A DNA stretch of 54,338 bases from the NCBI GenBank assembly GCA_018524725.1, contig JAEUWP010000538.1, positions 1 to 54,338 of the forward strand. Direction: 5' to 3'. The DNA comes from Podaxis mareebaensis (lineage: Eukaryota; Basidiomycota; Agaricomycetes; Agaricales; Agaricaceae). The position numbers and the translations under genes were made by a program. This document shows, in pieces, positions 1 through 54,338 of the stretch (positions are counted from its first letter, which is position 1; each line of letters begins with the position of its first letter). The notes under the pieces are model-generated. The model had not been told where the DNA came from. It saw only the letters and a program-made list of their open reading frames with translations, and did no database searches.

Positions 1-1534
1 GTGATGGTAGAGGACATCACTGAAGCAAGTGGAATACATGCTGGGGAAAAACTCCCCCACAATTATCCCCATATCCTCGAGGAGATTCCCTTGAGGACAA
101 GAAATGAAGACCACAGGGAGAAACTTCCCTGTCCACAATGTTACGGCCATAATAGTTTTCAGTTATGAAAGCAGTAACTGGATTAGAATATAATCAATTT
201 TTACAGCTAAGATAACAGACTATGAACTTACACTAGAAGTGACCTCAGTACCTCGCAAGGATTCCCCAGTAGTTAGTCTAGGCACCTAGATTGGGAAAAC
301 TGTACCAACTAGAAGTATCCATATGCCGTTGACTCAATACTCTTATTGAAGTTAGGACTATATTACTGAAGAATATTTACCAATCCCATCCTCGCGAAGG
401 ACCTTTATCGCACAAGCAATATCAAGGACTGCCTCATTCAGTAGTATGCTTAGCTGCCACTATGTATCCAAAGGCTCAGCTTGGCTATGGCTTCAGCAGA
501 TGAAATCTGAGTCAGAAGAAAGACCACCTAACTGAGGGATCGACACATCATCTCAGTAGATGAGATTCACTAGTCTTGCAAAGACATCGGCCATGCAAAT
601 CATTAACCGCTGATGACCCAAAGCAGCCCCAGACGCGGGAATGAAGGTTTATAATACTATCGAGTCAGGAATGATGAATGGTATTACACATACAGTAGAT
701 TTGGTCAGCAAAAGCTGATAGTTATCATATGCACGTACTTTACCAGTTCATGCATCCAGTAGAAATGCATACGCGTCCATTATCAGAGCACCTTATTGGA
801 TAACGAATAGTGTAGATTATAAATTATATGACTCTGTACTTGTATGTGTAATCACTTGTTGAGTCAGAATTTTGATTGTAATCATCCCTACTTACAATAT
901 AAAAAGTCCCCTCGATGACACGAGGTAAAGCAAGGGAATTCCTGCTGAGCTTCGCTTAGAGGGTTGTTGTGTATTCAACAACTAATAAGTGATAGTTAAA
1001 GCATCTATAAGGGTTTTCTTCGGTTGATGCGACCTACTAGCGAAAAGCAGAACATAAGAGTCAGTAGTTCCCAGAAGTTTCCATAAGTTGAGAAGTCAGA
1101 GATAGTCTTAGTAGGACTAGCTAGAAATACATCGCAGCTGCGTACCGACGGTCAGAAGGACTTATCGATACGAGTCAGTATATTACTAGTTGTAGTGAGG
1201 AAAGGTTCTTGCTACTGTGATTTCTTTAGTACTTATAAATTGTAGTGACACTACGAGAGAGACTCCTTCCCTAGAATGAACAGTCTTAGTTTGGCTTTGA
1301 ACTAGGAAAATCATAGAGGCCATCTCGCAACAGCATTCTATAAAAAACTTCGTGTTCCTTGAAAGTGCAAAGCACATAACATACCCCCCCATTCCTTCAC
1401 AACTCCCCATTTCTCGCAAAACACTTCGTTTTTGCATTTCTAACTACCGTTTTCATTCTGAACCAGAGTCCCCCACAAACTTGTTAGGGTGTGGTTTTTT
1501 GTGATACTTTTATTATATTTCTATACCACTTTAA
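1..1534. other. Unassigned stretch, possibly LTR-like
   Basis: I see no convincing gene. A short frame is open from 1 to a TGA at 166-168 and holds a CPQC motif, but it is too short to judge. A TATA-like tataaaaag lies at 898-906 with a purine-rich stretch after it, the kind of layout seen in LTR promoters. Small perfect hairpins occur at 113-132, 277-290 and 550-566, as in the element that follows. It does not match the LTR at 8759-8999, so it is not that element's 5' LTR. Confidence 0.3.
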
Positions 1535-4500
1535 CAAAAACACATTTATCAAAAGTACCACAAATTAGCTGCCCATCAACAATATGTGAGTGAACCTAAA
1601 TTTCACCCTATCATCTCAGTTGAAGACGAGTTACTAGCTTGTCAAAAGCGAGGACCACCAGCCCACAAACAGCTCATCGAAACACCAGTCGTCAAGGCAA
1701 TGTACAACTGGTACTATGACCTGTGGATGCCTGATGAATGGAACGCCATGGTATCAGGCATCTGGTCAATGAAACGACCTGCAGACAGACACCCACTGTC
1801 TACAGGATATACTCCAAGCAGTGTGGACAATATTGTCCACACAGAGGAATTCACCAGGATAAGATATCCCGAGCAGTCTCTCAGGGATTATATCTGTAGT
1901 TTGACAGTCGTCCGTCTACCAATGGAAGATGACTGCATGAAATGAATTGAGGACACGCATGCTCAATTCGAAACAAAGAAACCACCCGATAATCCAGGTG
2001 ACCAGAACCAGTGCAAAATACTGCAGATTAAGCAGCAGTTGATGCATGACTACCATGATATGATGCAAGGAACACCATCTCACCTACCTCCATTCCGAGA
2101 GGTGAATCACAAGATTCACCTCATTGAGGAGAACAAGCAATATAACTATTGCTTGCCCAGATGCCCACAGTCATTACGGGAGGAGTTCCATGCAAAACTC
2201 AACTGTTACATAGACATGGGGTGGTGGGAACCCCACAATGTCATGCAAGCAGCCCCTTTGCTATGCATCCCCAAGAAGGATGGGCAACTGTGTACAGTCA
2301 TCGATGCAAAGGAGCAAAATGATAACATGGTAAAGGATGTAACTCCTTTACCTGATCAAGAAGTAATCTGAGAAGATGTGGCTAGAGCGAGGTATTGCTC
2401 TAAGATCGATCTAGCTGACACATATGAACAGATTAGAGTTCGACCCAAGGATGTGGAGAAGACTGCCTTCTCCACCATTGCGGGAACATATGTTAGTAAC
2501 ATCATGCAGCAAGGGGACTGTAATGCCCCTGCCACATTCCAAAGATTGATGACGGCTATTTTTAGAGACATCATCAGCATATTCATCTACATATACCTGG
2601 ACAATATATTTATATTCTCTAATTCTGTGGAGGAACACGAGCAGCATCTACGGCTCGTATTAGACTGACTCCACCAACAACAGCTCTACATCAAAGAGTC
2701 AAAGGTAGAACTGTATGCAGACCGAGTGGACTGTCTTGGTCATATAATAGACAATAACGGTATCCACCCTGATACCGATAAACTATCCCAAATCCATGAG
2801 TGGAGAATTCCTTGCAACTATAATGACATGCAGAAATTTGTTGGACTCATTAACTACGTGTCCAACTTTCTGCTGGATATAACTGCATATACTGGCCCGT
2901 TAATGGCCATAACGCAGAATGGAACACCATTCCACTGGTGACTGTTACATCAGAGATGCTTCTATATGATCAAATGCATCTGTTGTAAAACACCCATGAT
3001 CTGACCAATAGATCCAAAGAATGGAGAACCCATATGGGTTATCTGTGATGCTTCGAAAACCAGTGTCAGTGCCATGTATGGACAAGGCCCCAGCTGGGTG
3101 GACTGTTGCCCAGCAGGATTCATGTCCAAAAAATTCTCTGCAGCACAGCAGAACTACACTGTGCATGAACTCGAAACGTTGGCTATCCTCGAGGCACTAC
3201 TGAAGTGGGAGGATAAGCTGGTGGGTTACCGAATCCACATCATTACCAATCATAAGGCACTTGAGTTTTTCAAAACTCAATCAAAATTGTTGAGCCGACA
3301 ACAACAATGGCTTGACTATATGTCAAGGTTCAACTTTGACATAACATATGTCAAAGGAGAATGCAACAAGATTGCTGACTGTCTCTCGTGATACTACGAG
3401 AGTGATCGACTGGGGGAAGAGCACCCCAGTGGGGAGTACATACAGGCTGACTTTCATATCAACCCCAAAGGGGATGACTTGCCAGCACCAAGAAGAGCAG
3501 AGATACAACATCTGCAAGACTGACTGGCAGCTATAAATGATGAAGGAGTCAGGAGAAGTGCCAGACTCCAAGAAAAGCGCAAACAATGAAATATTGGAGC
3601 TGAAGAGCTTCAAGAGGCAGCTGCCCTCCGTGCTGTAAAACCAGATACTGGCTGAGTGAAACGCTCAACACAAAAATGCAAAACCAAGGGAATAACCCTT
3701 GGTGAGTCACTCTCTGCAACTAGCAACTCTGCCAGTTTCACCATTGGGGATGACTTCATTGACAAAGTCATTGCTGGATACAATGCAGACTCATTAATGA
3801 GTATAGTCAAACAATCCCCAGAGAAGTATAGAGACTTCTCTGCAGATAACCGAGGAGTGATCATGAAGAAAACTCCCCTAGGAGACTGAGTCATATGTAT
3901 TCCAAATGACAGGCAACTCATAACCCAGGTACTGATGAAGGCCCACAAAATTGTGGGACATCTAGGTGACCAATGGACGGCAGAGTACGTCCACAGATGG
4001 TACTGGTGGCTGTCATTGGTAAAAGATTGTCACAAGTTCTGTGGAACTTGCAAAACATGTGCTCGAACCAAGACATCGAACACAAAACCCAGTGGAGAGC
4101 TACACTCTCTACCAGTTCCTACCAAACCCTGGGACTCAATTGGGATGGACTTTGTTGGTCCATTCCCAGAATCCAGAGGCTTCAACTATCTCTGGGTAGT
4201 TATGTGCTGAATGACGAGCATGGTGCACTTAATACCAGTGCACACAAAAATGACAGCGTTGGAGCTGTCATGGGTTTACGTACAAGATATCGTATGCTTA
4301 CACAGTCTACTGAGCTCGATTGTGAGCAATCAAGACTCGAAATTCACATCCACCTGGTGGAGAGAACTCCACAAGATATTAGGAGTGAAGCTCCTAATGT
4401 CAACTTCTTTTCACCCTCAAACAGATGGCCAGACTGAGCAAATGAATTGCAATATCAGTCAGATCTTCCATGCAACGGTACACTATGACCAAACTAATTG

Positions 4501-5272
4501 GGTCAACAAAGCACCATTAACCGAGTTTGCAATCAACTCGAGCATCTCGGCTACCATGAAATATGCCCCATTCAAGTTGAATTACAGATATATGCCATCC
4601 ATGATCCAGGACGGCTGCAATGCTGAAACCATCCACAAAGGGATAAAAACCTTTGCAGAAGCAGTGCTGCTAAACTTAGCAGCCGCCCATGACACAATAA
4701 TAGAATCACGGGTTTTCCAAACCCACAATGCCAACAAAAAATGAGGGCCAGAACCTCATATTGAGAAAGGAGACTTAGTCTACCTTTCCACACAGAACCT
4801 CTCGTTACCAAAAGACAGAGCTTGAAAGCTCTGTCCAAAGTTTATAGGACCCTACAAGGTCCTAGAATTGAAGCCAGAGACTTCCAATTACAAATTGGAA
4901 CTGCCTCCAGCATTATTATGCCAGAAAATCCATCCAGTGTTTCATGTAAACCTTCTGAGGCCATACCATGCCTCAGATGATACATTATTCCTGGAGTGAT
5001 CACAGCCTGAGCCATACGACTTTGGGTTTGACAATGAGCACAAATGGTTCGTCAAAGAGATCATAGGCCATCGGTTTACCAATGATGGTAAAATCAAATT
5101 TCAGGTCCAGTGGAGTCTGGGAGACACCACTTGGGAACCAATACAACACTGCGAAGAACTCACAGTGTTGGATAGGTACCTGGAGCTGCAAGGGGTGTCA
5201 AAGGTTCAGCAACTTCGACCCCAATCACAGCCTACCAGAAATGGTAGGTACAAATTGGGTCGAAGAGATTAA
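1535..5272 (+). pseudogene. Element A: Ty3/gypsy pol (RT, RNase H, integrase, chromodomain), decayed
   Basis: A single reading frame runs from after a TAA at 1532 to a TAA at 5270-5272, broken by internal stops that are mostly TGA. Domains in order: RT (PKKDG near 2271; catalytic box near 2595), RNase H (CDAS near 3045, NHKALEFF near 3249), HHCC integrase zinc finger (3935-4065), integrase core (MDFVGPFPES near 4145, DGQTE near 4423) and a chromodomain at about 5050-5190. There is no ATG at the left end, no gag and no DSG/DTG protease motif, so the 5' part is missing. Two catalytic positions are damaged: the RT box reads YLDN instead of YLDD, and the integrase second Asp reads SNQ instead of SDR. 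Both fit loss of a CpG. The pol stop lies in the loop of a 9-bp hairpin (5257-5281). Confidence 0.85.
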
Positions 5273-5341
5273 CTTCGACCCTGAATATATTACCAACGGC
5301 GACTTGCAAAAGTCACCTCTTCTCTCCCTACAACCACCACC

Positions 5342-8300
5342 ATGAACCCCCAGCACCTGCAACAACCACAACAACCAACTGCCATGCCTCAGCAGAGTAG
5401 CACAAGTGGCTCTGCACCATCAACATTCCAAGGACCTTGGACAGGTCCTGGGAGGGGGAGGGAGTCAATGGACACGACTTCAGACCCCATTCCAACATTT
5501 ATGAGTCAGCCTGAGCATCAGCAAGGGCACCAAGACCCTCATTGTGCCTTACTGTCAACAATACCAATGTCGATGTCTCAACACCCACAATTCGAACAAT
5601 GGCCGAATCAACAATTCAGCCACCCTCCATTCAATCCATATCTGCAGGGTTACCTGAACCCTGCATACTACCCTCCACCACTGCCAATGCTCCATCATCC
5701 AATGACAATGCCTTATCATCCCTATCACGCATCGCTGCCACTGCCAACTGCACTTCAGTTGGCACACCACCACCACTACCCAACTGCACTGAGTGAATAC
5801 ACTCGGCAACTACCTCACCCTATGCCCTCAACAATGGCCAGGCTGTCAAGAGCCAAAGGCAAACAATGCGCATCGGAGCAAGATTTGCTCCACCAACAAT
5901 ACAAGGAACAGAACTCGGGCCTTGTATCCCAATTATGTGAGGTCAGACTAAACAACCACCTCATTGACATGATCGACCTGTTCAACGAGTCGATCAATCA
6001 AGTTCTCAACGAGCTCGTTGAGATTATACAAAATAAAAATGCACACATCAGCATCCTCAAAGGATGCCTCCACCGCCTCAACGATACACTCTCCGCCTTA
6101 CAGCAATTGAGAGAGTATGAGCTCAAGGCCACAATTCGTGTGTCTAAAAAGAGGACCTTATCTGGTTCTCTAACACCTCCCAGTGGAGCCACCCCAGCTC
6201 CACTACAACAGCAACAACAACCTGTGTTGAGCTCATCAGCTCGACCTAAATCATATGCTTCAGCTGTGAGTAATGCAATGACTCACACATCATCTACATC
6301 TTCCAAAGTGAGCACCGGTAGTGCTCGCTCATCATCCTCATCCTCAAAGGCAGGTACACAAACCAAGCTACCACCTGCCACCTCCAAGAAGGTGAGTGCT
6401 CCCAGCACTCGCCTAACCACAACTTCCTCCAAGACTAGTGCACCTAGCACTAGTCAAGAACCAACACCTGTCAAAAAGTCATCCAAGTGAAGGTGACAGG
6501 ATTCACCCATCAGGACAACTGATGAGTTGGTCACCCAAGAACCGGATGTCATGCTCATCTATGATGATGTCCCGATGGACAACACCCTGCTCCTGCTGAC
6601 AACCACTTCTGAGCAGTCATCGCATATTGAAGAACTACCATTGGGACCTGGGATTCCAGGTCCCACCTCCCCCACATGCAACTACGGACCACTCATTTTG
6701 GTCTGTCTCCCCACCAAACTTGAGGACACTCCTTGAGTTGTCCCCAACTACCTCACACCTGAGGACATGACACCCATGTCCTCCAGTGAGGAAGAAGACG
6801 TGGCTGAAGACTTCAAACCCAAGAAGGGTAAGAAGAAGGCCCCTCAATTGTCGACCTCTAGGTCAACATCTCGACCAATTATCCACAACCTGCCAGGTTG
6901 TAATGGCATTATTCTGTCCATGTGGGGACTATGGCAACACAGCCAAGTCCATAGTCATGAATGTGACAACAGCATGCGGAACATGTTATCGCAGTGAGTT
7001 CATTACTCATGACGAACCAATACTGTGTTTGCCAGAGCCACTGCCACCATCGCCGCAATGATGGAATACAAAGGCTGGGAGTTTGAAATCCTGGCCACTC
7101 ATCCAGTTTATAAGGCAGCCCGTTGCAGACTGCCTATGACACCCTGTGAAGTGGAGAAGCTGATCAAGCTTCTCAATAATCATCACACCAAAGCCAAGCA
7201 TTGAGCTGAGACACACCACCTCCTGACTGAGCTATACAAAATAGCTCAGCACATGGAGGAAGAACACTATGATGATGCAATGATCTTCCTGTTGCACCAT
7301 AGTGGCTTCTGCCCGGACACACACCTGTCCAGAATAACCACCGAGATCAGGGAAGAGCACCAACTGTCACGAGCATACGAACAAGCTCATGTCTCAAACC
7401 CCAAAAATCAGACCCAGGGCATGGGTTTCACCCAGCCCACGGGAGCCGGCCTCTTCAATATCAACCATCTTGGTCAATATCTTCTTACTCATAGCCATCT
7501 GGGGTCCAACAACCCTGTCAATGGTATCTTGTTTGAGCATAGACAGCTTGTACATCATCAAACCACTTTTGGGTATGGCCTAGCTCACTTCTTTGGGCCA
7601 CCTGAACATGGTCCTAATTGTGCAGGCCAGGTGAGATTCACCTGGCTTTTTGCTGTCCTAGTCACATCACCATGACTTTATAGAGAGTATATTGAGCATT
7701 GGAATGCTTGGCATCCTGAACACCCCTTTGTCCCACAACCAGGACCAATGTGTTACTTCTGATCACTTGACATTGATGATAGTCAAGTGCCAAACATGAA
7801 CCTCGACACCATTGCCGAGGTTCTCATCCACAATGGAGTCGACCCGTCCTGGGTCAACCATGCTTACCTATTTGGGATCCATTATCTGGATCAATCCTAT
7901 ACTGGTGAACCTAGTCACCAGTCCATGTATCATGACTGGGACGACGAACACATCTGTCGTCTTGACCTATATGGACCACCTCCAGCCATCAAGAGATGGG
8001 ACAGATGGTTCTACCCCAATGACCATGACCTTCTCAGGTCATATTTCTTCGAACAACAAGAATTCCTTCGCACCGGGAAGGAAATGCAAGATGACCCTGG
8101 CTGGCTAAAGGCCAGGGGCCCCACTCACTTCCACCTTCTAAGCAAGTGGGAGTACCCCCCACACCTGCTCAAGCCCCCAACCACACCTGCAGTTGATGGG
8201 CCCAGCAATTTGACTCTGCCTGTTGCATCCAATGAGGCTCAGGTCAAGGATCACCCCTCAATTGAAGCCTGACCGATGGAAGTTGATCGCCCCTCCATCC

Positions 8301-8407
8301 TTCATCCCGAAAGTGAGTCATCACCCACCGACACATCTGACGACAATATTGCATCATCAAGCAGTTCCACACCCAGGGCTGGGGGAATTTCATTACCCCC
8401 TGCCTAA
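5342..8407 (+). pseudogene. Element A: large post-pol ORF, function unknown
   Basis: It begins with an ATG 69 bases after the pol stop and stays in one frame for about 1,022 codons to TAA at 8405-8407, interrupted by TGA codons (first at 6488-6490). The first 382 codons are uninterrupted: a Gln/Pro/His-rich N-terminus, a predicted helical section (about residues 200-265) and a Ser/Thr/Ala-rich basic tail. Later parts are acidic (SSSEEEDVAED near 6780), then helical, then Trp/His/Pro-rich, and end in a Ser/Asp-rich tail. I recognise no known domain, no signal peptide and no membrane segment, so an envelope protein is unlikely. Position and strand match the third ORFs of elements B, C and D. 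It may be a gag-like or RNA-binding protein, but that is a guess from position. Confidence 0.65.
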
Positions 8408-8746
8408 CTTCCTATCGACAACAGGGGAGCGACCTAGTTGCTCCACCATATAACTATCCCCGTCAAGTCTCATGACTTGATCCCACTTGTATCCTCTTCC
8501 AGGCATCACTGCCTGGCCCCTACCACAGTCAAGTCTCATGACTTGACTTCCTTCACACCTGGCCGAGGGACTTTACCCCTTCGGCCTCACCAATTATTAA
8601 AACTGTATCTGAGTGACCTAGTCATCTCGGCCATATACCCTATACCCTAAAACCAAGCATCTTATTCATCTCGGACCTATACCCTATCATACACGACTAT
8701 TTATTAATCCTCTTCTCTCTCACACCAAGAGACTGTAAAATGGTCT

Positions 8747-8756
8747 GGAGGGGGGG
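8747..8756 (+). other. Polypurine tract of element A
   Basis: A run of purines (GGAGGGGGGG) lies two bases before the LTR at 8759. This is the expected place for the plus-strand primer of an LTR retrotransposon in + orientation. Confidence 0.7.
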
Positions 8757-8758
8757 TG

Positions 8759-8999
8759 TGTAAGGGCATGCCCTTACACTTAATTCGAAAATCAATTAAC
8801 CCATGTTTTTGTGTTATATTTTGCTATCAGTCTTGTTTACCCATCACTCCATCACATGTTTGTATCTACTGTTTATTAGGGCACCTCAGTTGTCAGTGAC
8901 AACCGACCTTTGCTTGTGCCACATAGTCTCCCAATAAACAGGTTTGAACTATTTGGTGTGAGTGTGAGGTCTTCTAACCATAAAGCATAAAGCTTTACA
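8759..8999 (+). repeat. Element A 3' LTR (241 bp)
   Basis: It starts TGTAAGG and ends CTTTACA, a near-perfect terminal inverted repeat, right after a polypurine tract. It holds a polyadenylation-like AATAAA at 8933-8938. Its first bases form part of a 22-bp perfect palindrome (8758-8779). No second copy is visible in the window, so the boundaries rest on the termini and the tract. Sequence from 9000 on belongs to element C1. Confidence 0.65.
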
Positions 9000-9241
9000 T
9001 ACCCCCTCCCTCAACTACTACCTCAACCACCTTCCCTTCAGCCAAGCAGACAGCTACCAGAGAGTCAGAACCCTTGAACCCACTGCAACAGTTCTGAACT
9101 ATTGAACCACCATCATATCATTCAACTCAACTGTCCACCCCAGAACAGATCCCCAAAACCACTATCCCAACTGTTTTGCACAGGTGTACCATATCACTAA
9201 CTGAGCAGTCAGAATCACAGAGTTCTACATTTGCATCTGCA
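9000..9241. other. Leader region of element C1
   Basis: Between the element A LTR and the first in-frame ATG of the C1 gag (9242) there is C/A-rich sequence with no ORF of its own. The gag frame is open further upstream without an ATG. A 5' LTR of family C (compare 44059-44714) is not present here. Confidence 0.45.
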
Positions 9242-10631
9242 ATGAGTGTACAACCCAAGACCTGGATCAATACACCTTTGCCCCTATCTCTGCACTTGTG
9301 GCTAGGACCAGATACACAGCCTTCCTTGAGGTACCCAGAGATGCGAACTTCACACTCAGCACCCACTACCCAAACCTTAGATACCTTTGGAACCAACAAG
9401 TCACCATTGTCTTCATCCCAAACCCCAACATTGACCAATACTACACCTCTGAGCTGATCTACTACAGAGATGCAGAGGCCAGAGTTACCTATTGATCAGA
9501 CACCCCCACAGAGACTGACACATCCAACACCAAGAGTACCAGGTATTTTGACTCCATTTAATCAACCACTGTCTCCTCCCCCTCCAAACCCACCTCAAGG
9601 ACCACCCACTCATCAACAGAATGCAGCCATGGCCACTCCCAAAGCTCCAAAGCTTCAGCCATTCAATGGCAAACCTCACAACTTCCAGACCTTCCAAGAC
9701 CAGCTTCGACTTGTCTTCAATGACCACAGAGCCACATTTCAAAATACACAGAACAACATCAACGATTGGAAGAAGATCCTCTACACACTCCAGTACATGA
9801 TTAAGTGAAATGCTGCTGGATTCCACAATGCTTTTATGAAAGAAAAGTGGAATACCACCAGTAACACCTATGAGTATGGTACTTGGAATGATTTCAACCT
9901 TCGACTTGAAGATCACTTCAAACCAAAGATTGAAGCAATGCAAGCTATGGAAAAGCTCCAATGTGCTCATCTTAACATTTCCAAAACTGACATCACCATC
10001 TTTAACCAGATGTTTACCTACCTCCTGAGTCAGGTGAACATCACCAATGACAACCATAAAGTTCATCTCTATGTCAACTCTATCCCTGACTGGGTACAGC
10101 AACAACTCTATTTAACAACCCAGCCTCCCACTACCTATGCCCAATGGCAAGCCAACATTGCTAGGATAGTTAATAACTTCCAGCAGTACCAAATGTGCAA
10201 AACTGGCAGAGGACCCTTGTCCCAACTATCTTATTTCAATGATGCCTTCAATGATGCCCCTCGAAATAAGTTCATCTACAAAGAGTGCTGACTCCCACCA
10301 GGCAAACCTATGGACATTGACACACTCAAAGAATTCTCTTCTGGAGATGAAGAAGAAATTCCCAATTTCTCCTCAGATGAAGAAGATGATTATGCCAAGC
10401 AAGGCATCTCAGTAAATGCCATCTTAACCAACTGACAATGAGATTGAATGAAACGTGGAGCATGTATCACCTGTGGTAAAATGGACCACTGGGTGCATTC
10501 ATGCCCCCTTTGCAAGAACTGACAATCTCCAATGAATCAGAGATGGTTCCAGAAAGGAAGACAACCTTCCTCTCAGCCATCAGCCTCGACTTCCTTCTCT
10601 TCATCAAACTGACCATGCCCTTTTTCTTCTT
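9242..10631 (+). pseudogene. Element C1 gag, 5' part
   Basis: The frame runs from ATG 9242 (or ATG 9470) to the insertion point of element B. It has a Pro/Gln-rich N-terminus, then a capsid-like section (FNGKPHNFQTFQDQLRLVF near 9660 and a helical region to about 10290), an acidic stretch (SSGDEEEIPNFSSDEEDD near 10340) and one CCHC zinc knuckle (CITCGKMDHWVHSC at about 10463-10504), the usual layout of a Ty3/gypsy gag. Internal stops at 9458, 9806, 10289 and several near 10432-10520 are mainly TGA. The protein continues at 38513. The role is assembly of the particle and binding of the genomic RNA. Confidence 0.8.
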
Positions 10632-10890
10632 TGTTATGGTCTCAGCTATATTTAGTACACACTTACTCAGCGCACCATTTCACCTTATGTTTCAGCCCCT
10701 TATCACACCTTGCCTTAGTCATCCACTGACTCATCTCTCTGTTTCATCTATTCTTAGCTACCCCTCTTACAGTATATAAACCCTAGGTAGAGCACCTGTA
10801 TTCCTTATGCTTTACCAACTAGTTCTTTCCCTTTGCTCATCCTCAAGTCTTTGCCTAGTTGCAACCTGAGTTCATACAAAGGTCATAACA
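10632..10890 (+). repeat. Element B 5' LTR (259 bp)
   Basis: Termini TGTTATGGTC and GGTCATAACA are inverted repeats. A TATA box TATATAAA lies at 10773-10780, about 30 bases before a likely transcription start near 10807. The sequence from 10807 is complementary to the primer binding site just after the LTR. The partner LTR is at 38249-38507. Confidence 0.93.
10773..10780 (+). promoter_or_regulatory. TATA box of the element B LTR
   Basis: TATATAAA is 27-34 bases upstream of the start predicted from the self-priming match (10807), the normal spacing for an RNA polymerase II promoter. It also occurs in the 3' LTR. Confidence 0.65.
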
Positions 10891-10891
10891 T

Positions 10892-10903
10892 TTGGTAAAG
10901 CAT
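10892..10903 (+). other. Primer binding site of element B, self-priming type
   Basis: The 12 bases TTGGTAAAGCAT, one base after the LTR, are the exact reverse complement of 10807-10818 inside the same LTR, at the predicted 5' end of the RNA. Tf1/sushi elements prime reverse transcription this way, by folding the RNA 5' end onto the binding site instead of using a tRNA. Confidence 0.7.
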
Positions 10904-11002
10904 CACCAACTCACCTTGCAACAAGGAAGGCCCAGCTAGGGGCATATATCAAGGTGCAACCAGGCATGACAGCAGTGCTCAATTAGGAGCAAGGCTCAGT
11001 GT

Positions 11003-11868
11003 ATGAGTGGAAGCAACATTTGGAATAGTCGAGAAGGAACACCAGCACTGTACAGCCTAGGACAAACCAGGGAGCCATCAGTGGCAGAATTTTCAGACAT
11101 TACAGAGAGCAAACACACCAACAATGAAGAGACTACTGAGTCAGAACTCGAAGACCAGCTAGAACCTGCAGACGAAGAACAACCAGAAGAATCTGCAGAT
11201 GAAGAAGACCTAGAAGAATCTGCAGATGAAGAACAACCAGCAGACAAAGAAGACATTGATATTGAAATGGCCAAAGAAACAGCAGCAACTCAACAGACAG
11301 GAGGGAAATCATTGGTCCCAGATCCAGGATTTTTTGATGGAAACAGAAGCCAGTTTGACAACTGGTGGAGGTTGATGACATTTTTCTTGAAGTTCAACAA
11401 GATCAACAATGCTGACAGAAGGGCAGTAGCAGTACTCTCTTGGATGAGAGGAGGAACCACAGGACAATTTGCAAGCATGAAGCTTGACCAAATGGAGAAC
11501 AGTGATGACACACTCATGTGGGACACATTCTGGAAGGAGATAGAGGCGACATTCAGAAACGAAGGACAACAAAGCAATGCAGAATGGAGAATCAAGACAT
11601 ACAGGCAAAACAACAAACACACAGCAGATTTCCTCATCAAATTCAACATATTGAAGACAAGGTCCAAGACAGATGACAAGCATGCCATATTCCTGCTCAA
11701 GAAGAACACATGCTCAGACATTATCAAAACCATACTAGGATTCCCAATTGAAGCCATGCCTGAATCCTACAAGCAGTGGAAGGAGACCATCCTGAACATT
11801 GGCTTAGGATATGAAGCTGTGGAAACCTGTACCAGATGCACAGGAACTGGCATTACATATGGAGGAAT
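11003..11868 (+). pseudogene. Element B gag, 5' part
   Basis: ATG 11003 opens an undamaged frame to the insertion point of D. An acidic, Glu-rich repeat region (about residues 45-90, units like ESADEE) is followed by a capsid-like section: PGFFDGNRSQFDNWWRLM near 11326, then helices with a typical Ty3-type WDTFWKEIEATF near 11520. The frame continues at 33478 with two zinc knuckles; D and its duplication together are a multiple of three, so removal restores the same frame. The 27 or so codons before the stop at 11893 are read from the D LTR and are not part of gag. Confidence 0.85.
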
Positions 11869-12649
11869 TGTTACAAGGTTCTTCTTTGGCTAAGTGACAC
11901 CTAAGTTGGAGCCTATCCTTGTAAGTGAGATGAGCAGAGGTCCTTGTCCTGTACAGGTCTGAAGGAGCTGCTCTGTTTAACCTCGGGTGGCTGTTCACAT
12001 TGTCTCTAGGCAGTGAACTCATGTTGATCGCACACTCCATAGGACAAGACGTTGACGAGAAGCCTGAGAGGGAAAAGCTGCACACAAGGGTGAAGAGACG
12101 TAGGCTTAAAGCGGTACTAATGCTCAAGGACTTATTCAAGTACCAAGAGGAGGTAACACACTTTAAGATTAGACTTGGCTAATCTACAAGTCCAGGCGGT
12201 GTACATATACTAAGTCCTATGACTACTTTAGGAAGTAGATCAATAGTAGCATAAAGGTTGAATAAGGGGAATGTATATAGAAAAGGGAATTCATAAGGCA
12301 TATGGGCATAAGACAAAAGTCTGCATGAGTGAACATAATTGATGCAAGCATAAATATGACAGAGGTGATGAAACTTATACCTGGTCCAAATATAGAAGAG
12401 TGTCTAAGAAAGGAAATAGTAAGTTTAGCATTCAATCACAGATCATTGTCGCATGGAAAGTATACTCCGTGGTAGCGACATGCTTCATCTACTTTCTCAC
12501 ACATTTCCCAATCAAGTGTCTGTCACAACTCCGTGGTTTCCTGCCAGAGGCTTACCATCATGCGCTTCATCAAATCCCATTCTTTGTAAGTCTGCTCCTC
12601 TGTCTCTTCGGTCTCCTTGGTGATCTCGGAGTCTGCAATATTCGTAACA
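11869..12649 (-). repeat. Element D 3' LTR (781 bp)
   Basis: On the + strand it starts TGTTACAAGG and ends ATTCGTAACA; the partner is 32692-33472 with equal length and no indel seen. The polypurine tract at its inner edge (12650-12660 on the minus strand) identifies it as the 3' LTR of a minus-strand element. Confidence 0.92.
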
Positions 12650-13370
12650 TGATCCCCTTCATAAGGTCGAGTGTCCTCACTCAACTTAATGACTTCCAGT
12701 AATGTTTTCATCATTGTAAGGATATTCATGCATTCCCTCTCCTGTGTTGTCCATGACACTTTGGAGGGCACATTCAATTGACCAAGCTGACCGTTGTCGA
12801 GGGCGAATGCATCAGTCGGAGGCTCTGGGGACGATGGTGGTATTGATGGCATGACAGGAGAGGTGTGGAGGAGATCCGTCATGGCGTTCATCAGCGAATC
12901 TAGGTCTTCAGATGTTGTTGGCAGTAGTGAGGCCTGCCCGAAGGAGAGTGTGATGCTGGTGGTGGTGCAGACAAATGGGCAAAGGAGATCTCGAGTCTCC
13001 TGATGATGGGGGTTGAGTTGCAGAGGAGGAGGGAGTTGGTAAGGGGAGAGCTGAGGGATGAGCATTCTGGGATCGATCATTTGAGGGAGTGCTAGTTCCT
13101 CATCCACCATCCTGCTGCCCGGTAGTGGCAGTGTGTTCAGCAAGTCTGGCCATGGTGAGCTGGGCTCAGTCGGTGAGGATTCTGGCATAATGGAATGGCA
13201 GGTGGGTTCTGATGGGGTTAAGGAAACAGTACTTCTGGTAATGTCCAGGGGCATAGTGGCAGCAGAAGGGGCAATAGTATCTTGTGCATTGATCCACCCT
13301 ATGACCCACATTGCTACATTGATAGCAGGTGGTGCATTGGTCAGATAGGGTGAGGATAGGGCCATCTGTG
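12523..13370 (-). pseudogene. Element D post-pol ORF, C-terminal half with two zinc knuckles
   Basis: Reading leftward from the LINE insertion, the frame gives two zinc-binding motifs at about 13226-13326: CYQCSNVGHRVDQC (exact CCHC spacing C-X2-C-X4-H-X4-C) and CPFCCHYAPGHYQKYC (a variant with X6 before His). Joining 15254 to 13354 (LINE plus one duplication removed) keeps one frame into the knuckles. Downstream, another frame is open for 287 codons (13386-12523) and reads into the LTR, which suggests a frameshift. The layout matches the post-pol ORF of family C. Nucleic-acid binding is inferred from the knuckles; the role is unknown. Confidence 0.6.
12650..12660 (-). other. Polypurine tract of element D
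   Basis: On the minus strand GAAGGGGATCA directly precedes the LTR. It resembles the tract of family C (AAAGGGGATGA before 44059), which supports a common origin of the two families. Confidence 0.65.
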
Positions 13371-14947
13371 CTTGCGTCGTGCCCATCGTGATCTACGGAT
13401 TCTGTTTATGGTTCAACCGCAATGCCAAATACTGCAGACTTATCAAATCCTTGCAACGCATGCAACATCAAGCCGCTCTCTGGATTACCGGCGCGTTCCG
13501 CACCACTCCCACTGGTGGAGCTGAGGCCATCGCCAGTCTCATCCCCATCCAGCTTCACTTATTCAAACTAGCCAAATGTTGTTCTCTCAGATTCCACACT
13601 CTCCCCTCATCCCATCCCCTCAAACTCCTCACACACGATGTTGACCCCCTAGACACGCACCATACCAAGCAGTGCTCGACAGCGCTCGACTTCGTCTCAG
13701 ATGCCCAACTGGTCACAGACCGGTTTCAGCATCTCCACCCTAGTGCCAAACCTGGCCAGCACTTGCTGGACTTGTTTAGCGATCAAATCAAATTCATCGA
13801 GTGCCCTGACCCTTCGAAAGAAGGTGCCATGGCGCTTCACATCGCCAATGCTTCCCGTGCTTGGGACTCTTCCTTTTCCTCCCCCATATCTCTTTTAGTA
13901 GCTACTGACAGTTCCGTTCCCGCCAACTCCACTTTATCCGCCACTTCTGCCTTTCTCGTTTTTAATTCTCTGAAACAGACATCCTATCTTCTACAGTTCA
14001 CCCCTGTGGGGAAGTAACCTCCTCTGATTCTGAATCGTATGCTCTACGTCTCGGTCTCTTTTCTTCTATTTCCCATGCTCAATCTCTCAATTCGTCTTCG
14101 ATTGTAGTTTTCACAGACTCTATCTCCTCCGCTAAACTTCTTTTTTCCTATAGGCCTCATAGCACTCATCTGGACTCCATCGCAGTCGCTCCCCTTCTCC
14201 ACTCCTGGCTCTCCTCCTCTCCTCTTAATCATATCCATTTCTGGTCCATCCCCTCTTCTGCCAACTGGTCTATTCATCACAAGGTGCACACTCTCGCTAA
14301 ATCGCTTCACCTCCCCAATCTGCATCGTCAACCCATTCGCACCTCCCTCGGTTTCATTCGCAACCATTACACTCAGAAATGCCTTAATCTTTGGCAACTG
14401 AAAATGAATGATCTGTCCTATTGCGGCCATAATTGGCTCCCATTACTCAACCCCGCATTGCAGCCCCTTCAACCCAAGTACGCCAAAGGCGGTACTTGGC
14501 TCAATTCGCCCCTCGGAAAGAACACCCAGCTATGTGCGCGCTTCATGCATTGTGTCACTAATCACGCACCCATCGGCGCCTTCCGACAGCGCTTCTTCCC
14601 TGGGCGCCACATCACTTCCTGCCCTTGCAGTGAGCCACTCGAAACTCGCGATCATATCTTTGATGACTGCCCATGCTTCCGATACCCAATAGGATACTGT
14701 GATTTTTTTTTTTTTTAATTCAACATTTATTGCAATAGACTAGCTACTACAAACAGGTGCATGATAGCAGTCCCAAATAGGATACCATGATGGTTTCTAT
14801 TGGGTTATCCAATTCCTAGACCAAAATCCAGCAGCGTTTTCATTCGCCGACTAGATACAAGGACCTGTAACCCAAGAGGAGTTCACCACCCACCACCTCA
14901 ACAGAAGAGAGCGACTTGCAAGAAACGGAGTTCTGGATGTTCACTGA
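13371..14947 (+). pseudogene. LINE ORF2 C-terminal part (RT thumb, RNase H, CPC motif), broken
   Basis: The protein starts within the end of the RT (IYGFCLWF, then LQRMQHQAALWITGAFRTTP, a thumb-region pattern of fungal LINEs). An RNase H domain follows (about 13895-14290): the first catalytic motif reads TDSS where copy 2 has TDGS, the Glu motif is SDSES and the third is FTDS. A one-base deletion near 13970 shifts the frame. The end carries a CPCSEPLETRDHIFDDC zinc-finger-like motif. The micro-insertion at 14704 interrupts it, and it probably ends at 14945-14947. It is inactive because most of the RT is absent. Confidence 0.8.
14704..14775 (-). mobile_element. 72-bp LINE micro-insertion
   Basis: A poly(T) run, then the reverse complement of the last bases of the LINE 3' UTR (about 57 bases before the tail) is flanked by a 16-bp target duplication (14688-14703 and 14776-14791). 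The two duplication copies differ only by TG against CA, both derivable from one CG. This is a severely truncated LINE inserted into another LINE in opposite orientation. Confidence 0.88.
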
Positions 14948-15253
14948 AGGTCTTCCCCCTCATCATCCTCTGTATCATAGCTAGCTCCCCACTCCTATTT
15001 CTTCCCATTTCTTCCCAATTCATTTCTTTTCCGATTCATTAAGTTAGTTTCACTCTCTCATCATCTCGCTTCTCTAGCGTAGTTCGTATACTCCTAGCTC
15101 ATCTCTTTTTCCCTACTTTCTTCTCCTTCTGTCTCTTTCTCTCTAGTTTCAGTATTGGGACTGCTATCGTGCACCCATTTGTAGTAGCTAGGCTATTGCA
15201 ATAAACATCGATTTAAAAAAAAAAAAAAAAAAAAAAAGATAGGGCCGTCTGTG

Positions 15254-15999
15254 ATAGTAGATTCTGTATTTCCAAAAGTTCCTGTTTCAGTGTGTTGTCA
15301 ATCCACATCATGAAGTTGCTTGGGTACTGAAGTGGTTCCTTGGTTCCATCGGGGCAAGGGGTTGCAAGTAACATTGCCAGATCTAAGTCCAATTTGTGGG
15401 TGGAGAAAAGCAGATACATCCTCTCGTGCTTGCAGAATCGCACAGTGGGCACCTCAGAGGTATTGCCTTTCTTGATCAAGTCCTGGCAGGTCAATAACCT
15501 GAGCAAAGCAGGCACTGACTTCGTCAGCCAGTCTGTTAGCATGGAGCTGGCAATGTATTGCATTAAACTAAGTCAACTGGAAAGAGTCGAATACTTCAGT
15601 TGATTGATTACTGTGCTCAAGAGCGGTCCTTGCTCAGGAAAAGGCATCTTCATATAAAGAGTTGAGTCGTACTGCAGCAGAAAGAGTGGCATCACCTGCT
15701 TCTTGTAAGGCACAAGACAAAACAGTTTGCCTTTGGGTGCTTTGTGCTTCATGTAGTTGGAATGCCTCAGATATTTGGTGCCTGACTTCTGCGATGTCGA
15801 TGACTTGTCTTTGTTGCTCTTCATAGTGAAGGGACTCGGGGGTAGAGGGGCAATCTTCTGGGGAAGGTGTCAGTTCATGAGTAAGAGGAGTGGGTGGAAC
15901 AGAGATGAGGGTCTGTGATGATGCTCGAGTAAAGGAAGTATTGGAAGTGGGAGTGGTCGGGTAGTCAGTGGTCATAGTGTCATTAGAAGTGAAAGACAT
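15254..15999 (-). pseudogene. Element D post-pol ORF, N-terminal half
   Basis: The likely start is ATG 15997-15999, about 31 bases after the pol stop at 16031-16033; its frame is already open through the end of pol. The first 120 residues are Ser/Thr/Pro-rich then helical (QQRQVIDIAEVRHQI), to a TGA at about 15634. Another minus frame (15824-15573 and 15563-15254) is also open and contains a YPSNFMMWIDNTL stretch similar in style to the family C protein (YPNWEQHIQQTL), so at least one frameshift is likely. The ORF continues at 13370. Same position as the third ORFs of A, B and C. Confidence 0.55.
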
Positions 16000-16030
16000 T
16001 TGAATAGCTTGGGGTTTAGTGCAGGTTATG

Positions 16031-16520
16031 TCATAGTTTATAAGTGTCAAGGAGGGTCTTGGAATTGCGCAAGTCTGTCGAATTTTGCCAGGTTTGTTCT
16101 GATTCTGGGTATCCCTTCCAATGCACTAAGAACTCCAATCCTCGTCTTCTGGTGTGACAGTGCACCACTATGGCTTCGACTTCCCATTCTTCTTCTCCTT
16201 GGATGAGGTCAGGTGGGGGTCTTGAGAAGTGTTTGCCATAAATGTTGTTTTCAGTGACAGGATAGAGGTATTGGACATGGAAGACGTTGTGAATCTTCCA
16301 GTTCTTTGGAAGAGATAGCTCATAGGATACGTTTCCGCATTTCCTAATAACAGTGAACAGGCCTAGTCAATGGGCGGTGATTTTCCTTGATGCGACCTGA
16401 ATTGGTAAGTTTCGAGCATCGAGCCATACTTTCTGGCCAGGTTCTATTTTGGGTAGTGTGCATGTTTGTGTCTGTTCTGTCATAATTTTGTGCAAAGTCT
16501 TGTGTGCTATTTTTGCAGCT
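16031..16520 (-). pseudogene. Element D pol, C-terminal end with chromodomain
   Basis: This is the end of the D pol, separated from the rest (26509-29640) by element E. E plus one duplication is a multiple of three, so the frame is kept. It begins with the post-integrase linker (KVWLDARNLP near 16430), then the GPY/F-like section (NWKIHNVFHVQYL) and a clear chromodomain (EEEWEVEAIVVHC to WKGYPESEQTW, about 16200-16050). Chromodomains of chromoviruses bind modified histone H3 and steer integration. Stop TGA at 16031-16033. One internal TGA near 16378. Confidence 0.85.
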
Positions 16521-17191
16521 TGTTACGTTCCAGACAGTTCCGGAGATTCAGAGAGTGGACCCTTGGCCTCAGCGTATGTGCTGTGCCCCTCCAATACTGC
16601 ACAGGGTCCGATTCAGCCGCTTGGAACTGTGACGGAAGATAACGGGAAATACAGGAGATGTCAGAGAACAGAGGGGGGAGCGAGTCCCAAAGGTTTGGAT
16701 GATGAACAGGAGGTTAGGAAGGGTAAACGAAGTCGATATTCTGATTGGGGAGCGAGATACAAGGTAGTTATGCTTAAGTACACGTCAGAAAGTGATATGG
16801 ATAACTAACTAAGAAACTGGGAGACAAAAGAAGCAGATTTACAGGTAAAGAACATTTACATATTGGAACTACAAACGGAAAAATGGAGAACACACAAAAA
16901 TGCAAATCATAGTATAAGGCAAAGCAGAAAGTAAAGTAGACATCAGGGAATGAAGATAACAATTTCCAGGAGCGCTGATAGATGTATGAATGGACACCAC
17001 ATGTTGCATTGGTCGTAATCGACCACGTGAGCGCATCCGCCCATTCAGACAACGGGATGGGGGATCCTGACGAGGAAACGCAAGTGGAGGGAGTGGGAAA
17101 GTGTCAGACTTGATTGGAATTGGATCTTCGGATTTTTGGAAACGTGCACGGATTGTAAGTGTGGAAACAGATACTCGATGTGGACTTGACA
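16521..17191 (-). repeat. Element E 3' LTR (671 bp)
   Basis: In the element's direction it starts TGTCAAGTCC and ends GGAACGTAACA. The partner is 25838-26508. Its inner edge carries the polypurine tract (17193-17204). Read on the + strand it leads toward the antisense ORF that begins 135 bases further on, so it could also supply an antisense promoter. Confidence 0.93.
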
Positions 17192-17192
17192 G

Positions 17193-17204
17193 TATTCCCC
17201 CCTT
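17193..17204 (-). other. 3' polypurine tract of element E
   Basis: AAGGGGGGAATA on the minus strand lies one base before the LTR. The same 12 bases occur once more inside pol at 20303-20314. Confidence 0.75.
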
Positions 17205-17326
17205 ACGGCTGAGCCTTTGAGGCTGAAATGAGGTGCATGGAAAATTGATCAGATACCATCAGATAGTAGATCCGAGCCAGGAACTTATCAGATTTCGCAA
17301 CTCAACTGTTACCACCATCTTCCACT

Positions 17327-18479
17327 ATGTCCCAAATCCCGATTGTTGATCTTTCCAAACTCGATGCCAATCTCTGTCAACAAGTGCTTGCGCAAATGGC
17401 GGAAAAGCAGGGAGCAGGAGTGGATGATATGGAAGTTGAGGTCAGGGAAGGCAGGGATGCAAATAAGCATCGTCGGGTGTCAGAGGGGAGTCAGGCGGCC
17501 ACTCGGGAGAAAGGGAAGAAGAAATTGAAGAGGGTAGTCGAGTCCAATGATGATGAGGATGAGGATGAAGATGCGGGTGAGCCAGTGCCAAGTCAGCGTG
17601 TGATGAGGAGTCAGAGGGTAGTGCCAGTGGGTCCTACGATGTCTCACATTGAGATCCCATTGATGAAGGCATGATCAGGCGATCAGGGGAAGGGTAGCGT
17701 GGAAGCAGGAGGGTTAATGCCAGCGCCCTGTGTCTGATGCACAAATATGGGCATCACTTGTCGTGGGGTGCTAGGTAACTCTTGCTTTCCTTGCAAGGAT
17801 GCGCACCAGGGTTGTTCACTGAGTAGTAGGAGTACCCACAGGTCGAAGGCACCGGAGAATATCGTGACTGCAGGGGCCAGGAAGATGAAGAAGAAGGTAT
17901 CCACAACTCCAGCTGCATCTGTCACATCGTCTTCTAGCATCAGAAGGGGGTCCTTCAGCAATCCGGTTACCACCTCTTCTCCATCCCAAGTTCTGTCTTC
18001 TAATCCGTCGTGGGGAATGCCTTCTATGTCATTGGCAATGACTACTTGGGTCCCACAAGCTTCGCCCGTACCAATCGCTATGACTCAGAGCCATGAGTCC
18101 AAACTGGTGCAAGGTCTCTCGATTGTGAGTGGCGCTCAATCCGGAAAACATATTACTGATCCGTGAACAGTCCCCTTCATCTCTGAGGACGAAGATAATG
18201 ACCCAGCAGATGAATTACCTCGGGTCTAAGTTGGACCAGCTGAAGGAAGAGATGGCGGAAAGTCGGCTGGTGCATAGTCGCACTCGGGAAGCGATGGATC
18301 AGTCGACCCTTGCGTTAGAGAGATTGTTGGAAGTGATGTGGAACTTGCAGCAGACAGTGGAGCAGACATTGGCACAGCAGGAGCAATACATGAATCGGAA
18401 TACGGAGTCGAACAATGTGTTGGCATTGGCGTTGGATCGGAATACTCTTGTGTTGCAGAATCTCAATTTCAGGGGATGA
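17327..18479 (+). pseudogene. Antisense ORF of element E: Zn2Cys6-like cysteine cluster and coiled coil
   Basis: ATG 17327 opens a frame on the strand opposite to E gag-pol, between the end of pol and the 3' LTR. The first 115 codons are undamaged: a start like MSQIPIVDLSKLDANL, a Glu/Arg-rich part, a basic KKKLKR and an acidic run. After a TGA at 17672 and another at 17735 the same frame gives six cysteines spaced C-X2-C-X6-C-X7-C-X2-C-X6-C (17729-17815), the spacing of fungal Zn2Cys6 (Gal4-type) clusters, then a basic KKK-containing linker and a Ser-rich part. A frameshift near 18230 leads to a heptad-like helical tail (LDQLKEEMAESR onward) ending in TGA at 18477-18479. The internal TGAs fit CGA decay. 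DNA binding is inferred from spacing only. Confidence 0.65.
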
Positions 18480-18704
18480 CAGGAGGATCCGGGGAGGTAC
18501 GGAGAGGGAATGATGAGGTGGGTCCATAGGGACACTTGAGGGTGGTTGTCCCAATCTGTTCCTCATGCACTATCTTGTACTTGTATCGCATCGGAAATGT
18601 TTTTGCAGATTTTGAATGATATAAATGCTTTTTTTTGTCTGAGACTGAAAATAAAATAAGTAAACTGAAAATAAAATGGAAAATATAAGAAAAAAATCGG
18701 AAGT

Positions 18705-21062
18705 TCAGCATGAAAAGGATAATGCAGAAAGAGGACCAGGCTTAGTGGGATAAGCAGTGTGGAAATCAGCTACAAGCTCTGCAGCATGCTCTAACTCCAT
18801 TGCGGGTAGCCAGGAGGATTCTTCTTCTGTATCCTCATAACCCAACCAGATCACCTTGTATAATAATTTGCAGGCTCTTCAATGATCAATCTTCGAATCA
18901 ACAATCCGGGCAATTTCGTACTCGGGTTCGCCGTCAATAATGATCAGAGTGGGAGCAGGTTCAGTGCGATCTGGAATAGGATTTGGCATTGTGGGTTCGA
19001 GCATAGAGACATGGAAAACTGGGTGAACTGTGTGCATGGAGTCGGGTAGCCAAATTGTGAATGAATGAGTACCAGCCTGAGCAATAATTTCATAGGGACC
19101 AAGGTATTTTTTGGAAAGCTTCTTTGAAGGCCTCGTAGTGTGGAAGAACTGTGCCTTGATGAATACCTTGTCTCCGACCTTAAAATCAGGTGCAGGAGTG
19201 CGACAGGAGTCGGCGGAGACCTGGTATCTACGCTGGGCATGAGCAATTTCAGATTTAAGAGTAGCATGAAGCTCATCGAGATCCACAGCGAATTGGCAGG
19301 CACGGGCAGAAGCAAGATCACATTTGGGGTGAACAGTAATGTTCAGATGGTACCCCTTGTTTGCGAAAAAGGGAGAGATACCAGTAGTAGCACTTGGGGC
19401 GTTGTTGAATGCGAATTCCACAAGTGGGAGAAGTTCGGCCCAGTTGTCCTGTTGATAATTACAATAGATCAGAAGGTATTGCTCCAATGTCTGGTTCATG
19501 CGTTCTGTCTGTCTGTCACCCTCTGGATGATATCCAGAAGTGAAGTGGAGCTTCATATCAAGTGCTTGTCTGAGGGAGCGGAAGAAGTGTGAAACAAATT
19601 CAGAACTGCGGTTGGAAGTGATGTGTGAAGGGACACCGTGTTTGGAGAATACATGTAGGACAAAAAGACAGGCGAGTTCCACGGAAGAAATGGTATCATG
19701 GGTAGGCACAAATATGGCTTGCTTCATGAGGCGATCAACTATGACGAGGATGGTATCGAATCCGGAAGAGGAAGGAAGCTTTTCGATGAAATCCATAGAA
19801 ATGGAGTCCCAAGGTTGTTCAGGGATCGGAAGTTGCTTGAGGTTCCCATACAGTTGATGATGTTGAGGCTTGGATCGCATACATGTAACGCAGCTCTTGC
19901 AGAAATCCTTGACGAAGTTGCGGATTCCGGGCCAAGTATAATCACGCCGGATGAGTTCCAGGGTCTTGTTTTGACCAAAATGTCCAGCCAGGGCATGATC
20001 ATGGTGGTATTGCAAGATGCCGAGATGGAGATTGCCAGAGTCAGGTACATAGATCCTGTCATCGAGTCATAAAAAGCTGTTGGAGTCTACAGACCAACAT
20101 CCTTCGGGGTTTGCGAGGTGCTCAGCTGCGATCAGGTCATTAGGAAGTGTGGACAGGATATCAAAATGAAGCTTAGCAATGTCCATAACCACAGCAGTGT
20201 GAAGGGTCGGAGTGTAGAGGTAGGTGGCACAAATGGAGGTGGAAAGCTGTTCTTGGGTGAAGATGGGTTGGAAATTGTGCAGATTGACTGTAGCATAGTC
20301 ACTATTCCCCCCTTTTGGATAGACGTCCCATCATCTAGTCAAAGCGTCAGGCTTCGTTCCGAGGCAACCAGGGTGGAAGCAGATGACAAGGTTGAACTGG
20401 GAAAGGAACTCAGACCATCAGGCCTGGCGGCGGGTTAGGATTTTTGTCATACAGAAATATTCAAGGTTCTTGTGATCCGTAATGATGTCAATCGGAAGTG
20501 CCGATCCTTCCAGGTAATGTCTCCAAATGTGGAAGGCTTCAAAAATAGCCAGAAGTTCCTTGTCATGGGTGTCGTAATTCAACTCGGATGAGGTGAACAT
20601 GCAGGAATGGAAGGCAATGGGGTGGATGTCACCATCGGGAGCAATGATGGAGAGGATAGCAGTTAGTGCATAGTTGGATGCATCAGTTTCAACAATGATT
20701 TGAGAGTCTGGAATCCAATGGGTGAGAACCGGGGTGGTCGTAAAGGCTTTCTTGAGTGTATTGAATGCTTTGTGGGCTTCTTCACTGAAGTTCCATGGTG
20801 TGCCCTTTTGGGTAAGACAAGTGAGTGGAACAACAATATCGGAATAGGCATGGATGAAGCAACAATAGAAATTAGCAAACCCAAGGAAGGATTGAATATC
20901 CTTGACCTTTTTCGGTTCAGGCCATTCCTGGATGATCTTGACCTTTTCCTCGGACATCTTGAGGCTGTCGGGCAACAGGATGTAACCAAGGTATTCTACT
21001 GACTTGGAATGAAATTCGCATTTGTCTGCATGTGCATAAAGGCCATGCTGATGAAGACGCTT
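18705..21062 (-). pseudogene. Element E pol, second half (RT end, RNase H, integrase, chromodomain)
   Basis: It follows the LINE insertion in the same reading frame once the LINE and one duplication are removed. It has the RT thumb (FLGFANFYCCFIHAYSD), RNase H (ETDASNYALTAIL near 20680; TDHKNLEYF near 20470), HHCC zinc finger (H-X-H to CKSCVTCMRSK near 19900), integrase core (MDFIEKLPSSSGFD near 19795) and a chromodomain at its end (EPEYEIARIVDSK near 18910, then WLGYEDTEEESSWL). Stop TGA at 18705-18707. The four or so internal stops are TGA at Arg positions. The integrase second catalytic Asp reads SNR instead of SDR, so this copy should not integrate. Confidence 0.88.
20303..20314 (-). other. 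Possible central polypurine tract in element E pol
   Basis: The 12 bases tattcccccctt on the + strand are identical to the 3' polypurine tract (17193-17204). On the coding strand this gives AAGGGGGGAATA within the RNase H-integrase linker (PKGGNSDYATV). Such a second tract could prime another plus-strand start. Confidence 0.45.
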
Positions 21063-21077
21063 GAGGACTTCCTGGAC

Positions 21078-22574
21078 CGTGGCCTCTCACCCCTACACAA
21101 ATGACTTCTATATCGATCTTGTGTCGTCCCCATTGCGATCTATGGATTCCGTTTATGGTTCAACTGTAATGCCAAATACTGCAGACTCATCAAATCCTTG
21201 CAACGCATGCAACGCCAAGCCGCTCTCTGGATTATGGGCGTGTTCCGCACCACTCCCACTGGTGGGGTCGAGGCCATTGCTGGTCTCATTCCCATTCAAC
21301 TTCACCTTTTCAAACTAGCCAAACGTTGCTCTCTCAGATTCCACACTCTCCCCCCATCCCATCCCCTCAAACTCCTCACACGCAATGTTGACCCTTTAGA
21401 CGCATGCCATACCAAGCAGCGCTCGACAGCGCTCGACTTCGTCTCAGATGCCCAACTGGTCATGGACCGGTTCCAGTGTCTCCACCCTAGCGCCAAACCT
21501 GGCCAGCGCTTGCTGGACTTGTTCAGTGATCAAATCAAATTCATCGAGTGCCCTGACCCTTCGAAAGAAGGTGCCATGGTGCTTCACATTGCCAATGCCT
21601 CCTGTGCTCGGGACTCTTCCTTTTCCTCCCCCATATCTCTTTTAGTAGCTACTGACGGTTCCGTACCCGCCAACTCCACTTTATCTGCCACTTCTGCCTT
21701 TCTTGTTTTTAATTCTTCTGAAACAGACATTCTATCTTCTGCAGTTCACCCCTGTGGGGAAGTAACCTCCTCTGATTCTGAATCGTACGTGTTATGTCTC
21801 AGTCTCTTTTCTTCTATTTCCCATGCTCAATCTCTCAATTCATCTTCGATTGTAGTTTTCACAGACTCTATCTCCTCTGCTAAACTCCTTTTTTCCTATA
21901 GGCCTCATACTGCTCATCCAGACTCCATCGCGATTGCTCCCCTTCTCCACTCCTGGCTCTCCTCCTCCCCTCTTAATCATATCCATTTCTGGTCCATCCC
22001 TTTGTCCGCCAACTGGTCTATTCATCACAAGGCACACACTCTCGCTAAATCACTTCACCTCCCCAATCCGCGTCGTCAACCCATTCGCACCTCCCTTGGT
22101 TTCGTTTGCAATCATTACACTCAGAAATGCCTTAATCTCTGGCAACTGAAAATGAACGATCCATCCTATCATGGTCATAATTGGCTCCCTTTACTCAACC
22201 CCGCATCACAGCCCCTTCAACCCAAGTACACCAAAGGCAGTACTTGGCTCAATTCACCCCTCGGAAAGAATGCACAGTTATGCGTGTGCTTCACGCATTG
22301 CGTCACTAATCTCACACCCATCGGCGCCTTCTGACAGCACTTCTTCCCTGGGCACCACATCACTTCCTGCCCATGTGGCGAGCCACTTGAAACTCGCGAT
22401 CATATCTTTGATGACTGCCCATGCTTCCAATACCCAGTAGGATACCATGATGGTTTCTATTGGGTCATCCAATTCCTAGACCAAAACCCAGTGGTGTTCT
22501 CATTCACCGACCAGATTCAACGACCCATTACCCAAGAGGAGTTCGCCACCCGCCACCTCAACAGAAGAGAGTGA
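21078..22574 (+). pseudogene. LINE ORF2 C-terminal part with RNase H, nearly intact
   Basis: After the truncated 5' end it reads the RT thumb (AIYGFRLWF, RMQRQAALWIMGVFRTTP), then a long linker, and an RNase H domain with TDGS near 21655, SDSES near 21770 and FTDS near 21860, all three acidic motifs present. The C-terminus has CPCGEPLETRDHIFDDC (22370-22420) and WVIQFLDQNP. The main frame is open for 378 codons to a TGA at 22332, where copy 1 has CGA (Arg), and then on to TGA 22572-22574, where copy 1 again has CGA. RNase H removes RNA from the hybrid during target-primed reverse transcription. The copy lacks the RT core, so it is dead. Confidence 0.85.
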
Positions 22575-22900
22575 CTTGCAAGAAACGGAGTTCCAGATGT
22601 TCACTGGAGGTCTTCCCCCTCATCACCCTCTGTATCATAGTCAGCTCCCCGCTCCTATCTCTTTCCATCTCTTCCCAACTCTTTTCTTCTACGATTCGCT
22701 AAGTTAGTTTCACTCTCTCTTCTCGTCTCACCTCTCTCATGTAGTTCGTATACTCTCGTACTTCTTTCATCTCTAGTTCCTTTCCCTCTTTTCTTTTTCC
22801 TTTCTCTAGTTTCGGTATTGGGACTGCTATCGTGCACCCGTTTGTAGTAGCTAGTCTATTGCAATAAACGTCGATTTAAAAAAAAAAAAAAAAAAAAAAA
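21078..22900 (+). mobile_element. LINE copy 2, 5'-truncated, in element E pol
   Basis: It is flanked by a perfect 15-bp target duplication (21063-21077 and 22901-22915) and ends in poly(A) after GCAATAAACGTCGATTT. It is opposite in strand to E. It reaches slightly further 5' than copy 1. It retains many CpGs, so it is one of the younger insertions. Confidence 0.94.
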
Positions 22901-24285
22901 GAGGACTTCCTGGACATGTTTGTGGTGCTCAGAAGGGTTATTGGAATAGATTAGGATGTCATCCAAATAAATGGTAATGCACACATCATGCAGGTCCTTG
23001 AAGATGTCATTCATAAAACGCTGGAAGGCAGCAGGGGCATTGGTAAGACCAAATGGCATTACAAGCCATTCAAACGAGCTGTAACAGGTACGGAATGCGG
23101 TCTTCCATTCATCACCCTTGGCAATGCGGACCAGGTGGTAAGCATGACGGAGGTCTATCTTTGTATAAATGCAGGCCTTGCGGGGAGAGTCAAGAAGGTT
23201 GGAAATGAGGGGAAGTGGATAGTGGTCTTTCTTTGTAATCTGGTTGAGACCTCGGAAATCGACACAGAGTTGGAGGGATCCATCTTTCTTCTTGACGAAA
23301 AGAACAGGAGCACCATGAGGGGAAGTGGAAGGGCGAATAAAACCAATTGACAGGTGTTCGTCAATGAACTCCCAGAGCACTTCTAGCTCGACCTGTGACA
23401 ATGAATAAATCATTCCAACAGGGGGCGATGCACCTTCCTCAAGATTGATGTGAAGATTGAAGGGTCTGTGAGGAGGAAGGGAATCGGCACAGGCCTTGCT
23501 AAAAACGTTGGCAAATTCGTGATATTCCTCGGGAACATTTGAAAGGTCGATGGTGTCTGTGGGGGAAGCGGAAGCAATGGAAACAATGGAATGGAGGTTG
23601 AGGGTGAATCTATACGATCCAGGGAGGCATGAAGCATGCATGAATGCAGCGGCATTGATGAGACAAATGTCCAGCTTCGTGAGGGAAGGTGAATCAGGAA
23701 CAGGAACGGAGACCAGATCTAGAGAGGTACCCAAATCGGGAACTGGAGATCCAGTGGAGACAGAGGATGTGCGAACAGGGACAGATGGGGCAAGATCTGA
23801 ACTGCCAGAGGTACGGAATGTGATGCAGCCTGTGACCCAATCAATCGATGGATTGTAGTGGGTGAGCCAGTTGTGTCCAAGAACCACTGAGCAAGCTGAA
23901 TCAAGCTGGGTAACATACAGGACAAGATTCATTGATTCACCAGATTCAAAGTTTACAGGGATAGTAGCAGATTGCATAATAAAGGAGTTAGACGAGCCAT
24001 CAAACAGACGAAGTTCAACCAGAGGAATGGACGAGGTAGGAATTCTGAATTTGCACACCAGGCTGGAGTTGATGAAACAGTGAGTGGAACCACTGTCAAC
24101 GAGTGCAGATACAACGAAGGGAGAAGAGGAATCAGGAGAGAGAAGCAAAGGAGAGGTGAAGGAGACATAGAGTGCATGCAGGTCGGAAAGAGTGGACGTG
24201 TTGAGTTGGAAACTCTCTGGTGCACAGAGGAGCCCAACACGGTCCCCAGTCTGTGCTGAGTTCTGAGGACCGCTTGCTATTTTTT
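22901..24285 (-). pseudogene. Element E pol, first half (protease, RT core)
   Basis: It is in the -1 frame relative to gag and starts within the gag end at the A6 run. Open without a stop to the LINE junction. It has the aspartic protease (LVDSGSTHCFI near 24090, then VVLGHNWLTHYNPSIDW), the pre-RT segment (PPHRPFNLHINLEEGASPPVG near 23440) and the RT fingers and palm with FVKKKDGSLQLCVDFRGLN near 23280 and the intact catalytic YLDD (IYLDDILIYS near 22965). Interrupted by LINE copy 2 right after HVQEVL. The undamaged protease and RT agree with E being the youngest LTR element in the nest. Confidence 0.9.
24277..24285 (-). other. Probable -1 ribosomal frameshift site at the gag end of element E
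   Basis: On the coding strand the gag ends AAA AAA TAG (A6 at 24280-24285, stop at 24277-24279). The pol frame is open across this point exactly one base back. A slip on the A6 run would bypass the stop and make gag-pol. Confidence 0.55.
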
Positions 24286-25800
24286 CGAGCCCTCTGGAGG
24301 GGGACCCGAAGCAGCGGGAGCATCCACCTGGGCCTTGCGGCCCTTAGGCTTTCCTTGCAGAGCAGATTTGCAGGGGGCACGTGTCAACCTTGGACCACCT
24401 TCACCACAGAAAAGGCAAAGTTTGTTGTCAATCCAGCACTGACGTTCTTGCGGGGTTAACTTGCTGTCTTTTCTGAGCTTGTCTGCGAGGGGTTTAGATG
24501 GTGGGGATGATGTGGACGGCTTGTTGGGCGCAGGCGACGAGGATTGTTCGGGCTTGGTAGGCTGGGAACCCTTATTGGGTTGCGACGAGTTGTTGCTGGC
24601 AGGTTTGTTGTTAGACTGCGGGTTCTTGCCTTTACCCTTGTCCGACTGGTTAGATGACTCTTGCTTGTTGGTGGTGTTTCTGGAACGATTCCCTGCATGA
24701 GACTTCTCGTGTTGACGTTCCCAATAGCGATTGTCGATCTGCATGGCAGTGGCACGCATGTCGATGTAGGAAGTGGGTTTCCCATTTGGGAGAGAGCAGA
24801 GGGAATCTTGGATCTGATCCAGAAGGCTGTGGTAATAGTGGTGACAGAGGACAGAGTCAGGCCATTTAAGGAGACCAGCAAGACGAGCGAATTCGACATT
24901 GTATTTGGAGATATGGGTGCCATGAGCCATTGTAAGATTTTTGAGTTCCTCAGTGGCCTCATTGACTGGATCAAGGGCCCCGAAAGTGTCAGTCAACTCC
25001 TGTGAGAATAGCGTCCAGTCTGAATACCAAGCGATCTGGTTCCAGTCGGGTTCTGCATCGAGCACGGTTTGGAACCACTGCCAGGCTGATCCTGAGAGGT
25101 AGGAGATGGTGAACATGACTTTAGCAGTCTCGGAGTGGAACTGGTGCGGGTTGGTATTGAAGTAAATGTGGCATTGGAAAAGGAAGTCATTGAGTTTATG
25201 GGGCTTGGTGCCGTCGAAGACGTCAGGTTCTTTTGCCTGAATCTTGTCAGGACAGATAACTGGGGGAGGAACAGACTGATTCTGCACACTAGACTTGATA
25301 CCACGGGCCAGGTGTTCCATTACATGGAGGAAGCACTCTCCTTCATTATCAGGAGGGCCCAGGGAATTACCATTGCCATCACCATCATCAGGATCATCAG
25401 GGTCATCAGGGTTGCTGTCATCATCTCTGGGGTTATCAGGTGGGTCATTTTGGTTAACCCCATCGTTCTGAGCATTGCCTCCACCTTCAGGGTCACCGTT
25501 GTCATTGGGGGGACCCATGTTGGCAGGGGGATCGAAGTACTCAAGGTCATCGTGACTCTCATCTGGACGTTTGGAGGACTGTTTCTGGTCAGGTTCTTCA
25601 CCTTCCACGAGTGGGTCCTTCGTGTTGGTGTCCAGGGTGGTCTGTGATGCAGAGCGAGTGCGGGATTCAGTAAAGCGAGGGGAGGAGGTACCAAAAGCAG
25701 GAATAATAGGGCGATGTTGAGAGGTAGAGGGAAGAGGATGACTGGGGATTGCAATATTCTGCGAACGAGCAGTTGTGCGAGTGACAGTTCCAGTAGGCAT
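24277..25800 (-). CDS. Element E gag
   Basis: An intact frame of 507 residues starts at ATG 25800, 37 bases after the 5' LTR. Order: Ser/Thr/Arg-rich N-terminus, a long acidic Asn/Asp/Pro-rich segment (about residues 90-150, with DDPDDGDGNG), then a retrotransposon gag (capsid) domain (DVFDGTKPHKLNDFLFQCHIYF at about 195 to LLKWPDSVLCHHYYHSL at about 325), a basic Gln/Asn/Ser-rich linker and a degenerate zinc knuckle near 465: CLFCGEGG followed by Pro where the knuckle His should be, and the last Cys misplaced. It should form the virus-like particle; RNA packaging may be impaired by the knuckle. This is the only undamaged retroelement gene in the window. Confidence 0.88.
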   Translation of the reverse strand: MPTGTVTRTTARSQNIAIPSHPLPSTSQHRPIIPAFGTSSPRFTESRTRSASQTTLDTNTKDPLVEGEEPDQKQSSKRPDESHDDLEYFDPPANMGPPNDNGDPEGGGNAQNDGVNQNDPPDNPRDDDSNPDDPDDPDDGDGNGNSLGPPDNEGECFLHVMEHLARGIKSSVQNQSVPPPVICPDKIQAKEPDVFDGTKPHKLNDFLFQCHIYFNTNPHQFHSETAKVMFTISYLSGSAWQWFQTVLDAEPDWNQIAWYSDWTLFSQELTDTFGALDPVNEATEELKNLTMAHGTHISKYNVEFARLAGLLKWPDSVLCHHYYHSLLDQIQDSLCSLPNGKPTSYIDMRATAMQIDNRYWERQHEKSHAGNRSRNTTNKQESSNQSDKGKGKNPQSNNKPASNNSSQPNKGSQPTKPEQSSSPAPNKPSTSSPPSKPLADKLRKDSKLTPQERQCWIDNKLCLFCGEGGPRLTRAPCKSALQGKPKGRKAQVDAPAASGPPPEGSKK

Positions 25801-25837
25801 AGAAAAAACAGTACTGGGGGTTGGAATCAGAATATAC

Positions 25838-26508
25838 TGTTACATTCTGGACAGTTCTGGAGATTCGGAGAGTGGACCCTTGGCCTCAGTGTATGTGCTG
25901 TGCCCCTCCAATACTGCACGGGGTCCGATTTGGCTGCTTGGAACTGTGACAGAAGATAATGGGAAATACAGGAGATGTCAGAGAACAGAGGGGGGAGCAA
26001 GTCCTGAAGGTTTGGATGACGAACAGGAGGTTAGGAAGGGTAAACGAAGTCGATATTCTGATTGGGGAGCGAGATACAAGGTAGTTACGCTTAAGTACAT
26101 GTCGGAAAGTGATACGGATAACTAACTAAGAAACCAGGAGACAAAAGAAGCAGATTTACAGGTAAAGAACATTTACATATTGGAACTACAAATGGAAAAA
26201 TGGAGAACACACAAAAATGCAAATCATAGTATAAGGCAAAGCGGAAAGTAAAGTAGACATCAGGGAATGAAGATAACAATTTCCGGGAGTGCTGATAGAT
26301 GTACGAATGGACACCACGCATTGCATTGGTTGTAATCGACCGTGTGAGTGCATCCACCCATTCAGACAACAGGACGGGGGATCCTGACAAGGAAACGTGA
26401 GTGGAGGGAGCGGGAAAGCATCGGACTTGATCAGAATCAGATCTTCAGATTTTCAGAAACATGCACGGATTGTAAGTGTGGAAACAGATACTCAATGTGG
26501 ACTTGACA
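25838..26508 (-). repeat. Element E 5' LTR (671 bp)
   Basis: It is the partner of 16521-17191. The 11 bases at 26053-26063 are repeated in inverted sense just outside the LTR (25825-25835), so the RNA of this LTR can pair with its own primer binding site (AATCAGAATAT with ATATTCTGATT). No convincing TATA box is visible at the matching distance. Confidence 0.92.
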
Positions 26509-29500
26509 CAGCTTCTCAGATATTTATAATCCAGTTCATTCTTTCTTCAGCCGATGGGGAGTTCATCGGTGCTAGCTTGGTTGGGAAGGCTTTGAGAGGA
26601 TGGCCATACATGAGTTCAAATGGTGTTTGCTGGCAGTTGGCATGTGTTCTGGAATTATGGGAGAATTTGACTAAAGGAAGGTGCTCGGGCCAGGTGTGGG
26701 GGTTTTGAGCGCAATAGGCTGATAAGTACATCTTGATTTCTTGATTAAATCATTCAGTTGATCTGTCTGATTGGGGGTGATAGACAGTAGAGGGGGCGTG
26801 ATCGATATTCAGCTTCTTGAACATAGCTTGTATCGATTTGGCCATGAATCGGGGATCTCTGTCCGAAATGATTTTGTTGGGTATTCCTGTGTGAATGAAC
26901 ATGTGTTTAATCAAGATGTCTGCAATTTGATCAGCAGTGGCAGATTTGGAGGTGGGTACTATGATTATCCCCTTTGTAAGACCATGGTCCACCACAGACA
27001 ATATTGCGTCATATCCATCAGATTTGGGGAGGTCTGTAATGAGGTCCATGGACATCTGGGCGAAAGGCTGGGATGATCAGGGACCTGGAATCGGTTGAAG
27101 AGGAGGCTTCAAGGGTCATCTATTGATTTTGTATTGCTGGCAAGTAGGGCATCCTTTCATGTAGTTCATGACATAGGTGCGAATGCTGGGCCAGGTGACA
27201 TATTCTTGAAGTTTCCTGAGGGTTTCAGTGACTCTGGGGTGTCCCACAGCTGGTGCATCGTGTACACACTGCAATAAGCGCTTCTTAAGCGTGGAGTCCA
27301 TGGGAAGTTGGATATGACCTTCTTGGTCCAATTCAATGGTTCCATCCTTTCCTTTTTGGGCTTCATTCTCAACATCAGGGTCCACAATGTTGATTTCATT
27401 GTTTTCTCCTGAGTTAGCCAATTTTGCATTAGCATGGGTAAAGTTGCTAGCTTGGAACTTCTCTAATGGAATGGCTGCCTTTGTTGTTTTGAGCTCTGTG
27501 TCTTTACTTGTCGAGGCATGGTCCGGTCTTCTGGACAAAGCATCAGCAGTGCAGTTCTTAGATCTGGGAATATGTTGAATCTTGATTTTATGGGTGCTGA
27601 TCACAGCAGACCATCAAATGGTTCATCTTGACAGTTTTGATGGCTTGGCCCAATGAATGATGTTGTCATGATCTGTCCATATTGTCATTTTGTAGGGTGA
27701 TCCATTGATGTAATGACACCATTCTTGTAATGCACAGATGATGGCTAGGAATTCTTGTTCTGATGCGTGGTAATTCTGTTCAGCTGGGGAGAATGGTTTG
27801 GAATAGTAGAAGCATGGGTGTAGCACACCATTTGAGTCTTTCTGGAGGAGAACTGCTCCAGATGTGTAGGCGGACACATGTTTGAATTTCAAATGGTTTT
27901 GAAGGATCTGGGGTAATTAAAATGGGTTCTTCCAGGAACCGTTGCTTTAATTTTCTAAATGCATTGTCAGCTTCTTTTGTCCACTTGAAAGGAGTGTTGG
28001 ACTTCTTTAGAAGTGTGTTGAGGGGTAAGGACAGGTGGGTGTAGTGCTTGATGAATTTGCAATAGAAGTTACAGAACCCAATGAATTTCTGTACGTCGTG
28101 GACTGTCTTGGGTGTGGGCCAATCTGCTATTCCTTTTAGTTTGGCGGGGTCCATCTTGACTTCATTGGGAGAAATGATGAATCCAAGATAGGTGAGAGTC
28201 ATCTTTTCAAATTCACATTTCTCCAGTTTGAGGTAAAGATCATGTTTCCACAAGATCTTGAATACTTCTTTTGTCATTTTTCATAGTTCAGCTTTGGTAG
28301 GGGCGTGGATAAGGATATCATCCATGTAGATGATAACCTTGTTTTGCACAATAAGAGGGGCGAGGATAGTGTCCATCATGTTTTGGAATGTCGCGGGGCT
28401 ATTGCACATTCCAAAAAACATGACTGTGGGTTCAAATAATCCTCGATGAGTGCAGAAAGCTCCTTTCCATTGGTCTTCTTCAACAATGCGGACATTGTTG
28501 TAGCCGAGTCTGATGTCGAGTGCGGTGAAGTATTTTGAACCTCGTAATTTGTCGAGTATGGATTGTATCAAGGGGATAGGATAGCTGTTTTTGACCGTGT
28601 GTTTGTTGAGGTAATGATAGTCTTGACAAGGCCTGAGTTTTCCATCTTTCTTTGAGATGAAGAAGAATGGTGAGGCCATAGGTGACTTTGAGGGTCTGAT
28701 ATATCCTTTTGCAAGGTTTTCTTCGAGGAATTTGTCAAGCTCCTTTTCTTTGGCAAGAGAGAGTTTGTAGGAGGGGAAAGCTTTTGGTACGAAGCTTTCT
28801 TTGGTTTCAATCCAGTGGTCCCATTGTTGAGCGGGAGGGAATCTCTTGCTTTTCTTTTGTGAGAAAAGATCGAGATATTCATGGAACTCCCAGGGAACTA
28901 TCTTCTCGGGATCGGTTTCCTTTTTCTGTTCTCCTGCTTGTGCAAGTATTTGCGAATAGGAGGTTTTGGCGTTTATCTTGGTGAAGTTTTCCTCAGAGAA
29001 ATCTTCTTCAAGCTTGTTCATGTAGATTTCTGAAAGAGTGTCATCGATGATCGAAGAGAGTGTGGTGTTTTCCATCAAATGTCTCCATGAAAGGGTTCGT
29101 TTTGACCAATCAATATCGGGGTTGTACTTGGTGGGCCAGGGAATCCCTAGGATTATTCTAGGTCATCCTAGATTAATCACTTGCAAATCCATCTTCATTT
29201 GCTTCCCATAGATAGTGAAGTCAAGGGTAATAGAATGCGTGATTTGCTTATCTTTGTTCAGGGTTCCATCAGCATTCCTGACTTTGATTGGTTTCTTTAA
29301 TGGTGACGTTTTCAGGTTCCATTTTTCAACCAACCAGTGGTCGATGAAATCTTGTCCTGCTCCGGAATCTATCAGTGCAAGGTCTTCCACAGATTTTTCA
29401 GAGAGATGCATGGTGATGGGGCAATAAAAGGTGTTGGATTGGTGAGTCTTTAAACATAATTCAGAAACGGGTACTTCATTCTGTGAAAGAGAAAGGGGCA

Positions 29501-29640
29501 TAACTTCGTCCTTTGGATGGGGATAAGAGTCGGAAACCAGTCTGTTAGAGAACAAAAAGGGGGAAGAAAAGGAATTGTTCTTTTGTGCATCTTTCTTTGC
29601 TTTAGACGATCTAGACGTGGAAGCTAGTCGTCTGAGGCAA
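26509..29640 (-). pseudogene. Element D pol, main part (protease to integrase)
   Basis: It is in the +1 frame relative to gag. Protease LIDSGAGQDFI near 29365; RT with FFISKKDGKLRPCQDYHYLN near 28655 and YMDD near 28325 (IYMDDILIHA); RT thumb FIGFCNFYCKFIKHY near 28070; RNase H starting near 27890, where a two-base deletion shifts the frame and removes the first catalytic Asp motif; TDHDNIIHW near 27665; HHCC zinc finger (CPTCQQYK near 27130); integrase core MDLITDLPKSDGYD near 27045 and an intact SDRDPRF near 26860. A few stops are present, mostly TGA, one TAG. Element E interrupts it after NSPSAEERMNWIINI; the end is at 16520-16031. Confidence 0.87.
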
Positions 29641-31035
29641 AATCCTGGATCTCCTTTGCTTGAGGGCGACTTCCTCGTTGTCTGCTTCCTGAATTATCTC
29701 GTTGATCTGAGCAAACATGGCTTTTCGCTTTTGCTGTTTTTCCTTGTCGTGGGGCAGTTTAGGGGGTATGGGTGGCTTATGCTTGGAAACCTTTGCTTGG
29801 GCGTTTCGTGGTAGATTTCATGTCGATTGTGGTGGGTTCGATTTCTTTGGACATTCCTGAGTGAAATGTCCTGTTTGGCTGCAGTTGAAACATTTCCCTT
29901 GCTTGAGGTCATTGCGCATTTTTGGGGTGAGGATGTTCTGAAGAAACATCTCCAGGAGGTCTTGATTTTCTTCAACCTCATTAACTTCTGCATTGGATTC
30001 TTCTTCCAGGGAGTAGTCTTCTTCAAGCATGATTTCAGAGAGTGCCAATGCCAAGTTATCCACATCCATGGTGTATGGATCTTTATACACCTGGCTTCAT
30101 GACCAATTCGTATTGTAGGATGCCTTCTTCTTTGGTTGGGGTAAAGCTCTATTGGTTCATTCTCAGGCATGGCTAGCTTGATAGTTGTTCTCCATGCAGT
30201 GTTGTTCTTCCACTGCTCTCACTGCTTCAAACCAGATGTTGATGTCGGGTCTGGGTCTGAGGGCAATGGTTTTGAGACCAATTTCGAAGTCCAGTCCTTC
30301 TCTGAACTGGTAGATAAGTTCTTGTGGGTTGACCATCCCTGCTTGGGTTGCAAGGACTTTGAACTCAGAGATGTACTGGTCCACTGGTCTTCATTTCTGC
30401 TTGAGAGCATGGAGTCATTGGAGAGCGTCTTCAGTGTAGTTGTAAGGGAGGAAGACTGTTGAGCTCGTCTTGGAATGCATTGAACGTCCCGAGATGCAGT
30501 ACTCCATTGAAGTTGTGCTGGCAGAGGTACTCAGTTTTCCATGGTTCCACTGCTCCTCCAATGTAGTAGAGCATGAATATGATGGCATCATGGTCAGTAG
30601 GGAATTTATGCTGGTTGGTGATGATGTACAGGGCACACTGCTGCTTCCATGCCAGGTACTTCCACAGGTCTCCATCATACAAGGGTGGCGCCTTGTATTT
30701 TGGTGTGGAAGGGGCAGCAGGCATTTGTGCTTGTTGGGGGAAGCTGAAACCTGGTGGGGGTGCTCCTGGTTGTCCCGGTGCGGGAGGTCCTGGGGGTGGT
30801 GCTCCTGGTGGTCCTGGTGGTGGGTTTGGACCTGATTGTCCTGATCCTGAAGGGGGTCATCCAGGCGGAGGTGGTCCAGGAGGTGGGTGAGGGCTTCCTG
30901 CTTGTGGCAGGTTTGTTGGCTGAGCTGCTCCAGTCTGAGGTGAGTTTCCCTGATTTCCTTGTACAACTCCAGTTGTTTGATGTCCAGGAATCATGGGGTT
31001 AGTGAAGAGGGTTGTTGGAAGAATCTCTGGTTCAG
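29611..31035 (-). pseudogene. Element D gag, main part
   Basis: After LINE copy 3 the frame gives a helical stretch (LYKEIRETHLRLEQLSQQ near 30960), then a Pro/Gly-rich part with a frameshift, a capsid-like domain (YDGDLWKYLAWKQQCALYI near 30680; DQYISEFKVLATQAGMVNPQ after a second frameshift near 30390) and one CCHC zinc knuckle CFNCSQTGHFTQEC at about 29905-29865. A TGA in place of an Arg codon lies at about 29818, and the frame then runs to TAG 29611-29613. Several frameshifts and stops make it non-functional. Confidence 0.75.
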
Positions 31036-31051
31036 GGGTACGATATTACTT

Positions 31052-31618
31052 TTTTTTTTTTTTTTTTTTTGATCATCATTTATTGCAATAGACTAGCTAC
31101 TACAAATGGGTGCGCAATAGCAGTCCCAAGAGCCAAAACCTACAGACATGAGAAAGAAAAGAAAGAAAAGAAGAGAGAAAGAGAAGTGAGGAGGGGAGTG
31201 AGGGAGCTAGCAAGAGGCAACCAACACAAGATAGAGAGTACAACTAATCAAACATGGAGGGAGAGAAGAGACGAAAGTGAAGTGAGAGGGGAAAGATGGA
31301 GCTAGTGAGAGGCAAGCGTATATAGGGTGAGAGAGAGAGAAAGAAAAGAAAGAGACCCTTTAGTGAACATCCAGAGCGCCATGAAGAGCCAGCCTCTCTC
31401 GTTGAGTAAGCCATCAAGTGTTGTAATCCTCAAAGGTTATAGGTCCTTGTATCTGGTCAGCGAAGGAAAAGGCCACCGGGTTTTCACGAAGGAACTCGAT
31501 GAGCCAGAAGATATTCATATGACTACCATAAGGCCAGTGATAGAGGGGACAGTGATGGATGATGTGGTCCTGCATCTCAAGTTCCTCACCGCATGGGCAG
31601 GAGGTGATGTAGCACCCT
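31052..31618 (-). mobile_element. LINE copy 3, strongly 5'-truncated, in element D gag
   Basis: It is flanked by a 16-bp duplication (31036-31051 and 31619-31634), with a poly(T) run at its left end (the poly(A) tail in reverse). It holds the 3' UTR and the last 65 or so codons of the LINE ORF, with CPCGEELEMQDHIIHHC. Same family as copies 1, 2 and 4 but with a different 3' UTR, rich in GAGAGA on the + strand. Same strand as D. Confidence 0.93.
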
Positions 31619-31858
31619 GGGTACGATATTACTTCCAAATGTGAAGGTGGCGGCTTGGTTGACAGGTGCCATGGAGTCTGTTCTAGGAACTGGTGGTTGC
31701 AGTTGTGGGGGTGGTTGAACTGATTGTTGGGGAGCAGGAGTAGGGTGTTGAGATGGTTGTTGCTGATATGGGGGTGGAATTGAGGCTGCACTTGGAGGTC
31801 AAGCGAGTTGCTGAGGTGGTTGTACAACAGCAGGAGGGATAGTGACAGTGGTCGACAT
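31619..31858 (-). pseudogene. Element D gag, N-terminal part
   Basis: The likely start is ATG 31856-31858 (MSTTVTIPPAVVQPPQQ), which gives a Pro/Gln-rich N-terminus typical of Ty3/gypsy gags in this window. One TGA at about 31800. It joins the frame at 31035 when LINE copy 3 and one duplication are removed. An alternative minus frame from 32154 is open for 246 codons but starts with TTG and looks less gag-like at the end, though its first part could also be coding. Confidence 0.55.
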
Positions 31859-32531
31859 TTGTTGTCTTTGTTCTCTAGCTGCTTCTCTTCTTCCTCTAAT
31901 ATTGGCAGTAAGTCGCAGCTCCCAAGGGGCAACTTCATTGAGGTTAAGAGATCTGACTCTTCTCGGAGGTCTTGTTCTGGCTGGAGATATGATAGGCGAG
32001 ATTGGGGAGGCTGAACATCGAGCTGTTTTGTCACTGCTGTCAGAATCCTGGGCTCTAACTCATTCCAATAAGGTGGCTGCTTCTCCTGAAATGGTGAGGG
32101 GAGTAGGGGAGTGGTAGGACATTCAAGGTTCCTCTCGACAAGGGCTTGAATCAATTCCTGAATCTGGTTGGGTGTAAGGTTGAGGTGTCAAAGGCTGGGG
32201 GGAATTAAGGAAGATATAGAAATATTGTCCTGCGAGGAACTCCAGGAAGATGATAAGGTAGAATAAATAGAAGAACAGTTGTATGATTGAGGGCTGTTGA
32301 TTTCAGATGATCGAGAACTTCTGTCAATTTCCATTGATCGAGAACAGTGTTCAATTTCTGATGATCAAGAATGCTTCACCTTGACAAATGTCGATGCAAT
32401 TTACAGTCAGAGGGTCTTCTTCTGACAGACCACCAAACATTGAGTGGGCATATTACAGGCTTCCTTGCCAGACCACCAAACAACGAGTGGGTGAATTACA
32501 GTCAAGAAGGGGGGGGTTTGGTGTCATTTAG

Positions 32532-32633
32532 GCACAGCATGAAGCAATGAGAACCAACAATGTCCTGATGGCACAGCATGAAGCAATGAGAACCTCAGGG
32601 TGACTACACACACAGCGCGAAGCAATGAGAACA
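32532..32633 (-). repeat. Three tandem repeats of about 39 bp in the element D leader
   Basis: The units start at 32532, 32571 and 32610, and each holds a nearly identical 22-24-base core ending GAAGCAATGAGAAC. The third unit has CGCG where the others have CATG, a CpG difference. Confidence 0.8.
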
Positions 32634-32677
32634 GTAGTCAGGGTGAAAAGTTACAACGTGGGATTGGCACATGAGGG

Positions 32678-32689
32678 AAGTCTAATCTT
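32678..32689 (-). other. Primer binding site of element D, self-priming type
   Basis: In the direction of the element AAGATTAGACTT starts two bases after the LTR. It is the exact reverse complement of AAGTCTAATCTT at 32999-32988 within the LTR. A TATA-like TATATG (33027-33032) lies about 30 bases upstream of 32999, so the RNA should begin with the matching 12 bases. This is the Tf1/sushi arrangement. Confidence 0.72.
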
Positions 32690-32691
32690 GA

Positions 32692-33472
32692 TGTTACAAG
32701 GTTCTTCTTTGGCTAAGTGATGCCTAAGTTGGAGCCTATCCTTGTAAGTGAGACAAGCAGAGGTCCTTGTCCTGTACAGGTCTGAAGGAGCTGCTCTGTT
32801 TAACCTCAGGTGGCTGTTCACATTGTCTCTAGGCAGTGAACTCGTGTTGATCGCACACTCCATAGGACAAGATGTTGATGAGAAGCCTGAGAGGGAAAAG
32901 CTGCACACAAGGGTGAAGAGATGTAGGCTTAAAGTGGTACTAATGCTCAAGGACTTATTCAAGTACCAAGAGGAGGTAACACACTTTAAGATTAGACTTG
33001 GCTAATCTACAAGTCCAGGCGGTGTACATATACTAAGTCCTATGACTACTTTAGGAAGTAGATCAATAGTAGCATAAAGGTCGAATAAGGGGAATGTATA
33101 TAGAAAAGGGAATTCATAAGGCATATGGGCATAAGACAAAAGTCTGTGTGAGCGAACATAATTGATGCAAGCATAAATATGACAGAGGTGATGAAACTTA
33201 TACCTGGTCCAAATATAGAAGAGTGTCTAAGAAAGGAAATAGTAAGTTTAGCATTCAATCACAGATCATCATCGCATGGAAAGTATACTCCGTGGTAGCA
33301 ACATGCTTTGTCTACTTTCTCACACATTTCCCAATCAAGTGTCTGTCGCAACTCCGTGGTTTCCTGCCAGAGGCTTACCATCATGTGCTTCATCAAATCC
33401 CATTCTTTGTAAGTCTGCTCCTCTGTCTCTTCAGTCTCCTTGGTGATCTCGGAGTCTGCAATATTCGTAACA
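32692..33472 (-). repeat. Element D 5' LTR (781 bp)
   Basis: Partner of 11869-12649. With a start at about 32999, U3 would be 33472-33000 and R-U5 32999-32692. The TATA-like element is at 33027-33032 on the minus strand. Confidence 0.92.
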
Positions 33473-33477
33473 GGAAT

Positions 33478-33816
<339 letters not shown>

Positions 33817-33829
<13 letters not shown>

Positions 33830-36800
33830 AACCAAAGGTTCAAACACCTAGAAACAAGCAATGGAGACCAATGACACTAGTCGATTCTGGATGCACACAC
33901 ACTTGCATCGCCAAGAAAGCAGTCAAGGAACAAGAGATACCAATGAAGAAGTTAGAGAAACCATTTGAAGTATACAATGCTGATGGGACTCGCAACAAGG
34001 GACAGAACATCACAGAATACACAGAACTGGAAATGGACATCAACAGACACAAGGAGCAATTAGTGGCAGTCGTCTCACACATCGACTTGGCAGACATATT
34101 CCTGGGACATGATTGGCTAGCACAACACAACCCCAAGGTCAACTGGAATAATGGACAAATCAGATTCACAAGATGCCCACTGGAATGCAAAATCAAGCAT
34201 GAAACCATCGACATACCAAGGCTAAGAAGGAACAGTACATAGGAAGAGAAGATACCAGACAAGATGACAGAAGACGACCTACCAGAATACATCCAAGGCT
34301 ACATGCATCTGTTTAACAAACAGAACTTCGACAAACTACCAGACTACACAGAATGGGACTACAAGATCAACCTTACCGAGGAAAGCCCATGAGAACTACC
34401 AGCCAAGGTATACCCCATGACAGTCAAAGAAAAGGACAAACTCCACAAATTTATCAAAGAAAATCTCACATTGGGAAGAATCTGACCCTTGAAATCCCCC
34501 TATGCATTGCCATGCTTCTTCATCCCAAAGAAAGATGGATCCAAATGATTGGTACAAGACTATCAAAAACTCAACAGTGTCACAATCAAGGACAAGACAC
34601 CATTACCACTAATCAGAGAAATCATCAACAAGCTAAAGGACACTAAATACTTTAACAAGTTGGACATCATCTGGGGATACAACAATGTGTGCATCAAAGA
34701 AGGAGACAAGTGGAAAGTGGCATTCCTAACAAACAAAGGACTATTTGAACCCACCATCATGTTTTTCAGCCTATGCAACTCCCCAGGCACATTCCAGAGA
34801 ATGATGAACACGGTCTTCTGAGAACTACTACAGGAGGGAGTACTGGTCAACTACATGGATGACTTCATCATCCCAGGCAGAACAGAACAAGAGCTCAAAG
34901 AACGAACAATATGATTCCTGAAGATAGCGGACAAGCACAAACTCTACTTCAAATGATCCAAATGTGTATTCAACACAAGGGAGGTACTGATACTAGGGAT
35001 GGTAGTAGGAGATGGAAAGGTCAGGATGGAAGAAGAGAAGGTGGCAGCAGTCAGAAACTGGCCTACCCCAACCACAGCCAAGGATGTTGAGAGCTTCCTA
35101 GGCTTTGCAAATTTCTACCAGTGATTCATCAAGGGTTTCAGTGACATCACAAGGCCACTACACAAGCTGAAAGGAGGTCAACCATGGGAATGGGGAGAAA
35201 CACAGCAAAACACATTTGAAGAACTAAAATGACGCATAACGGAGGAACCAGTATTAGTACTCCCACAAGATGATGGAAAATTCAGAGTGGAAGTCAATGC
35301 ATCAAAATATGCCATCGGAGGAGTCCTATCACAAGAACAAGGAGGAAAATGGCATCCCATTGCATTTCTATCCAGAACACTATCACCAGCAGAATGCAAC
35401 TACAAAATATACAACAGAGAACTCCTCACAATCGTCAAAGCACTAAAGACATGGAGACAATATCTACTCGAAGCAAGAGAACCATTCAAAGTCTGGACCA
35501 ACCACAAGAACCTGGAATATTTCCAATCCCCACAACGAGTAAATGCAAGACAAATGTGATGGCACCTGAAGCTACAAGAATATGACTTTACACTGAAACA
35601 CATACCGGGAAAGATGAATACCAAGGCTGACATCCTATCATGGATCATGCACTTCAACAAAATAGAAGAAGACAAGGAGGTCACAATACTCAAAGATGCA
35701 CTATTCCAACAACAAATCCATCAAGAAGAAACAATCACAGAAGAAGTCATCCTAGGAAGAGGATTATTTGAAGTAAAAGGAGATGAAGAAGTACTGAAAG
35801 ACATCAAAGGAGAAAGAAAAGAAGCAATAGTGGACAAATGGCTGAAAGAAGAACCCAAACAAACATGGGAGTGAGAAGGGATCACATATCAAGATGGAAA
35901 AATCTACATGCTGAACCACAAAGACCTACGGAGCAGGATCATGAAAAGATACCATGACCCACCTGACAGCAGACACCCAGGATCCCACAGAATGATGGAA
36001 CTCATCAAACAAACATACTACTGGCCAGCAATGAAAGCCAATGTCAAGACCTACATACAGGGATGTGACAGCTGTCAAAGAAACAAAGCAATCCAGCAGA
36101 AGAAGGCAGCTCCACTCCACCCCCTTGAAACACCAGAAGAACCATGGCATGAAATCAGTATCAACATGATCAGACCACTTCCAGAGTCAAATGGAGCAGA
36201 CACAATCCTAGTCATCATAGACAGGTTCACCAAGATGATCTGATTGATCACAACAAACATGAACCTCAACTCCATGGGACTAGCAAAGATATACTGGGAC
36301 CACATCTGGAAACTCCATGGAGTTCCATGGAAGATCATCAGTAACAGAGGGCTGCAGTTCATGTCAGCATTCATGAAGAACCTATGCAAAGCAACAGGAA
36401 CGAAGCAAGGATTGTCAACAGCCTATCACCCACAAATGGATGGGCAAACAGAACAAGTCAACCAAGAAGTCGAAACCTTCCTGTGAGCATACATTGACTA
36501 CAACCAAGATGACTGGGCAGAATGGCTGTCCACAGCTGAATTCCAACACAATGACAAGACCCACAGCAGCACAAGGGAAACCCCATTCTTCCTCAATTAT
36601 GGATGACACCCTTGGAAAGGAGACCTCACTATAGAATCACTGACACCATCCATCACAGAGTTTCTCAAAAAACTTACAACATGCTGAGCCCAAGCCAGGG
36701 AACTATTAGAAAGCAAGAGACAAGCCATGACAAAGCACTACAACAAAAGGAGAACAGCAAGCAGGGATTACAAAGAAGGGACCCAGGTGTGGCTCAAAGG

Positions 36801-37233
36801 AACAAACATAATGACAAATTGACTGATGAAGAAGCTTGACCACAAATGCTATGGACCCTTCAAGATACTCAAGAAAGTAGGACCAGGAGCGTACCAGTTG
36901 AAGCTACCAGAAGGATGGGTCATCCATGATGTATTCAATGAGGCATTACTAACACCATACTGACCACTGAAGTTCATGAATCAGCAAGCTGAACCACCAC
37001 CACAACCAGAGCTCATTAATGGGGAAGAAGAATATGAGGTAGAGGAAATCCGAGGACATCACAAGAAAGGCCGAGGGGTGCAGTACCTTGTGCACTGGAA
37101 AGGGTACAGCAACGAGCATGACACATGGATGGCTGAATCAGCACTCGAGAACACTCAGGAGGTATTACAGGATTACCTCCAAAGGTTTCCTGGAGCAAAA
37201 CCTATAAAGAGGGGGGGTAATCAATGGTCATAA
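33817..37233 (+). pseudogene. Element B pol (protease, RT, RNase H, integrase, chromodomain)
   Basis: One frame without frameshifts, interrupted by about 16 TGA and one TAG. Protease LVDSGCTHTCI near 33878; RT FFIPKKDGSK near 34520 and YMDD near 34853; thumb FLGFANFYQ near 35100; RNase H near 35285, where the first catalytic motif reads VNAS in place of TDAS; NHKNLEYFQ near 35500; HHCC finger CDSCQRNK near 36070; integrase core with SINMIRPLPES near 36150 (first catalytic Asp now Asn) and SNRGLQF near 36340 (second Asp now Asn); chromodomain EEEYEVEEIRGHH to WKGYSNEHDTW (37027-37130). TAA at 37231-37233. All three Asp to Asn changes fit CpG loss. Confidence 0.9.
37206..37217 (+). other. Purine tract at the end of element B pol
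   Basis: AAAGAGGGGGGG ends 16 bases before the pol stop. It looks like a polypurine tract but lies about 1 kb before the 3' LTR, on the boundary between pol and the post-pol ORF. A similar tract lies at 5449-5464 in element A. Confidence 0.4.
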
Positions 37234-38213
37234 CATCACAACACCCCAAGCAAACTCTAAATGCAGACATGGATGCAGACCAAAGCACCCAGACATTTGT
37301 CCCCACCACCCCTCCTACTGACACCCTCATCACTGATATTGAACAACAACTCACAAACAACAACCCAACCAAGCAATTTGAAGAACACATACAACTAGCA
37401 TGAGACATCATTCGCCTCTGATGAGTATACACCAAAGTACAAGAAGCAGTCCAACTATTTACTGAAGCAGTCCAAGCCACTATCCCACAAGTGCACAACT
37501 CAGCCAAGGGGTCGGGATGAATCACCCAGATGAACCAGCACATCCACATCATCCTCCATGATGCCAATGAATACCTCATATCCAATACAAGTGACCAGTT
37601 CACAAGCATCCTAGTTATAGTGGCAGAGCAACTCTCTAAGTTGGGTATAACCAACGATGAAGAAAAGGAGAACCTCATATCCTGCCTTGTGGCACTTACC
37701 CAAGGAAAGGACCCCTTCCCTCATGATCACCCAACTCCATGACCTGCCCCACAACGCTATCCCCTGACCAACCCAGAATCAGATGATGAAACCCCCACTG
37801 CTAAAGAAGAGGCCATGCACCTCATCAAGTTCCTCACCCCCAAATGTATGGGACCTGCCAAAGTTGAGAAATGCGAGCCCCTGGTACTGTTCAAGACCTT
37901 GAAGAAAGACAGTGAGAAAGACAAAGAATACTGGAAGAAGATTTTACAGGTCCTAATTGAAGATCACAGCAACACCAGTGCCACCTACCATGGCACCATG
38001 ATCCCTATGTACAGCAGAGGACCTGACCACACACCCTTCTTCATTGCATGGAAGAAGGCCACCAACCAGTTCTTCATTGGCCCCAACAAGAAAGATGTTG
38101 CCCACTACATCATGCACTGACTACGGAGACCCCTGACATTTGAAGACGCCCAGAATTTCCTTGCACATTTCACCTTTCCAGTATGCTGTAACTTACATGG
38201 ACCTTTACATTAG
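37224..38213 (+). pseudogene. Element B post-pol ORF, function unknown
   Basis: ATG 37224 overlaps the pol stop by ten bases (ATGGTCATAA) in another frame. The frame runs 330 codons to TAG 38211-38213, with TGA interruptions near 37401, 37416-37421, 37518, 37740 and 38118. The protein starts Thr/Gln-rich, has a helical middle (QFEEHIQLA; NQHIHIILHDANEYLI; EQLSKLGITNDEEKENLISCLVALTQ) and ends with a folded-looking part (YWKKILQVLIEDH, FFIAWKKATNQFFIGPNKKDVAHYI). No zinc knuckle, signal peptide or membrane segment. It may be a structural or RNA-binding protein by analogy with families C and D, which is inference from position. Confidence 0.65.
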
Positions 38214-38235
38214 TTTCATGTGGTCATGACACCTT

Positions 38236-38245
38236 AGGAGGAGGG
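38236..38245 (+). other. Polypurine tract of element B
   Basis: AGGAGGAGGG lies three bases before the 3' LTR at 38249. Confidence 0.7.
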
Positions 38246-38248
38246 TGA

Positions 38249-38507
38249 TGTTATGGTCTCAGCTATATTTAGTACACACTTACTCAGCACACCATTTCAC
38301 CTTATGTTTCAGCCCCTTATCACACCTTGCCTTAGTCATCCACTGACTCATCTCTCTGTTTCATCTATTCTTAGCTACCCCTCTTACAGTATATAAACCC
38401 TAGGTAGAGCACCTGTATTCCTTACACTTTACCAACTAGTTCTTTCCCTTTGCTCATCCTCAAGTCTTTGCCTAGTTGCAACTTGAGTTCATACAAAGGT
38501 CGTAACA
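38249..38507 (+). repeat. Element B 3' LTR (259 bp)
   Basis: Partner of 10632-10890, about 98 percent identical by eye, followed by TTCTT (38508-38512), the target duplication. TATA box TATATAAA near 38390. Confidence 0.93.
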
Positions 38508-38512
38508 TTCTT

Positions 38513-38667
38513 CTTCCAATACTTCCCCATCTCATCTCAACACCCTTAACACAATCAAGGTTGCTTTTGCCGAAATGACTGCTGAAGACCAGAACAAACT
38601 GGCTAACCATGCAATGGCCAAGATCATTGAAGAAGAACAACAGTCTTTTCTGCAAGGACCAGAGTAG
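38513..38667 (+). pseudogene. Element C1 gag, 3' end
   Basis: It continues the C1 gag frame from 10631 after removal of B and one TTCTT copy, through SPSHLNTLNTIKVAF and MTAEDQNKLANHAMAKIIEEE to TAG 38665-38667. The pol frame overlaps it one base back from 38643 or earlier, so pol would need a -1 shift, as in B and E. Confidence 0.75.
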
Positions 38668-41600
38668 AGGCAACACCTCTGAGTCCCCCAACACTTTCAA
38701 ATTCTAGTATGGACTTTGAACCCCCTTTTGATATACAGAACCATTATGACTCTTGTTGGACTGCTCAGAAATATCTCACTCATAAAATACAGAGTAGAAA
38801 GCTGTCTAGAGAAACCCCTGTACCAGCTACAGCTTTGAACTCAGAACAGACTTCGACTACCCACCTTTCTACCAATCTGATGATAGCTGAAATTTGCTTG
38901 TCAGCATTGACCAACAACAAGTCCCTGTATATCCTGGCCATACTAAAGAATCTGAATTCTTCCACAGTTGCCACTATTTATCTGCTACTCGATAGCGTGC
39001 ACAAGGAGACTTCATCTCTCCCTTGACTGTTCAACAGCTTGGGTTAAGAACGATACCCTTGAACAGACCCATACCAGTAAGAAACATCAATGGTACTATG
39101 AATGTAGGCCATGCCATTACTGCACAAGCAGAATTGCAGCTACACATAGATAATTGTGATGTAGATGTTACTTGCTACATTGCAGAAATTGGAGAGCAAC
39201 CAATGATCATTGGCCTCCCATTTCTCAAAAAACACAATCCCGACATTGACTGGATGAAACATACCTTTTGATGGCAAACCAGGAGATCTAAGATCCCTGC
39301 TATAAATATTGATAACATGGATACCAGAAACAAGATCCAGATTGATCATATCCAGCTAGCCAAAAAGGCAACTGAGAATGTTCCACACTCCATCTGCAGA
39401 AAAGCTAGACTTGATTATGAAGCTCAGCTTGACCTAGTGCATGCCACTCTAGAGATCAATACCAAGATCTCAGAAGCACAGAAGTCCTATCAGGCATATC
39501 ATGGCTCAAAGAAGTCTGTGGATCTGAAGGACATCGTCCCAAAGCATTATTGGGATTACTTAAACCTATTCAGTGAAAAGGAATTGGAAAGATATCCTCC
39601 TTCATGACCATATGATCACAAGATCAATTTGAAACCAGACTTTTAACCCGAAGCAGCTAAATTGTACTGCTTAATGGACAATGAACTGTTAGAGTTAAAG
39701 CAATTCTTAGATGATAACCAATGAAAAGGCTACATCAGGAAGTCTGAAAGCCCACAAGCTGCACCCTTCTTCTTCATATAGAAGAAAGATGGAAAGCTGT
39801 GACCCATTCAGGATTACAGACATTTGAACTGGTTCACAGTGAAGAATGCATATCCTATTCCTTCTATCTCTGGAATACTTGATCGCCTCAAAGGTGCCAA
39901 GTATTTCACCACTCTTGATATCCATGCAGGATATAACAATATCTGCATCTGAGAAGATGACCAATGGAAAGGCACCTTCCAAACCCCTTTCAGTCTTTTT
40001 GAACCAAACATCATGTTCTTTGGAATGACTAACAGTCCAGCCACATTCCAAGCAATGATGGACCATATCTTTTGCGACCTGATAGACAAGCCTGGATGCA
40101 CTGCAGTCATTGTCTACATGGATGATATTCTTATTTTCTCCAATGACCTCTCTTCTTTGTGAAAAGAAACTCATGAAGTTCTGAAGAGGCTAAGAGAGAA
40201 TGATCTCTATGTCAAACCTGAGAAGTGTAAATTTGAACAGACATCTGTTGAATATCTCAGGATGAACATTTCTCATAATCAGATCAGGATGTCAAAAGAC
40301 AAACTGGCTGGTATTAAAGATTGGCCTAGACCAAAATGTGTCTGAGATGTATGGAAATTTATCAGCTTCGCTAACTTTTATAGGAAATTCATACACCACT
40401 ATTCCCACCTATGCACCCCTCTCAACGCACTCCTCTGAAAGAACCAGAACTTTGAATGGAATGATGCTGCAGAGCAAGCCTTCACAGCCTTAAGGAAAAC
40501 CTTCCAGAGAGAACCCCTCCTTCACACACCAGATACATCCAGACTGTTCATCATTGAGACTGATGCCTCCAATTACACCACTGGTGGAGTACTTATCCAG
40601 AAAGATGACAACAGAAATGAACATCCATGTGCATTCCGATCAAAGTCATTAACCCCAACAGAGTGAAACTACACCACACCTGATAAAGAACTCCTGGCAA
40701 TCAAGCAAGCCTTCAATGAATGGCACCACTACCTACATTCTGCTCCCTACAAAATCAAAGTTTGATTGGATCATGACAACCTCCAACACTGGCAAGATGC
40801 CAGAAAACTATCAAAATGACATGTATGAACCTGGGTTGAATTGCAGGAATACAAGTTCTGCATCAAACACTATCCAGGCAAGACAATACCAGTTGCTGAT
40901 GCACTCTCTAGATGACCAGACCACAAAGTCGACAAGTCAAAAGAGAACCTCAACAGAGTCCTCCTTCCAAAGGAACTCTTTGTCAATGCTATCACATCAG
41001 ACAATACACCACCTTCATCACCACCACTCCAAACTACATCACAATCACTCCCCACATCACAGCCATTGTTAGATGAAAAGCATGAGATTCTCATGAGACA
41101 TCACGATCATCACTCCACAGGACATCCAGGCATTGATGAAACAATTCGCCAAGTCTGCACAGAAACTGATTGGCCAGGCCTTTGAGACTTCATTCGAAAT
41201 TACATTACAGGCTGCCATATCTGTCGACAGTTTAATATTGACAGAAGACCCAATCACCCTTCTGTTCACCCCCTAGAACCATCACCATCATTATGACCCT
41301 TCACAGATGTGTCCATGGACCTTGTCACAGGTCTACCTGAGACCACCAAAGGCTATAATGCTATATTGTCTGTGGTGGACCACAGACTTACAAAGGGGAT
41401 ACTAGTACTACTGACTATGAAAACAGTGACCTTTGAAGACATAGCCACCCTGCTTACAAAGCACTTCTATCCATGCTATGGAATTCCCACCTCAATCATA
41501 GCAGATTGAGATCCACAATGGGCAGGAAAAGCTGCTAAAGCATTTTATTCTGCCCTAGGAATCAATTTACAACTATCCACTGCCTACCACCCTCAATCTG

Positions 41601-42400
41601 ATGGAGCCACAGAACACTCACATCAAGAACTCAAAGTATACCTTTTGAAGTATTGCTACAAAGATCCCAAGTTATGGGCTGATAAACTATCACACTTTGA
41701 ATACAAGTATAACTCAACCATGCATGCCGGAAACAAGAAGACACCATTTGAGCTTCTCTACAGATACAATCCTCCTTCCATTCCTGAACTCCTCATCTGA
41801 ACCAATGCCCCTGCATTGAATGAATGACTATTTGATATAGATCAATCCTGACACAATGCTGTAGAAGTCATGAAGGAAAACACTAAATGAATGATCACCT
41901 GAAGAACACCTTGAACCAAGACATATGAGACAGGCAACAAAGTTTGGTTAGATGCTAGGAACCTTCCACTACAAGAGCACAAAGCGAAGATTTGTCCTAG
42001 GAGATATGGCCCTTTTACTGTCAAGAAATGAAAAGGACCACTGGCATATGAACTTGCCCTACCTACTGCATGGAAACTCCACCCCACATTCCATGTCTCT
42101 CTCTTGAAACAATACAAGAAGAATGATCAGAATATCTCTGAACCTGAACCTTCTCAACCAGAATTAATAGATGGAGAAGAAGAGTACAAAATTGAATCTA
42201 TTATTAACCACAGAATTTGCTGAAGCTGAACTACCTATCTCATCCACTGGAAAGGTTATCTGAATTCAGACAACACTTGGGAAGACAAAGAGAACTTGAC
42301 AAGAAACACTTCAAGAATCTTGGTAGAATATAAGAAGAGACATTTCATTCCCCCATTTCAGAAACTCCCTGCCTCCAAACCTACTCATGTCAAATGCTAG
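38643..42400 (+). pseudogene. Element C1 pol (protease, RT, RNase H, integrase, chromodomain)
   Basis: Protease region 38709-39270: the active-site stretch LLLDS is followed by a one-base deletion, so the DSG motif is broken near 38995 and the frame moves by one for the rest of pol. RT PYPIPSISGIL-type region near 39850, YMDD near 40115 (VYMDDILIFS); RNase H ETDASNY near 40557; zinc finger CHICRQFN near 41215; integrase core MDLVTGLPETT near 41313 and AD followed by TGA near 41505; chromodomain-like end (DGEEEYKIESIIN, WKGYLNSDNTW) 42170-42285. More than 30 internal stops, almost all TGA at Arg positions. TAG at 42398-42400 overlaps the next ORF. Confidence 0.88.
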
Positions 42401-44024
42401 TTCCTTCTCTGTCAATGATTATGCTGCCATCAAGCCAGTGACATCCAGACAGGAAAGCTTCACAGAGCTCCTCCATGGAGACTCTCCGACCAGAGGATCT
42501 GATGGCGACTATGTTGCAATGTCTCCCTCAGACCACCTTGAGTTCACTACCATCCAGAGTGAACCATCCCCAATCACTAGTACCAACCCATTCCACCAAC
42601 ATATGTACCATCATCCAGCATCTATGACACCTACCTCCAATCCACTGCATGCCAGTCTTCCAAACCATACAATGAGTATTCTGGAAGATGAAAACTATGA
42701 GAATTTCCTTCAACAAGCCCTTGCCACCACTCCCCAGAGGAACCCAGATAGTAATCCACTGGGACAACACCATTGAGTGCTGGACCCATGAGCATCTGGA
42801 ACTCTATCCAATATCCCCAATCCATATAACCCCTCAAGTAATATCTACCAGACTGCTACCTCCCTCACCCAGGCCACTGGTTATCCAAGTGCAGCTGATG
42901 TACTCGCAGACCTGAGAAGCTGGAACCCACCAGCTCCAGAACCAGGAGATGAGTTATGGTTTAATTTCCAAGATGCAGCCACTCGAGCAGCATGACCCCT
43001 CTATAACATTACCTCACAGTATCAAACCCAGCATCAGGTCCAATATGTGAAGAACCTCGCCAGACAGGCATATACCTTTCTCACTGCTGCCTTGACTGCA
43101 GAGACCCCCACCTTTGTCACCTCACTCCAACAACAGTATGGAAGCAAGCATGCCATGGCACATTCTTCCTCCTCAAACCCCTCCACCTCCACTCACACCC
43201 AATGCACAGAGATGGATCAAGTATCTCAGTCTCGAGAGTCCAGTACAACAGATACTGGAAGCCAAACATGAGTTACACCAGAGAACTATCCCTGGCAGTA
43301 CCAATGAGATCAAGGAATCCTTATTGCTGAGGGAAGAGCTTACTCCCATTGAACATGAACAGATCCCTTCATCCCAGAAACCCTTCAGTCTCAAACTAAA
43401 GCTTCAGTTGAACAGAAGCCTGACATCACCACCTACCCAAACTTACCAACCCTTGTAAATGTCTTGACCCTACAAGGAGAGTTGAACCCCCTTTCAAAGT
43501 ATCCCAACTGGGAACAACATATCCAATGACACACTCTTCCTCTCACCATCACAAAACTCCTTCCTCCCAATCTCCTCAAAGTGTATGTGCAAGGCTGTTG
43601 GCTCTGTCTAGGAGTAGGGCATATTGCCTCTGACTGTCCCAATCATATGTGCTGGTTCTGCCAAGGATGAAATCACCACTCTTGGTAGTGTATTCAATGT
43701 CCTCAGACTCCCATCATCCTGTCTCGTTATCAATCTCCCATCAATGGCCCTACATATGAAGAAGCCAAGAAGTGTGTCTGGTTTCTCACCAATGCTCTAA
43801 CTCTTGGCCAGAGAGGACACCAGAACATGTTGTACAAAGACACCTTCACTCTTATTCCTTGACCCATTCCTTGTGATTGCAGAGCGCTAGAGAATACCAC
43901 TACTGAGTATACCTTTAACCCCATCACAAAACAGATGGAAGGATGCCATGTCACTACAAACAATGTCCCCATCCAGAATCAGTCGAAATGACACCTCACT
44001 GAGGTTGACACCTGTTATAGGTAG
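42387..44024 (+). pseudogene. Element C1 post-pol ORF with two zinc knuckles
   Basis: ATG 42387 overlaps the end of pol by 14 bases in a different frame. The frame runs about 546 codons to TAG 44022-44024, with TGA interruptions. N-terminus Ser/Thr/Pro-rich (MSNASSFSVNDYAAI), a middle with helical sections (YVKNLARQAYTFLTAALTAE) and near the end two CCHC knuckles, CWLCLGVGHIASDC and a second one in which two positions have turned to stops. The copy in C2 (47042-48676) has both knuckles complete. The conserved reading frame in two copies with different damage argues that it was a real protein. Role: probably nucleic-acid binding, perhaps a second nucleocapsid. Confidence 0.75.
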
Positions 44025-44058
44025 ATTGATCTGGAGTTCAATCATACAAAGGGGATGA

Positions 44059-44714
44059 TGTTACACTCCTCTTGTTTCCATCACCATTCATATTCTCCTC
44101 TCATCTTCATCTTCCCATTTCTTCATCTCCAACCATCATTCTGCCTCTTGGAGTCCAAACAATTCTGCCTTGCCTTAACTTCTGTCTCAACCCTCAGTCT
44201 TATCCTGGATCTTCCAAAGTCACATTATGTTTAGTACTTGGATTCAGTGATACCTTGTATAACAATAGTCCGCCTTCTGTAGATCTCATCTTGTCTCAGG
44301 CTCAGTCTACTGTACTTAGAGTACTGAGGTAACTACGAAGATTCTCATTTAGGACATGTAGAGTAGCAATTGCCCTCGTATTTAGATAGCTTGTAAAGTA
44401 AGTAGAACTTAGCTTTATGATCATTTGTACATAGTGTGAGAATAGTGAGGACTGTCTTCCGCTTTATCTTCTTGCTGTGTGAGAGCTCTACCTGCCTCGA
44501 CAGGATAACTGGCATAACAACTAAACCTATGGAGTAGCCTGTGACCTTACAAGTTGTATCTCTCCCTAGGCAGTCCCTGCGAGATTTCCAACCAGCCTCT
44601 AGTTCTCTCAGGAGAATGGACAGGCATTCTGCTTCAGGAACTTAATAGTGTTGGGTTGTCTTAGGACAGTATCTCTCCACACTGAGATGACATCCATACC
44701 GTCTCTACATAACA
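44059..44714 (+). repeat. Element C1 3' LTR (656 bp)
   Basis: It starts TGTTACACTCC right after a purine tract (AAAGGGGATGA) and ends CTACATAACA. It is similar along its whole length to 48711-49375. The next base is already pol sequence of C2. Confidence 0.88.
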
Positions 44715-47055
44715 GATGGACCATATCTTTTGTGACCTGATAGACAAGCCCAGATGCACTGCAGTCATTGTCTACATGGATGATATCCTTATTTTCTCTG
44801 ATGACCTCTCTTCCTTGTGAAAAGAAACTCATGAAGTTCTGAAGAGGCTAAGAGAGAATGATCTCTATGTCAAACCCAAGAAGTGTAAATTTGAACAGAC
44901 ATCTGTTGAATATCTCAGGATGAACATCTCTCATAATCAAATCAGGATGTCGAAAGACAAACTGGCTGGTATCAAAGATTGGCCTAGACCAAAATGTGTC
45001 CGAGATATACAGAAATTCTTAGGCTTCACTAACTTTTATAGGAAATTCATACATCACTATTCCCACCTATGTGCCCCTCTCAATGCACTCCTCAGAAAGA
45101 ACCAGAACTTCAAATGGAACAATGCTGCAGAGCAAGCCTTCACAACCTTGAAGGAGACCTTCCAGAGAGAACCCCTCCTTCACACACCAGATATGTCCAG
45201 ACCCTTCATCATTGAGACTGACACTTCTGATTATGCCACTGGTGGAGTACTTATCCAAAAAGATGACAATGGAAATGAACACCCTTGTGCATTCTGATCA
45301 AAGTCATTAACCCCAACAGAGTGAAACTATGCCACTCCCAATAAGGAACTCCTGGCAATCAAGCAAGCCTTCAATGAATGGCACCACTACCTACATTCCA
45401 CTCCCTATGAAATCAAAGTTCAATCGGATCATGACAACCTCTGACACTGGCAAGACACCAGAAAAATATTGAAATGACATGTATGAACCTGGGTTGAATT
45501 GCAGGAATACAAGTTCCACATCAAACACTATCCAGGCAAGGCAATACCAGTTGCTGATGCACTCTCTAGATGACCAGACCATGAAGTTGACAAGTCAAAA
45601 GAGAACCTCGACAGAGTCCTTCTTCCAAAAGAACTCTTTGTCAATGCTATCACATCAGATGACACACCACCTTCATTATCACCTCAGACTACATCACAAT
45701 CACTTCCCACATTACAACCATCATTAGATGAAAAACACAAGATCCTTGCAAGACACCATGATCATCACTCTGCAGGACATCCAGGCATTGATGAAACAAT
45801 TCACCAAGTCTGCACAGAAACTGATTGGCCAGGCCTTTGAGACTTTGTCCAAAATTACATTACAGGCTGCCATATCTGTCAACAATTTAATATTGACAGA
45901 AGACCCAATCACCCTTCCCTTCACCCCTTGGAACCATCACCATCATTATGTCCCTTTGCAGACATGTCCATGGACCTTGTTACGGGTCTACCTGAGACCA
46001 CTGAGGGCTATGATGCCATATTGTCCATGGTGGACCATGGACCTACAAAGGGGATACTAGTACTACTGACTATGAAAATGGCAACCTTCAAAGACATAGC
46101 CACTCTGCTTACAAAGCACTTCTATCCATGCTATGGAATTCCCACTTCAATTGTAGCAGATTGAGATCTGCGATGGGCAGGAAAGGCCACTAAAGCATTT
46201 TATTCCACCCTAGGAATCAATTTATGACTATCCACCACCTACCACCCTCAATCTGATGGAGTGACAGAACACTCACATCAAGAACTAGAAGTATACCTTT
46301 TGAAATATTGCTATAAGGACCCCAAGTCATGGGCTGACAAATTATCACATTTCAAATACAAGTATAACTCAACTACACATGCTGGAAATGAGAAGACACC
46401 ATTCAAACTTCTCTACAGATACAATCCTCCTCCCATTCCCAAACCCCTCATCTGAACCAATGCCCCTGCATCGAATGAATGACTATTTGATATAGATCAA
46501 TCCTGACACAATGCTGCAGAAGTCATGAAGGAAAATGCTAAACAAATGATCACCTGACCAGTGCCTTGAACAGAGACATATGAAACAGGCAACAAAGTTT
46601 GGTTAGATGCTAGGAACCTCCCATTACAAAAACAGAAAGTGAAGATTCATCCTAGGAGATATGGCCCCTTTACTGTCAAGAAACAAAAAGGACCACTTGC
46701 ATATGAACTTGCCCTACCTACTGCATGGAAGCTCCATCCCACATTCCATGTCTCTCTCTTGAAACAATACAAGAAGACTGACCAGAATATCTCTGAACCT
46801 GAACCTTCTCAACTGGAATTAATAGACAGAGAAGAAGAATATGAAGTCAAATCTATTATTAATCACAGAATTTGCCAAAGCTGAACTGCCTATCTCATCC
46901 ACTCCAAAGGTTATCTGAACTCAGACAACACTTGGGAAGACAAAGAAAACTTGACAAGAAATGCTTTGAAAATCTTGGTAGAATATAAAAAGAGACATTT
47001 CATTCCCCCATTCCAAAAGTCTACCACCTCTAAACTTACTCATGTCAAATGCTAG
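44715..47055 (+). pseudogene. Element C2 pol, from RT to chromodomain
   Basis: It opens with the end of the RT palm including YMDD near 44772, then thumb (KFLGFTNFYRKFIHHY near 45012), RNase H (ETDTSDYATGGVL near 45218), zinc finger (CHICQQFN near 45880), integrase (MDLVTGLPETT near 45965; AD then TGA near 46160) and a chromodomain-like end (EEEYEVKSIINHR near 46831). Fewer internal stops than C1 but at many of the same Arg positions. TAG at 47053-47055. Confidence 0.86.
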
Positions 47056-48676
47056 CTCCTTCTCTGTCAATGATTATGCTGCCATTGAGCCAGCAATGTC
47101 CAGAATGGAAAGCTTCACAGAGCTCCTCCATGGAGACTCTCCAACCAGAGGATCTGATGGTGACTATGTTGTGATGTCTCCCTCAGACCACCTCGAGTTT
47201 GCTACTATCCAGAGCAAGCCATCCCCTATCACCAGTACCAACCCATTCCATCAACATTCATTCTCTCATCCAGCATCTATGACACCTGCCTCCAGTCCAC
47301 TACATGCCAGTCTTCCAAACTGTACAGCAAGTATTCCAGAAGATGAAAACTATCAGAGTTTCCTTCAACAAGCCCTCACTACCACTCCCCAGAGGAACCC
47401 AGATTGTAATCCACTGGGACAACACCATCGAGTGCTGGACCCATGAACATCTGGAAATCTGCCCAATATCTCCAGTGCATATAACCCCTCAAGTAATGTC
47501 TACTAGACTGCTACCTCCCTTGCCCAGGCCACTGGTTATCCAAACACAGCTGACATACTTGCTGACCCAAGAAGTTGGAACCCACCAGCTCTGGAACCAG
47601 GAGATGAGCTATAGTTTAATTTCTGAGATGCAGCCACTCAAGCAGCACAACCCCTCTACAATGTCACCTTGCAGTATCGAACCCAGCATCAGGTCCAATA
47701 TGTGAAGAACCTTGTCAGACAGGTGTGTACCTTCCTCACTGCTGCCTTGACTGCAGAGACCCCCACCTTTGTCACCTCACTCCAACAACAGTATGGAAGC
47801 AAGCATGCCATGGCACACTCTTCCTCCTCAAACCCCTCCTCCACTCATGCCCAACACACAGAGATGGATCGAATATCTCAGTCTTGAGAGTCCAGTGCAA
47901 CAGATACTGGAAGCCAAACATGAGTTACACCAGAGAACTATCCCTGGCAGTACCAACAAGATTGAGGAATCCTTGTTGCTGAGGGAAGAGCTTACTCCCA
48001 TCAAGCACAAACAGATCCCTTCATCCCAGAGACCCTTCAGTCTCAAACTAAGGCTTCAGTTGAACAGAAGCCTGACATTGCCACCTACCCAAACCTACCA
48101 ACCCTTGTGAACATCTTGACCCTACAAGGAGAATTGAATCCTCTTTCCAAATATCCCAACTAGGAATGACACATTCAACAATGAACCCTTCCTCTCACCA
48201 TCATGAAGCTCCTTCCTCCCAATCTCCTCAAGGTGTATGTGCAAGGCTGTTGGCTTTGTCTAGGAGTAGGACATATCACTTCTGACTGTCCTAACCATAT
48301 GTGCTGGTTCTGTCAAGGACAAAATCACTATTCTTGGCAATGTATTCAACATCCTCAGACTCCCATCATCCTGTCTCAATACCAGTCTCCCATCAATGGC
48401 CCTACATATGAAGAAGCCAAGAAGTGTGTCCAGTTTCTCACCAATGCTTTGACTCTTGGTCAAAGAGGAAGACAGAATATGTTATACAAAGACACATTCA
48501 CTCTCATTCCTCGACCTATTCCTTGTGATGGTGGAGCACTAGAAAATACCACTACTGAGTATACTTACAACCCCATCATGAAACAAACTGAAGGATGCCA
48601 TGTCACTACAAACAACATCCCTATCTAGAACCAGTCAAAACAACACCTCACTGAGGTTGACACCTGTTATAGGTAG
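47042..48676 (+). pseudogene. Element C2 post-pol ORF with two complete zinc knuckles
   Basis: ATG 47042 overlaps the pol stop by 14 bases, as in C1. The frame runs about 545 codons to TAG 48674-48676, broken by TGA codons (47444, 47885 and others) and one TAG. Two knuckles with exact C-X2-C-X4-H-X4-C spacing lie at about residues 403-416 (CWLCLGVGHITSDC) and 421-434 (CWFCQGQNHYSWQC). A further conserved part (YEEAKKCVQFLTNALTLGQRG to NTTTEYTYNP) follows. This differs from the single-knuckle gag of the same family (10463-10504), so it is not a duplicated gag in an obvious way. Confidence 0.78.
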
Positions 48677-48710
48677 ATCAATCTGGAGTTCAATCATACA
48701 AAGGGAATGA

Positions 48711-49375
48711 TGTTACACTCCTCTAGTCTCCATCTATGCTCATGCCACCCTTTTACCAACTGTCTTCTGTCTCATCTTCTGCCTCTCTGTCACACCTTGC
48801 TTCCCCACTGCCTTAGGACTTATCCTTGTCTTGTCTCAACTCTCATCTCAGTCATCAGTCTCACCTCAGATCTTTCAAAGCTATGCTATACTTAGTACTC
48901 GGGCTCAGTGACACCTTGTATAATAATAGTCCACCTTCTGTAGATCTCATCTTACCTCAGGCTCAGTCTACTATACTTAGAGTACCAAAGTAACTACAAA
49001 GATTCTCCTTTAGGATATGTAGAATAGCAATTGCTCTCATATTTAGATAGCTCATAAAGTAAGTAGAACTTAGCTTTACAATCATTTGTACATAGTACAA
49101 GAATAGTGAGGACTGTCTTCCACTTTATCTTCTTGCTGCATGAGAGCTCTACCTGCCTTGACAGGATAACTGGTGTAACAGCTAAACCTACAGAGTAGCC
49201 TGTGACCTTACAAGTTGTATCTCTCCCTAGGCAGTCCCTGCAAGATTTCCAACCAGCCTCTAGTTCTCTCAGGAGAACAGATGGGTATTCCACATCAGGA
49301 ACTTTATAGTGTTGAGTTGTCTTAGGACAGTATCTCTCTGCACTGAGACAACATCCATACTGTCTCTATGTAACA
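48711..49375 (+). repeat. Element C2 3' LTR (665 bp)
   Basis: It starts TGTTACACTCC and ends CTATGTAACA; compare 44059-44714. Sequence of an old LINE begins at the next base. Confidence 0.87.
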
Positions 49376-50158
49376 CATCAAGTCTCTCCAGTGCATGCAA
49401 AGACAAGCCATCCTGTGGATCACAGGTGTGTTCTAAACCACTCCCTCAGGTGGGGTTGAAGCCATTGCCAGCCTCATTCCCATCCAATTACACCTCTTTA
49501 AACTTGCCAAACATTGCTCCCTTCAGTTCCACACACTCCCACCCTCCCATCCCCTCAAACTCCTCATGTGCAACATTGACCCTCTAGATGTGTGCCAATT
49601 GAAACAGTGCTCCACAGCACTTGACTTTGTTTCAGATGCTCAACTGGTCATGGATCAGTTCCAGCATCTCCATCCAAGCACTAAACCTGGCCAGTGTCTG
49701 CTGGACTTGTTCAGCAATCAAAACAAATTCATTGAGTGCCCTGACTCTTTGAAAGAAGGCACCATGGCACTCCACATTGCCAATGCTTCCCATGCTCAAG
49801 ATCTTTCCTTTTCTTTACCTATTCCTCTAGTTGTAGCTACTGATGGCTCAATTCCCTTGGACTCCTCTCTTTCCACCACTTCTGCTTTCCTAGTTTTTAA
49901 CTCTTCTGATTCAGACACTCTCTCTTCTGCAGTTCATCCTTGTGGTGAAGTCACTTCTGCTGACTCTACATCCTATGCTCTATGACTTGGCCTTTTCTCT
50001 TCTATATCTCATGCTTCTTCTCTCAACTCTTCCTCAATTGTAGTTTTCACAGACTCAATTTCCTCAGCTAAATTACTATTTTCTTACAGGCCCCACAGCA
50101 TGCATCCAGACTCCATCACAGTTGCCCCTCTCTTGCACTCCTGGCTCTCCTCTTCCCC
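49376..50158 (+). pseudogene. LINE copy 4, first piece (RT thumb and RNase H)
   Basis: This copy begins at the edge of the C2 LTR with the thumb region (KSLQCMQRQAILWITGVF), has a stop early, and an RNase H with TDGS near 49840 and FTDS near 50050; the Glu motif position reads ADSTS, where copies 1 and 2 have SDSES. It is strongly CpG-poor compared with copies 1 and 2, hence older. C2 probably inserted into it, which would place its 5' part left of the window. It is split by insert G and continues at 51522. Confidence 0.82.
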
Positions 50159-51521
50159 TGTTATGAAACAGCCTAACACACCCCACTGCAACCACATCTA
50201 TAATGCCTTAGTCCACAAGCTTGGACTTTCCAATGCCTCCTGCCACACCACTCAAGATACCCATATATCAGATGAAGACCCCATACACTACTGCAATGAA
50301 GCTTTCACTAACTGTTGCCTTCCTGGCCACACATCTCTATTCTCAGAAGACTGGCCGATGCCTGGACCTCTATTCTACTTGACTGACCATATGATGACTA
50401 AAATACTCTGCATCACCTGGGAGAATGCTCCCTTCACTCATGTCTTTGATCCTAACAGGTTATATGTCCAAATGATTCACAATAACTTCAACTCCACCTG
50501 GGTACACAGTTGGAAGATGATTCCTTATGCTGGAGAGCTGATTGTATTCCTCTACCCTTACATGATGTATCCACCCAAGGTCATCCTGCATATTATCAAA
50601 TATGAAGTTGCTTGCAGACTCTACTTCCAAGAAGTAGAAGTCTATTGTCTCAACCCTAACTCTGATGAGCCTCTGGCCATCCCTCCCCACAGATCACAGC
50701 TCCCTCCACTCCATAGCATTGACTCCAATGTCCCTGGCATTGACAACTCAGAACCCACTGTGGATCCTCCTCCCTATCCACCTCCCTACATTACTGCAGA
50801 CATTTCCTTGTCATTGTCATCATTGTTGTTGCCACACTGCAGCATGCTCATCATACATGAGTCAGATTCCTCTGACTCACCCCTCATTGGGAACTTCACT
50901 GTTCCCAGTTCTGCCTCATCACCAGACTCTTACTCTTCTGATTCCGATGGACATCTTCACCCTGATATGGATTTGTAATATAACTGAGTCAATAGTTCCC
51001 TTTCTATCTCATTACAGACACTTCACCTTGTATTCCTGTATCTTGCCTGAACTCTGTCTTGTACAATTTCCCTAGTTAGTTAGTTTCCTTTTCCCATCTA
51101 GTTTCTATTCCTGGCCTCATTCTATTCTTGTCTCACTCCACTCCATAATTCTGCTTCTATTGACTCTTGGACTCATAGCTTACTTTGTCATAGTTACCTT
51201 CTTAGGACCTTAGAAGTAAAGCCTAAATAACTGCTCATGTACTGGAAGTGCAAGCTTCCTATATTCTCAAATCTCAAGTTATTGTTTACCTTTAACTTTT
51301 GATTGACATTAGTTCACAATCAGTGTAGTAGTAAACTCTCTATTGGTCATATCCTCAACTAATAGAAGTTCGATCTCAGAGTGTGCTTAACTGGACACTT
51401 GCCTTGCCACCTTCTTATCATGATCCTTCTTGCTAGATCCTAGCACCTCTGTGAACCATCTAGTGAGATAGCTGTCCCCTAGCTTAAGCATAGGTGACCA
51501 GTTATAAGGACCAACCTAACA
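50159..51521 (+). mobile_element. Insert G: LTR-like element of 1.36 kb with its own ORF
   Basis: It starts TGTTATG, ends CCTAACA and is flanked by TCCCC (50154-50158 and 51522-51526), so its ends are defined. I see no internal LTR pair. It could be a long solo LTR or a non-autonomous element. The 3' half (50979-51521) is non-coding and T/C-rich. Confidence 0.65.
50163..50978 (+). CDS. ORF of insert G, unknown protein of 271 residues
   Basis: The ATG is the fifth base of the insert, and the frame is open for 271 codons to TAA near 50976-50978, without any stop, unlike its surroundings. The protein has a Cys/His-rich start, a Trp/aromatic middle (EDWPMPGPLFYLTD; NFNSTWVHSWKMIPYAGELIVFLYPYMMYPP) and an acidic Ser/Asp-rich end (SSASSPDSYSSDSDG). 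The order PGP - aromatic region - Ser/Asp tail is loosely like the end of the element A post-pol ORF, but I see no convincing alignment. The frame also runs in from the LINE upstream, so the start is an inference. Confidence 0.5.
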   Translation: MKQPNTPHCNHIYNALVHKLGLSNASCHTTQDTHISDEDPIHYCNEAFTNCCLPGHTSLFSEDWPMPGPLFYLTDHMMTKILCITWENAPFTHVFDPNRLYVQMIHNNFNSTWVHSWKMIPYAGELIVFLYPYMMYPPKVILHIIKYEVACRLYFQEVEVYCLNPNSDEPLAIPPHRSQLPPLHSIDSNVPGIDNSEPTVDPPPYPPPYITADISLSLSSLLLPHCSMLIIHESDSSDSPLIGNFTVPSSASSPDSYSSDSDGHLHPDMDL

Positions 51522-52256
51522 TCCCCCCTCAACCACATCCACTTCTGGTCTATCCCTTTGTCCACCAACTGGTCTATCCACTACAAGGTGCACACCCTCA
51601 CCAAGTCCCTCTGTCTCCCCAACCTATGCTGCCAGCCAATCTGCACCTCACTTGGATTTGTTCATCATCACTATACCAATAAATGCCTATCTATATGGCA
51701 ACAAAACATGAATGATCCCACCTTCTGCAGTCACTCCTGGCTCCACCTCTTAAACCCTGCTGAACAACCCCTTCAACCCAAGTATGCCAAAGGTAGAACT
51801 TGGCTTAACTCCCCCCTTGGGCATAACACTCAACTATGCATGCACTCACTGTGTTACTAATCATGCACCCATTAGTGCCTTCTGACAGTGCTTCTTCCCT
51901 GGGTACCACATCACTTCCTGCCCATGTGGTGAACTGCTGGAGACATGAGACCACATTCTTGACAACTGCCCCCACTTCCAATACCCAGTAGGAGCCTATG
52001 ACAGCCTCTTCTGGGTTATCCAGTTTCTAGACCAAAACCTGGCAGCATTCTCATTTGCCAACTAGATCCAAGGACCCATCACAGAGGAAGAGTTCGCTAC
52101 CCACCACCTCACCCATAGAGAGTGACTTGCAAGACATGGAGTTCCTGATGTATACTAAAGGACCCTTTTCTTTACTTTGCCTTGTAGCTAGCTCCCCACT
52201 CCTACATCCTCTTCATTTTTCAAATCCTCTTTTCTCTCTGTGTCTTGTGAAGTTAG
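51522..52256 (+). pseudogene. LINE copy 4, second piece (ORF end and part of the 3' UTR)
   Basis: It resumes the LINE after insert G (HIHFWSIPLSTNWSIHYK-type sequence) and reaches the CPCGELLET-DHILDNCPHFQYP motif near 51920-51990 and the ORF end near 52124. It stops matching within the 3' UTR (TGAAGTTAGTTTC at about 52250), with no poly(A), so the 3' end is lost. Confidence 0.8.
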
Positions 52257-52610
52257 TTTCTACTGGATCCATCTCCAGTAAGAACACCAGTTTTGTATAT
52301 AAATTTTCAGAGGGACAAAAGCATTCCAATATGCTGAAAATATTAATTAATTCATAACCTACCAAAAATGGAATATTACATAATGATATTCCATGAATGT
52401 ATACAGTTGTGGACAAGCAAAGCTGACAAACTTGATTATCTAAGGAATGGCTCATTGAATTCCTCTCAAGCTCTGTGGATGAACTCAGAATGATTTTAGA
52501 CGTTGAAAAACACATCTTCCTTAATTTTCTCATGGTTTTTTGGTTCCAGCCATAAATTTTGGTCAAGTTTTTGCAAAGATAGCACCAGAATTCAATGAAT
52601 CTAAGATACA
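52257..52610. other. AT-rich sequence without recognised content
   Basis: A minus-strand frame of 134 codons crosses this stretch and the LINE edge (52617-52213), but it has no recognisable motif and shares sequence with the LINE remnant, so I do not call a gene. Confidence 0.4.
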
Positions 52611-53198
52611 ATAGCATCTAAATGCATCATAGCCTGCCGAGAAACAGCACAGTAACCCTTCTGCTTCTGAACCGCCCATGCCGCTGCATTCCCTGTTAGG
52701 CCAACCCTGTAGGCACTCATGAATCACCAGGATTGATTCACAAACTGGCAGATAACATCAACCAGACATGAATTGAATGCCTCAATGGCTGCTTTCTTGG
52801 CTTCATCAAATGTCCACTGCCATGCACATCATCCTAACTTGAAATCCTTCCCTTTCCAAATCAGCTGTCCACTCATGGTGATCATCTTCCAATGCATCCT
52901 GGTATAGCCCATCATCCTCATTCTCAGACTCAGCATCAGAATCCACCCATCATGGTTTGATATAATCCATGTCTCGGGTGGGGCCTTCTTCATCTGAGTT
53001 TTTGGCATTGTCTGAAACATTGCCACTAGGCAACACCTCAGTGCTGAGCCCTCCATCAACATCCACCTCCATTGTGTTTTCAAGAGCATGTTGCTCATGA
53101 CTTGGAGTGACACTCTTACTGGTGACACTCTTGCTAGCGACCCTGGGCTGGTTTCGGAGCCCAGATATGTTATGTTTGCACTTTTTCTGTTGGCCCAT
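52611..53198 (-). pseudogene. Decayed conserved fungal gene fragment, function unknown
   Basis: From ATG 53198 the frame gives MGQQKKCKHNISGLRNQ, a Ser/Thr stretch and an acidic part (WVDSDAESENEDDGLYQDALEDDHHEW) with a TGA at about 52950. A frame change near 52835 leads to FDEAKKAAIEAFNSCLVDVICQFVNQSW, a TGA, then FMSAYRVGLTGNAAAWAVQKQKG and a stop at 52611. The FMSAYR-GLTG-AAAWAV-KQ pattern recalls an N-terminal region common in basidiomycete hypothetical proteins often found near transposases; this is from memory and unverified. The jump could be a small deletion. No downstream part is present. Confidence 0.45.
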
Positions 53199-54093
53199 AG
53201 CAGTAGGTAGAGAATGTTATAAAAGAATAAAAAATTAATTACACAACAACTGCTCGTTAGACTTTCTTCTAACTTCAGGTTTACACTCAACTCCACGAAA
53301 TGAATCGAATGCAACACTTTCCATAATTTTTGAATGCAATTTGGGTCCCCAGCCATAATTTTCACAGTCATAAGATGAAACAGCACTTTGTGAGTGAACT
53401 GCTTGTTAGAATTTCTCCTTTCTGGGCCCAATGAACCCCCCTTAACAAGATCTATCGATTGAGCATGTTTTCCCATGAATCAAAACTACTCTACTGAGTT
53501 GGTCAGTTTTGGTTGTCCACGACTGTAGATAAGATATAAAGCTATCTTTACTTAAAATATGAAGTGTATAGCCTCATTACTTCTTGAGCTATTAAAGAAT
53601 CTTTTGCACAGTTGAAAACATTGGAATTGCTTTTGTCCCTTACTGTAGCTGGTGTCAAGCAGATTCTGTACATATAACAAATATGCTAAATGGATGAGGT
53701 CTGAGTCCAAAATTGCATTCTGAAAAGGGATAAAAAGTTGATCACATGCTTTCACACACTTTTTCACCTTGACTCTGACTTTTTTGGGAATGCTTGAACC
53801 AAATGCTATCAAATTCTACATGAATGTACTTCTATATCAGTAATATTTTCTCTGATTTTATAAGAATATTGTATCCCAGATTGGTAGCATGACAGCTGAA
53901 TGTGCCAAGTGACTGTAGTACACTGTACTAGAAAGGAAAGTCATGTGATGTTAATCTATGTAGTCTAATAACTTCTAATAGAAAGCTTTAAGGGGGTTAC
54001 ATAGTCTAATGGTATGTTGTTCTTGTCTGTTGTATCTTGTCTAGTCACTCCCATGTAGTGTTGGGTTCAATCCACCTAAGGTACCAGCCTTTA
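53199..54093. other. AT-rich intergenic sequence
   Basis: No gene is supported. A minus frame of 86 codons (53812-53552) has no features. At 54002-54012 and 54064-54074 lie sequences like the A and B boxes of RNA polymerase III promoters, but no cloverleaf forms. The boundary to the WD40 gene is abrupt. Confidence 0.5.
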
Positions 54094-54338
54094 CTAAACT
54101 GAATCCATGTGGCCCTCCAACTGGGCTGCTTCCTTGCCTGTCCCTGCATTCCAGATCCTCACCGTCCCATCGTCTGATCCCGAGGCAACTCGCGCACCAT
54201 CAGGCGAGAAAGCGACAGAGCTCACCGAGTCCGTGTGGCCCTCCAACCGGGCTGCCTTCTCGCCCGTCCCCGCATTCCAGATCCTCACCGTCCCATCGTA
54301 CGATCCCGAGGCAACTCGCGCGCCGTCGGGCGAGAAAG
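54094..54338 (-). CDS. WD40-repeat protein, C-terminal end (partial)
   Basis: Two near-identical repeats of 42 codons are visible ([25 protein letters not shown] and LEGH-DSVSSVA), read leftward from the window edge and ending LEGHMDSV then TAG at 54094-54096. WD40 repeats form beta-propellers that bind proteins; near-identical repeats of this type are common in fungal NLR-like (NACHT-WD40) genes that recognise non-self, though no such N-terminus is in the window. The protein stops mid-array, at the point where the next repeat should begin, so it is probably truncated. The last repeat has lost CpGs that its neighbour keeps. Confidence 0.85.

Follow-up and report, generated by a model that had tools for sequence, protein, structure and literature searches.

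The closest described systems are the Ty3/gypsy elements of Agaricomycetes, which the retrotransposon examined here (element A) resembles in its pol domains, their order, and its pair of long terminal repeats (LTRs). Element A lies at the start of a 54,338-nucleotide stretch of Podaxis mareebaensis DNA, hereafter the window. Its polyprotein is 45-69% identical to the best 120 of 3475 matches listed, and homologues among the matches listed come from Agaricus bisporus (65% amino-acid identity), Hypsizygus marmoreus (61%), and Armillaria ostoyae (51-53%). Compared with these homologues at the protein level, element A stands out for its post-pol reading frame; the saturation of its DNA with hairpins may be a further difference. 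The literature matches listed included no description of genome-wide single-stranded-DNA structure in LTR retrotransposons or of hairpin saturation in a Ty3-type element.

Two further systems invite comparison. Some RNA viruses carry ordered RNA structure on the scale of the whole genome, and element A shares with them structure that runs along a coding genome and uses silent sites; it differs in its short, perfect, local stems, in not favoring G.U above A.C, and in having a DNA stage. Template-switch mutations at inverted repeats, as described in two reports (PMC8794818; PMC8604942), are inferred from multi-base and compensatory changes. They share with element A short perfect stems, short loops, and complementary arms, whereas the gains in element A are of single bases and are confined to one element clade.

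Parts of element A and its named hairpins

Element A is identified by its sequence as one copy of a clade of Ty3/gypsy-type LTR retrotransposons. Other copies, such as L009, are sisters of the window copy, and a distant subfamily, D, shares ~65% nucleotide identity. Most close copies match all or part of positions 1-139, where element A continues upstream, and then run directly into sequence matching ~1572 onward. The intervening stretch, which they lack and which has partial matches in L025 and L026, has the appearance of a foreign insertion outside the hairpin phenomenon; its 1,432 bases contain only 2 stems. Within pol, an RT_RNaseH domain was found at window positions 3005-3391, and the L009 frame matching the window (L009:1412-3295) yielded RVT_1 and RT_RNaseH. 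In the homologues that best match L009:3299-5269, PF17921 and PF00665 follow PF17917 domains, placing integrase after RNase H; no Pfam match came from window pieces 3970-4437 and 4211-4744, and nine in-frame TGA codons interrupt window positions 3299-5269. An aspartyl protease (RVP_2) was detected in L009:395-1408, and the frame preceding the protease (L035:2126-3970) had no Pfam match when a capsid was looked for.

The post-pol frame is ~980 codons long and corresponds to frames 5352-7403 and 7407-8303 of L009. A homologue search with its first part returned no match, and its second part has a single homologue, from Agaricus bisporus (51%). The LTR pair was recognized as a 246-bp direct repeat flanking the sister copy: L009 8790-9034, which matches the window 3' LTR, is 98.8% identical to L035 1830-2075. 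In the window copy, the 5' LTR falls outside the contig.

Parts and hairpins of element A (window coordinates)
Position	Strand	Feature	Basis or occurrence
1-139	+	End of protease region, upstream of insertion	Alignment to most close copies
140-1571	.	Apparent insertion in window copy	No match in most close copies
1572-5269	+	pol region (reverse transcriptase, RNase H, integrase) with in-frame TGA stops	Domain matches
5342-8272	+	Post-pol reading frame, broken in window copy	ORFs 5285-6490, 7205-7675, 7763-8272
8759-8999	+	3' LTR (start seen, end inferred), contains perfect stems	LTR pair flanking the sister copy
1821-1842		Palindrome of 22 bp	
2099-2122	+	10-bp perfect stem, loop 4	
2329-2352	+	9-bp perfect stem, loop 6, within conserved RT region	
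3261-3280	+	9-bp stem, loop 2	Intact in 16/16 covering copies
4814-4835	+	10-bp stem, loop 2	
6004-6023	+	20-bp perfect palindrome	
7154-7174	+	8-bp stem, loop 5	Intact in 17/17 covering copies
8758-8779	+	22-bp perfect palindrome, 5' edge of 3' LTR	
2453-2475, 3683-3703, 3819-3842, 4882-4900, 5257-5281, 5643-5665, 5742-5764		Further named stem-loops	
6182-6204, 6433-6455, 6642-6665, 6761-6783, 7227-7249, 7626-7646, 7764-7789, 7901-7922, 8527-8548		Further named stem-loops	
1821-8548 (range)	+	Remaining stems of at least 7 bp	Total 56, including palindrome at 8758

All 24 hairpins named in the initial annotation (21 stem-loops and 3 palindromes) were recovered at their exact coordinates, and none has a stem shorter than 8 bp. 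Several vary among copies. At 2329-2352, the aligned D sequence codes for nearly the same residues without a stem; the stem at 3261-3280 takes a shorter form in some D copies, while that at 4814-4835 occupies the same place in D with an exchange of an A.T for a G.C pair. At 6004-6023, copies L019 and L022 carry a different, overlapping 7-bp stem.

Hairpin excess within one element clade

Perfect, non-overlapping stems of at least 7 bp with loops of at most 10 nucleotides were counted. Positions 1535-8779 contain 56 of them, compared to a mean of 4.79 and a maximum of 12 in 200 dinucleotide shuffles (one shuffle in a separate run of 20 reached 14), an excess stronger than the one first claimed, of more than 35 stems where random sequence would give 3 or 4. 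At stem lengths of at least 8 and 9 bp, the counts are 33 versus 0.75 and 20 versus 0.2, respectively (20 shuffles). Because stops interrupt the window copy, codon-preserving shuffles were run on sister-copy frames (100 for each piece): five reading-frame pieces of L009 hold 77 stems where 5.2 are expected, and three pieces of the distant subfamily hold 34 where 2.3 are expected. The excess noted initially thus far exceeds codon-preserving controls in the sister copy, and chance, base composition, and codon usage are ruled out as its cause.

The initial annotation had noticed no such density in the other elements of the window, B-E, and these, judged as window blocks against dinucleotide shuffles, are indeed near background. 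The rest of the window (9101-54338) contains 42 stems, compared to 30, 37, and 38 in three shuffles. By block, observed over expected counts are 3/4.7, 5/6.4, 9/4.6, 6/4.6, 10/7.1, and 8/3.2 (20 shuffles each), so that two of the six are mildly high and none comes near element A; a Ty3-type element on the same contig (18828-20066) is at background. Among copies of element A, by comparison, 21 of 21 close copies have 5.7-9.4 stems per kb (0.1-1.1 when shuffled), five stretches of 5 kb from the distant subfamily have 27-54 stems where 2.5-3.7 are expected, and ten more pol pieces have 7.2-11.0 stems per kb. Within the material tested, the hairpin excess is restricted to the clade of element A. 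Around the 5' LTR of L009, the 1.83 kb of upstream sequence has three stems and the 246-bp LTR match another three, density dropping outward from the LTR. A search for relatives in viral contigs gave nine stretches that fit a pattern, none of them confirmed.

Clade-wide, stems are 7-11 bp long with loops mostly of 3-7 nucleotides, rarely of GNRA or UNCG type, and number about nine per kb. Their spacing is random, with no regularity found in L009 (P 0.066) or in four D stretches (0.34 to 0.93). Stem density rises with copy age, but not significantly (rho 0.35, p 0.24; rho 0.21, p 0.45). Only 6-8 of 30 stem positions are common to both subfamilies, compared to 2 expected; most positions differ, indicating that density is maintained rather than fixed sites. 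The stems are fitted at silent positions: third codon positions rarely face each other in a stem (11 of 77), as expected if silent changes fit stems to the coding sequence. In the integrase-side pol piece, residues conserved in at least 80% of homologues deviate at 0 of 37 sites in stems versus 13 of 197 outside. Third-position change in stems is reduced, but not significantly in either family alone.

Stem turnover and pairing rules

Gains and losses of stems were placed on the branches of a tree from 13 long A-type rows, 14 D pol pieces, and outgroups, leaving out CpG changes. On internal branches (324 non-CpG changes), 18.2 losses were observed where 50.2 were expected (ratio 0.36) and 14.9 gains where 9.1 were expected (ratio 1.64). 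On terminal branches (660 non-CpG changes), losses numbered 73 versus 100.9 expected (ratio 0.72), so that these branches are not fully neutral, and gains 21 versus 18.5 (ratio 1.13). Losses differ between the two branch classes (p = 0.003), while the gain enrichment alone is marginal (p = 0.044); by arithmetic, the internal ratios are compatible with one selection strength, 2Ns ~1.5. An early event count with an alternative-base control (internal gains 6.9 vs 1.2, terminal 6.0 vs 6.5) was superseded by this matched null. Gains through private changes (96 vs 36.5 by alternative bases; 151 losses) were likewise discarded as CpG-confounded, the enrichment disappearing once CpG columns were removed (23.8 vs 20.5 and 6.0 vs 5.4).

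Among the 28 internal-branch gain events, of which two may be counted twice (two of ten D-run gains fall on A branches), 26 arose by a single change, and the remaining two amount to two changes within one hairpin. By the template-switch criterion of several bases of one arm altered per event, a single hairpin with two changes on one branch was found among the 28 gains, which argues against multi-base template switching. Neither arm is the more diverged, and non-CpG compensatory pairs on a single branch number zero; the CpG-type doubles (13 internal, 30 terminal) are accounted for by CpG decay. Compensatory doubles are hard to see here because the partners of silent sites are mostly non-silent. 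Covariation in other copies, which had been proposed as a check, was examined: between subfamilies, two-sided changes preserve 33 stem pairs, but one-sided breaks are far more numerous. Double changes were counted 117 times over 6,826 stem pairs of close copies and were rejected as covariation, TG/CA decay of CpG dominating in the 16 hairpins inspected.

Near-perfect stems do not contain more G.U than A.C mismatches. Shared one-mismatch sites comprise 21 A.C and 5 G.T (32 and 9 under a looser rule), and an earlier tally gave 30 and 10, with four of five sequences from one subfamily. In three young stretches, the counts were 24 and 18, the ratio given by composition. The A.C excess was therefore dropped as a sign of minus-strand folding, and no strand is claimed. 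Changes that would make G.U reached 5.6 of 18.0 expected, and those making A.C 11.9 of 25.4, so that G.U is suppressed at least as much as A.C, which argues against ordinary selection on sense-RNA folding; in simulated RNA selection, G.T stood above A.C (1.2-2.0 to 0.8). Relative to shuffles, local folding energy per 60-nt window is lower by 3.6-4.1 kcal/mol for the plus strand and by 3.4-3.7 for the minus (-0.5 and 0.1 in background sequence). At the observed mean energy, simulated folding-energy selection produced 8-9 stems of at least 7 bp in the pol piece when folded as RNA and 6-10 when folded as DNA, with largest values of 15 and 17, where 19 are observed; the real sequence thus has more perfect stems, and folds less broadly, than selection on energy would lead one to expect. 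The loop-size profile agrees with simulated selection on folding.

Possible origins: selection, foldback copying, and others

Our tentative preference is that the element A clade may be under weak, spread-out selection for short perfect hairpins in internal sequence and LTRs alike. Selection would act on the lineage while it replicates, slightly favoring single, mostly silent changes that complete stems and disfavoring those that break them, after which an inserted copy would decay, chiefly at CpG. The excess, its silence, clade restriction, turnover, internal/terminal difference, and single-base steps were computed directly; that selection rather than biased correction is the cause is what we infer. 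Because only Watson-Crick pairing seems to be accepted and G.U fares no better than A.C, the folded molecule is more likely to be DNA than sense RNA, whether cDNA that is single-stranded in the course of reverse transcription or double-stranded DNA that is extruded. The initial annotation had proposed two origins, RNA structure under selection and a templated process. What stands is a cause beyond chance and codon usage that leaves its trace more on internal than on terminal branches; selected structure is the better half of the proposal, though probably not in RNA. A more specific proposal, possible but on the unlikely side, is that the clade has been selected to fold its own cDNA, recoding coding sequence and LTR into short Watson-Crick DNA hairpins at constant density while the sites turn over. 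Under the tentatively preferred reading, the benefit, at a guess, might be single-stranded cDNA kept compact and locally folded inside the particle.

Somewhat doubtful, yet the strongest competitor, is the idea that reverse transcriptase folds the cDNA back and makes near-perfect inverted repeats perfect, mismatch by mismatch, leaving hairpins as a functionless by-product. It would account for the strict Watson-Crick perfection and equal treatment of G.U and A.C, for stems more perfect than energy selection yields, for loop sizes suited to easy fold-back, and for an effect tied to branches where the element cycles. DNA-polymerase template switching that homogenizes inverted-repeat arms is known (PMC8604942; PMC8794818), and the compensatory doubles it would leave are hard to detect here. 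Against it, the gains are of single bases, no non-CpG double falls on one branch, neither arm is preferentially altered, stems show no extra changes at conserved residues, and non-CpG changes among variants within family A do not favor stems. G richness of 5' arms, which foldback might produce, looked significant in a small set; subfamily A shows it (192 to 153, p 0.04), whereas D does not (114 to 112).

Selection for sense-RNA secondary structure along the whole genome, as in some RNA viruses, is improbable and already weakened: the low local folding energy and the loop profile fit it, but G.U is not tolerated as in simulated RNA selection and stem positions are mostly unconserved. Template switching during host chromosome replication, a mechanism that exists in yeast and mammals (PMC8604942, PMC8794818), is very unlikely to build hairpins in resident copies and is largely refuted by the terminal-branch and CpG-free variant tests, as terminal-branch changes break stems and make none above expectation, and other sequence on the contig, including the Ty3-type element, is at background.

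Should selection act on the hairpins as DNA, as we tentatively favor, they would point to an unrecognized replication step that relies on extruded DNA or on cDNA folded while single-stranded. If reverse transcriptase makes them, they would preserve a legible history of foldback copying, powerful enough to have reshaped a genome. In both cases the clade, which has dozens of dated copies within a single 37-Mb genome, allows the origin and persistence of perfect coding hairpins to be tested directly.

Hairpin density in element A and its clade

Perfect stems of at least 7 bp with loops of at most 10 were counted without overlap, following the rule of the initial annotation. All 24 hairpins and palindromes listed there for element A, the retrotransposon copy at the start of the window, are present letter for letter. 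Positions 1535-8779 contain 56 stems compared to 4.8 expected in shuffles keeping dinucleotides, an excess that widens for longer stems (33 vs. 0.75 at 8 bp or more; 20 vs. 0.2 at 9 bp or more). The remaining contig lies near the shuffled level (42 stems vs. 30-38), with two blocks mildly high. Hairpin density is real and, as proposed, exceeds chance and is particular to element A within the window.

Element A is, judged from its sequence, a Ty3/gypsy-type LTR retrotransposon, because reverse transcriptase and RNase H domains were detected, its integrase side has 3475 protein matches (the best 120 being Ty3-type polyproteins which, where named, come from Agaricus, Hypsizygus, Armillaria, Phanerochaete and other mushrooms), and paired LTRs of 246 bp, 98.8% identical, flank a sister copy. 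This points to an agaricomycete as the probable host. The window copy has decayed, with nine TGA stops within 3299-5269, at least four of them at arginine positions of the sister copy and homologues (CGA to TGA), and with CpG depleted to 0.33 of expectation in pol. The observed/expected ratio of CpG in pol spans 0.0 to 1.0 across clade copies (the window copy, L009, L014, L016, L017, L020, L021, L024 and L030-L034), so that CpG decay can serve as an age scale. For the reading frame after pol, a homologue search returned none for the first part and one for the second, an Agaricus bisporus H97 hypothetical protein (51%); the frame's sole Pfam match was sub-threshold (Prominin, 17.4 bits vs. a cut-off of 34.3).

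Features of the window and of sister copy L009
Feature	Position	Observation
Putative insertion in element A	window 140-1571	appears as a ~1.4-kb insertion; no hairpin excess; flanked by similar short words (CCACAAT left, CCACAAA right), possibly a target-site duplication
Post-pol reading frame	window 5342-8272; L009:5352-8303	~980 codons, split over two frames in L009
Copies with terminal A runs	window 15140-15239 and 22803-22902	7.66 kb apart; parts of 300-base repeats with more copies near 50-52 kb; LINE-like as an impression only
Unrelated Ty3-type element	window 18828-20066	its block without stem excess (5 vs. 6.4)
Mild, unexplained stem excess	window 26501-33000	9 vs. 4.6 expected
Mild, unexplained stem excess	window 49201-54338	8 vs. 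3.2 expected
Direct repeat	window 54098-54338	115 bases, spacing 126, 88% alike; reaches the contig end

In the genome (36.95 Mb, 429 contigs), a 401-base probe found 39 matches and a protein probe at least 68, a lower bound because 67 of 397 candidates were scored. The close group A, to which the window copy belongs, contains A2, a subgroup at 79-84% identity (L019, L022, L027 and L028). The second subfamily, D, has ~65% nucleotide identity to A, and below it a gap precedes unrelated Ty3-type elements at 32-33%. All 21 close copies fetched have 5.7-9.4 stems per kb vs. 0.1-1.1 when shuffled. Five 5-kb stretches of D hold 27, 53, 54, 50 and 43 stems vs. 2.5-3.7 expected, the lowest in a copy with no remaining CpG in the compared pol stretch, and in ten more pieces of D pol the density is 7.2-11.0 per kb. 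In the sister copy L009, the density begins at the LTR (3 stems in the preceding 1.83 kb, 3 within the LTR, 11 in the next 1.9 kb). Within the material tested, hairpin density belongs to one retrotransposon clade. When compared with L009 in pol, L019 and L022 look alike in the second half (listed clusters) and clearly different in the first part, a pattern that hints at a recombinant copy.

Coding fit and turnover of stems

Shuffling synonymous codons in L009 reading-frame pieces, a control proposed in the initial annotation, reduced 77 stems to 5.2. Third positions face third positions in 11 stems of these pieces, compared to 34 and 32 in the other two registers, the rare register being that with the least silent freedom. 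On the integrase-side piece, residues conserved across 80% or more of the 80 homologues deviate at 0/37 positions in stems vs. 13/197 outside. Stems are therefore accommodated silently in coding sequence.

In pol, A and D share the position of only 6-8 of 30 stem centres (expectation, 2). Some pairs in coinciding stems are altered on both sides (for example at window 4814-4835), and the stem at ~4032-4051 exchanges A.T for T.A. Looked up in the other subfamily, 33 stem pairs were kept via double change, 270 were unchanged and 276 were lost, so that covariation, suggested earlier as a check, occurs but many pairs do not persist. Such turnover would not be expected of fixed functional elements and fits a density that is maintained.

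Possible selection, candidate folded molecule and origin of stems

Non-CpG changes were mapped onto trees built from 13 A-type rows over 6.7 kb and, for pol, from 21 rows (14 D, 7 outgroup); the null put each change at randomly drawn columns of matching codon phase. By parsimony reconstruction with weighting over tips, internal branches show 18.2 stem losses vs. 50.2 expected and 14.9 gains vs. 9.1, while terminal branches show 73 losses vs. 100.9 and 21 gains vs. 18.5; the difference in losses is significant (p = 0.003), the gain enrichment only at p = 0.044. Third positions account for 246/324 internal changes. We read internal branches as the lineage still transposing and terminal branches as mostly resident time; replicating lineages keep up the hairpin density. 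Non-CpG changes among the variants of family A show no bias towards stems.

The reading that we tentatively rank first is weak selection, spread along the element, for Watson-Crick hairpins, probably in DNA. With 2Ns at ~1.5, a simple weak-selection formula puts the ratio of gains at ~1.9 and that of losses at ~0.4 by our arithmetic. An energy-selection simulation that keeps protein and codon usage reproduces the loop-size profile of the real sequence once it reaches as many stems; at the observed mean energy it yields 8-9 (RNA) or 6-10 (DNA) stems vs. 19 observed, so the real sequence concentrates pairing in perfect stems. This concentration is the main point for a copying mechanism in which reverse transcriptase corrects single mismatches by foldback, perfecting stems, an explanation that we rank second and consider rather unlikely. 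Such correction would leave no multi-base changes. The internal branches carry 28 gains, two of them possibly double-counted; 26 are single changes, and the other two are both changes of one hairpin.

Selection on the secondary structure of sense RNA ranks third and is improbable. Selection on sense RNA would be expected to tolerate G.U pairs, yet G.T never exceeds A.C among one-mismatch stems in five sets, whose counts are small and from related copies: close copies (29 vs. 30), D (4 vs. 4), five young stretches (10 vs. 30), shared sites (5 vs. 21) and three young stretches (18 vs. 24). In one pol piece, simulated RNA-folding selection gave 1.2-2.0 G.T vs. 0.8 A.C per sample, and DNA-folding selection gave equal numbers. 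Stem-breaking changes to G.U are also suppressed on internal branches (5.6 vs. 18.0 expected; A.C, 11.9 vs. 25.4). DNA is thus favored as the folded molecule, and the mismatch counts indicate no strand of folding. Of the RNA structure proposed in the initial annotation, selection survives as the most likely reading, with sense RNA an improbable target.

Template switching of the kind described for DNA polymerases (PMC8604942; PMC8794818), perfecting whole arms, should leave multi-base changes. The single-base gains speak against it, as do the finding of no non-CpG compensatory pair on one branch and of no arm preference among stem changes; templated perfecting, also raised earlier, is less likely in this whole-arm form than as single-mismatch correction.
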